36,582 bases of DNA from a virus: positions 1-36,582 of IMG/VR virus record IMGVR_UViG_3300031758_000232, one strand, 5' to 3'. This document shows, piece after piece, positions 1 to 36,582 of the stretch. Each line of letters starts with the position of its first letter. Position 1 is the stretch's first letter. The position numbers were made by a program, and so were the translations under genes. The notes beneath the pieces were generated by a model. It saw nothing but the letters and a program-made list of their open reading frames with translations, was not told the DNA's origin and ran no database searches.

Positions 1-1
1 T

Positions 2-265
2 GTTGGTTATGTGTATCAATATGGACGCGGAGCTGATACTGGGATTGAATCTTCTACAATATCAAATGCAACTAATAACACTTCAATAAGGCCCATTAGA
101 ACCTATGTTATTCATAACATCTGGCCAAGTAATGTTAGTGCTATTGATCTTAACTGGGATTCTGTTGATCAAATTCAAAACTTTACCGTTGAGTTTCAAA
201 TGACTCACTGGACTGCTGGAGATGCTAATGGAGTTTCTGATATTGTGAGTGCTCCAATTAATTAA
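2..265 (+). CDS. 19: Tail tube protein gp19, C-terminal part
   Basis: The reading frame is open to the left edge, so the start lies outside the window and only about 87 residues are visible. The end of the protein, with VIHNIWPSNVSAIDLNWDS followed by FTVEFQMTHW, resembles the C-terminus of T4-like gp19, whose hexamer rings form the inner tube of the contractile tail. Its position directly before the portal gene is the standard T4 order 18-19-20. The identification rests on this partial match and on context; the rest of the gene cannot be checked here. Confidence 0.8.
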   Translation, partial: VGYVYQYGRGADTGIESSTISNATNNTSIRPIRTYVIHNIWPSNVSAIDLNWDSVDQIQNFTVEFQMTHWTAGDANGVSDIVSAPIN

Positions 266-266
266 T

Positions 267-273
267 CTAAATA
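267..273 (+). promoter_or_regulatory. Late promoter motif CTAAATA before g20
   Basis: CTAAATA lies 27 bases before the portal start, just after the g19 stop. T4 late promoters have TATAAATA as -10 element, read by gp55/gp33 with host RNA polymerase, and T4-like cyanophages use the shorter form. The same motif recurs before several other structural genes of the window. Confidence 0.55.
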
Positions 274-300
274 GGTCAAAAGTAAGAGAATATTTTATTA

Positions 301-2013
301 ATGGCCAAATTATTTGGATTTTCTATTGAGGATAATGGTAAATTATCTAAATCTATTGTTTCACCAGTTCCACCAAACAATGATGATGGTTCAGATCATT
401 ATTTAACTACTGGTTTTTTTGGTTCTTATGTAGACATTGAAGGTGTCTATAGAACTGAATTTGATTTGATTCGTAGATATAGAGAAATGTCACTTCATCA
501 AGAAGTTGATGATGCCATTGAAGATATTGTAAATGAAGCAATTGTTTCTGACACAAATGATTCCCCAATTGAGATTGAACTTTCAAATCTTAATGCTAGT
601 GATGGAATTAAAGAAGTAATTCGTAAAGAATTTAAAACGATTCTTGAGATGTTAGATTTTGATAGTAAATGCCATGAGATCTTCAGGAATTGGTATATTG
701 ATGGAAGATTACATTACCACAAACTAATTGATCTTAAAGATCCCCATGCGGGTATTCAAGATATTCGCTATATTGATTCAATGAAGATTAGGTTTGTTAG
801 ACACACTAAAAAGCAGAATAAAAATAACACGTTATCTAAGATTTATGGCGAAGAAAATGTAAATGAACAAATTTTTCCAGAATTGGAAGAATATTTTGTC
901 TATAACCCAAAGCAGACCTATCCAGTAGGAGCAGTAGATATGTCTGCTGGTTCTGAAAAGGGAATAAAATTCACAAAAGACTCTATTGCTTATTGTACTT
1001 CTGGACTCGTTGATAGAAATAAAGGAACTGTTCTTTCTTGGATGAATAAAGCAATTAAACCTCTCAATCAACTTAGAATGATTGAGGATAGTATTGTCAT
1101 TTATCGTCTCAGTAGAAGCTCAGAAAAAAGAATTTTTTATATTGATGTTGGCAATATGCCAAAACCAAAAGCTGAGCAATTTCTTCGTGAAACTATGATG
1201 CGGTATCGCACCAAATTAAACTATAATAGCATTACAGGTGAAGTTGATAATTCTAGACGCTTTATGAGTCTTATGGAAGATTATTGGTTGCCTCGTAGAG
1301 AAGGTGGAAGAGGAACTGAAGTTACTACTCTTCCGGCGGGCAATAATCTCGGTGAATTAGCTGATTTAGATTACTTCAAAAGAAACCTTTATAAATCACT
1401 AAATGTACCTGAAACTCGTATTGGCGGAGATAGTGGGTTCAACTTAGGTAGATCTACCGAAATATTAAGAGATGAAGTAAAATTTACAAAATTTGTAGGA
1501 CGGCTGCGTAAGAGATTTTCTCGCTTATTTTTAGATCTTTTAGGAACACAATTAATCTTAAAAAACATTGTAACTCCAGAAGACTGGAAAAGAATGTCTG
1601 AGCATATTCAGTTTGATTTTCTATACGATAACCATTTTGCTGAACTTAAAGAATCTGAATTATTTACAGACCGCTTAAATATGGTCTCAATGGCTCAACC
1701 ATATGTTGGTAAATATTTTTCACAGGATTACCTCCGTAGAAAAATTTTACGGCAAACAGATGAAGAAATTATTGAACAAGATAAGATAATTGAAAGCGAA
1801 ATTGAAAATGGAGTTATCCCAGATCCAAATACTCCAATTGATCCACAAACTGGACAACCAATTTTAGATGTTGCTCCAGAAGAAATGCCACCACCTGAAG
1901 CTACACAAGCCACATCTGCAGTTGATAACATTAAAGGAGAATCTGGTAAAGTTCCAGTAACTCCAGATATAAAGATTAAAGAGCCTAAAATGCCCAAAGG
2001 TGGTGAAATCTAA
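301..2013 (+). CDS. 20: Portal vertex protein gp20
   Basis: This 570-residue protein has the length and sequence of T4-family gp20, the dodecameric portal that starts head assembly, connects head to tail and is the channel for DNA packaging. Recognisable stretches include YREMSLHQEVDDAIEDIVNE near residues 60-80, the region FYIDVGNMPKPKAEQFL near 280, and NVPETRIGGDSGFNLGRSTE near 370-390. The last 60 residues are proline-rich and probably disordered. It follows g19 after 35 bases with a late-promoter motif between them. The ATG at 301 is the natural start; no strong Shine-Dalgarno sequence is visible. Confidence 0.96.
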   Translation: MAKLFGFSIEDNGKLSKSIVSPVPPNNDDGSDHYLTTGFFGSYVDIEGVYRTEFDLIRRYREMSLHQEVDDAIEDIVNEAIVSDTNDSPIEIELSNLNASDGIKEVIRKEFKTILEMLDFDSKCHEIFRNWYIDGRLHYHKLIDLKDPHAGIQDIRYIDSMKIRFVRHTKKQNKNNTLSKIYGEENVNEQIFPELEEYFVYNPKQTYPVGAVDMSAGSEKGIKFTKDSIAYCTSGLVDRNKGTVLSWMNKAIKPLNQLRMIEDSIVIYRLSRSSEKRIFYIDVGNMPKPKAEQFLRETMMRYRTKLNYNSITGEVDNSRRFMSLMEDYWLPRREGGRGTEVTTLPAGNNLGELADLDYFKRNLYKSLNVPETRIGGDSGFNLGRSTEILRDEVKFTKFVGRLRKRFSRLFLDLLGTQLILKNIVTPEDWKRMSEHIQFDFLYDNHFAELKESELFTDRLNMVSMAQPYVGKYFSQDYLRRKILRQTDEEIIEQDKIIESEIENGVIPDPNTPIDPQTGQPILDVAPEEMPPPEATQATSAVDNIKGESGKVPVTPDIKIKEPKMPKGGEI

Positions 2014-2016
2014 ATA
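2010..2016 (+). promoter_or_regulatory. Late promoter motif CTAAATA before g67-like gene
   Basis: CTAAATA overlaps the TAA stop codon of the portal gene and lies 21 bases before the next ATG, the same arrangement as after g19 and after uvsY. It probably gives extra late transcription of the core peptide and the genes after it. Confidence 0.5.
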
Positions 2017-2037
2017 GACTTAGTTAATTAACAACAA

Positions 2038-2193
2038 ATGGAAGAATTACTTGATCTTATTGCTGCAGATGAATCTCCTGCAAAAGTTAGCGATTTAATT
2101 AAGCAAATTATCTCGTCTAAAGCTCATGAAAAAGTTGATGAACTTGTTCCTGAAGTTTCTGCATCTTTATTTAATGGCCCAGAAGATGAATGA
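2038..2193 (+). CDS. 67: Small prohead core protein, gp67-like
   Basis: This is a 51-residue acidic helical protein starting MEELLDLIAADESPAKVSD. T4 gp67 is a small prohead core protein encoded directly after the portal gene, and cyanophages have a similarly short protein there beginning MEELL/MEDLI with ADESP. Position, size and N-terminal pattern support the assignment. T4 gp67 has a long acidic tail that this protein lacks, so the role as a core component cut by gp21 is inferred. The TGA stop overlaps the next start as ATGA, which suggests translational coupling. Confidence 0.7.
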   Translation: MEELLDLIAADESPAKVSDLIKQIISSKAHEKVDELVPEVSASLFNGPEDE

Positions 2194-2924
2194 AAGAGTT
2201 AAATGAATTTTTTAGTGCTGTAAGTAAAGAGAAAAAATTTCAACAAGAACAAGTTGAAGAAATTGTCTCAAACTCTTTTGATGAATTTTTTCTTACACCA
2301 TTAAAAGAAGAAATAACTCCACCTAAAAAACTAAAAAAACCTTTAATTGAAAAATCTCTAGGTCTTTTAGCTGAACCAACAACTACAAAAAATCAAGATC
2401 CTTTAACTCCCCTTGATCAAAAATTCATGACCGTTGATGCTTTCCAAAAGCATTATCGGTCATTTTTAGCAAGAGTACAACAACAACTTTCAACTATTGG
2501 AGGAGGTGGTGAAGTTAGGTTTGAATTTCTAGATGATATAATAAGAAATAGTGTAAAGAATCGCAATAAATTTGTACGCTATAATTCAGATATTAAAAAG
2601 TGGGAGGGTGCGGATTGTGGTAGCAATGGAATGCGCTATGCAACTGTTTTGGTTACCTCCCCATCTTACACACCAAATGATGTTGATTATTACATTGGCG
2701 TAAATTATGCAGGTTCTGTGACCATTACTTTACCGGAAAATGTAGAATCTGGGACATGTTATGTCATTAAAGATGAGCTAGGTCAAGCATCGCAAGGAAC
2801 TAATCGCTACATTGAAATTCTCCCATCAGGTTCTGATACAATTGATGAGAAAAATAAAGCTACTATAGCTATTGATTATGGTTCACTAACATTAATTTAT
2901 AGAAATGGCTGGAGGATAGTTTAG
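2190..2924 (+). CDS. Virion structural protein (cyanophage type)
   Basis: This 244-residue protein has two parts. The N-terminal half (1-110) is lysine- and glutamate-rich and ends with HYRSFLARVQQQLSTIGGGG, a stretch recognisable from T4-like cyanophage structural proteins. The C-terminal half (about 160-244) is a beta-rich module with DYYIGVNYAGSVTITLP and a final GSLTLIYRNGWRIV, also found at the ends of cyanophage fibre or head-decoration proteins. It overlaps the g67-like gene by ATGA. It probably forms a head or fibre accessory part; the exact location in the particle is unknown. A GGAGG inside its 3' end serves the next gene. Confidence 0.7.
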   Translation: MKELNEFFSAVSKEKKFQQEQVEEIVSNSFDEFFLTPLKEEITPPKKLKKPLIEKSLGLLAEPTTTKNQDPLTPLDQKFMTVDAFQKHYRSFLARVQQQLSTIGGGGEVRFEFLDDIIRNSVKNRNKFVRYNSDIKKWEGADCGSNGMRYATVLVTSPSYTPNDVDYYIGVNYAGSVTITLPENVESGTCYVIKDELGQASQGTNRYIEILPSGSDTIDEKNKATIAIDYGSLTLIYRNGWRIV

Positions 2925-4153
2925 TGTCACATTTATATGAAGCTAGCAAAAATCAATATGATGCTTTCGGGCGACTAAAAATTTCAAATCCAGTTACACT
3001 TTTTGATTCTTCTCATAGATATAGAGATAATGGTCTATGGGCAACAAAAATAGTAGGTTCAGGAAGTACAGTGGGGTTTGTTACACATCAGGGTCTAGTA
3101 GATCTTACAATTGGAACTGGATCAACTTGTAAAATTATACGAGAAACTTTAAGAGTATTTTCATATCAACCTGGCAAAGGATTGACTATTGATAATACTG
3201 GAGTTATGAATGATCATAAGGAAAATTTAACTCAAAGAATTGGTTACTTTAATGATGAAAATGGCATATTTTTTGAGCAAGAAAATTCAAACTTTTATAT
3301 AGTAAAACGAAGTGGTGTTAGCGGCATAGTAACTGATACAAAAATACTACAATCTGAATGGAACATTGACAATTTAACAGGAATTGGAGCATCAAATCCA
3401 TCTGGGATAAAATTAAATCCATCAAAATCACAAATATTTTGGACTGATATTGAATGGCTTGGTGTAGGTAATGTAAGAGCAGGATTTATTATTGATGGCA
3501 AAATAGTTCATACTCACACATTTAGACATGCAAATATAATTGATTCTACATACATGTCTACAGCTAGTCTTCCGATTCGGTATGAAATTTTTAATACTGG
3601 AATTACGACAAGTTCTAGTTCAATGAAGCAAATTTGTTCAACTGTTATTTCAGATGGTGGATATGAATTAAGAGGTCTACAACAACCTATTGGAACACCT
3701 ATATTATCACCAGTATCATTACCAAGTTCTGGAGTATTCTATCCAGTTGTAACGATAAGATTAAAGACAAGTCCAAATCGTTTGGATGCTATTGTCATTT
3801 TAACTGCTCTATCAATTATGGGTATTACCAATAATTCCAATTATAATTGGAAACTTGTAAGCAGTGGAATCACAACTGGGGGAACTTGGATAGATGCAGG
3901 AATAGATTCAGCAGTTGAATATAAAATTGATGGAGGTGGAATAAGTGGAGGAAGAGCATTGGGTCTTGGTTATTTTAGTGCTTCCAATCAAAATAATACA
4001 ACTATAAATATTTTAAGAGAGGCGCTATTTAAGTTCCAATTGGAGCGAAATGGACTTACTAATACTCCCCATGAATTATCTTTAGCTTTATCGTCTAGTT
4101 CAGATAATTCTCTTGTTCATGCTTCTCTAGATTGGGAAGAAATTAGTAGATAA
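2924..4153 (+). CDS. Virion structural protein, 409 aa
   Basis: The gene starts with GTG at 2924, sharing one base with the previous TAG stop, and has GGAGG at 2911-2915 at proper spacing, which decides the start. The product begins MSHLYEASKNQYDAFGRLKI, a conserved opening of large cyanophage structural proteins (DAFGRLRVSNP type), and continues as a Ser/Thr/Gly-rich beta protein without membrane segments. Its place among fibre-like genes suggests a fibre or head-surface component. The general role is fairly sure; the precise role is not. Confidence 0.7.
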   Translation: MSHLYEASKNQYDAFGRLKISNPVTLFDSSHRYRDNGLWATKIVGSGSTVGFVTHQGLVDLTIGTGSTCKIIRETLRVFSYQPGKGLTIDNTGVMNDHKENLTQRIGYFNDENGIFFEQENSNFYIVKRSGVSGIVTDTKILQSEWNIDNLTGIGASNPSGIKLNPSKSQIFWTDIEWLGVGNVRAGFIIDGKIVHTHTFRHANIIDSTYMSTASLPIRYEIFNTGITTSSSSMKQICSTVISDGGYELRGLQQPIGTPILSPVSLPSSGVFYPVVTIRLKTSPNRLDAIVILTALSIMGITNNSNYNWKLVSSGITTGGTWIDAGIDSAVEYKIDGGGISGGRALGLGYFSASNQNNTTINILREALFKFQLERNGLTNTPHELSLALSSSSDNSLVHASLDWEEISR

Positions 4154-4161
4154 TATAAATA
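4154..4161 (+). promoter_or_regulatory. Late promoter TATAAATA
   Basis: This is the only exact match in the window to the T4 late consensus TATAAATA. It lies just after the 409-residue structural gene and 22 bases before the next ATG, which also has a strong AAAGGAG ribosome site. It probably starts a late transcript for the fibre module. Confidence 0.65.
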
Positions 4162-4183
4162 ATAGGTAAAGGAGACTATATTC

Positions 4184-4450
4184 ATGCAGATTACTAAAGT
4201 CATTGAAACTCAAATTTCAACTCCAACAACTGTTGGAACTGCAACTAGCTTAAATTCTGCAACTTGTGTAAGGCTTTGTAATGATACTGGTGGAGAAATT
4301 GTTGTAAGTATTTCAACATCTGTTGGTGCTGCAACTTCTAATAGTTTCACTTTACCTCGCTATAGTGTGGAGTTTTTACAGAAATCTTCATCTGATGTTA
4401 TTTTTACAAATTCAGCAATTAAAGCTAATAAAGTAGGATTTACCAACTAA
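4184..4450 (+). CDS. Small virion structural protein, 88 aa
   Basis: This 88-residue Ser/Thr-rich beta protein has the pattern CVRLCNDTGGEIVVSIST followed by FTLPRYSVEFLQKSSSDVIF, typical of small cyanophage virion proteins encoded beside fibre genes. AAAGGAG lies about 10 bases before the ATG. It is followed after one base by the next gene. Its function is unknown; it may be a small fibre adaptor or surface decoration. Confidence 0.6.
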   Translation: MQITKVIETQISTPTTVGTATSLNSATCVRLCNDTGGEIVVSISTSVGAATSNSFTLPRYSVEFLQKSSSDVIFTNSAIKANKVGFTN

Positions 4451-4451
4451 A

Positions 4452-4784
4452 ATGGCAACTCAAGAGATATTGGGATTAACAATTGAAAAGGGTGAAGATT
4501 TTTCAACTTCATTTGTAATTGAATCTTTTGATGGAAATCTTCTTGATTTGACTAATTATACTGCTATATCTAAAATTAGAAAATATCCCTCTTCGCCAAA
4601 TTTTAAATCATTTGAAACTGAAGTTTTAGGTTCTACTGGATATGTTAATCTTATTATGAGTAGATTAGTGACTGCCACTCTCTCTTCAGGTAGAAACTAT
4701 TTTGATGTTCTTCTTACAAATGGCATTGAAACAATTAAGCCAATAAAAGGAACAATTATGGTGGAGGAAACTGCATCATTATGA
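4452..4784 (+). CDS. Fibre-associated structural protein, 110 aa
   Basis: The protein begins MATQEILGLTIEKGEDFSTSF and contains NLLDLTNYTAISKIRK, the layout of small beta-sandwich proteins that come before fibre genes in cyanophages and resemble the N-terminal domain of phage baseplate upper proteins (BppU type). The stop overlaps the next start as ATGA, so it is probably made in step with the tail fibre. It may be the adaptor that attaches the fibre; that is inference from position and fold type. Confidence 0.55.
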   Translation: MATQEILGLTIEKGEDFSTSFVIESFDGNLLDLTNYTAISKIRKYPSSPNFKSFETEVLGSTGYVNLIMSRLVTATLSSGRNYFDVLLTNGIETIKPIKGTIMVEETASL

Positions 4785-6631
4785 GTGGAGATATTAGAGT
4801 TAGATTTGGACAACAAAGCAAATTTAAAGTGAGCACAGTGCAAGATCCAATTGCTGAAAGTGCTTACAATATTTACACGCAAAGTTCTGGGATTAATACA
4901 TCATTCTATTTAACTTTTGTTGGCACTAACACTACTTCTTTAACAAAAAATAGAGTTTATACAAGTTCAGGACTTTCATATAATCCTTCTAGTAATACAA
5001 TTTCATATGCAAATACTTCTTTAAATTTTAATAATACGCAAACTAATCAAAGTATTGTTAGTTTTGGAACTACTGATGTTACATTTTCAAATAGTGTAAT
5101 AATCAATGAAGATCTTAGAGTTTTGGGGAATTTTGATCTTTCTAATGTATCAATAGGAAATGTTAGTGGTGGTTCTACTGGAGATTTACTCTATCAATAT
5201 TCTTCTGGAATAACATCATTTTTACCAGCAGGGCAATTTGATTATGTTTTAACATCAAATGGGCCAGGAACAATACCTTCTTGGAAGCAAAGTTCTGGCA
5301 CTGGTATTTCTTCATCTGTAGATTATGCAACATCTGCAGGGATTGCAACTTATGCAACATCTGCAGGGATTGCAACTTATGCAACATCTGCAGGGATTGC
5401 AACTGCCATCGCCCACAAAGCTACTCACTCAACTGGTGGCTCCGATGCTCTTACTGCAACTGACATTGGCGCCGATCCCCAAGGCACAGCCTCCAGCGCC
5501 ATCGCGGCCCACCTGCTGGCGGCCAGCCACCACGACCCCGCCACCCTGGCCGCCAACCTGCAGGGGATCCTCTCCCTGTCCGGCCAAGAGCTGGCGGCCG
5601 TCTCCCCCGGCGCGGGGCTGACGCGGCTGCACTACTGGAATCCAGCCACATCACGGCTGGAGTTCCTGGGCCTTGGCAACACCCTGTCCATCGCCAGCGG
5701 GCAGCTCAACGCAGTGGGCGGGTCGCCCGGTGGCAGTGACGGTCAGCTCCAGTGGAATTCCGGGGGCGCATTTGCGGGCCTGCCAACAAGTGTAGTTGAC
5801 GGAAGCGGAAATATAACAATCTCCGGCCGGATTACATCTGCGTGCAATGGCGCTGCGAGCGCTCCGGCGTTATCAATAACAGGGGGGTTATTTGCTGGTG
5901 GCACGGGAGCAACAACGACTCCGAATATTTTAGTGCAACCACCGGGAGCGCCAGTCGTTAGCTCTTGGAGTACAAGCGGGACAGTTTTAGGAGTCAATAT
6001 GCCATCTGGTTTTAATGGTAGATTTATTGATTTTTTAACTAATAATACTCGGGTTTTTTCTCTTTCTCACAATGGAACATTAAACCTAAATGGAATTATA
6101 GGAAACATGAGCAGTAGCTCAATAATTTCGCTAGGAACTTTATCCATAACACTTCAAGGCGGCTCAAATTTAGCGTTGTCTGGCGGTTTATTATCACTAT
6201 CACAGGGCGCAACTAGCCATACACTAGAAGTGTACGATAGATCCATTAGCACTACCGATTATCATCGCATTGCTATTAAGACTGCGCGAGCAACTCTCTC
6301 GAACATCTCCGGGCCATCGGTTACGGCCGCCGCTTTAATTCCTGCCGGCGCCATGGTGATGGGCGTCACGTCTAAAATAACAACGGCGTTTGGCACTTCA
6401 AACGGTGCGACTGGTTATCAAATTGGTACATTGGCGGCTCCAGGCAGATTCGGATCTATTGTTGGCACAGCATTGGGAACGACAACAGACAACAGGAATT
6501 GGCCTCCTGGCCAATTAGCTGAAAATTTTCCCTCTGCAACAGATATATTGTTGACGGCAACAGGGGGAACCTTTGACGGGACTGGCGTTATTTATATTAG
6601 TATCCAGTACATCACAGGTCAATCTGATTAA
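4781..6631 (+). CDS. Mosaic tail-fibre-like protein, 616 aa
   Basis: The N-terminal 180 residues are AT-rich phage-type sequence (MSGDIRVRFGQQSKFKVST). They end in three exact YATSAGIAT repeats at residues 182-208, a hallmark of cyanophage fibres. From about residue 209 the DNA becomes sharply GC-rich and the protein changes to a bacterial/prophage fibre type with KATHSTGGSDALTATDIGA, then HHDPATLAANLQGILSLSGQ and GSDGQLQWNSGGAFAG. The last 150 residues form a C-terminal domain (HRIAIKTARATLSNISGPSV ... GVIYISIQYITGQSD) like those ending many phage and prophage fibres. The frame stays open across the junction. It is probably the receptor-binding fibre or a head fibre, with its tip exchanged by recombination at the repeats. 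Confidence 0.8.
   Translation: MSGDIRVRFGQQSKFKVSTVQDPIAESAYNIYTQSSGINTSFYLTFVGTNTTSLTKNRVYTSSGLSYNPSSNTISYANTSLNFNNTQTNQSIVSFGTTDVTFSNSVIINEDLRVLGNFDLSNVSIGNVSGGSTGDLLYQYSSGITSFLPAGQFDYVLTSNGPGTIPSWKQSSGTGISSSVDYATSAGIATYATSAGIATYATSAGIATAIAHKATHSTGGSDALTATDIGADPQGTASSAIAAHLLAASHHDPATLAANLQGILSLSGQELAAVSPGAGLTRLHYWNPATSRLEFLGLGNTLSIASGQLNAVGGSPGGSDGQLQWNSGGAFAGLPTSVVDGSGNITISGRITSACNGAASAPALSITGGLFAGGTGATTTPNILVQPPGAPVVSSWSTSGTVLGVNMPSGFNGRFIDFLTNNTRVFSLSHNGTLNLNGIIGNMSSSSIISLGTLSITLQGGSNLALSGGLLSLSQGATSHTLEVYDRSISTTDYHRIAIKTARATLSNISGPSVTAAALIPAGAMVMGVTSKITTAFGTSNGATGYQIGTLAAPGRFGSIVGTALGTTTDNRNWPPGQLAENFPSATDILLTATGGTFDGTGVIYISIQYITGQSD
5324..5404 (+). repeat. Three perfect 27-bp tandem repeats in fibre gene
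   Basis: Three identical 27-base units (5324-5350, 5351-5377, 5378-5404) encode YATSAGIAT three times. They sit exactly at the border between the AT-rich fibre base and the GC-rich fibre tip, so they are both a protein repeat and a likely recombination site. Confidence 0.95.
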
Positions 6632-6636
6632 ACCAA

Positions 6637-7044
6637 ATGACTCACCAAATCACAGTCCAAATCTCACGCCGCGCCTATGGAGGCTTGGTTGCCGCGGCAA
6701 ATGAAGCAGGAAAATCGCCTCAGCAAATGGCTCTAGATCTGCTTGAGGAGATTGGCCTAAACTACGCAAATCTGCCTCAATACTTAGTAGGATCGCTAAC
6801 AACCGCACAGTTTATAGATAGGCTAACCCCTCAAGAATATGCGACGATTAAAGAAGTCGCGCAATCTAATGCACAAGTCGAAGAGTTGAAAAACCGTTTG
6901 CTTGAACGCGAACGCATAGCGTTAGACGAGGAGCCGTTAGTCGAAGGCCTGCTGGCGCTTGCAGCCGCTGGACTGCTTCAGACTGGGCGGCCGGCGGAGC
7001 TTGTTGATTTTGTTATTCCTGAGCCACTGCACAATCAATCATGA
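6637..7044 (+). CDS. Unknown 135-aa protein, RHH-like start, after the fibre gene
   Basis: Five bases after the fibre gene comes a 135-residue protein in GC-richer DNA than the phage backbone. Residues 4-40 (ITVQISRRAYGGLVAAANEA, then a second helix) look like a strand followed by two helices, as in ribbon-helix-helix proteins. A helical middle region and an Ala/Leu-rich tail follow. No catalytic motif is visible. It may be a fibre-associated chaperone that travelled with the fibre tip, or a cargo gene. The stop overlaps a following 22-codon frame as ATGA. Confidence 0.5.
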   Translation: MTHQITVQISRRAYGGLVAAANEAGKSPQQMALDLLEEIGLNYANLPQYLVGSLTTAQFIDRLTPQEYATIKEVAQSNAQVEELKNRLLERERIALDEEPLVEGLLALAAAGLLQTGRPAELVDFVIPEPLHNQS

Positions 7045-7109
7045 TTGACGACTACCACATGCCCCCCGCCTTCCTGCAGGCGCTGCAGGAGGCCTTCGAC
7101 GCCGAGTAG
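7041..7109 (+). CDS. Possible 22-aa micro-ORF
   Basis: An ATG overlaps the previous stop as ATGA and opens a 22-residue frame, MIDDYHMPPAFLQALQEAFD plus two residues, ending in TAG. Base use is strongly GC-rich, like the fibre tip, and the peptide looks like real coding sequence. It may be a complete small peptide or the surviving start of a longer gene cut off when the GC-rich segment was inserted. Confidence 0.4.
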   Translation: MIDDYHMPPAFLQALQEAFDAE

Positions 7110-7141
7110 AATCCCCTCATGGCCCCACTCCTCCCAGCTTG

Positions 7142-7249
7142 CCGCATATAAACATTTCCCCTGAAATCGGCGGCGCTTTGCTCCAAAAAGCGCATGAATT
7201 CAAGCTTCCGGGTGATTTTATTGCGGCTCTGATGCCTGGCCAGTCGTGA
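7142..7249 (+). pseudogene. Possible decayed RHH-like gene fragment
   Basis: There is no ATG-started gene between 7110 and 7418. One plus-strand frame from 7142 to the TGA at 7247-7249 reads PHINISPEIGGALLQKAHEF followed by KLPGDFIAALMPGQS. It has the same strand-helix-helix rhythm as residues 4-35 of the 135-residue protein just upstream (IS..., GG, A.E, P at similar spacing). It may be the remnant of a related gene at the right edge of the foreign segment. The signal is short and the call tentative. Confidence 0.25.
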
Positions 7250-7285
7250 CGGGAAAACTTCTAGCGATTCCATGGAGAATTTCAT

Positions 7286-7418
7286 TTTATACTAAGTCTA
7301 GAAGCTCTTGAACTTCACTCAGTTTAATTATTGCAACAATATAATTTAATAGACTGTATTTCCGCTATAATAGATACAAATTAAACATCAATAAATAGTT
7401 CATAATATCTTAAAATTA
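7286..7418 (+). promoter_or_regulatory. Promoter region before g21
   Basis: The DNA returns to AT-rich phage composition here. TATAAT is seen at 7340-7345 and 7366-7371, neither with a convincing -35 box, and AATAAATA at 7390-7397 fits a late promoter 21 bases before the g21 ATG. No gene is visible. The region probably restarts late transcription after the foreign insert. Confidence 0.4.
7390..7397 (+). promoter_or_regulatory. Late promoter motif AATAAATA before g21
   Basis: AATAAATA differs from the T4 late consensus TATAAATA at one base and stands 21 bases before the protease start. Confidence 0.5.
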
Positions 7419-8066
7419 ATGAAATTATTTACAGAAGAAGCACAAGAAGTGAAAATGCTCACTGAAAGTGTGAAAGGAAAGAAAAAACTCTTTATTGAAG
7501 GAGTATTCTGTCAAGCAGAAATAAAGAATAGAAATGGTAGAATTTATCCGTTTCAAGTTCTTAATAATGCTGTGAATTATTATGTTGAGAATTTCGTTAA
7601 ATTTAATAGAGCTGTAGGAGAGTTAAACCATCCGGCTACTCCGACAATCAACTATGACAGAGTTTCACATTTAATTGAATCTCTTACTCCTAAGGGAAAT
7701 TGTTTTTATGGTAGAGCAAGAGTATTAAATACTCCAATGGGTCAAATTGTAACAAACCTACATGAAGAGGGTATTCGTTTTGGTGTTTCATCTAGAGCTG
7801 TTGGGTCTTTAAGACCAACAAATGAAGGTGTTAATATTGTTGGTGATGATTTAATGTTTTCAACTGTTGCAGATATTGTTCATGATCCTTCATGTACTTC
7901 AGCATTTGTTGAAGGTATTATGGAAGGTAAAAATTGGTATTATGATGTAACTAAAAAAGAATGGTTAATTGAAAATACTAAAAAAACTATCAATAAGTTA
8001 GTAGATTCGCATCAACTAGAAGAAAAGAAACTTCAATTATTTGAAAGTTTTCTTAATCATATTTGA
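7419..8066 (+). CDS. 21: Prohead core protease gp21
   Basis: At 215 residues this has the size and motifs of the T4-type prohead protease (peptidase family S21, herpes assemblin-like fold). GELNHPATPTINYDRVSH contains the candidate catalytic His71, and FGVSSRAVGSL contains the nucleophile Ser at 124 or 125. In T4 the enzyme sits in the core, is activated after assembly, destroys the scaffold and trims gp23 after an L/I-x-E motif. It is followed by scaffold and capsid genes in T4 order. No clear ribosome site is seen before the ATG. Confidence 0.95.
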   Translation: MKLFTEEAQEVKMLTESVKGKKKLFIEGVFCQAEIKNRNGRIYPFQVLNNAVNYYVENFVKFNRAVGELNHPATPTINYDRVSHLIESLTPKGNCFYGRARVLNTPMGQIVTNLHEEGIRFGVSSRAVGSLRPTNEGVNIVGDDLMFSTVADIVHDPSCTSAFVEGIMEGKNWYYDVTKKEWLIENTKKTINKLVDSHQLEEKKLQLFESFLNHI

Positions 8067-8082
8067 TCAAACATTTTACTTT

Positions 8083-8090
8083 ACTAAATA
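8083..8090 (+). promoter_or_regulatory. Late promoter motif ACTAAATA before g22
   Basis: ACTAAATA lies 44 bases before the scaffold start. A strong AAAAGGAG ribosome site follows closer to the ATG, in line with the large amount of scaffold needed. Confidence 0.5.
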
Positions 8091-8134
8091 AACATAGATT
8101 AACAAATTAATTAGGGTTAAAAGGAGAAATTAAA

Positions 8135-9289
8135 ATGCCTCGTGGTACAAATTTACAAGAAATGGACGCAAAAAATTCTCAATCTAAAACTGCAGTGAAT
8201 CAGAATGCAAAACCTGCAGAACCAATGCAGCACTTAAAGGATAATCTGCCCCCTGGTCAAACTGCAGGCTGGGAAGATCTTGGTGGACCTACTCCAGAAA
8301 ATTATCGTAATGATGATGACTCTGCAAAGTTTAAAGATCCTGCAGGTCGCCTATCTCAAGTGAAAAATGTAGTCACTAAAAATGCAAAGCCTGCAGACCC
8401 TATGCCACATATGAAAAAAGGTGCAGTTAAAGAATCTGCTGAAGATGAAGATGAAGAGCTTCTAGAAGATCAAGAGGATGAAGAGCTTGATGAATTAGAA
8501 GAAGATGAATCTGAAGAAGATCTTGATGAAACTGAAGAAGATGATGAAGTCTATGAAGAGGATTTTAACGTTGAAGAAGATGTTAATGCTCTTATGGCTG
8601 GTGAAAATCTCTCTGAGGAATTTCAAGAAAAGGCAAGAACCATCTTTGAGGCTGCTCTAAAAACTCGTGCAACTCAATTAAAAGAAGCTCTTGAAGCTCA
8701 ATATGAAGAAGCACTCTTAGAAGAAGTTGAAGCCATTAAAGCGGATCTTGAAGAGCGTGTTGATTCTTATCTTGAATATGTAGCCGAAGAGTGGCTAGAA
8801 GAAAATCGTCTCCAAGTTGAGACTGGAATTAAAGTTAAGGTCACTGAATCCTTCTTAGTAGGTCTTAAGGGACTTTGTGAACAACATTATGTGCAAATGC
8901 CTGAAGAAAAGTATGACGTGCTGGAAGGCATGGTAGAAAAACTAGATGAAATGGAAGATAAACTCAACGAGCAAATTGAGAAGAACATCCGCTTAAACCA
9001 AAGACTCTCTGAGTCGGTTGCAGATAGGATTCTTGATGAGGTATCTGAAGGACTTGCAGTCACTCAGAAAGAGAAGCTCGCCACACTTTCTGAAAGTGTT
9101 GAGTTTGAAAGTGAATCAAGCTATAGAGAAAAGCTTTTAACTCTTAAGGAATCTTATTTCCCTGCTCGTAGAGTTAATAAGCAGGCTAATTTAGAGAATC
9201 TGTCTGAAGATTTTGTCTATTCCTCAGAACCTGTTTCTGGCACAATGGCTCAATATCTCGCAGCTCTTCAAATGATTGGCCAAAGTTGA
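8135..9289 (+). CDS. 22: Prohead scaffold protein gp22
   Basis: This 384-residue protein is very acidic. A Glu/Asp stretch at about residues 103-150 is followed by long alpha-helical coiled-coil sequence to about 340, as expected for the T4-type scaffold that fills the prohead and is later cut up by gp21. The N-terminal 90 residues hold two similar Asn/Ala/Lys-Pro elements (NQNAKPAEPMQHLKDN and TKNAKPADPMPHMKKG). It lies between protease and capsid genes as in T4. AAAGGAG before the ATG fixes the start. Confidence 0.93.
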   Translation: MPRGTNLQEMDAKNSQSKTAVNQNAKPAEPMQHLKDNLPPGQTAGWEDLGGPTPENYRNDDDSAKFKDPAGRLSQVKNVVTKNAKPADPMPHMKKGAVKESAEDEDEELLEDQEDEELDELEEDESEEDLDETEEDDEVYEEDFNVEEDVNALMAGENLSEEFQEKARTIFEAALKTRATQLKEALEAQYEEALLEEVEAIKADLEERVDSYLEYVAEEWLEENRLQVETGIKVKVTESFLVGLKGLCEQHYVQMPEEKYDVLEGMVEKLDEMEDKLNEQIEKNIRLNQRLSESVADRILDEVSEGLAVTQKEKLATLSESVEFESESSYREKLLTLKESYFPARRVNKQANLENLSEDFVYSSEPVSGTMAQYLAALQMIGQS

Positions 9290-9332
9290 ATATAACATCA
9301 ATCAAATTCAAAACTATTAAAGGTAAACGCAA

Positions 9333-10748
9333 ATGTTTCTAAACGAACAACACAATTTGCAGGAAAAGTGGGCACCGATTCTCAATTTTGATGGCGTTGA
9401 GCCTATCAAGGATTCTCATCGGAGACAAGTCACTGCAACCCTGCTAGAAAACACTGAAAAGGATCTTCGTGAGCAAAGTGCTTTTGCTCGGGGGATGCTC
9501 TTTGAATCTCCTACTACTTTCGCTAATGCTCCTGGTGCTGGTGGTGGCTTCAGTGGTTCTGCCTCTGGGGCTGGCCCTGTTGCTGGTTTTGACCCGATCA
9601 TGATTTCAATGATTCGTAGGTCAATGCCTAATCTTATTGCATATGATGTGTGTGGTGTGCAAGCAATGAATGGCCCTACTGGTCTTATCTTTGCGATGCG
9701 CTCTCGCTATAACAATCAAACTGGTAGGGAGACCTTCTTTGATGAAGTGGATAGCTCCTTCTCTGGTCAAGATAGTGGTTTCAATCTGACTGGTGGATTT
9801 ACTGATGCCAATGTTGGTATGGGTACTACTAACTTTGCAAATCTTGGGTCTAATCCTGGGCTGCTTAATCCTGTTGGTACTGCATCTTCTCTTGGCTATC
9901 AAGTTGGCCAGGCAATGAAGACTGGTGATGCCGAGCAGCTTGGCTATGCCACGGGTGATCAATTCAATGAGATGAGTTTCTCCATTGAACGGGTTCCCGT
10001 AGAGGCTAAATCTCGTGCTCTGAGGGCCGAATATTCTATGGAACTTGCTCAGGATCTTAAGGCTATCCATGGTCTTGGTGCTGAAGCCGAGTTGGCTAAT
10101 ATTCTGTCTAGTGAAATTTTAGCTGAAATTAACCGCGAAGTTATTCGCACAGTTTATAAAGTGGCTGAGCAAGGTGCTGCAGTAAACGTTGCGACTCCTG
10201 GTGTATTTGACCTTGACGTTGACTCTAATGGCCGTTGGTCTGTGGAGAAATTCAAAGGTCTTCTGTTCCAGATTGAGCGCGATGCTAATGCTATTGCACA
10301 GCGCACTCGTCGTGGGAAGGGCAACATTATTGTTTGTTCTGCTGACGTGGCTTCAGCTCTTACTATGGCTGGTGTACTTGATTATACTCCTGCTCTTAAT
10401 GCTAATTTGACTGTGGATGATACTGGCAATCTATTTGCTGGGACTCTTATGGGCAAATTCCGTGTTTTTATTGATCCATATTCTGCCAACGTTAGCGAAA
10501 CTCAATATTATGTGGTTGGGTTTAAGGGTACAAGTCCCTATGATGCTGGAATTTTCTATGCGCCATACTTACCTCTGCAGATGTTTAGGGCGGTTCATCA
10601 GGACTCATTCCAGCCGCGTCTAGCCTTTAAGTCTAGATACGGTATCGTGGCGAACCCTTTTGCTGAAGGTCTAGAACAAGGTCTTGGTAGATTGCGTATT
10701 AATTCCAACCGCTACTACCGTCGCGTAGCAATTCGTAATCTTTCCTGA
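9333..10748 (+). CDS. 23: Major capsid protein gp23
   Basis: The 471-residue product has the length and motifs of cyanophage gp23 (HK97 fold). GMLFESPTT around residues 54-62 contains LFE, a fit to the gp21 cleavage rule L/I-x-E, so the mature protein probably starts after residue 58. RSRYNNQTGRETFFDEVDSS and EYSMELAQDLKAIHGLGAEAEL are typical gp23 stretches. The gene is richer in G and C than its neighbours, consistent with codon selection in a very highly expressed gene. AAAGGT precedes the ATG, and a strong terminator follows the stop. g24 is not in the window. Confidence 0.97.
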   Translation: MFLNEQHNLQEKWAPILNFDGVEPIKDSHRRQVTATLLENTEKDLREQSAFARGMLFESPTTFANAPGAGGGFSGSASGAGPVAGFDPIMISMIRRSMPNLIAYDVCGVQAMNGPTGLIFAMRSRYNNQTGRETFFDEVDSSFSGQDSGFNLTGGFTDANVGMGTTNFANLGSNPGLLNPVGTASSLGYQVGQAMKTGDAEQLGYATGDQFNEMSFSIERVPVEAKSRALRAEYSMELAQDLKAIHGLGAEAELANILSSEILAEINREVIRTVYKVAEQGAAVNVATPGVFDLDVDSNGRWSVEKFKGLLFQIERDANAIAQRTRRGKGNIIVCSADVASALTMAGVLDYTPALNANLTVDDTGNLFAGTLMGKFRVFIDPYSANVSETQYYVVGFKGTSPYDAGIFYAPYLPLQMFRAVHQDSFQPRLAFKSRYGIVANPFAEGLEQGLGRLRINSNRYYRRVAIRNLS

Positions 10749-10771
10749 TCCATTAAGAACAACAAATCAAT

Positions 10772-10797
10772 AGAGGGCATCAAAAGCCCTCTTTTTT
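10772..10797 (+). terminator. Rho-independent terminator after g23
   Basis: AGAGGGC at 10772-10778 pairs perfectly with GCCCTCT at 10786-10792 around a 7-base loop, followed by a T run to 10797. It lies 23 bases after the g23 stop and ends the late structural transcript before the minus-strand endonuclease gene. Confidence 0.92.
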
Positions 10798-11581
10798 ATT
10801 GGCTTTCAACTTTTCTACATTTGTATCCTTTATGGTGATTCCTTCTCCCAGCAGCTACAGAATACATTTTAGATCTACTAATATTTTTAGTAATACAGTA
10901 TTCTGATAAATTTATCACAAATTCTTCAGTACCTTCTGGCGTTATAACTATCCATTCTTTTTGTTTGGACTCAATATTTTTTCTTAATATATCCTCTTGC
11001 AAATTATATTCTCTAAGTTTTTGTTTTGTTTCTTCTTTAACATATCTACCCCTAGCTTTTTCTCTAATTTTTTGTCTATGCTCTTCAGTTTTTGGTTTAC
11101 CTCTATTAGCTTCACTTATTAATCTTTTTGATTTTTCTGAATGCTTTTTACCAGTATTTAATTTTGAAAGTTTACGTTTAGTTTCTTCACTATGTTTTTT
11201 ACCATAAAACCCATTTCGTTCCCCAAGCATCCTTTCAGGTCTATTAGCAATAAAAATATTAAGAAGAGTTCCACCTTCATCAAATCCAATTCTACCATAT
11301 TTAATAATTTCTTGTTCTTCAAGATTATAGGCATCCTCTTCCCTTAAATCTACACTTATTTTAATAACCATGGGTTCAATACCAGATGCTCTAAGATTTT
11401 TAATATGTCCTGTTAATCTTTTATTTTTGGTATAGCCAGCAGCAGGAGTTAAATGTTGAAAACATCTTGGTCCTTTACCTTTACCTACATAAAAAGGTGT
11501 TCCTTTTATAGGATTAATAATATGATAGACATAATAAACTGGGCATTCATCGTAATTATTTTCTTTTTCTTTTTTAAACAT
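10796..11581 (-). CDS. GIY-YIG homing endonuclease with NUMOD motifs
   Basis: Residues 14-100 form a GIY-YIG nuclease domain: PVYYVYHI at 14-21, FYVGKGKGPR at 30-39 and a Glu-rich NLEEQEIIKYG segment carrying the likely metal-binding Glu. Residues 121-180 hold NUMOD3-type repeats (GFYGKKHSEETKRKLS and two similar copies). A C-terminal module near 222-256 (NLSEYCITKNISRSKMYSVA ... HHKGYKC) resembles the DNA-binding ends of phage homing enzymes. Such mobile genes cut intron-less or endonuclease-less alleles and spread by repair. Sitting beside g23, on the opposite strand and after a terminator, fits a free-standing homing endonuclease. Confidence 0.88.
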   Translation of the reverse strand: MFKKEKENNYDECPVYYVYHIINPIKGTPFYVGKGKGPRCFQHLTPAAGYTKNKRLTGHIKNLRASGIEPMVIKISVDLREEDAYNLEEQEIIKYGRIGFDEGGTLLNIFIANRPERMLGERNGFYGKKHSEETKRKLSKLNTGKKHSEKSKRLISEANRGKPKTEEHRQKIREKARGRYVKEETKQKLREYNLQEDILRKNIESKQKEWIVITPEGTEEFVINLSEYCITKNISRSKMYSVAAGRRNHHKGYKCRKVESQ

Positions 11582-11588
11582 AATTACT

Positions 11589-11708
11589 TTATTCTAAATG
11601 AAATTGAGTTCTTTCTTTAATTTGGTTCGTTAAATGCTTATTACAGCCAATTTTTAGAAAGTCTCTTCCCTTCCAGTTTTGTTTAATAAATTCTTTTAAG
11701 TCTTGCAT
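11589..11708 (-). CDS. Possible 39-aa small protein upstream of endonuclease
   Basis: This minus-strand ATG frame encodes 39 residues, MQDLKEFIKQNWKGRDFLKI and onward, lysine-rich and probably helical. It ends 8 bases before the endonuclease start and fills most of a 159-base gap. It may be a small DNA-binding helix-turn-helix peptide, but the length makes chance possible and no family is recognised. Confidence 0.35.
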   Translation of the reverse strand: MQDLKEFIKQNWKGRDFLKIGCNKHLTNQIKERTQFHLE

Positions 11709-11740
11709 AATAAATATATCGTCTTTAATAGTGTTTACTT

Positions 11741-12085
11741 ATGAATGTTTTATCTCTTTTTGATAGTATTAGTTGTGGTCAAGTTGCTTTAGAAAGAGCA
11801 AAAATAAAGGTTGACAAATACTATGCAAGTGAAATTGAACCAATGGCAATTAAAGTCACTCAACATAATTTTCCAAATACAATTCAGTTAGGTGACATAA
11901 GAAACTTAAATGTAACTGATAAGATTGATTTAATTATTGGTGGTTCACCTTGTCAGTCTTTTTCATTTGGTGGCACTAAAACAGGAATGATTACAGAAGA
12001 GAAAATTGAGATCACAAATTTAGAACAATATCTTAGTCTCAAAGAAAACAATTTTCAGTTCAATGGTCAGTCTTATCTTTTTTAG
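11741..12085 (+). CDS. DNA cytosine-C5 methyltransferase, N-terminal half (interrupted)
   Basis: This encodes the first 114 residues of a Dcm-type methyltransferase. Motif I is LSLFDSISCGQ at 4-14 (AdoMet binding) and motif IV is GGSPCQSFSFGG around the catalytic Cys71. It stops at a TAG at 12083-12085, after which the same frame continues straight into the rest of the enzyme. The context FNGQSYLF-stop-EYVRLIKELKP matches the family segment LFWEYVR / LFFEYVR, so the TAG probably replaces a Trp (TGG). Whether the enzyme is dead, made in two pieces or read through cannot be seen. No promoter is evident. Confidence 0.8.
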   Translation: MNVLSLFDSISCGQVALERAKIKVDKYYASEIEPMAIKVTQHNFPNTIQLGDIRNLNVTDKIDLIIGGSPCQSFSFGGTKTGMITEEKIEITNLEQYLSLKENNFQFNGQSYLF

Positions 12086-12097
12086 GAATATGTAAGA

Positions 12098-12676
12098 TTG
12101 ATTAAAGAACTTAAGCCCACTTATTTTTTACTTGAAAACGTAAAGATGCAAAATAAGTGGAAGGTTATTATAACAAATTCATTAGGAGTGAAACCAATAT
12201 TAATAAACAGCAAATTAGTTTCAGCTCAATCAAGAGAAAGATTGTATTGGACAAATATTCCAGATATAACACAACCAGAAGATTCTGAGATTTATCTGGA
12301 ATCAATTCTACAAAATGACACTGTTCACAAATATTTACCAAAAACTAGACTTGATTATAGTAACTACAACAAGTCTAAAGTAAATAAAACGGTACATAAA
12401 AATACTGGTATTCATATTGGAAGCAGCAGAAAATTCACAAATCACTTAAGAAATGATGGAAAGTCATTTACTTTAAGAAAAGTAAACCCAAATGGAATAT
12501 TAGATGAAAATTTTAATATTCGCTACTTTACTCCAATAGAAGCTGAGAGACTACAAACTCTTTCTGATAATTATACTCTTGTTGATAATGCCACAAATAG
12601 TAAGAGATATGAACTAATAGGAAATGGTTGGACTGTTGATGTCATTGCTCATATTTTTAAGAATATTAATCAATAA
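12098..12676 (+). CDS. DNA cytosine-C5 methyltransferase, C-terminal half (interrupted)
   Basis: This is the same frame after the TAG, with TTG at 12098 as first usual restart codon. It holds motif VI FLLENVKMQ, motif VIII QSRERLYWTNIP, a variable target-recognition region and motif X IGNGWTVDVIAHIF. Joined to the N-terminal half it would give a complete enzyme of about 311 residues, normal for phage Dcm proteins that modify DNA against host restriction. A split enzyme assembled from two chains is possible in principle but unproven. It ends in an intergenic gap facing the minus-strand island. Confidence 0.78.
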   Translation: MIKELKPTYFLLENVKMQNKWKVIITNSLGVKPILINSKLVSAQSRERLYWTNIPDITQPEDSEIYLESILQNDTVHKYLPKTRLDYSNYNKSKVNKTVHKNTGIHIGSSRKFTNHLRNDGKSFTLRKVNPNGILDENFNIRYFTPIEAERLQTLSDNYTLVDNATNSKRYELIGNGWTVDVIAHIFKNINQ

Positions 12677-12760
12677 TGTTTGAACTATAAAAGCTTTAAG
12701 TTCTTCCATTTAGTTTTAAATGTGAAACACATTACCCTTTACCCAATAGCCATTTCTTCA

Positions 12761-13102
12761 TCAATCATTTGGAAGTTTCTGCAATGCGTCTTTAATAATT
12801 GCAGCATCTAGGTATGTTGCCACATTATTCTCAATTTTTTCAAGTGACTCAAGTGCCTTCTCTTTTAGAGTTGGAGGTTTGGGGCGACGATATGCATGGA
12901 GATAACTACCATCAAGGTGAAGGCTTTGCGTATCCATCCAATCACAACACGCATTCAATTCTTGGTTTGCTGCCCATTTAGATGCTCGGTCAATCATATA
13001 ATCCTCACGCTCAACACTTATGACTTTGACTGGCGACTCAGATTGCCATTGTTCTCGCAACTCAGACGATGGAATAATCGGATATTGTTCAAGCTTTTTC
13101 AT
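12761..13102 (-). CDS. Conserved cyanophage/cyanobacterial-type hypothetical protein, 113 aa
   Basis: The protein contains WAANQELNACCDWMDTQSLH near the middle and RRPKPPTLKEKALESLEKIE near the C-terminus. The pairing of a helical ELxACCxW segment with RRPKPPSLKEQAL is a recurring pattern in small proteins of cyanobacteria and their phages. No enzyme motif is visible. It is the last gene of the minus-strand island. Its upstream gap reads TTAAGAACT on the minus strand, which may be a weak relative of the ACTGGCACA element seen elsewhere. Confidence 0.55.
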   Translation of the reverse strand: MKKLEQYPIIPSSELREQWQSESPVKVISVEREDYMIDRASKWAANQELNACCDWMDTQSLHLDGSYLHAYRRPKPPTLKEKALESLEKIENNVATYLDAAIIKDALQKLPND

Positions 13103-13135
13103 AATTGTTTGTTCTTTAGGGTGGCTAGGGAGTTC

Positions 13136-13363
13136 TTAATTATACAATCTAAACCATTCAAAATCATGTTGAATATTAGTATCCATAACACATAATTCAA
13201 CCTTTCCCCCATAACTTTGAGCAAAGCGTTCAAATTTTTCAACATTATAACATCTGTGTGTTTCAATAAGTTCTTCTGTAAGTATTAAATTTGCCAGATA
13301 TAATGTTTTTACTTGTAGGCATATAATAAATTGGTCTTTGGACAATTTTATTATGTGTCTCAA
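13136..13363 (-). CDS. C-terminal piece of a frameshifted gene
   Basis: This 75-residue frame overlaps the 3' end of the next upstream gene in another phase. Its useful part begins near residue 20 (LYLANLILTEELIETHRCYN) and ends CVMDTNIQHDFEWFRLYN. The final segment resembles the C-terminal YDSN-x-LDxGW ending of a two-domain bacterial family whose N-terminal half is the upstream frame. Removing one base from the T5 run at 13306-13310 joins the two frames without a stop. The first 20 residues are probably not real protein. Confidence 0.5.
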   Translation of the reverse strand: MRHIIKLSKDQFIICLQVKTLYLANLILTEELIETHRCYNVEKFERFAQSYGGKVELCVMDTNIQHDFEWFRLYN

Positions 13364-13649
13364 TATATTTAAAGTCGTTCAGATCTAATCCATCATCATA
13401 AGGAGTTTCAATTTTTACTCTAAAAATTGGAGTACCTTGAATTTTTTGTAAAATAGATCCTAAGTATGAAATTGCATTCTCTTGACTATGAAAGGATTTA
13501 GTAATAGTTGTCATCCAATCTCGCTGAATTTCAAAACCTTCTTTATCAAGCATGGCAATTCCAAGGATAGGGATACCAAACTCACTTAAAGCTTTAATAG
13601 ATTGTTCATGTGCAGTGATATGAAATTCATAGTTACGTTCTTTGCTCAT
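13263..13649 (-). CDS. N-terminal piece of a frameshifted gene, 128 aa
   Basis: The protein starts MSKERNYEFHITAHEQSIKA and contains FRVKIETPYDDGLDLNDFKY, recalling a family of two-domain bacterial proteins with EFHI and VKIE.P elements; the biochemical role of that family is not known to me. Its last 20 residues after MPTSK have no family character, which fits a frameshift near 13306-13310. The corrected fusion with the next frame would be about 170 residues. The ATG overlaps the upstream gene stop as ATGA. Confidence 0.55.
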   Translation of the reverse strand: MSKERNYEFHITAHEQSIKALSEFGIPILGIAMLDKEGFEIQRDWMTTITKSFHSQENAISYLGSILQKIQGTPIFRVKIETPYDDGLDLNDFKYIETHNKIVQRPIYYMPTSKNIISGKFNTYRRTY

Positions 13650-13858
13650 GAACTCATAAACTCCTCATAAGCTTTAATAGCATCTTCAATCTTTTTCTTT
13701 AAATTTTTAGCCATTTCTAAATCTAGAATTTCTCTATGAACATAAATTTCATTTTTAATCTCTAATTCAAATCCCATTTCTTTGTTAGTAAATGCCACAG
13801 TTACGTTGTTGTTACCATAACGTAGGGGATGAGTTCCAAAATTAATTTCTTTATTCAT
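13646..13858 (-). CDS. Hypothetical protein, 70 aa
   Basis: This is a small protein with a beta-rich N-terminal half (NFGTHPLRYGNNNVTVAFTN) and a helical Lys/Glu-rich C-terminal half. No known family is recognised. It is coupled to the following gene by an ATGA overlap, the usual link in this operon. Confidence 0.55.
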   Translation of the reverse strand: MNKEINFGTHPLRYGNNNVTVAFTNKEMGFELEIKNEIYVHREILDLEMAKNLKKKIEDAIKAYEEFMSS

Positions 13859-13909
13859 TTGATGATTAGTTGTAATAATTTTTAATGTTCGGGGTTAATT
13901 GCTTGCTCA

Positions 13910-14224
13910 TTACAATCCTTTCAACCGCTTAAGTTTTGCTTCAGTCCTAGCTATAGTCTTTTGCATTTTCTCCATACGAACTCTATATTCTGCATCAGAT
14001 TCTTCCTGTTCGTAATATAATGCAGTTCCATGTCCAGATGGGCCACCAAACCCTACACCAACATACTTAATTCCATTTGGGTCTGGTTCATCAGTATCAG
14101 GATTTCTCAAGGTTTGAGACCACTCCTTAAGTTTTTGAAGTCTTTCAATCAATTCATCAAATGTTCCTTCAAGGTCATCAAGTTCAAGACCATATTCTTT
14201 TTTGGTTAATTTTCTAAGATTCAT
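13910..14224 (-). CDS. Hypothetical protein with ExDxEYxxR motif, 104 aa
   Basis: Residues 1-40 are helical and charged. The middle has Pro/Gly-rich YVGVGFGGPSGHGTALYYEQ, and the end is a coiled helix with ESDAEYRVRMEKMQKTIART. The ESDxEYxxR segment recurs as ETDEEYDTR in the protein at 17633-17941 and is common in small phage proteins of unknown role. The upstream sequence CAAGGAGAT before the ATG is a good ribosome site. Confidence 0.6.
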   Translation of the reverse strand: MNLRKLTKKEYGLELDDLEGTFDELIERLQKLKEWSQTLRNPDTDEPDPNGIKYVGVGFGGPSGHGTALYYEQEESDAEYRVRMEKMQKTIARTEAKLKRLKGL

Positions 14225-14252
14225 TTTAATCTCCTTGTTTTAATAATGTTGA

Positions 14253-14522
14253 TTAACTTAAATCAATAAGTTTCCCATTACCATCAATCCAGGCAGAATT
14301 TGGTAAAGGAAGTTCACATAATTGTTTAATGTGAACTCGTCCTCTTTCAGTTGTCGTGTATTCACTTTCAGTTTCTTCACTATAAAGATTTTCAATAAGA
14401 TTACATTCTTCTAAAAGTTTATATGATTTTTGTACTGCAGATGAATCTACTCTTGGATGAACTTCAGGTGAGCAGTGACAATGAAATAAAACCTCAAGAT
14501 CACAAATTGAAAGGTTTGTCAT
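14253..14522 (-). CDS. Small winged-helix-like phage protein, 89 aa
   Basis: The pattern HPRVDSSAVQKSYKLLEECN, then YTTTERGRVHIKQLCELPLP, looks like a helix-turn-helix followed by a beta wing, as in short phage proteins with TERGxxxIxxLCxxPLP. This suggests nucleic-acid binding, but the target is unknown. It overlaps the upstream gene as ATGA. Confidence 0.55.
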   Translation of the reverse strand: MTNLSICDLEVLFHCHCSPEVHPRVDSSAVQKSYKLLEECNLIENLYSEETESEYTTTERGRVHIKQLCELPLPNSAWIDGNGKLIDLS

Positions 14523-15019
14523 AGTTTTGGTAAGTTAATGGCGTAATGTGGTAACATGTATTTATAAATGTCTGGATATTTTTCAACCCTTTCATAATTT
14601 GAATATATTAAGCTATAATCTGTCGCATTGCGGCTTGAGGTGATCAGCCAACATTTTCCATCGTTATCACACCATCCAGGTCGTTTCCAGGGATTTTCAT
14701 TTACATGAACTGGATGAATATTACTTGCAGAATTTTCAGAAAGTCTTTTTATTAATTGAGCAGACTTTTTAAGATTATCAAATACTTCTCTTTCTGGACA
14801 TGGAATAATAGTTTTATGTTTACCATCAGGATAAGGATATGGGGTCGCAGCATCAGCATGAAGCTCTAACCAGGCTATAGTTTCTTTTGGAGAACCACTA
14901 AAAAAATCTATGGCATCTCTAAGGATGTCAATAAGTGCATCGGTTTTTGTGAAATCTTCATTCACTCTTTCTAGCCTCTCAGAAATAAAGGCAGAAAGTT
15001 CAGCATCGGATGGTTTCAT
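14519..15019 (-). CDS. Hypothetical protein with NPWxRxGWCDxDGxCW module, 166 aa
   Basis: The first 100 residues are helical. The C-terminal part carries NPWKRPGWCDNDGKCWLITS, followed by a YMLPHYAINLPKL ending. The same module ends the much larger protein at 26616-27932 (NPWEREGWCDKDGRCW), so both share a mobile C-terminal domain. The two Cys and repeated Trp suggest a compact fold or metal site; no function is known. ATGA overlaps link it on both sides. Confidence 0.6.
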   Translation of the reverse strand: MKPSDAELSAFISERLERVNEDFTKTDALIDILRDAIDFFSGSPKETIAWLELHADAATPYPYPDGKHKTIIPCPEREVFDNLKKSAQLIKRLSENSASNIHPVHVNENPWKRPGWCDNDGKCWLITSSRNATDYSLIYSNYERVEKYPDIYKYMLPHYAINLPKL

Positions 15020-15294
15020 TTCATGTCATCGTAATAGAGAGTCTTTGTGCGATTGCATATATTGCAAGAATAATACACGCAATAAAAATCCGAACCAGTT
15101 TCAAACATGTTCGGGCATTCCCATGATTGTTGTTCAGTGGTACATTTGTTAGAATTGGCGTCTTTCATCACTGGCTGGGCAGGATGGTGGTATATGTAAG
15201 AAAGAACCTCTTTCCAAGCCTCACCTACGGGTGTACTTTCATCGGTAAAGCCAGAAACCGATTCAATTACATCAATGGCATCTTGAATGTTCAT
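15016..15294 (-). CDS. Hypothetical zinc-finger-like protein, 92 aa
   Basis: A helical N-terminus is followed by a Cys-containing half: C51, C59, C71, then CNIC at 76-79. The CxxC plus upstream Cys residues could bind one zinc ion. The family is not recognised. It overlaps its neighbours by ATGA on both sides. Confidence 0.5.
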   Translation of the reverse strand: MNIQDAIDVIESVSGFTDESTPVGEAWKEVLSYIYHHPAQPVMKDANSNKCTTEQQSWECPNMFETGSDFYCVYYSCNICNRTKTLYYDDMK

Positions 15295-15926
15295 TTAATT
15301 TTTCCTTGATTATTAGGCTTCGGGAGCCTATCACGCACTTGACGTAGATCAACATATCCTCGGTTATCAATTGGTGCAGATAAAAACTGAGCCCGGTTTA
15401 CTTGATTGCCAACATAAGGCTGAGATAAGCGACGGATCTCATTAAGTGCTGACGATTCATCCGCAAATCCAATCAAACCACCACCATGAGAAATCATTGC
15501 AATACGTTCTAAGATGGTTTTGCTATCATCAATAACATCTTCTGGAGTATTGTTATTGGAACCATAATAACCTTGAGAATTGCTACACATCACCTTTCTC
15601 CTTCCTTGGCATTCATAGATTTTCTCTGCTCCATTTTTCAAGTTATATTCTCTTTCTTCTTCATCATAGAATATGCCATCTCCTTCAGTTTCACTTTCAT
15701 AAACTCTTTCACTAGACCACCCGTTAGGATCATAATAACAATCAACTATAAAGATGCCATGCCCAAGTCGCATCCAACCACAAAGATTAACCCCATCATA
15801 AACACTATATTGTTCAGGACATGCATAAGAATTTCTTTCTAATGTAAGTCCACAATAAGAATATTCATTTTTTCCTTGATCATTAGCCATAGTGGATTTA
15901 TGTGGTTCAATACGATTATAGGTCAC
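15291..15926 (-). CDS. Hypothetical protein, 211 aa
   Basis: The protein is Tyr-, Asn- and Cys-rich in its first half (YSYCGLTLERNSYACPEQYS) and has a helical C-terminal half with SKTILERIAMISHGGGLIGF. No known family is recognised. The track start is GTG at 15926, overlapping the upstream stop as GTGA. An ATG at 15890 is an equal alternative (MANDQGKNEYSY). No secretion signal or membrane span is visible. Confidence 0.5.
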   Translation of the reverse strand: MTYNRIEPHKSTMANDQGKNEYSYCGLTLERNSYACPEQYSVYDGVNLCGWMRLGHGIFIVDCYYDPNGWSSERVYESETEGDGIFYDEEEREYNLKNGAEKIYECQGRRKVMCSNSQGYYGSNNNTPEDVIDDSKTILERIAMISHGGGLIGFADESSALNEIRRLSQPYVGNQVNRAQFLSAPIDNRGYVDLRQVRDRLPKPNNQGKIK

Positions 15927-16141
15927 TGGTTCAGCCTAGGGAAAGGACTTGTGCCAGTTTTTAAAATGTCTCTTAAATCATCACAGGAGTAACCACAATT
16001 CTTACATTTATAAACATTAATAACCTCTATATTTTTATAATTAACTGGAGAGATATAACGAGATAAATATTCTTCAATGGGATCAATTGCGTTTCCAAGG
16101 TCAATATCTCCAGCACATTCTGGACAGTAGTAATTTTTCAT
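15923..16141 (-). CDS. Zinc-ribbon protein, 72 aa
   Basis: Two CxxC knuckles, CPEC at residues 6-9 and CKNC at 47-50, form a typical zinc ribbon. I take the ATG at 16141, giving MKNYYCPEC, because zinc-ribbon proteins usually begin right before the first knuckle; TTG at 16156 is also possible. It may bind nucleic acid or a protein partner. It is coupled to the next gene by GTGA. Confidence 0.6.
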   Translation of the reverse strand: MKNYYCPECAGDIDLGNAIDPIEEYLSRYISPVNYKNIEVINVYKCKNCGYSCDDLRDILKTGTSPFPRLNQ

Positions 16142-16152
16142 TAATTTAATCT

Positions 16153-16245
16153 TCAAGTAAAATAAAGTTTTTCAAATTGTTCTGAACATAAACTTAAAAC
16201 AATCAAACAAATTAAGATAACTATAGTTCTTAAAAACTTAAACAT
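16153..16245 (-). CDS. Putative 30-aa membrane micropeptide
   Basis: A 30-residue frame, MFKFLRTIVILICLIVLSLC plus ten residues, begins inside the stop region of the upstream gene (8-base overlap, ATGTTTAA) and ends just before the zinc-ribbon gene. It is one hydrophobic helix with a positive N-terminus, and VLSLC resembles a lipobox. It fills an otherwise empty gap in a tightly packed operon, which supports it. Its function is unknown; a small inner-membrane effector is possible. Confidence 0.5.
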   Translation of the reverse strand: MFKFLRTIVILICLIVLSLCSEQFEKLYFT

Positions 16246-16507
16246 ATCCATTCTCTTTTAAGTAATCTTCTTCTAAATCGTTTAAATAATTATCAAAAGG
16301 CTCCTTACATTTAGTGGAAGCATATAACATATTGTTCATTTTATACCAGCCCAAATTTAGGATATACCAAAATGTTGCATTATATCCATCATAATATACT
16401 AAACCTTCTGGATCACTCTCAAGACCCCATTTTATAGTTTCAACTGGACATTCCATATGATTTTTCCAATAATCAAAAATCATTTTAGTTAAATTAATTT
16501 TATTCAT
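16238..16507 (-). CDS. Hypothetical protein, 89 aa
   Basis: This is an aromatic-rich small protein (FDYWKNHMECPVETIKWGLE, then YYDGYNATFWYILNLGWYKM) without a recognised family. It overlaps the upstream paralogue gene by ATGA and the downstream membrane micropeptide by 8 bases. Confidence 0.5.
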   Translation of the reverse strand: MNKINLTKMIFDYWKNHMECPVETIKWGLESDPEGLVYYDGYNATFWYILNLGWYKMNNMLYASTKCKEPFDNYLNDLEEDYLKENGYV

Positions 16508-16860
16508 AGTTTTAAAAATAAAGGAAGAAAGTTCAATGTCTCAAGTTTATGTGAGCCGATGAGATCAAAGGTTGCATAAGCTTCAGCAAAAGTACAAGTA
16601 GCTGTAACAGATTTATCTACATATAGATGGCTTATAGTATCTCTAGCAGCTTTCCAAGAAAGAGCTTTTTGTGAACCGTCGTGGGATGCATGATAGCTCA
16701 TAAAAATTGTTTTACACTCTTCAACGCTCAAAGTGTCCAAATAAATCCAGAAGTTCAGAACATCTTTCCAATTGGGACCTAGAAAATATTCAGGGTATTC
16801 TAGAGCAGTTTGGTCATCTAAATGATCTGCAAAATTTTGATGTGCTTTAGAGATTTTCAT
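16504..16860 (-). CDS. MKIS-family paralogue, copy 1 (118 aa)
   Basis: This is one of four related proteins. The first 45 residues (MKISKAHQNFADHLDDQTAL, then GPNWKDVLNFWIYLDTLS) and the last 20 (DLIGSHKLETLNFLPLFL) are nearly the same in the three tandem copies, while the middle differs. The middle is helical and Ala-rich. I do not recognise the family, and no catalytic motif is visible. The copies are joined by ATGA overlaps, so all three are co-translated. Confidence 0.65.
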   Translation of the reverse strand: MKISKAHQNFADHLDDQTALEYPEYFLGPNWKDVLNFWIYLDTLSVEECKTIFMSYHASHDGSQKALSWKAARDTISHLYVDKSVTATCTFAEAYATFDLIGSHKLETLNFLPLFLKL

Positions 16861-17249
16861 GGATTTAAAAACAAAGGAAGAAACGTAAAGGTCTCTAGAT
16901 TATGAGAACCAATGAGTTCAAGGGTTGCATATACACATGTAACTCCTACACTTGCAGGAATGCATGTAAGTGTAGGAGTTACAACCCAAGCTGCAGTTGC
17001 ATATACATAATAATAACATATATTATCTCTAGCAGCTTTCCGGGTAAGACTCTTTAAGGTATCCACCCTTCCTAAAGCACAATAACGCTTACCAACTATA
17101 TCAAAATCTTCGCGACTCAAAGTATCCAAATAGAGCCAGAAGTTCAAAACATCCTTCCAATTAGGTCCTAAGAAAGGTTCGGGGTATTCTAGAGCATTTT
17201 GGTTATCTAAATGATCGGCAAATATTTGATGTGCTTTAGAGATTTTCAT
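16857..17249 (-). CDS. MKIS-family paralogue, copy 2 (130 aa), with hairpin insert
   Basis: It has the same conserved start (MKISKAHQIFADHLDNQNAL) and end (ELIGSHNLETFTFLPLFLNP) as copies 1 and 3. Its core holds an extra stretch VVTPTLTCIPASVGVTC that aligns poorly with the other copies. That stretch is encoded exactly by the 46-base inverted repeat at 16938-16983, so the core seems to have been changed by an inverted duplication that kept the frame. Confidence 0.65.
   Translation of the reverse strand: MKISKAHQIFADHLDNQNALEYPEPFLGPNWKDVLNFWLYLDTLSREDFDIVGKRYCALGRVDTLKSLTRKAARDNICYYYVYATAAWVVTPTLTCIPASVGVTCVYATLELIGSHNLETFTFLPLFLNP
16938..16983. repeat. Near-perfect 19-bp inverted repeat inside a gene
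   Basis: TGTAACTCCTACACTTGCA at 16938-16956 pairs with 16965-16983 with one G-T wobble around an 8-base loop. The outer 16 pairs are perfect. There is no T run, so it is not a usual terminator, and it lies within the coding core of MKIS copy 2. Confidence 0.93.
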
Positions 17250-17629
17250 GGATTTAGAAACAAAGGAAGAAATGTAAAGGCCTCTAGATTATGAGAACCA
17301 ATGAGTTCACTGGTTGCATGACCAGATGCATATACAGTTCCTAATTGATATGTAGAGTCAGCACGCCAAGCTTCATATGCATAATACTTACATATAGTAG
17401 CTTCAGCAGCTTCCCAAGCATTGTTTATAGCAGAAACTCTAGAATCTGCGTCTAAAGCCCAATAACGAACATAATTTAATCTAAAATCTTCTTCACTCAA
17501 AGTATCCAAATAAAACCAAAAGTTCAATACATTCTTCCAATTGGGTCCTAGAAAATGTTCAGGGTATTCTAGAGCGGTTTGGTCATTTAAGCGATCTGCA
17601 AATCGTTGATGTGTTTTAGAGATTTTCAT
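17246..17629 (-). CDS. MKIS-family paralogue, copy 3 (127 aa)
   Basis: This is the first copy of the tandem array in transcription order. The start is MKISKTHQRFADRLNDQTAL and the end is SELIGSHNLEAFTFLPLFLN. The core (AWEAAEATICKYYAYEAWRA) is Ala-rich and helical, a feature seen in several unclassified helical repeat proteins of bacteria. It follows the upstream gene after three bases and overlaps copy 2 by ATGA. Confidence 0.65.
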   Translation of the reverse strand: MKISKTHQRFADRLNDQTALEYPEHFLGPNWKNVLNFWFYLDTLSEEDFRLNYVRYWALDADSRVSAINNAWEAAEATICKYYAYEAWRADSTYQLGTVYASGHATSELIGSHNLEAFTFLPLFLNP

Positions 17630-17632
17630 AAT

Positions 17633-17941
17633 TTAAGACGGTTCAAATTTTTTCTTTAGCCTAAGAAATGTTTCTCTTTCTCTCTTTTCAATCATTTTAT
17701 TGTTTTTAGCTAGTCTTTCGCTTTGTTCATTCTCAAATTTAATGCGGGTATCATATTCTTCGTCGGTTTCTAAGCGTAATTTAGATATTTCAAACGCATT
17801 ATAATCTGAAAATCCATCAACATTGATATTCACCCAACCTTCATTAATAAGGTCTTGAATTTTATTCTGTATATTTTGAAGTTTTCCCTCAAAAAGACAT
17901 ATTTCCAAAAATTTATATTCTTTAATGAGTTTTTTGGTCAT
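17633..17941 (-). CDS. Hypothetical protein with ETDEEYDTR motif, 102 aa
   Basis: The N-terminal part (YKFLEICLFEGKLQNIQNKI, then DLINEGWVNINVDG) looks like the small alpha/beta domain of phage proteins with LI.EGW. The C-terminal part carries LRLETDEEYDTRIKFENEQS and a charged helix. The ETDEEY motif is shared with the protein at 13910-14224. The role is unknown. Confidence 0.55.
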   Translation of the reverse strand: MTKKLIKEYKFLEICLFEGKLQNIQNKIQDLINEGWVNINVDGFSDYNAFEISKLRLETDEEYDTRIKFENEQSERLAKNNKMIEKRERETFLRLKKKFEPS

Positions 17942-17968
17942 TTTAGTAATGCAAATTAATAATGTCTA

Positions 17969-18256
17969 TTATCCTATAATTATTACATCAACCTTAGTCT
18001 CAGTGAGTCCAGCATCTTCTGCAGTTTTAGGTTTATTACACACATATACCAAATATTTTTCAAGACTATACTCAAACACACTACCATTTTTATGAGTTGT
18101 TTTAAATACTTTTCCTGGTTCAATATCAATACTATCTGAAAGATAACTCCTAGATCCGTCATCACAAGTTTCAAGCAATAAGACTTCAGTATCACCGGCA
18201 TTATCTGACTGGTTATACAGTTTATCAATTTTTTCTTTAAGATCTTTAAGTTTCAT
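17969..18256 (-). CDS. Hypothetical protein, 95 aa
   Basis: I choose the ATG at 18256 (MKLKDLKEKIDKLYNQSDNA), because this start matches a widespread small phage family beginning M-x-VKDLIE-x-L and then a beta-rich domain (EVLLLETCDDGSRSYLSDSI). An upstream start at 18286 would add ten hydrophobic residues overlapping the previous gene. The function is unknown. Confidence 0.55.
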   Translation of the reverse strand: MKLKDLKEKIDKLYNQSDNAGDTEVLLLETCDDGSRSYLSDSIDIEPGKVFKTTHKNGSVFEYSLEKYLVYVCNKPKTAEDAGLTETKVDVIIIG

Positions 18257-18539
18257 AATTAAGATGACTACCATTACAATCCGCAAAAAAGTGAAAACCT
18301 ATGCTAATGCCTTTAATTTTGAATTGAATAAAAAAGAGGTCATTCCAAGACACAAAAGAAAAATAAACACTGAACCAAGGACTTCCACGATATTCAAATT
18401 CGTCAAGACAGTTAATGTAATGAAATTTAAAGAGGCATTTTTCATGGAGATAGCCTTTAGATTCTTGAAGATGGAAAAATTCTAGATAATATGCCTTTTC
18501 ATCATCAAATGAATGATTAACAATGTCAAAAATTTTCAT
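18246..18539 (-). CDS. Hypothetical protein, 97 aa
   Basis: This is a Phe/Tyr-rich protein (KAYYLEFFHLQESKGYLHEK, later WFSVYFSFVSWNDLFFIQFK) with predicted beta strands and no family recognised. It is the first gene after an ACTGGCACA element with a TATAAT box 22 bases upstream of its ATG, so it probably heads a sub-operon. Confidence 0.5.
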   Translation of the reverse strand: MKIFDIVNHSFDDEKAYYLEFFHLQESKGYLHEKCLFKFHYINCLDEFEYRGSPWFSVYFSFVSWNDLFFIQFKIKGISIGFHFFADCNGSHLNYET

Positions 18540-18560
18540 GAGGTTTTGGTGTATTTTACA

Positions 18561-18606
18561 ATTATAGTATATTGAAAAGTATGATGTGAGTTCAATGTGC
18601 CAGTTT
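18561..18606 (-). promoter_or_regulatory. ACTGGCACA element D with TATAAT box
   Basis: On the minus strand AACTGGCACATTGAAC (about 18591-18606) is followed 30 bases later by TATAAT at 18561-18566. The element is shared with sites at 21.2, 28.0 and 30.1 kb, each in an intergenic gap and in the same orientation. No good -35 box is seen here, as expected if a bound activator replaces it. Confidence 0.5.
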
Positions 18607-18622
18607 GCAAAGCTTCACAAAA

Positions 18623-18835
18623 TCAATCAATTACATCAATTTCCTTAACAGCAAATTCATCATAATAATTACTTGAAAGTTCTTTTATTGCGGTTTGTCT
18701 ACTTACACCATTGTTAATCATATAATCTTCAATATAAATTCTGCGTCATTCAGAATTTAAGTTTTCAGCATCTCTTTTAATGCGGCTTACATTGTCTGGT
18801 TTATCGTAGACATCATAAGTTAAATTTGTGTTCAT
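18623..18835 (-). pseudogene. Small gene interrupted by in-frame TGA
   Basis: From the ATG at 18835 the frame reads 29 residues (MNTNLTYDVYDKPDNVSRIK ... NLNSE), meets TGA at 18746-18748, then continues in frame with RRIYIEDYMINNGVSRQTAI and on to a second TGA at 18623-18625. Both halves look like coding sequence and the second contains a helix-turn-helix-like NNGVSRQTAIKELSS. Trp (TGG) in place of TGA would give NSEWRRIYIE. The intact protein would be 70 residues. It is a broken gene, a sequence error or a read-through case. Confidence 0.55.
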
Positions 18836-18864
18836 TGTTTTAAATGATAAAGAGTTTAAAATTA

Positions 18865-19086
18865 CTAATTTTTCTTATTTGGATAGATAAAGGGCTCTCC
18901 AATTTTTTCTAGAAGTGCGCGAGCAAAACTTATTTCACCATAAACTGCACCACTTTCAAAAGTATCATCATAATTTCCACCATCTGAATAATCAAAATAA
19001 TCTCCATGAATATCATATCCATGTTCACTTTCTGCATATTTTTTGATTAGGTCAATCAAAAATTCAAGTTTCTGCTCTGTGGTCAT
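18865..19086 (-). CDS. Hypothetical acidic protein, 73 aa
   Basis: The protein begins MTTEQKLEFLIDLIKKYAES and continues with an Asp/Tyr/Gly-rich loop (YDIHGDYFDYSDGGNYDDTF) and a final helix. It is acidic like many small early phage proteins that inhibit or mimic nucleic-acid-binding host factors, but no family is recognised. It overlaps the upstream gene as ATGA. Confidence 0.5.
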   Translation of the reverse strand: MTTEQKLEFLIDLIKKYAESEHGYDIHGDYFDYSDGGNYDDTFESGAVYGEISFARALLEKIGEPFIYPNKKN

Positions 19087-19271
19087 TTGTAATACATCTC
19101 CTCTTCATATTTAACTAGATCATAATTTAAAATATGCCAAAATTCCCAATTCATTTCATCTGGTCCTTCCGTGAGATGATACCACCATTCCCAACGATTA
19201 TCTAAACATTGTCTCCAACCGCATTGAATTTTTTCAAAGAAGTTCATTTTTCTTTTAAATTTTTTATACAT
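19083..19271 (-). CDS. Hypothetical Trp-rich protein, 62 aa
   Basis: This is a very aromatic short protein: KIQCGWRQCLDNRWEWWYHL, then EMNWEFWHILNYDLVKYEEE. A basic N-terminus (MYKKFKRKMNFF) precedes it. No family is recognised. It is coupled to the next gene by ATGA. Confidence 0.5.
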   Translation of the reverse strand: MYKKFKRKMNFFEKIQCGWRQCLDNRWEWWYHLTEGPDEMNWEFWHILNYDLVKYEEEMYYK

Positions 19272-19274
19272 AAT

Positions 19275-19661
19275 TTACTTGATTAATTCCACAAGTTCAC
19301 TAAATTTATCATAGACTGATTCTAAGCCATATGAATGTGCATCTTCATAAGCAAGTGAATAACACTGTTCTCGTTTTGGATTTTGACTGACTCCAAATTC
19401 TTCAAAAAGGTCTTCTTTAAACTCTCCTAATAGCCGATTATATTCTTCACGGTATTTTGCGGCATGTTCTTTAAGTGCATCTGAATCCACAATCTTTTGA
19501 AAAGTAAAACCTTTAGGGAATGGAACATCTTTATTGTCTTTATACTCGTTGTAGGAACCATGCCATATTGTTTTACCTTTATCATAGACATAGTAAGTTG
19601 TATAGTCGGTTGAACGAGGATAAGTGTTGGTCGTAGTTTCGTAATAGTTAAAGTCTTTCAT
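19275..19661 (-). CDS. Hypothetical protein, 128 aa
   Basis: The protein has an N-terminal beta segment rich in Thr and Tyr (NYYETTTNTYPRSTDYTTYY) and a helical C-terminal part (EEYNRLLGEFKEDLFEEFGV). No known domain is recognised. Its ATG overlaps the stop of the 59-residue gene upstream as ATGA. Confidence 0.5.
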   Translation of the reverse strand: MKDFNYYETTTNTYPRSTDYTTYYVYDKGKTIWHGSYNEYKDNKDVPFPKGFTFQKIVDSDALKEHAAKYREEYNRLLGEFKEDLFEEFGVSQNPKREQCYSLAYEDAHSYGLESVYDKFSELVELIK

Positions 19662-19837
19662 TTGTTTGTGAAGCGGTTTAAAAAATTTTCAGTTAAAGTG
19701 CCAGGCTTATAGTCTGGATCAAGATATTCTACCATACCTAAAATTGATATGGCAGTTTCAATGGCTTTAGGAATTTCATCTTTCCATTGTGTTAATGATG
19801 CTCCATCTCCACCAATAGTTTCTACAACATTAACCAT
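19658..19837 (-). CDS. Small hypothetical protein, 59 aa
   Basis: The ATG at 19837 lies inside the 3' end of the previous gene and the frame runs to a TGA overlapping the next ATG, filling a 160-base gap. The product starts MVNVVETIGGDGASLTQWKD and is helical, with a conserved-looking DEIPKAIETAISILGM. The overlaps at both ends and normal codon use make it a real gene; its function is unknown. Confidence 0.6.
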   Translation of the reverse strand: MVNVVETIGGDGASLTQWKDEIPKAIETAISILGMVEYLDPDYKPGTLTENFLNRFTNK

Positions 19838-20181
19838 AACTTTTCACTAAATTTAGCTAGAGAAAAGTCATTTAAAGAAACAAACTCACAAAAATTTATT
19901 TTCCCATTATCAAATTTATATACAACAACAATTGGAAATGATAATTTGAGTATTGAATTATCTAGAGCTATATTTTCTGCACTATCATCTGGAATTTCAT
20001 TTTCATATTCATCTAAGAACACTATTGCACCATTTTCTTTTATGACAGTCTCATAACAGTCATAAAACTCATCAAATGGGATAAGACCCAAACATTTATT
20101 AATGTCGTCATCTAAACTCTCACAAGACATTTTCCATGCCCATTTTCTGTATTCTTCTAAGTTTTTAAACAGTTTTTTCAT
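19822..20181 (-). CDS. Hypothetical acidic protein, 119 aa
   Basis: The protein begins MKKLFKNLEEYRKWAWKMSC and has acidic middle segments (DDDINKCLGLIPFDEFYDCY, FLDEYENEIPDDSAEN), then a beta strand rich end. No family is recognised. It overlaps the next gene by 16 bases. Confidence 0.5.
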   Translation of the reverse strand: MKKLFKNLEEYRKWAWKMSCESLDDDINKCLGLIPFDEFYDCYETVIKENGAIVFLDEYENEIPDDSAENIALDNSILKLSFPIVVVYKFDNGKINFCEFVSLNDFSLAKFSEKLWLML

Positions 20182-20187
20182 TTTTAA

Positions 20188-20496
20188 TTAATGTTTGAAT
20201 TCCAAGTAATCACATAGCATATCTATTGATCCTTCGTTAATGATGGACCAAATTCTTTCGGCCCTTGGTTTTCCTTGACCGTTGAAGGTCCAATGATAAG
20301 GACATTCAATAAAGTTTTTTCGTCCATTTTCACGTTTTTCTGCTTCGTAAACCCAAAACCACCAGCATCTAATAGCAAAGACAAATCGCTTAAAATACCA
20401 TGGCATAAGGCATAGATTATCAATTGTAGTTTCAAAGTAATAAACGAAATCATAATCCAAATATTCTAAGGACCAGTCATGTAATTGATTAAGCAT
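20188..20496 (-). CDS. Hypothetical aromatic-rich protein, 102 aa
   Basis: This protein contains LMPWYFKRFVFAIRCWWFWVYEA in three parts: a short hydrophobic amphipathic helix flanked by charged ends, then CPYHWTFNGQGKPRAERIWS. It might associate with the membrane, but the helix is not clearly membrane-spanning. The family is unknown. It overlaps the upstream gene by 8 bases. Confidence 0.5.
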   Translation of the reverse strand: MLNQLHDWSLEYLDYDFVYYFETTIDNLCLMPWYFKRFVFAIRCWWFWVYEAEKRENGRKNFIECPYHWTFNGQGKPRAERIWSIINEGSIDMLCDYLEFKH

Positions 20497-20707
20497 TATT
20501 CCCCTCTAAAGTCTGTGCAATAGACTGATAGATTTGTGCTGAGGCTTTAAAGCATTTACGAGTATTTACATCAGTAGTTTCATATGCATTTTTGAAATTT
20601 TCTCCGGCTCTAGAATAAAGTTCAGAAATTATTATCCAAGGCTTTTGCTCTTTTGGTACATTTTCTAGTAAAATTTGAAGATCTGTTGCAAGTTGTGGTT
20701 GCGTCAT
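20489..20707 (-). CDS. Hypothetical helical protein, 72 aa
   Basis: This is an all-helical small protein (LATDLQILLENVPKEQKPWI, then SRAGENFKNAYETTDVNTRK and SAQIYQSIAQTLEGNN). It has no catalytic residues of note and no recognised family. A 38-base gap separates it from the upstream gene. Confidence 0.5.
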   Translation of the reverse strand: MTQPQLATDLQILLENVPKEQKPWIIISELYSRAGENFKNAYETTDVNTRKCFKASAQIYQSIAQTLEGNNA

Positions 20708-20745
20708 GATTTTATATTATTGTATGATGTTTTATGATAGAGCAA

Positions 20746-21162
20746 TCATAATTTGTTGTTATATAGCCATTTACATCCCATATTTGATTGGTCAATGATT
20801 CTCCTCATATTTACAGATTTAATTCCTTCTTTCATTATGCTATGTATTTCTTTGATCACACCAGTATTAAGAGAATAAATCATATCATCAGTTTGAATAA
20901 CGACTCCAGGGCAGAAATCTGTATCTCCAACATTTTCAACTTTTAAAAACTGTAAAAGGTAATCTAAGCGGCTGGTGTCCATATTAGGAATTGGCTCTAT
21001 CAATAAAACTGCACATCTAGCAGCCTTCCAGCCATCAATAATTCTATCGTTGGCACATAAGCCATCTGACAATTGTTTCAACCATTGAGACATCTCGTAT
21101 CTCTCTTCTGGCGAGCCTGGTTCTGGACTTGTCCCCCAACCCTGCCATTTTTTATCATTCAT
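20746..21162 (-). CDS. Hypothetical protein, 138 aa
   Basis: I choose ATG at 21162 because AAGGAG lies 10 bases upstream and a candidate TATGCT -10 box lies further up; starts further upstream would overlap these signals. The protein begins MNDKKWQGWGTSPEPGSPEE and is followed by helical and beta segments with single Cys residues. The family is not recognised. It follows an ACTGGCACA element and probably starts a sub-operon. Confidence 0.55.
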   Translation of the reverse strand: MNDKKWQGWGTSPEPGSPEERYEMSQWLKQLSDGLCANDRIIDGWKAARCAVLLIEPIPNMDTSRLDYLLQFLKVENVGDTDFCPGVVIQTDDMIYSLNTGVIKEIHSIMKEGIKSVNMRRIIDQSNMGCKWLYNNKL

Positions 21163-21198
21163 ACCAAAATTCTCCTTGTTTTCAACAGCATAAAGCAA

Positions 21199-21249
21199 AA
21201 GCACACTCAAAGTAAGTTGAAGTGTGCCAGTCTTTTAAGTGTCTTAAGT
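21199..21249 (-). promoter_or_regulatory. ACTGGCACA element C with perfect hairpin
   Basis: On the minus strand GACTGGCACAC is followed by TTACTT and, 17 bases on, TATGCT (21187-21192), a plausible sigma70-type promoter for the gene at 21162. GCACACT at 21201-21207 and AGTGTGC at 21221-21227 form a perfect inverted repeat. The 13 bases TTAAGTGTCTTAA at 21235-21247 also occur at 34643-34655. Confidence 0.55.
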
Positions 21250-23133
21250 ATTTTTAACTTTCAGTTCTTTAAGTTGGGATTCATCTACTGTTGATGGAGC
21301 ATTTATAAGTAAACATCTAGATTGCTGAGTTTTTGGAAATGCAATGACATCTCTTATAGATTCTTCTTCAGCTAAAAGCATCACCATTCTATCAAGCCCA
21401 AATGCTATTCCTCCATGTGGTGGAGTCCCCATATCCAAAGCATCTAAAAGAAATCCGAATTGTTGTTCAATTTCTTCCTCAGTAAGACCAATAAATTCAA
21501 AAACTCTTCTTTGTAAATTTGAATCATGTATTCTTAAAGAACCTCCACCAAGCTCAATACCATTCAATACTAAATCATATGCTTTTGCAATAGACTCAGA
21601 ATTAATAGAACTTTCATCCGAAATGCCACAGAAAGGATGATGTAAAGCTTTTAAATGACCATTAGTTTCATCTTGTTCAAACATTGGAAAATCTATAACC
21701 CATAAAAATCTTGGTTCGTTTTCAGGACTTATGAGATTAAGTTCTCTTGCCAAATATTGACGAAGCTGTCCTAAAGATTTATTTACAACATTTAAAGTTC
21801 CTGCTGCAAATAGAATTAATGTTCCTGGTGCTGCTTCAGTTCTTTTTAACAACTCAAGTTTAATCTCATCAGATAAGTTATCTTTAATTGCCCCAATTGT
21901 GTCAACCTCTCCATTGTCTCTTACTCTAATAAAGGCAAGACCAGAACCACCAGAGGATTGAACTTCACTAAAAATATCACCTCCAGGTTTAATTCTTACA
22001 TTGCTGATTAAATTATTACCATTGGGAATGGATATACATTTTACAACTCCACCATTTTGAATTGCACTAGAGAAAATTTTAAATCCAAAATCAACAAATA
22101 AATCGCTCATGTTGATTAGTTTTAAATCATATCTAAGATCAGGCTTATCCGAACCATACTGATCCATAGCTTCATTCCAAGTCATTCTCTGAAATGGTAA
22201 GTCTAATTTAATTCCTTTAATAGAAAGCCAAATTTGTTGAATAAGCCTTTCATTTAATTCAAGAATTTCATCTTGAGTCATGAAGCTCATTTCCATATCT
22301 AATTGAGTAAATTCTGGCTGCCTATCAGAACGAGGATCTTCATCTCTGAAACATTTAGCGATCTGATAATATTTCTCAAATCCACCAGTCATCAGTAATT
22401 GTTTAAAGATTTGAGGTGATTGTGGTAACCCAAACCACTCTCCTTCATGCATTCTACTAGGAACCAAATAGTCTCTAGCACCTCCTTTTGTAGAGCGAAT
22501 AAGAATTGGAGTTTCAATCTCAATAAAACCTACATTTTCAAGAAAATTGCGAATAGTCTTTGCAGTTTCATGGCGAATAAGAAGATTTCGGGTCATGTTC
22601 TCTCGCCTTAAGTCAAGATACCGATGTTTCAATCTTATCTCATCTCTTACAATTTCTTGACCAGAAACTGAAAAAGGAAGAATTGATTTTATAGAATTTA
22701 GAACAACAATATCTTGAATATCTATTTCAATTTTTCCGGTATATATCTTCTCATTAACTGATTCTTGGGGTCTTTCTTTTACGACCCCACAAACTTGAAT
22801 GACCGTTTCTTCTTTTAGTTGTTCAGCAATTGAAAATAAGTTTTCTCCAATTTCAGGGCTAACTGTTAGTTGAACAATTCCAGAACGATCCCTAAGATCA
22901 ATGAATATAAAACCACCATGATCTCTTCGGCTATGAACCCACCCACAAAGTTTAACCTTTTGGTTAATTTCTTCAGAACATAATTGACCGCAATGATGAC
23001 TTCTCATTTGATTTTTGTTTGTTAATTCCACTAAAGTATATTTAAATGAAATTTTTTCTACTGGTAGAAGTGGTTGAATATTAATATCAACTAATAAGTT
23101 TTTATCCATTTTTTCTACAACTTTGAATTTCAT
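21244..23133 (-). CDS. aspS: Aspartyl-tRNA synthetase, phage-encoded
   Basis: This is a full-length bacterial-type class IIb AspRS that charges tRNA(Asp) with aspartate using ATP. The anticodon-binding OB fold starts at residue 43 with [20 protein letters not shown]. Motif 1 lies near 200-212, motif 2 [16 protein letters not shown] at 262-277, a QSPQ site at 238-241, the bacterial insertion (GAD) domain at about 330-460 and motif 3 [14 protein letters not shown] at 575-588. All key segments are present, so the enzyme should be active. Family homology starts at 23007 (Met43); the 42 earlier residues are unusual, and starts at 23133, 23109 or 23007 are all possible since none has a strong ribosome site. 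Its base composition matches the phage, which suggests an old acquisition. Confidence 0.96.
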
Positions 23134-23833
23134 TGATAAATTTGTTAATAGCTAACTCAGCCCAATTTTCTGCACATGTTCTTATCATTCCAATAATAGA
23201 ATTATTATCCTCATGATATGTTATACTATAGCACCTATCCTGCTCACCCCATTTTACTCTATGTGGAACACCATCTTCACACTCAACTTCAAATCTTATT
23301 GATTCTACCATTTTATTAAATCTCTCATAAGTCCAGGTTGAAAGACTTTTGGTAACCTTTAAATCATAATAGTTATCTTCGTATCCATAAACGCCGGGAA
23401 TAAAAACTCTCTCATTTACTACTTCTAGTGTTTCGTTTTTATATTTACTTTTCCCATAAATCGTCTCAGCAAGAGATTTATATAAATGAAACCATCCAGA
23501 TTCATGGAGATATGTTCCTAAATCAAAAGAAAAAATATAATCTTTACCTAAAATGTGATCATTATCGGGATAAATACTAATACTAAATCGTCTCCCATCA
23601 TATTTGTGTTCATCATCTAGTAATAGAAGTTTTCCCCACCACTTAGTCTTAAATAAAAATAGTAGATCTAAAGAAACATAAAACTTAAATAAAAACGGTA
23701 AACAAATGTTGAATGTTATAGTTTTTTCATTGTCATTTTCTAGAATAAGGTTAAGTGCAAACTCATCCTTTGCTCTATAAACTTCAAAATTAATTGAGTT
23801 TCTGTAGTTATTAGAATAAAATGTTTTTCTCAT
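23102..23833 (-). CDS. Hypothetical protein, 243 aa
   Basis: This mostly beta protein has a hydrophobic stretch ([20 protein letters not shown], residues 47-66) that could touch the membrane but is broken by charges. It also contains [20 protein letters not shown] and a C-terminal helix. No known family is recognised. Its end overlaps the longest possible AspRS frame by 32 bases, and its TAA overlaps the AspRS ATG at 23109. Confidence 0.5.
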
Positions 23834-23869
23834 GAAGATTTTTTGTTGGGTGGGTTATGGTATATAGAA

Positions 23870-24385
23870 TCAAACAGTGTGATAGATTTGCTGCTTATAT
23901 TTTCTTAAATTCATAACAACACCTTTAGCCTCTTCAAATGTTTTAATTCTTGGTGTAATTCCAGCCACCAATCCCTTTGTCATAGCGTTGACTATTGAAA
24001 AATAAACTTGTAGGTCTTGAGTATTATACCATTCATGAATAAGATAATCATCACTTTCATTAACAACATCAGCTTCTTCGGATTTTTCCCACCATCCTGT
24101 CCATTCCATACTATAATTTTCTGGATGTATTTTAGCATTAGCAAGAAAAATTCTTAGAGCTTCTTCTGTTTCCCTATGTAACTTTAAATAGTTTTTTTCC
24201 TCTTCTTCAGTCAATTCTGAATCTTCACCAGTTAAAAGTTCATGAATATCTCCAGGAACATATGAGTTACCATAAGGTCTTTTTGGATCAATTTCTGGAG
24301 CACCAGTTTCACAGTTATTCCATCTAACATACATATTCCTCAGAAGAGTAATATGCTGCTCAGTTAATTTAAATTGATTTGTCAT
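23870..24385 (-). CDS. Conserved phage protein (RPYGNS motif), 171 aa
   Basis: The N-terminal 60 residues (LTEQHITLLRNMYVRWNNCE, GAPEIDPKRPYGNSYVPGDI) match a pattern recurring in many phages: L-x-EH-x-x-LL, W, E-x-GAP-x-IDPKRPYGNS, DI. The role of that family is unknown to me. The rest is helical and acidic. ATGA links it to the next gene. Confidence 0.6.
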   Translation of the reverse strand: MTNQFKLTEQHITLLRNMYVRWNNCETGAPEIDPKRPYGNSYVPGDIHELLTGEDSELTEEEEKNYLKLHRETEEALRIFLANAKIHPENYSMEWTGWWEKSEEADVVNESDDYLIHEWYNTQDLQVYFSIVNAMTKGLVAGITPRIKTFEEAKGVVMNLRKYKQQIYHTV

Positions 24386-24579
24386 AATAATTTTAATAGT
24401 TTGCTTTTTGGAAAGTTTGGTTTTGGAATAGGAATATCAAATTTTCTGCATATATTATAGTAGGTTTGTTGAGTTATTATGTCAGTTTTTAACTCTTCTT
24501 GAGATGCAATTTCAAGATAATAATCATAATAAATATCAATAAAATCTTTACTTGGCTGAATGTCATTAAATGATTTCAT
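24382..24579 (-). CDS. Hypothetical protein, 65 aa
   Basis: This is a short helical protein (SFNDIQPSKDFIDIYYDYYL, then TQQTYYNICRKFDIPIPKPN) with a basic proline-rich end. No family is recognised. It overlaps the next gene as ATGA. Confidence 0.45.
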   Translation of the reverse strand: MKSFNDIQPSKDFIDIYYDYYLEIASQEELKTDIITQQTYYNICRKFDIPIPKPNFPKSKLLKLL

Positions 24580-24587
24580 GGATAATT

Positions 24588-24770
24588 CTAAGCTTTTAGA
24601 GCATCATTTTGTTCTTTCTCTTTATCTTCCCATGGATCAGGACGATAATGTTGAGTAAGCTTTAAATCTTCTCCAATGATTCCGGCGTCTTGTAGAAATT
24701 TTCTACATTTTTCTGGAGTGTTATGTATTTTTAAAAACTCATCAATGTCAGTTCGGGTTAATTTATTCAT
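24588..24770 (-). CDS. Hypothetical protein, 60 aa
   Basis: The protein starts MNKLTRTDIDEFLKIHNTPE and is helical and charged, ending DPWEDKEKEQNDALKA. The family is unknown. It is coupled by ATGA to the upstream 122-residue gene. Confidence 0.45.
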   Translation of the reverse strand: MNKLTRTDIDEFLKIHNTPEKCRKFLQDAGIIGEDLKLTQHYRPDPWEDKEKEQNDALKA

Positions 24771-25135
24771 TCTATCTCTGATAAAGAAAGTTGTCCGTTA
24801 TTTTCTTCAATTTTTTTAATTCTCAACTCTTCAAGTTTCTCATCAGAAATAAAAGTTTTAAATTCGTCAAACTCATAATAATCAAAGCAACCATGTTTAT
24901 CTTGAGCAATAAACTGCATATCAGGTTTTTGTTTAATTTCATTTAGATTTAAAATAGAAATTTCCTTTGCTGTTATTTCCATTCTACTATATAAATCGTC
25001 ATATGATTCTAAATTCACAATTCGTTCTGTAGCTTTTTTAGCATCTTCTACCGAATCGGCTAAAACTAGAATATCTGCATCAGTATGCCAAGATTGTTCT
25101 ACATATATTGAAAATAATTTTAATTCATTCATCAT
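24767..25135 (-). CDS. Hypothetical protein, 122 aa
   Basis: The N-terminus (KLFSIYVEQSWHTDADILVL ADSVEDAKKAT) has the strand-helix order of small alpha/beta proteins with a VEDAxxA helix, a recurring feature of small phage regulators. The C-terminal half is helical. There are two adjacent ATG codons at the start. No precise family can be given. Confidence 0.5.
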   Translation of the reverse strand: MMNELKLFSIYVEQSWHTDADILVLADSVEDAKKATERIVNLESYDDLYSRMEITAKEISILNLNEIKQKPDMQFIAQDKHGCFDYYEFDEFKTFISDEKLEELRIKKIEENNGQLSLSEIE

Positions 25136-25187
25136 TTTTATTCTTCTCTGTTAAATATTGGCCAAGATTATATAAAATAAAGTTCAT
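25125..25187 (-). CDS. Possible 20-aa coupling micro-ORF
   Basis: An ATG overlapping the upstream stop as ATGA opens a 20-residue frame (MNFILYNLGQYLTEKNKNDE) that ends inside the next start region. It bridges a 48-base gap and could pass ribosomes from one gene to the next. It is short enough to be chance. Confidence 0.25.
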   Translation of the reverse strand: MNFILYNLGQYLTEKNKNDE

Positions 25188-25528
25188 GCTTTTTTAATTA
25201 GTGTGTTTAAGAATTTTCCAAATTCGTTGTTTAATGCACTTCCAATATAGAATTGTAGAAGCCTTTCTCCATAATTTTCCAAAGTTGAAAGTTCATCATA
25301 ATGTGATTTAAAAACTGGCTTCCATTCCATCTGATGTCTATGTAGACACTCTTTGTTGACAATAATTTTAAATTCTATGATAGGAATGAGATCAACCGAA
25401 ATTCTTTCAGATTGTTGAAATACTATGGACTTTTCATCCTCAAACATATTATATGTTGGAATAGTAACTCCATTCTGCTTGAGTGTTTCTTCTTGATCTT
25501 TATCAAGTTTAAAGGTGCTGTATAACAT
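25184..25528 (-). CDS. Hypothetical protein, 114 aa
   Basis: This is a mixed alpha/beta protein starting MLYSTFKLDKDQEETLKQNG, with ERISVDLIPIIEFKIIVNKE in the middle and a helical end. No family is recognised. It lies three bases after the NADAR gene in the same transcript, so a related role is possible but unproven. Confidence 0.5.
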   Translation of the reverse strand: MLYSTFKLDKDQEETLKQNGVTIPTYNMFEDEKSIVFQQSERISVDLIPIIEFKIIVNKECLHRHQMEWKPVFKSHYDELSTLENYGERLLQFYIGSALNNEFGKFLNTLIKKA

Positions 25529-25531
25529 TGA

Positions 25532-26050
25532 TCAATTAGGGATTTTAATAAGATCTTCTCTGAGACATGTAAGAACTTGACCAAGCCAATTGGTTCCTCT
25601 CCAGTTTTTAGGGTCTTGAATGCCTACTGCACCTTCAGCCATTCCAATTCCCCAAACAGTATCGGTTGGAGATGCCTCAACCAAATAATGATCTACAGTG
25701 TTCATAAGATATTCAAAGGCATTTTTATCTTGAGTGAACTTATAAAAACAACCTTCATAGACAATTTGACGAGCATGTGTTCGCCAAACTTGCAAATCAA
25801 AATTTTTCAATGTTCTCCCTAGTTCTTTTTGTTGTCTTGGATGTTTCTGTCTCATAATAGTTTGAGCACTTTCAAAATCATTAAATAGAAGAGCTTTTTG
25901 TTGCATCATATATTGCTCTGAGCAATTGTAAGGAATGCAAGTTCTAGTGTCAATGAATGGCGTGAATGCCCAATTAGAAAGATAGCCATAATAAAAGAAA
26001 TGATAGTTGTTAAATATCTCAAGATAATTTTGTTCTTTAAATGTAATCAT
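25532..26050 (-). CDS. NADAR-domain protein (YbiA/DUF1768 family)
   Basis: The 172-residue protein is a complete NADAR domain: FFYYGYLSNWAFTPF at 18-32, CSEQYMMQQKALLF at 43-56 with the conserved Glu45, LGRTLKNFDLQVWRTHARQI near 77-96, FTQDKNAFEYL, EASPTDTVWGIG at 125-136 and WRGTNWLGQVL. NADAR proteins act on ADP-ribose-linked substrates; some bacterial members remove ADP-ribose from guanine in DNA and pair with DarT-type toxins, and YbiA acts on riboflavin intermediates. In a phage early operon a role in reversing host ADP-ribosylation defence is attractive but inferred. Confidence 0.9.
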   Translation of the reverse strand: MITFKEQNYLEIFNNYHFFYYGYLSNWAFTPFIDTRTCIPYNCSEQYMMQQKALLFNDFESAQTIMRQKHPRQQKELGRTLKNFDLQVWRTHARQIVYEGCFYKFTQDKNAFEYLMNTVDHYLVEASPTDTVWGIGMAEGAVGIQDPKNWRGTNWLGQVLTCLREDLIKIPN

Positions 26051-26433
26051 AATTCTTGGTAATCATAATTCTTGCCATGGTAAATAATTCTATTAATAAA
26101 TCGTCCAAACATTGTCATTTGTCTGTTTGCAATTCTAGATGCCTTATGAATGGTAATGTCGTAAATATACCGATAAGTATTAAATTTACCAGAAGGTAAT
26201 ATTAACAAAGACATATAAAACCTAGAATCTTCATTTAGTATAGAACCACAAGGATAAGATAATCCTTCATTATAAGGTTCATATTTTTCACAAACTAATG
26301 TCACATAATAAGAACAAATTTTGTTTTGATTCACATCTAAAAAATCAGTTACTATACCATAAGACTTTAAATTATTAATATAATTATCTTCAACTGAGAT
26401 AATTCTTTCTTTTGTTATAAGTTTTTTAGTCAT
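26047..26433 (-). CDS. Hypothetical protein, 128 aa
   Basis: I take the ATG at 26433, which overlaps the upstream stop (ATGACTAA); an ATG nine bases earlier is possible. The protein has beta segments (YVTLVCEKYEPYNEGLSYPC) and a basic C-terminal helix (HKASRIANRQMTMFGRFINR). No family is recognised. It sits directly before the NADAR gene and overlaps it as ATGA, so the two are translated together. Confidence 0.5.
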   Translation of the reverse strand: MTKKLITKERIISVEDNYINNLKSYGIVTDFLDVNQNKICSYYVTLVCEKYEPYNEGLSYPCGSILNEDSRFYMSLLILPSGKFNTYRYIYDITIHKASRIANRQMTMFGRFINRIIYHGKNYDYQEL

Positions 26434-26614
26434 TTGCTGCATTATAAGCTTCTATTTGCTTAATACATTGCTTCCAAGTCGTACTGGAGATTGTTCGGGC
26501 AAACTTCACAAAAGTATCAGGTTTCCCATAATATTCTGAACAACTACCATCATCCCAAATACCACCAACCTTAAAGTATTCTTCTACAAGTTTTAGGATT
26601 TCTTTTTCAGTCAT
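26426..26614 (-). CDS. Hypothetical protein, 62 aa
   Basis: I choose ATG at 26614, directly after the stop of the 438-residue gene; a longer frame upstream runs antiphase over that gene. The product (MTEKEILKLVEEYFKVGGIW, then DDGSCSEYYGKPDTFVKFAR) is helical with no recognised family. Confidence 0.5.
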   Translation of the reverse strand: MTEKEILKLVEEYFKVGGIWDDGSCSEYYGKPDTFVKFARTISSTTWKQCIKQIEAYNAAND

Positions 26615-26615
26615 T

Positions 26616-27932
26616 TCATTTAATTTCAGTAGGTAATGATGTGGCGTTGAATGGGAGGTAGTGTGTATCATAATTGCCAGGCTCAGGTTTGCGGAATTTC
26701 CATTCTTTATAGATGTCAATGAAACACCAACACCTCCCATCCTTGTCACACCACCCCTCACGCTCCCAAGGATTATCGTCCACTACAACAGGAGCAGAGT
26801 GGCAATTCTTAATTAGTTCAGCAGCCTGAATTAGTATATCTGGAAGTTCAGAGCAGCATGGCATTGCTCCAATTTCTTCCATACGTTGAAGATGCCTAGC
26901 ATGATCCTCCATCCACTCAACCAACTTTACGACCTCGCCATCATCTCGTGTTGTTGGCCCATAATCATCTCCATAATCATCACATTCTTGATTGAGTGTG
27001 GCAATAGAATCAAGGGCTCTCCTACTCTCCTTTGAATATTTCTTAAGTAATTCAATAACATGAGCTAAATCCATAGGTTCCATACAGCTCATACCGAAAG
27101 ATTCAAGCCTCTCTACCTCTCTACTGAGTAATTCAACGGCCTCTTTTATCTCGTCTTTAGAAGGAGGAGCTGACAACTGCTCCATTAAAGCATCAGCAAT
27201 ATGCCAGGGTGTCCAATATCCATCTTTTTTTGGGGTAAATAGAGGTTGATTTGGTGAACCATTCCATGTAAAACTATAACGCACTAGCTTATTTTCTTCA
27301 ACTTGCTCCTTAGCCTGAGAATCTGGCCTATGGCTCCAAAGTGACAAGATAGCTCTGGCAAATGAACGATGGTTGAACAGATACTCCCGTTGACCTTGTT
27401 CTTGTACTCCAGTTTCTATCCAATGTTTACGTTCAAGATTATCAATATCCTCATCTGTTGGATCCTCATCCGGGTGGGTAGGCCTGATAAAAAGCTCATA
27501 GCGGCCATCTGGTAGCTCTGCAATGTAATCAAACTGAGCATTTTCATAACCACGAAAGTTTGATACATGTAGGATTCCTATCACTTGATCCTTATCCAGA
27601 TGAACTGAAGGCTGGCAATCCAATTGATTATTAAAATATCGCGTCCATTCTATTACAGAAACTAGAGGAACTGAACCAAAATAAGGTGTTCCATAGCGTT
27701 CTTTCCACCAAACTCGGAAACTCGTTTCAAGATCTTCATCTGTTACTACCCCATCCGCATGGTGCATCAACCGGGCGTCGGAATTTAAGTCATACAAAGC
27801 TGCTCCGGCAATAGCAATAGCGTCATGATGACTAACTCGCTCGCACCACCTATTATCCTCAGTATTTTTGCAGCATTTATCAACCCAGTCAGAAATCTCA
27901 GCAAAGGTTGGCCGGCGATTAGGTTTCATCAT
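26616..27932 (-). CDS. Large multi-domain hypothetical protein, 438 aa
   Basis: The N-terminal part (about 75-125) has a helical module (FRVWWKERYGTPYFGSVPLV ... VIEWTRYFNNQL), the middle (130-190) a beta domain, and residues 330-390 a helix-rich part with PCCSELPDILIQAAELIKNC. The C-terminus carries NPWEREGWCDKDGRCW, also found in the 166-residue protein at 14519-15019. The gene is noticeably richer in G and C than its neighbours, and its pieces resemble separate small cyanophage proteins fused together. Function unknown. It follows ACTGGCACA element A. Confidence 0.6.
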   Translation of the reverse strand: MMKPNRRPTFAEISDWVDKCCKNTEDNRWCERVSHHDAIAIAGAALYDLNSDARLMHHADGVVTDEDLETSFRVWWKERYGTPYFGSVPLVSVIEWTRYFNNQLDCQPSVHLDKDQVIGILHVSNFRGYENAQFDYIAELPDGRYELFIRPTHPDEDPTDEDIDNLERKHWIETGVQEQGQREYLFNHRSFARAILSLWSHRPDSQAKEQVEENKLVRYSFTWNGSPNQPLFTPKKDGYWTPWHIADALMEQLSAPPSKDEIKEAVELLSREVERLESFGMSCMEPMDLAHVIELLKKYSKESRRALDSIATLNQECDDYGDDYGPTTRDDGEVVKLVEWMEDHARHLQRMEEIGAMPCCSELPDILIQAAELIKNCHSAPVVVDDNPWEREGWCDKDGRCWCFIDIYKEWKFRKPEPGNYDTHYLPFNATSLPTEIK

Positions 27933-27956
27933 ATTTTATCTCTAAACTCTTATTAG

Positions 27957-28011
27957 AGTAGCACACCACTCAAACAAACTTAAAAGTGATGTGCCAGTTT
28001 TTAAAGTGACA
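27957..28011 (-). promoter_or_regulatory. ACTGGCACA element A
   Basis: On the minus strand GTCACTTTAAAAACTGGCAC is followed by an inverted repeat (GCACACCACT at 27961-27970 against AGTGATGTGC at 27985-27994) and a TTTGTT-17-TAATAA candidate promoter just before the 438-residue gene. It shares long stretches with element B at 30.05 kb. The 124-base gap around it holds no gene. Confidence 0.55.
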
Positions 28012-28055
28012 TACTTAATCTAATGTACTGTAAATTTTTCATTAATCATATTATT

Positions 28056-28910
28056 TCAATAACAAAACCTATAACTACAAGAATTATTAGGGCAATATAC
28101 GCCACCGCCATTAACAATAGTTTCAGCTTCCAATTGTGTTCCACAACTGGGGCATGGGTCAGGATACTCAACTGGTGTTTCTCCATCCACATTATCATCA
28201 CATTGCCTCATAATAATGTAAGGAGCTTCCTTTTCATTATCCTTTAAATCCAAAAATCTATGATAACCATCAATTAAGAAATATTGATTATTAATCCTCT
28301 TAACAACCCCAACTGGTAAATTTAATTCAAAATCATATGAGGCATAAGAACTATCTTTTTTAAGTCTTGAAACATATTCTCCATTTAAGCCAATTTTATC
28401 TAATGGAATTTGTTCAATAGTTATGGTATTTGTTTGAATTAAGTTATCCAACAAATAAGAATATTCTTCTGATAGGGCAAATTTAATCTTTTGAATGTCT
28501 GTTTCTTTTTCTAGCATGGTGTTAATAGAATCTAGCATCTCATCATAGTTTTCAAATTCAAATCCACTGATTTCTTCACCATAATATCCATTTGATACTT
28601 CTAAGGAATATAAATTTTTATCATATGCTTTATAAATTCTCATTAAGCGATCTGCACAATATTTTTCTATTTTTGTTAAGTTATAAGATTTTTTTCTAAT
28701 TTTATTGGATTTATCTTTATATAATTGCTCAATAACTAGATAATTTAGTGATTTATTTACTTTCTTTATTTTTAAATTAGTAATTTTTCCACACCGGCAT
28801 ATTGAATCGCATCCATATAATGAACAATCATACTCATAGTCATAATCACTATCAATCATATAAGTGTTGCCAAATCTCAATTCAAAGTTGTTGTATGTTT
28901 TGGTTTTCAT
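28056..28910 (-). CDS. ParB/sulfiredoxin-like protein with zinc ribbon, 284 aa
   Basis: The N-terminal third has a Cys cluster (C29, C34, C38, C40) and basic helices. Residues 163-235 look like a ParB/sulfiredoxin fold: TIEQIPLDKIGL, then LPVGVVKRINNQYFLIDGYHRF with the signature DGYHR at 214-218. The C-terminus is a zinc ribbon with CPSC at 253-256 and C273, C278. ParB-like domains bind CTP or ATP and can act as nucleases or kinases; the zinc parts suggest nucleic-acid binding. The exact activity cannot be told. DGYHR makes the fold call fairly good. Confidence 0.65.
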   Translation of the reverse strand: MKTKTYNNFELRFGNTYMIDSDYDYEYDCSLYGCDSICRCGKITNLKIKKVNKSLNYLVIEQLYKDKSNKIRKKSYNLTKIEKYCADRLMRIYKAYDKNLYSLEVSNGYYGEEISGFEFENYDEMLDSINTMLEKETDIQKIKFALSEEYSYLLDNLIQTNTITIEQIPLDKIGLNGEYVSRLKKDSSYASYDFELNLPVGVVKRINNQYFLIDGYHRFLDLKDNEKEAPYIIMRQCDDNVDGETPVEYPDPCPSCGTQLEAETIVNGGGVYCPNNSCSYRFCY

Positions 28911-28925
28911 AAATTTTAATAGTTT

Positions 28926-29132
28926 TTACTCATTGTTGTCTTGTAGATCAATTTCTGTAATAATATTCTTATTAACATCAATAAAAACAAGCCTCCTTCC
29001 TTTCTTTTCTTCTTGCTTGGCAATAAAGAAAAGAGCAACTCCATTTCTGATACTTTCAGTCATATTGATGCCAAATTCAGCTTTGAGGTGAATTAAAAGA
29101 GCAAAACTTCTTTTGTATTTAGGAGTCTTCAT
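28926..29132 (-). CDS. RHH-like protein, 68 aa
   Basis: The protein contains LLIHLKAEFGINMTESIRNG VALFFIAKQEEKKG, a helix-helix unit parallel to the ribbon-helix-helix proteins at 29581 and 33891 (M/L-TxAExxRRxVALYxxAK). It ends with the same beta tail (LVFIDVNKNIITEIDL against VILRAKDNERIITHI). It is probably a dimeric DNA-binding regulator; the strand before the helices is short. It overlaps the upstream gene as ATGA. Confidence 0.55.
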   Translation of the reverse strand: MKTPKYKRSFALLIHLKAEFGINMTESIRNGVALFFIAKQEEKKGRRLVFIDVNKNIITEIDLQDNNE

Positions 29133-29569
29133 TTATTCACCAACAGAGACTGAGAATTTCTTATAACAAACCAAATGCGCTTCCAGACAGGGAGTTTGGC
29201 AAAACGATCAATTCTATCAAGAAGCTCAGTTATTTCCTTTGTAAGCTCTGTTAAATCATTTCTTTTTTGGTTTAAAGCTAATTTTAAGCTTTCACATTCT
29301 TTTATAGATTCATTGAGTTGTATCTTGAATGGAGCTTCCAAAATCTCAAGAAGTTCTGGTTCCACACAGAAAAAGACATCTTTATTTTCTAGCTTTCTCT
29401 GACAAACATGATGAATTGGTAAATCAATTCTCTCAATAAAGATAGGTTCTTCACCTTTAATTGTCATAAACTGAATGTCATCACATTTGAAGAATGAAAA
29501 GGTCTTTTGATATGGATAAATTATTTGAGATTTTCTTTCAGTTATTCCGTAGATAGTAATTTCTTTCAT
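29129..29569 (-). CDS. Hypothetical coiled-coil protein, 146 aa
   Basis: The first 85 residues are beta-rich (TIYGITERKSQIIYPYQKTF ... DLPIHHVCQRKL). Residues 88-125 form a coiled coil (IKECESLKLALNQKRNDLTE), and the end (LPVWKRIWFVIRNS) is an amphipathic basic helix that could lie on a membrane. No family is recognised. It sits between two RHH genes. Confidence 0.5.
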   Translation of the reverse strand: MKEITIYGITERKSQIIYPYQKTFSFFKCDDIQFMTIKGEEPIFIERIDLPIHHVCQRKLENKDVFFCVEPELLEILEAPFKIQLNESIKECESLKLALNQKRNDLTELTKEITELLDRIDRFAKLPVWKRIWFVIRNSQSLLVNK

Positions 29570-29580
29570 ATTTTTTATGA

Positions 29581-30006
29581 TTAAATATGTGTTATTATTC
29601 TCTCATTATCCTTAGCTCTAAGAATGACTTGTTCTCCATCAGTGCTTGCTTTCTTTGCAATTTTGTAAAGAGCTATGGCACGACGGAACACTTCAGCACC
29701 GTTCATTCCGGTGTCTTTCTGTATCTCATCAAACTCTCGCGCTAGTTCTTCGCTCATTCTTATGCTGAAGCTATCAGAAGGTGTTGAGATGGCTATAGAA
29801 GGTTCAGCAAATGGTTCTAGAAAATCAATAATTTCTCTAATTTTAGCAGAGTCTAAAGTGTGATTGTCTACGATCCAGGGAAGGCCTGTTTCATTATAAT
29901 AATATAGTTCTACATATTCTTTGCCATTTTTAGTATATTTTGATGCACTAAGAGTGCAAGAATCTGTAATTTCTAGAGTTTGTTTGTTAATCTCAGTGGT
30001 TGTCAT
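29581..30006 (-). CDS. Ribbon-helix-helix regulator, 141 aa
   Basis: The C-terminal half is a ribbon-helix-helix domain: SFSIRMSEELAREFDEIQKD TGMNGAEVFRRAIALYKIAK, a CopG-like pattern frequent in cyanobacteria and their phages. The N-terminal 80 residues are a beta domain of unknown type. I choose ATG at 30006; the longer frame starts with TTG at 30036, inside the candidate promoter. It lies right after element B and could be an autoregulator of the operon; that is inference. Confidence 0.65.
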   Translation of the reverse strand: MTTTEINKQTLEITDSCTLSASKYTKNGKEYVELYYYNETGLPWIVDNHTLDSAKIREIIDFLEPFAEPSIAISTPSDSFSIRMSEELAREFDEIQKDTGMNGAEVFRRAIALYKIAKKASTDGEQVILRAKDNERIITHI

Positions 30007-30040
30007 TGAACTAATAATTGTTTTCTGAATTTTCAATAGT

Positions 30041-30094
30041 CTAACATATCACTCAAACAAAAGTAAAGTGATGTGCCAGTTCTTAAGGTGTCCT
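30041..30094 (-). promoter_or_regulatory. ACTGGCACA element B
   Basis: On the minus strand GACACCTTAAGAACTGGCAC, then ATCACTTTACTTTTGTTTGA, lies between the terminase-like gene and the RHH gene. TTTGTT-17-TATTGA is a weak sigma70-type promoter. ACATATCACT and AGTGATGTGC form an imperfect inverted repeat, as in element A. Confidence 0.55.
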
Positions 30095-30098
30095 AATT

Positions 30099-30899
30099 TT
30101 ACATATACTCTTCTTTAAAACATTCATATCCAGATAACCTAATAGTTTCCTCTCGCCACTTTCTATTTCTTTCTGGAATTTCGCGATAATGAATGTTAAT
30201 TGGAATCATTTCAGAACCATCAATATCATTCATAGCATTCCAAAACAATTCATTAAACTTAGAGTCTTTTTTCTGCGTTGAAAATATTGCTAATTTCTTA
30301 TTTGGGAACATTGATAGTGCTACAGATAGATCTTCAACAACGGTAGAACTAAAGAAAGCAAATTCGTCTAAAATTAAAAAGTCAAAAGATCTATAATCTT
30401 CAGAATCTCTCCGAGATGAGCAAAATTTAATTTTTGATCCATTTTCAAATGTTATTGAATTTGAATTAATTTCAGTAACCCAATCTTCAAAATATTTGTT
30501 AGTGTTTAAATCATCACAAAATTGCTTAGTAATATCTAATAGTCTTTTAGATTCACTGTAATTAAAACAAACAATTCCAACTTTAGATTTATCATTAAAA
30601 ATTGCATAATGAATAGCAGATATTAATGACAGGGTTGATTTTGTGGATTGTCTAGGCATTTTAAAAATTGTTTGCCTATTGCTGTTAATTGTATTTAACA
30701 CATATTTTTGATAAGGATCTAATTCAATCTTTTTACGTTTAATTGCATCATAGTTTAAAAATTTAAGACAATTAATTGCAAAAATATCTGGATGATCTTT
30801 AAATATAAAATAGTTCTTTGTTGCACCAGGATTATGTTTAATGCTAGTTCCCGTTAAGGCTTTGATGAATAATTTGACGTTTTTAAATAGACTTTTCAT
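30099..30899 (-). CDS. Terminase-like protein with ATPase domain only, 266 aa
   Basis: The protein follows the ATPase half of T4-type large terminase gp17. An adenine-binding/Q region DPYQKYVLNTI lies at 61-71, the Walker A position FKMPRQSTKSTL at 79-90, Walker B FLILDEFAFF at 174-183 and the coupling motif IFSTQKKD near 205-212. It stops at FKEEYM, where gp17 continues into the nuclease domain. Walker A lacks the usual Gly before Lys (T86-K87). It lies away from the late packaging genes, so it is probably a second, specialised copy and not the packaging motor. It may be a homing-type remnant or a new translocase. Confidence 0.75.
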   Translation of the reverse strand: MKSLFKNVKLFIKALTGTSIKHNPGATKNYFIFKDHPDIFAINCLKFLNYDAIKRKKIELDPYQKYVLNTINSNRQTIFKMPRQSTKSTLSLISAIHYAIFNDKSKVGIVCFNYSESKRLLDITKQFCDDLNTNKYFEDWVTEINSNSITFENGSKIKFCSSRRDSEDYRSFDFLILDEFAFFSSTVVEDLSVALSMFPNKKLAIFSTQKKDSKFNELFWNAMNDIDGSEMIPINIHYREIPERNRKWREETIRLSGYECFKEEYM

Positions 30900-31221
30900 T
30901 TTCGTATTTTTCTTTAAGATTTAAAAATAATTTATACTCTTTATTATTTTCAGTTTTAATTTCTTTATCAATACTATCATAGATAAAGTTATTCATTTTT
31001 TCTGATTCTATAAGTTCAACTATAACAATTTGTTCAGATAATTTTAGGCCACTTCTTTCATAATCTTTATAATCATTTAATTCCCCACCTAAGATATGAC
31101 TAGCAGCATTTAAAACTGCATCTTTTAGCTGTCTCTCTCCATCATATATATCTAAATCATCAATAGATTCTAGACCTTCACCTAAAGTGTCTATAAAGAC
31201 CATATAACGTTTTTGTTCCAT
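30883..31221 (-). CDS. Hypothetical protein, 112 aa
   Basis: The protein starts MEQKRYMVFIDTLGEGLESI, with a beta strand and acidic segments, then helical parts and a Lys/Glu-rich C-terminus. No family is recognised. Its 3' end overlaps the start of the terminase-like gene by 17 bases, so the two are translated together. Confidence 0.5.
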   Translation of the reverse strand: MEQKRYMVFIDTLGEGLESIDDLDIYDGERQLKDAVLNAASHILGGELNDYKDYERSGLKLSEQIVIVELIESEKMNNFIYDSIDKEIKTENNKEYKLFLNLKEKYENEKSI

Positions 31222-31228
31222 ATTAATT

Positions 31229-31594
31229 TTAATTTTCTTTAAATGTGGACAATTTTTCTAATTTTGTTTGCAATTCAATAACTTGTTGTTCTAAAATTTC
31301 AATTCTATCAACAACAGTTAATTCAGTTGCACCCTCTTCAGGTTCAATAAAACCAATATGATCAAGTATAAATTTAATCTGTTCATTTAATCTAGGTATT
31401 TCTAATATATTTCCCACCTTCAAAGCAAATTCACGGTTTGGTCTAAACTTTTTCTTTACGATTTCTATATCAGTTTTAATTTTCTTTAAATGTGGACAAT
31501 TCTTTGGATCTATACATGATGAATCTGAGTTCTTATTTGTTTCTATATCATCAGGTGCATAACACCATCCGCAATCCCAATAATTACATATCAT
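31229..31594 (-). CDS. Cys-rich/coiled-coil protein, 121 aa
   Basis: I choose ATG at 31594 (MICNYWDCGWCYAPDD), because short phage and cyanobacterial proteins of this type start MxCxYxxxGWCY and continue with C..PxxC (here CIDPKNCPHLK). Five Cys and a His could bind zinc. The last 30 residues (VVDRIEILEQQVIELQTKLE) are a coiled coil, suggesting oligomers. The function is unknown. Confidence 0.55.
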   Translation of the reverse strand: MICNYWDCGWCYAPDDIETNKNSDSSCIDPKNCPHLKKIKTDIEIVKKKFRPNREFALKVGNILEIPRLNEQIKFILDHIGFIEPEEGATELTVVDRIEILEQQVIELQTKLEKLSTFKEN

Positions 31595-31599
31595 AGCTT

Positions 31600-32040
31600 T
31601 TAGTTGTCGCATCCAATAAAGAGCTGTAAAACCGGTAATGTATAATTTAGCTCCACCAGTAATAGAGAACCCCCAATAAGCTCCTTAGTCGCCAAGAATG
31701 CCTTAAATGCAGCATCATTTAATGCATTATTTTTATGATATATTGTATTATATACTGCCTCTGAAGCGATATAAGCAAAACTATCTTTCATTTCCCCGTT
31801 AATCATTATAACAGAAGGAATAATTGTTCTAATTTTAGTTAAATAACTGCACCTAGGCCCAATCATATAATTCTTTTCTTCATTAATAGATTTTAGACGT
31901 TTAATGGATAAAGTATCCAAGTAAATCCAGAAGTTCAATACATCTTTCCAATTGGGTCCTAGAAAACGTTCAGGGTACTCTAGAGCAGTTTGGTCATTTA
32001 AGAGATCTACAAATCTTTGATGTGTTGTAGAGATTTTCAT
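31600..32040 (-). CDS. MKIS-family paralogue, copy 4 (146 aa, dispersed)
   Basis: The first 45 residues (MKISTTHQRFVDLLNDQTAL ... GPNWKDVLNFWIYLDTLS) match the tandem family at 16.5-17.6 kb almost exactly, but the core is longer and different and the end (KELIGGSLLLVELNYTLPVL) is only distantly similar. It lies 14 kb from the other copies, next to the DNA ligase, and overlaps that gene as ATGA. It shows that the family spreads as a conserved N-terminal block with changeable bodies. Confidence 0.65.
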   Translation of the reverse strand: MKISTTHQRFVDLLNDQTALEYPERFLGPNWKDVLNFWIYLDTLSIKRLKSINEEKNYMIGPRCSYLTKIRTIIPSVIMINGEMKDSFAYIASEAVYNTIYHKNNALNDAAFKAFLATKELIGGSLLLVELNYTLPVLQLFIGCDN

Positions 32041-32909
32041 AAATCATCCTCATGTCTGAAACCCAAAAACACTGCATGTCTTGGGAGATCCTTGACACCA
32101 TGTTGAAAAAATTTATATTTTACATATTTACCAATATATTCTTCTTTATTGTTCCAAATTTCATCTCTCAGTTCGTCATTTAATCCAGAGCCTATTTTAA
32201 TTATTTGACCATCCTTATTTTTTGTAATAAGTTTGCCAGTTGTTTTAGCACCTATAAGACCCTCAATAGAAGTAGATCGCTTAATTCTACCAAAAGCATC
32301 CAATTGAGCTTCATTCTCATTGTGCATTTTTTCCTCAATGTCAATAAGAATTGATTCTGCATCTTCAAATCTTTTAACTTTCAGAAGAATATTTTCATTA
32401 ACACTTGATCTGCCAAACTTGTAAGTCCCATAAGGATCTCTTAGCATCATTCCTTCATAGCCATTGTTCAAATAGATTTCTTCTAGTTCATTTAATTGCT
32501 CTTGATTATAAATTGTAGTTCCATAAAGAATTTCATGATTAAGACTCTTAGGAATTAAAGGAAAGTTTAGAATTCTTAAGTAATATGGAAGAATTTCTGG
32601 TTCTAATGGATTCACATAATCAAATAACCAAACTTTAAAATCTGGCTCACCATCAATAGACATAACGGCAGATTGAGAATCTTGAAAGTTATTGCCTGAA
32701 GTTATTTCGCCATCAATTCCATCTGGCAATGTTTCTGAAAGAACTTTTTGAATGTATAGATTTCTTAAGGGTTTAAATGTTCTAGAAAGGGCAATTCCAT
32801 CAATCATGAGAAAACGAATGCCATCAATCTTTGGTGTTGCAATATATGGAAATTTAGCTTTCTCTGGGTTAAACTTTCCTGCAAGTAATGGCTTTTGAAT
32901 TTTTGGCAT
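32037..32909 (-). CDS. ATP-dependent DNA ligase, 290 aa
   Basis: The AMP-accepting motif I KIDGIR is at 27-32 with Lys27 as nucleotidyl acceptor. Motif III lies at FKVWLFDYVN, motif IV at YEGMMLRDP and motif V at LLKVKRFED. A C-terminal OB-fold region follows (EYIGKYVKYKFFQHGVKDLP). Its size is close to small phage ligases of the T7 type and much shorter than T4 gp30. It seals nicks in phage DNA during replication, recombination and repair. All core motifs are present, so it should be active. Confidence 0.92.
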   Translation of the reverse strand: MPKIQKPLLAGKFNPEKAKFPYIATPKIDGIRFLMIDGIALSRTFKPLRNLYIQKVLSETLPDGIDGEITSGNNFQDSQSAVMSIDGEPDFKVWLFDYVNPLEPEILPYYLRILNFPLIPKSLNHEILYGTTIYNQEQLNELEEIYLNNGYEGMMLRDPYGTYKFGRSSVNENILLKVKRFEDAESILIDIEEKMHNENEAQLDAFGRIKRSTSIEGLIGAKTTGKLITKNKDGQIIKIGSGLNDELRDEIWNNKEEYIGKYVKYKFFQHGVKDLPRHAVFLGFRHEDDL

Positions 32910-32914
32910 TAGAG

Positions 32915-33400
32915 TTAAGTTTTTGATGAATTTTTATGGTATGATGGGTAATTTTTATTAAACCAGTCTTCAAAAAGAGATGTTGCTTTTTCTCTGGCTT
33001 CATCTATTGAATTTGCCTTTAAACATACACTAAACCAATCTTCTGAATCTTTATAAATTTCATTTAATTTTTGACCACTATTAAGATAATTCCAAACTGT
33101 TAATCCGCTTATTTGTCGTGCACATAAAAATTCATTAAGTTTTTGTAGATCTTTTTCTCTAATGAATGCTCTAAAATGCAGATCATCTTTATTAAAGGTT
33201 TCTGGTATAGTTGTATCGTTTATTGGCGCTTTAGTAATTTCAAATTTATGAATTGGACATGAAACAAAATCTCTCCATTTTTCTGCAGATTCTAAATCAA
33301 AGAAGAAATCAAAATCACTTATTTCAACCCAACCTTCAGCCATCGTGCTGTTAAGCAGTCCTTCACTATGAACAATATAAATGTAGTTTTGTGTGTTCAT
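32915..33400 (-). CDS. Hypothetical protein, tandem paralogue A (161 aa)
   Basis: It is closely related to the next upstream gene: both have an N-terminal strand (IYIVHSEG), a DLESAEKWRDF motif, a central QISGLTVWNYLNSGQKLNEI and end in a helix with EARxKATxLFEDWFNKN. This shows a recent tandem duplication. No enzyme motif is visible and the family is unknown to me. Confidence 0.6.
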   Translation of the reverse strand: MNTQNYIYIVHSEGLLNSTMAEGWVEISDFDFFFDLESAEKWRDFVSCPIHKFEITKAPINDTTIPETFNKDDLHFRAFIREKDLQKLNEFLCARQISGLTVWNYLNSGQKLNEIYKDSEDWFSVCLKANSIDEAREKATSLFEDWFNKNYPSYHKNSSKT

Positions 33401-33402
33401 TT

Positions 33403-33846
33403 TTAGTTATTTTTATTGAACCAGTCTTCAAACATAGTTATTGCTTTTTCTTTAGCTTTTTCTATTGAATTTGTTTTTGTGTATAAGTACAATTTTCTTC
33501 CCCATGTATAGACTTTATCTAGTTGTTCTCCACTTTCAAATATTCTTGAAACCCTTATACCGCTAATCTGATTCCATGAAATGGAATCTTGAATAAATTC
33601 TCTTGGATTTTTTACATTAACATTATTATCTTTTAAAAAAAGATATGCAGTATAGTAAAAATCATTTTTATCATACCACTCAGGGACTTGTTTATTATCT
33701 ATTTCTATTTTAGATTCATCAATTACATATTTAATATCTTCAAATGAAAGAAAATCTCTCCATTTTTCTGCAGATTCTAAATCGTCAAAAATATAATTTC
33801 CTATACACTCATAGTGAACAGAATAAATGATGATTGAGGTGCTCAT
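33403..33846 (-). CDS. Hypothetical protein, tandem paralogue B (147 aa)
   Basis: This is the sister of the 161-residue protein downstream, two bases away. It shares FDDLESAEKWRDFLSFED, NQISGIRVSRIFESGEQLDK and KAKEKAITMFEDWFNKNN, but the region between residues 40 and 80 has diverged. Both copies are intact, so each is probably used. Confidence 0.6.
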   Translation of the reverse strand: MSTSIIIYSVHYECIGNYIFDDLESAEKWRDFLSFEDIKYVIDESKIEIDNKQVPEWYDKNDFYYTAYLFLKDNNVNVKNPREFIQDSISWNQISGIRVSRIFESGEQLDKVYTWGRKLYLYTKTNSIEKAKEKAITMFEDWFNKNN

Positions 33847-33890
33847 TTGTTTGATGGGTTAAAGGTTTATTTGTTATATTTTTATATTAT

Positions 33891-34106
33891 TTACAATCCC
33901 ACAACATGATACATCTCGCCTTGAGCATTCTTAAACAAAACTTTTCCATTGTTTTTCTCTATATTTTTTGCCTCCTTGTATAAGGCAACTGCGCGGCGAA
34001 AAATCTCTGCATGAGTGAGGCCAGTTGAATCACTGATGCTATCAAGCTGATCAGCTAACTCTTCTGGCATTTGAACATCAAAACGTAATCTATCAGTAAT
34101 TGTCAT
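33891..34106 (-). CDS. Ribbon-helix-helix protein, 71 aa
   Basis: The protein is a minimal RHH domain: LRFDVQMPEELADQLDSISD STGLTHAEIFRRAVALYKEA, followed by a beta tail (KVLFKNAQGEMYHVVGL). It closely resembles the C-terminal half of the 141-residue protein at 29581 and the standard CopG-like proteins of cyanobacteria. It is probably a dimeric repressor near the start of the early operon. No toxin partner is recognised beside it. Confidence 0.7.
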   Translation of the reverse strand: MTITDRLRFDVQMPEELADQLDSISDSTGLTHAEIFRRAVALYKEAKNIEKNNGKVLFKNAQGEMYHVVGL

Positions 34107-34114
34107 TTGTTTGG

Positions 34115-34456
34115 TTAATCAGATCTTTTAAGTTTTAATGGAGGTTTTCCGGTGGGTTTGTTAAAGTTTTCATGGTTAAAAGATGTTCGGGAATCTTTAT
34201 CATTCCTATTTACATCTTTCCAAAGTCTAGGCCTTTTTGATGATGTATCCTTTCTATTAAACTTTGTAGAATTTTCTTTCAATGATGGAATAATAACATA
34301 CTCAACTATTCTATTAAAAAGGAACAGAATAATAACTACAGAAACTACTAGCCAAAGCCAAGGATTAATAAACAATAAAGCACTTGTCCCATAAAATACA
34401 ACAAGAATCAAAATTGAAATTAGAGTTAATTTAAGTTCTTTGATTATGTATTTCAT
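34115..34456 (-). CDS. Small membrane protein with two transmembrane segments, 113 aa
   Basis: Two hydrophobic segments (about residues 10-31, LTLISILILVVFYGTSALLF, and 33-50, PWLWLVVSVVIILFLFNR) are followed by a basic, Asn/Lys/Arg-rich tail of 60 residues that should lie in the cytoplasm. It is the first gene of the minus-strand island, read from the promoters at 34.5-34.6 kb. Its role is unknown; a membrane-acting early protein such as a superinfection-exclusion or lysis-inhibition factor is only a guess. Confidence 0.6.
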   Translation of the reverse strand: MKYIIKELKLTLISILILVVFYGTSALLFINPWLWLVVSVVIILFLFNRIVEYVIIPSLKENSTKFNRKDTSSKRPRLWKDVNRNDKDSRTSFNHENFNKPTGKPPLKLKRSD

Positions 34457-34509
34457 TTTATTTAAACAGAATGAGCATAATAAGGGGAGTTTTTGGGGAA
34501 CATGGAACC

Positions 34510-34537
34510 ACTATACATGAGTTTCAAAATTTGTCAA
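34510..34537 (-). promoter_or_regulatory. Early sigma70-type promoter (TTGACA-16-TATAGT)
   Basis: On the minus strand TTGACA (34532-34537) and TATAGT (34510-34515) are spaced 16 bases apart, a near-consensus sigma70 promoter. The start point would be near 34503, about 47 bases before the first gene of the island. This is the clearest candidate for the main early promoter. Confidence 0.7.
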
Positions 34538-34570
34538 GTACCTAAGGCGCTTATTAGCATTTCCTGACTT

Positions 34571-34599
34571 AGTATAAGTACCTATTGACAGACCTTCAA
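34571..34599 (-). promoter_or_regulatory. Second early promoter (TTGAAG-17-TATACT)
   Basis: On the minus strand TTGAAG (34594-34599) and TATACT (34571-34576) are 17 bases apart. Together with the stronger promoter 60 bases downstream it forms a tandem pair. A further TTGACA at 34620-34625 lacks a good -10 box. Confidence 0.55.
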
Positions 34600-34642
34600 T
34601 AATCATGTACGCTCAGCTTTGTCAAAGATGATGCACGATAAC

Positions 34643-34755
34643 TTAAGTGTCTTAAAGAACTTAAATACTCTTAAAGATACTTAAGTTTTTTATATAACTT
34701 AAATACTCTTAAGTAACTTAAAGAACTTAAATACTCTTAAAGATACTTAAGTAAG
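34643..34755 (+). repeat. CTTAAG-rich direct repeats between divergent genes
   Basis: Two identical 36-base copies lie at 34651-34686 and 34717-34752, with a partial copy (34696-34713) between them. They are built from AACTTAAATACTCTTAA units and contain palindromes ACTTAAGT and TCTTAAG. Region 34457-34797 has no gene. The array lies between the early promoters and the plus-strand genes and could be an operator, an origin or a recombination site. Confidence 0.85.
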
Positions 34756-34797
34756 TTAAAGAACTTTAATAACTAATTAAAAACAAACTTAAATAAA

Positions 34798-35001
34798 ATG
34801 AATAAACTTTCTCCTGAAGCACTTAAACAAAGATCATTCATTCTAAGTGCATTTACAAGATTAAAAATGTCTATTTCAACAAGTATCTATGAATTTGCAG
34901 ATTATAAAATTAAAACTGGATGGGCTCCATCTTTAAATGATTTAACTAAAGTAGATCAAGAAATTCTAGAAGAGTATATGAAGTTTATTAAAAATAAATA
35001 G
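34798..35001 (+). CDS. Hypothetical protein, 67 aa
   Basis: This is a small helical protein (LSPEALKQRSFILSAFTRLK, ASLNDLTKVDQEIL) starting at the ATG right after the repeat array. No family is recognised. A TTAAATA motif at 34789-34795 is too close to the ATG to drive it, so transcription probably comes from further upstream, perhaps from within the repeats. Confidence 0.5.
   Translation: MNKLSPEALKQRSFILSAFTRLKMSISTSIYEFADYKIKTGWAPSLNDLTKVDQEILEEYMKFIKNK
34993..35000 (+). promoter_or_regulatory. Late promoter motif AATAAATA before the virion gene
   Basis: AATAAATA overlaps the stop region of the 67-residue gene and lies 21 bases before the next ATG, the same spacing as before g21 and g67. 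It probably gives late expression of the tail-tube-fold gene. Confidence 0.5.
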
Positions 35002-35021
35002 AGTAACTCAACTCTAATATA

Positions 35022-35576
35022 ATGACTGATTCTTGTTCTCCTATTGAAAATAGAAATTTTTTATCTCCAAACCAATTTAAATTAACAATCAAACGATGCC
35101 CAAAGGCATCGTTTTTTTCAAATTCTGGAAATATTCCTTCTTTAACTCTAGGAATTGCAAAACAATCAAACTACCTAAAGACTATCAGTCAACCTGGAGA
35201 TATGATAGATTTTCAAGACTTTATTTTCAAGTTTCTTGTAGATGAAGATTTAACAAATTATCTTGAAATACAAAATTGGATTAGAGGTCTTGGATATCCA
35301 TTCAGTCTTCAACAAATTTACGATTTGCAAAAAGAAAGACCAGATCTTAAGACAAATATTACGAATCAATTGAATTTATTCTCAGATGGAACTCTTTCAA
35401 TTCTTTCAAGCAATAATAAATCAAATTTTCAAGTAAGATTTTATGATTTATGGCCATATGATCTTTCTTCACTTCTATTTGATTCAACGAGCACAGATTC
35501 TCAATATTTTACAGCAGAGGTAAAAATGAAATATACATACTATGACATAAGAAATTCAAGTGGTGAACTTTTATGA
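35022..35576 (+). CDS. Tail-tube-fold virion protein (gp19/gp54-like), 184 aa
   Basis: The pattern NRNFLSPNQFKLTIKR, PKASFFSNSGNIPSLTL, PGDMIDFQDFIFKFLVDEDL and NYLEIQNWIRGLGYP is shared by T4-like phage structural proteins with the tail-tube fold. In T4 such proteins are tail tube (gp19) or tube initiator (gp54); homologues sit before uvsY in cyanophages. Assignment to a specific T4 gene is uncertain. The gene contains an in-frame terminator-like hairpin at codons 24-33. Its stop overlaps uvsY as ATGA. Confidence 0.7.
   Translation: MTDSCSPIENRNFLSPNQFKLTIKRCPKASFFSNSGNIPSLTLGIAKQSNYLKTISQPGDMIDFQDFIFKFLVDEDLTNYLEIQNWIRGLGYPFSLQQIYDLQKERPDLKTNITNQLNLFSDGTLSILSSNNKSNFQVRFYDLWPYDLSSLLFDSTSTDSQYFTAEVKMKYTYYDIRNSSGELL
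35091..35118 (+). terminator. Perfect terminator-like hairpin inside a reading frame
   Basis: AAACGATGCC (35091-35100) pairs perfectly with GGCATCGTTT (35105-35114) around the loop CAAA, and seven T residues run from 35112 to 35118. This is a full intrinsic terminator on the plus strand, placed 70-97 bases into the virion gene, where it encodes KRCPKASFF. Confidence 0.85.
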
Positions 35577-36013
35577 AAATTCTTGATCTTCCCTCCATTC
35601 AACAAATGTGGAAGGAAGATGCTAAAATTGATATTGACGATTTACACAACGAATCAGTAAAAATACCAGAACTCCATGCAAAATACTATGAAATTTATTC
35701 AAATCTTTTACTTTTAAAGAAAAAGACCGAAGAAGATAAGAAACAAATCAGACATAAAAAATATGAATATTTTACAGGTAAAGCTGAACCAGAAGCATAC
35801 ATTAAAGATCCATTAGATAAGAAAGTAAGAGATAAAGAGCATTTACAAAGTTGTCTTAATTCTGATGAAGAAATTTCAAGAATTAACATCAAGATTGAAA
35901 TTTACGATGTGTCACTTGATTATATTCAAGACATCATTAAGATGATTCATAATCGCTCATTTCAAATTAAAAATAGTATTGAAGCAATAAGATTACTAGG
36001 AGATTCTCACTAA
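35573..36013 (+). CDS. uvsY: Recombination mediator UvsY
   Basis: The 146-residue protein matches T4-family UvsY in size, all-helical composition and signature stretches such as IQQMWKEDAKIDIDDLHNES, PELHAKYYEIYSNLLLLKKK, KYEYFTGKAEPEAY and the C-terminal IKMIHNRSFQIKNSIEAIRL. UvsY loads UvsX recombinase onto gp32-covered single strands in recombination-dependent replication. It overlaps the virion gene as ATGA and comes before uvsW, as in cyanophages. Confidence 0.95.
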   Translation: MKILDLPSIQQMWKEDAKIDIDDLHNESVKIPELHAKYYEIYSNLLLLKKKTEEDKKQIRHKKYEYFTGKAEPEAYIKDPLDKKVRDKEHLQSCLNSDEEISRINIKIEIYDVSLDYIQDIIKMIHNRSFQIKNSIEAIRLLGDSH

Positions 36014-36016
36014 ATA
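36010..36016 (+). promoter_or_regulatory. Late promoter motif CTAAATA before uvsW
   Basis: CTAAATA overlaps the TAA stop of uvsY and lies 23 bases before the uvsW ATG. T4 uvsW is a late gene, so this placement fits. Confidence 0.6.
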
Positions 36017-36039
36017 GACACAACTAAGCATTTCTTATC

Positions 36040-36582
36040 ATGGCTGATGTTGTGATTGTTAAAAAGAATGAGGTTCACATCAAATTAAAATGTGAACCTC
36101 ATATTTTATATGAATTGCATCCTTACTTTACATTTGAAGTAAATAGTGCAAAGTATATGAAAAAATATCGCAAAGGTTGGAATGGTCTTGTAACTTTACT
36201 GAGTGTTACAACTGGAGAAGTGTATGCAGGGCTTATTGATAGGGTTATTGCAAAATTAAAGGCTCTTGGTTATTCTTATGAGTTTGAGCATAGTAAGTAT
36301 TATGGCAGCCCATTTGAAGTTAATGAAGAGATAACAAAAGAAGGCTGTCAGGGGTTTTTAAAGGCTGTATGTAAGACATTAGATCCTTATGACTATCAAA
36401 TCAATGCAGTATATGAGTGTTTAAGATATAATAGAAAGACAATTATTTCAGCAACTTCTTCTGGAAAAAGCTATATCATTTATGGTTTGATAAGATATCA
36501 TATTCTTAAACAAAGAAAATGTCTAGTTGTATTTCCAACAACTGGTCTAGTTAAGCAGATGTTTTCAGACTGGAAATCTTAT
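36040..36582 (+). CDS. uvsW: Helicase UvsW, N-terminal part
   Basis: 181 residues are present before the window ends. They start MADVVIVKKNEVHIKLKCEP, the N-terminal domain of T4-type UvsW, then DPYDYQINAVYECLRY (Q motif), SATSSGKSY at 137-145 (Walker A) and LVVFPTTGLVKQM (motif Ia). UvsW is an RNA-DNA and branched-DNA helicase that unwinds R-loops and shifts replication from origin-dependent to recombination-dependent mode. Order and motifs leave little doubt. Confidence 0.95.
   Translation, partial: MADVVIVKKNEVHIKLKCEPHILYELHPYFTFEVNSAKYMKKYRKGWNGLVTLLSVTTGEVYAGLIDRVIAKLKALGYSYEFEHSKYYGSPFEVNEEITKEGCQGFLKAVCKTLDPYDYQINAVYECLRYNRKTIISATSSGKSYIIYGLIRYHILKQRKCLVVFPTTGLVKQMFSDWKSY

Follow-up and report, generated by a model that had tools for sequence, protein, structure and literature searches.

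How a phage comes to carry the gene of a cellular enzyme, aspartyl-tRNA synthetase (AspRS), and what the enzyme might do for it, is the question raised by a 36,582-nucleotide stretch of viral DNA (a 36.6-kb virus record of IMG/VR; hereafter, the window). Phage-encoded aminoacyl-tRNA synthetases (aaRSs) are of a known kind. According to the accessible parts of a survey of huge phages, up to 15 of them occur per genome, distinct from yet related to the host enzymes, and they have been suggested to charge phage tRNAs (Al-Shayeb 2020, PMC7162821); the accessible main text of that survey does not contain the word 'aspartyl'. No AspRS of a T4-like cyanophage is reported in the titles and abstracts searched. 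The original prediction called such enzymes very rare in phages of this size class. Very rare they are among the T4-like cyanophage records searched, but from huge phages in general aaRSs have been published (PMC7162821, as far as accessible).

The gene and the phage that carries it

The open reading frame (ORF) runs uninterrupted through 629 codons on the minus strand, at the coordinates originally predicted (ORF list and translation of the window; Table 1). Pfam recognizes the anticodon-binding OB-fold, a class II core (residues 164-603) and the GAD domain. The NCBIfam equivalog models for aspS (NF001750/TIGR00459) match with 797.2 bits (cut-off 443) and 755.2 bits (cut-off 373.85), and the protein thus belongs to the bacterial-type AspRS sequence family. 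The closest solved structures by sequence are also bacterial AspRSs (top, E. coli 1c0a, E 2.4e-161), and PHROG 19509, a family of unknown function, matches residues 43-627. The AlphaFold model has a mean pLDDT of 75.2, with the active-site lid and the N-terminal extension poorly defined. The GC content of the gene (33.6%) is close to that of the phage ORFs (33.4%). A scan of positions 20600-24000 gave 8 promoter-like sites versus 15.5 in shuffled sequences, none of them upstream of AspRS on the AspRS strand, and no terminator was found in the same interval.

As predicted, 42 residues precede the conserved start of the family, since the NCBIfam matches begin at residues 41-43. A Met is aligned with M43 of the phage in all 102 cyanobacterial AspRS rows, 18 of which have a stop codon at most three codons upstream. 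The extension is absent from the AspRS of a related phage, represented by contig G392 (see below), the ORF of which opens with a codon that overlaps the stop upstream, seven residues before its Arg. In the AlphaFold model, residues 1-42 adopt no fold. Usage in codons 11-42 is coding-like (41st percentile) and is matched by none of 2498 out-of-frame control pieces, but a wider control weakened this signal: equally high scores were reached by 65 of 499 open antisense pieces and by 175 of 770 open gap pieces, the latter probably including unlisted small genes. Both M9 and M43 are possible starts (extension of 34 or 42 residues).

Table 1. Features discussed in the text, with their positions in the window and the basis of each assignment
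Feature	Positions	Strand	Basis
AspRS ORF as found (P0001), 629 aa	21244..23133	-	ORF list, Pfam, NCBIfam
AspRS from conserved start M43, 587 aa	21244..23007	-	NCBIfam start at residues 41-43; Met in 102/102 cyanobacterial rows
42-residue N-terminal extension or leader	23008..23133	-	pLDDT < 50 over residues 1-42
Alternative start M9	23109-23107	-	Two bases ahead of the upstream ORF's stop codon (23104-23102)
OB-fold anticodon-binding domain (PF01336), residues 60-145	22699..22956	-	Pfam
Flipping loop, residues 214-219, STKGGA (family, STPEGA)	22477..22494	-	Alignment; E. coli P170-E171-G172-A173
Motif 2, residues 262-275; L267P and A269S versus family	22309..22350	-	Alignment
GAD insertion domain (PF02938), residues 354-454	21772..22074	-	Pfam
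Motif 3 region, residues 574-586	21376..21414	-	Pfam and alignment
Upstream ORF, 243 aa, unknown function, overlapping the AspRS ORF	23102..23833	-	phrog_20814, E 8.5e-08
Downstream ORF, 154 aa, without family	20746..21210	-	Pfam and PHROG scan
NADAR-domain protein; counterpart in G392 (55%)	25532..26050	-	Pfam, comparison with G392
ATP-dependent DNA ligase; counterpart in G392 (55%)	32037..32909	-	Pfam, PHROG, comparison with G392
Island of small ORFs, mostly minus-strand, containing AspRS	11741..34456		ORF list, comparison with B23
T4-like portal	301..2013	+	Pfam, match to B23
T4-like prohead protease	7419..8066	+	Pfam, PHROG
T4-like major capsid protein gp23	9333..10748	+	Pfam, match to B23

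The original prediction also took the phage to be T4-like, which its portal, prohead protease and gp23 bear out, but the size class that it assumed was too small. Over its full length the window is 100% identical to positions 162131-198712 of a 247,932-bp IMG/VR contig (G001), which may itself be incomplete, no exact terminal repeat having been found at its ends. The 21.9 kb around AspRS recur at 100% identity in a third contig (59.2 kb), and the metagenome numbers of the 247,932-bp and 59.2-kb contigs differ. The nearest sequenced relative is Synechococcus phage B23 (243.6 kb; gp23 75% and portal 70% identical), with which numerous G001 genes are shared over the 49 kb of B23 compared. With gp20 and gp23 closest to T4-like cyanophages and with T4-like replication genes, the virus is, judged by its genes, a jumbo T4-like cyanophage (Kyanoviridae-like).

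AspRS lies in an island of ~23 kb, flanked by gp23 with a GIY-YIG endonuclease and by a tail completion gene; in B23 the same borders enclose only one ORF. The ORF at the border (10796-11581), intron-endonuclease-like with a GIY-YIG motif recognized by eye, has a counterpart in the corresponding position of B23 (47%) and may hint at how the phage came by the island. Further features of the window are a C5 cytosine methylase divided between two ORFs (11741-12676), a minus-strand ORF of 266 aa within the island that resembles an N-terminal terminase ATPase (30099-30899) and a patch of 47-51% GC at 5001-7000 (ORFs 4781-6631 and 6637-7044) in a phage of 33% GC. A repeated ORF family starting MKISK(A/T)HQ or MKISTTHQ (16504-17629 and 31600-32040) has several dispersed copies across G001 (BLAST). 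G001 also encodes an NAD/ADP-ribose set, which may serve counter-defence: the NADAR protein, a NadM-Nudix-like protein, although it does not reach its NCBIfam cut-offs, and a nicotinate phosphoribosyltransferase (L008:11499-12560 and 14044-15420).

Relatives and ancestry of the phage enzyme

A profile scan of IMG/VR returned ten AspRS loci, two of them from this phage and one from G392, a 125-kb contig (fragment) of a related phage that encodes both AspRS and LysRS. Of the 330 ORFs of G001, 57 are matched in G392 at E 1e-10. The G392 AspRS is full-length and 56.5% identical to the phage AspRS, compared with a median of 46.2% over the 47 ORFs matched over at least 70% of their length. The two phages also have in common the NADAR protein, the DNA ligase and a small ORF of the island. 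Given the G392 enzyme and these shared island genes, AspRS looks inherited and kept in the lineage; on such comparisons the phage AspRS is a real gene, old in the lineage and constrained.

Among 50,697 phage records, 48 contain a match to P0001 at 1e-5, and the only one with a cyanophage name is Microcystis phage MaAM05; for comparison, gp23 matches 388 Synechococcus and 61 Cyanophage records. MaAM05 (MW495066, L004) is filed as a jumbo cyanophage with an annotated aspS. It is probably the PhiMa05 of PMC8093824, which has the same host strain (SG03) and for which the accessible part of that paper describes tRNA synthetases for Trp, Thr and Lys as well as capsid and portal proteins, and states that no terminase was found. 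Unlike the phage studied here, MaAM05 carries housekeeping genes (purL, purF, hppA and coaE) in the 42 kb read, and its AspRS groups with non-cyanobacterial rows in the tree. We think that the part read is bacterial, and MaAM05 was rejected as a relative, as was the aspS of the Acinetobacter MD-2021a 'phage', which also has bacterial-looking neighbours.

Cellular relatives are abundant: 379 of 386 cyanobacterial genomes match the phage AspRS at E 1e-100. The top 39 rows (62-64% identity) all come from genomes of 1.7-3.7 Mb, followed by a 7.2-Mb genome at 61%. These small genomes form a clade that we infer to be Synechococcus/Cyanobium/Prochlorococcus, and small size is not sufficient for membership, as G042 and G185 (2.5-2.8 Mb) group with other cyanobacteria. 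In a 60-row tree, both phage AspRSs group with 29 rows of this clade (support 100/99), beside rather than inside them, the 29 being held together at 95/89. The phage rows are joined to each other at 91/38, a value to be read with a long-branch warning; the phage branch is long. When a single phage row at a time is placed, in quick trees, the nearest group by path is the small-genome clade and both cyanobacterial groups are unbroken, with SH-aLRT support of 88 and 22 for the 29 rows. At eight columns diagnostic for the clade (45 clade rows versus 57 other cyanobacterial rows), the phage has the clade state at seven and G392 at six. The tree proposed at the outset for finding the donor thus points, in broad terms, to a single clade of cyanobacteria with small genomes. 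As part of the preferred reading set out below, and with the same reserve, a phage ancestor may have taken the gene from near the base of that clade.

An altered active-site lid

The phage enzyme resembles the AspRS of the small-genome clade in domains, length, identity (up to 64%) and seven of the eight diagnostic columns. It differs in its flipping loop, where the clade has PEGA and the phage KGGA, in L267P and in the possible extension of 34 or 42 residues. Conservation was assessed over 150 AspRSs, 102 cyanobacterial and 48 others (two of the latter filed as phages), after one short piece and one duplicate had been dropped from 152 rows. The phage keeps 134 of the 142 columns conserved in at least 97% of this set. 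G392 also keeps 134, at partly different columns. The eight breaks in the phage (E164D, P216K, E217G, A235G, L267P, A396G, P504I and A605S) compare with a mean of 0.65 and a maximum of 8 among the 150 rows. Intact are the residues aligned with Q192, S193, Q195, K198, R217 and E219 of the E. coli enzyme and the motif 3 Arg.

Positions 216 and 217 of the phage correspond to P170 and E171 of E. coli in the alignment with the structure hit. The codons of the changed Lys-Gly pair are AAA GGA, at least three base changes from Pro-Glu. Pro-Glu is kept at this place in all 150 AspRSs aligned, and P-E-G in 8 of 8 other AspRSs from viral contigs, G392 included; the viral loci L173-L179 were compared at the flipping loop alone. 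A DNA pattern for TKGGARD(Y/F) has no match in the 386 cyanobacterial genomes. Among viral contigs this pattern, in which the Arg codon also permits Ser, matches five stretches, two of which are this phage. The other three have Ser instead of Arg and were not taken for AspRS; one of them, L219, resembles AspRS weakly over 41 residues (E 0.006) before a stop codon ends the match. The KGGA lid was found in no other AspRS examined.

In solved AspRS structures, the Glu of the flipping loop contacts the amino group of aspartate, and the loop, which is PEGA in E. coli, closes on aspartyl-sulfamoyl adenylates (PMC12262901, accessible parts). With Lys-Gly in place of Pro170-Glu171, the phage enzyme is classed as a divergent variant rather than a canonical AspRS, even though QSPQ and the Arg residues of motifs 2 and 3 are present, and a lid without the usual Glu is expected to alter the kinetics. 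Motif 2, FRDEDLRADRQ in the family, is also changed (Table 1). The original prediction of a complete AspRS with all its segments is therefore borne out for the ORF, the OB-fold, the class II core, the GAD domain and the family scores, but not for the lid and motif 2: to judge from the alignment, the protein is conserved overall, with a rebuilt lid. The natural change of PEGA to KGGA offers a direct test of the need for the flipping-loop Glu in AspRS, a drug target.

Charging of host tRNAs and other possible roles

Where asparaginyl-tRNA synthetase (AsnRS) is lacking, AspRS also loads Asp on tRNA-Asn, and GatCAB then amidates it. AsnRS above the cut-off was found in 0 of 9 small-genome-clade genomes versus 6 of 6 other cyanobacteria. 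GatB, the Gat subunit looked for, is present in all nine clade genomes and absent from G001 and G392. Cells of the clade appear to have no route other than AspRS to Asp-tRNA(Asp) and, via GatCAB, to Asn-tRNA(Asn), and a donor-like lineage of this kind points to a non-discriminating enzyme in the phage. The His of RRDHGG, a mark of the non-discriminating AspRS of P. aeruginosa, was discarded as a marker, as it is also present in rows from AsnRS-bearing genomes (L141, L145 and L019; G042 has AsnRS).

The tRNA genes of the phages offer no partner for the enzyme. None was found in the window by ARAGORN or the Rfam tRNA model, as originally predicted. G001 has tRNAs for Met(CAT), in two copies, Leu(TAA), Arg(TCT) and Gly(TCC) by ARAGORN, and a sixth, tRNA-Pro(TGG) (L006:3424-3533), was missed by ARAGORN and found by covariance model. 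A 38-base insert with a short hairpin interrupts the 5' side of its anticodon stem; the insert may be an intron-like element, or the gene may be dead. G392 has Arg, Met and Pro tRNAs by ARAGORN, with Pro uninterrupted. Neither G001 nor the fragment G392 yielded a tRNA for Asp, Asn, Tyr or Lys (ARAGORN; covariance model on G001), so that the suggested phage tRNA(Asp) outside the window was not recovered from a 248-kb contig of uncertain completeness. The idea published for huge phages, that their synthetases charge their own tRNAs (PMC7162821, accessible parts), accordingly does not fit.

AspRS is not the only synthetase of the phage. G001 encodes a TyrRS outside the window at 72172-73320 (L009:12172-13320; TIGR00234 330 bits, cut-off 114), with HLGH and KMSKS present; its best matches in 18 cyanobacterial genomes, one per genome, are 46-50% identical to it. 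Of the 42 phage records that match it, the 30 listed include no cyanophage. Jumbo phage CBB (PMC5259590, accessible parts) and Serratia phage BF also have a TyrRS. That of CBB is reportedly paired with a phage tRNA gene (PMC5259590), and both amino acid and phage group differ from those considered here. Three synthetase families (PF00152, PF00579 and PF00133) were searched throughout G001, and no PF00133 (IleRS-type) synthetase was found in G001 or G392. The Pfam scan covered 65 of the 79 G001 ORFs of at least 200 aa outside the window that lie within single pieces (6 across piece ends were excluded), with 25 of 27 and 25 of 34 of the families found being listed; G001 may hold further synthetases outside the three families.

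The reading preferred here, tentatively and with a little less than even confidence, is that the phage has retained a divergent AspRS that supplements Asp and Asn charging for an Asn-rich phage proteome. It draws on the intact and conserved gene, its ancestry, the donor-like genomes without AsnRS and with GatB, the cognate tRNA not found and amino-acid usage. An ancestor of the jumbo T4-like cyanophage lineage would have acquired AspRS near the base of the small-genome clade, and the lineage would have kept it. During infection the phage AspRS would probably charge host tRNA-Asp and tRNA-Asn, upholding the supply of Asp and Asn for the AT-rich, Asn-rich phage proteome while host gene expression falls, and the phage TyrRS would do likewise for Tyr. 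The proposal presupposes a host of the donor-like kind, an expressed and active enzyme of non-discriminating specificity, and charging as a limiting step. If it is true, phages can bend host translation by supplying synthetases, not tRNAs, and would do so in ecologically important cyanobacteria in which one enzyme serves two amino acids.

Amino-acid usage bears on this proposal in both directions. Asp and Asn together make up 12.3% of phage proteins versus 6.8-10.1% in six clade genomes (small samples), and the largest phage/host ratios, taken against five of these genomes, are those of Lys (2.75), Tyr (2.72), Asn (2.42) and Ile (1.98). Against the sixth, the AT-rich genome G171, the phage is still higher in Asn (6.7 versus 5.0%) and Tyr (4.7 versus 2.3%), but the excess of Lys is gone (7.1 versus 7.2%; Ile, 8.1 versus 7.4%). 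Asp itself is hardly enriched (1.07-fold), and Ile is enriched yet has no PF00133 synthetase. The synthetases found in the two phages (TyrRS, LysRS and AspRS) match the excess of Lys, Tyr and Asn, a match made post hoc. B23 has the same share of Asp and Asn (12.4% in the 49 kb read) without an AspRS match, and demand alone therefore does not explain the gene. The eight broken columns also count against the proposal, and the loss of the lid Glu to Gly and of Pro to Lys may leave the enzyme with low or changed activity.

These same changes suggest that the protein, although derived from an AspRS, might no longer charge Asp efficiently and have another role, such as tRNA binding, shielding or sequestering, or regulation. 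The invariant Glu and Pro of the lid are lost, L267P falls in motif 2 and the branch is long. This is unlikely, if worth keeping in mind: 134 of the 142 columns are kept, as are the active-site equivalents listed above, and an active enzyme without Glu is conceivable, since LysRS, a class II relative, has none at the lid place (TGGA in G392 LysRS).

The lid could instead have been rebuilt for resistance. KGGA would weaken the binding of aspartyl-adenylate mimics, such as microcin C-like or other AspRS-directed defences, so that the phage enzyme works when that of the host is blocked. Once processed, microcin C mimics aspartyl-AMP and binds AspRS (PMC9239234, accessible parts), both changed residues belong to the loop seen to close over aspartyl-sulfamoyl adenylates (PMC12262901, accessible parts), and the replacement lies at least three base changes from Pro-Glu and recurs in no AspRS looked at. 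The microcin-type poisoning suggested in the original prediction found no direct support here. However, the AspRS of the related phage G392 retains PEG, and the lid Glu serves the natural substrate as well, which makes such a shield rather improbable. The two ideas could be combined: a set of synthetases in jumbo cyanophages (a non-discriminating AspRS for Asp and Asn, with Tyr here and Lys in the relative) would raise charging, without cognate tRNAs, for the amino acids in which the phage's needs most outrun what the host supplies (Lys, Tyr and Asn), while a LysRS-like GGA lid escapes inhibition by adenylate mimics. So composite a scheme is decidedly improbable.

That the gene is a functionless passenger, captured recently or in decay, is more doubtful still. 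The eight broken near-invariant columns and the long branch would suit this view, but the gene is full-length in two divergent phages, with above-median identity between them and phage-like GC. Finally, an assembly chimera of host and phage DNA, named at the outset as what would overturn the finding, is very unlikely and can practically be set aside: AspRS is a cellular gene, and some records filed as phages carry aspS amid bacterial-looking genes, but here the arrangement recurs at 100% identity in other contigs, the best match among the 386 cyanobacterial genomes is 64%, the GC content is that of the phage, and G392 carries the gene as well.
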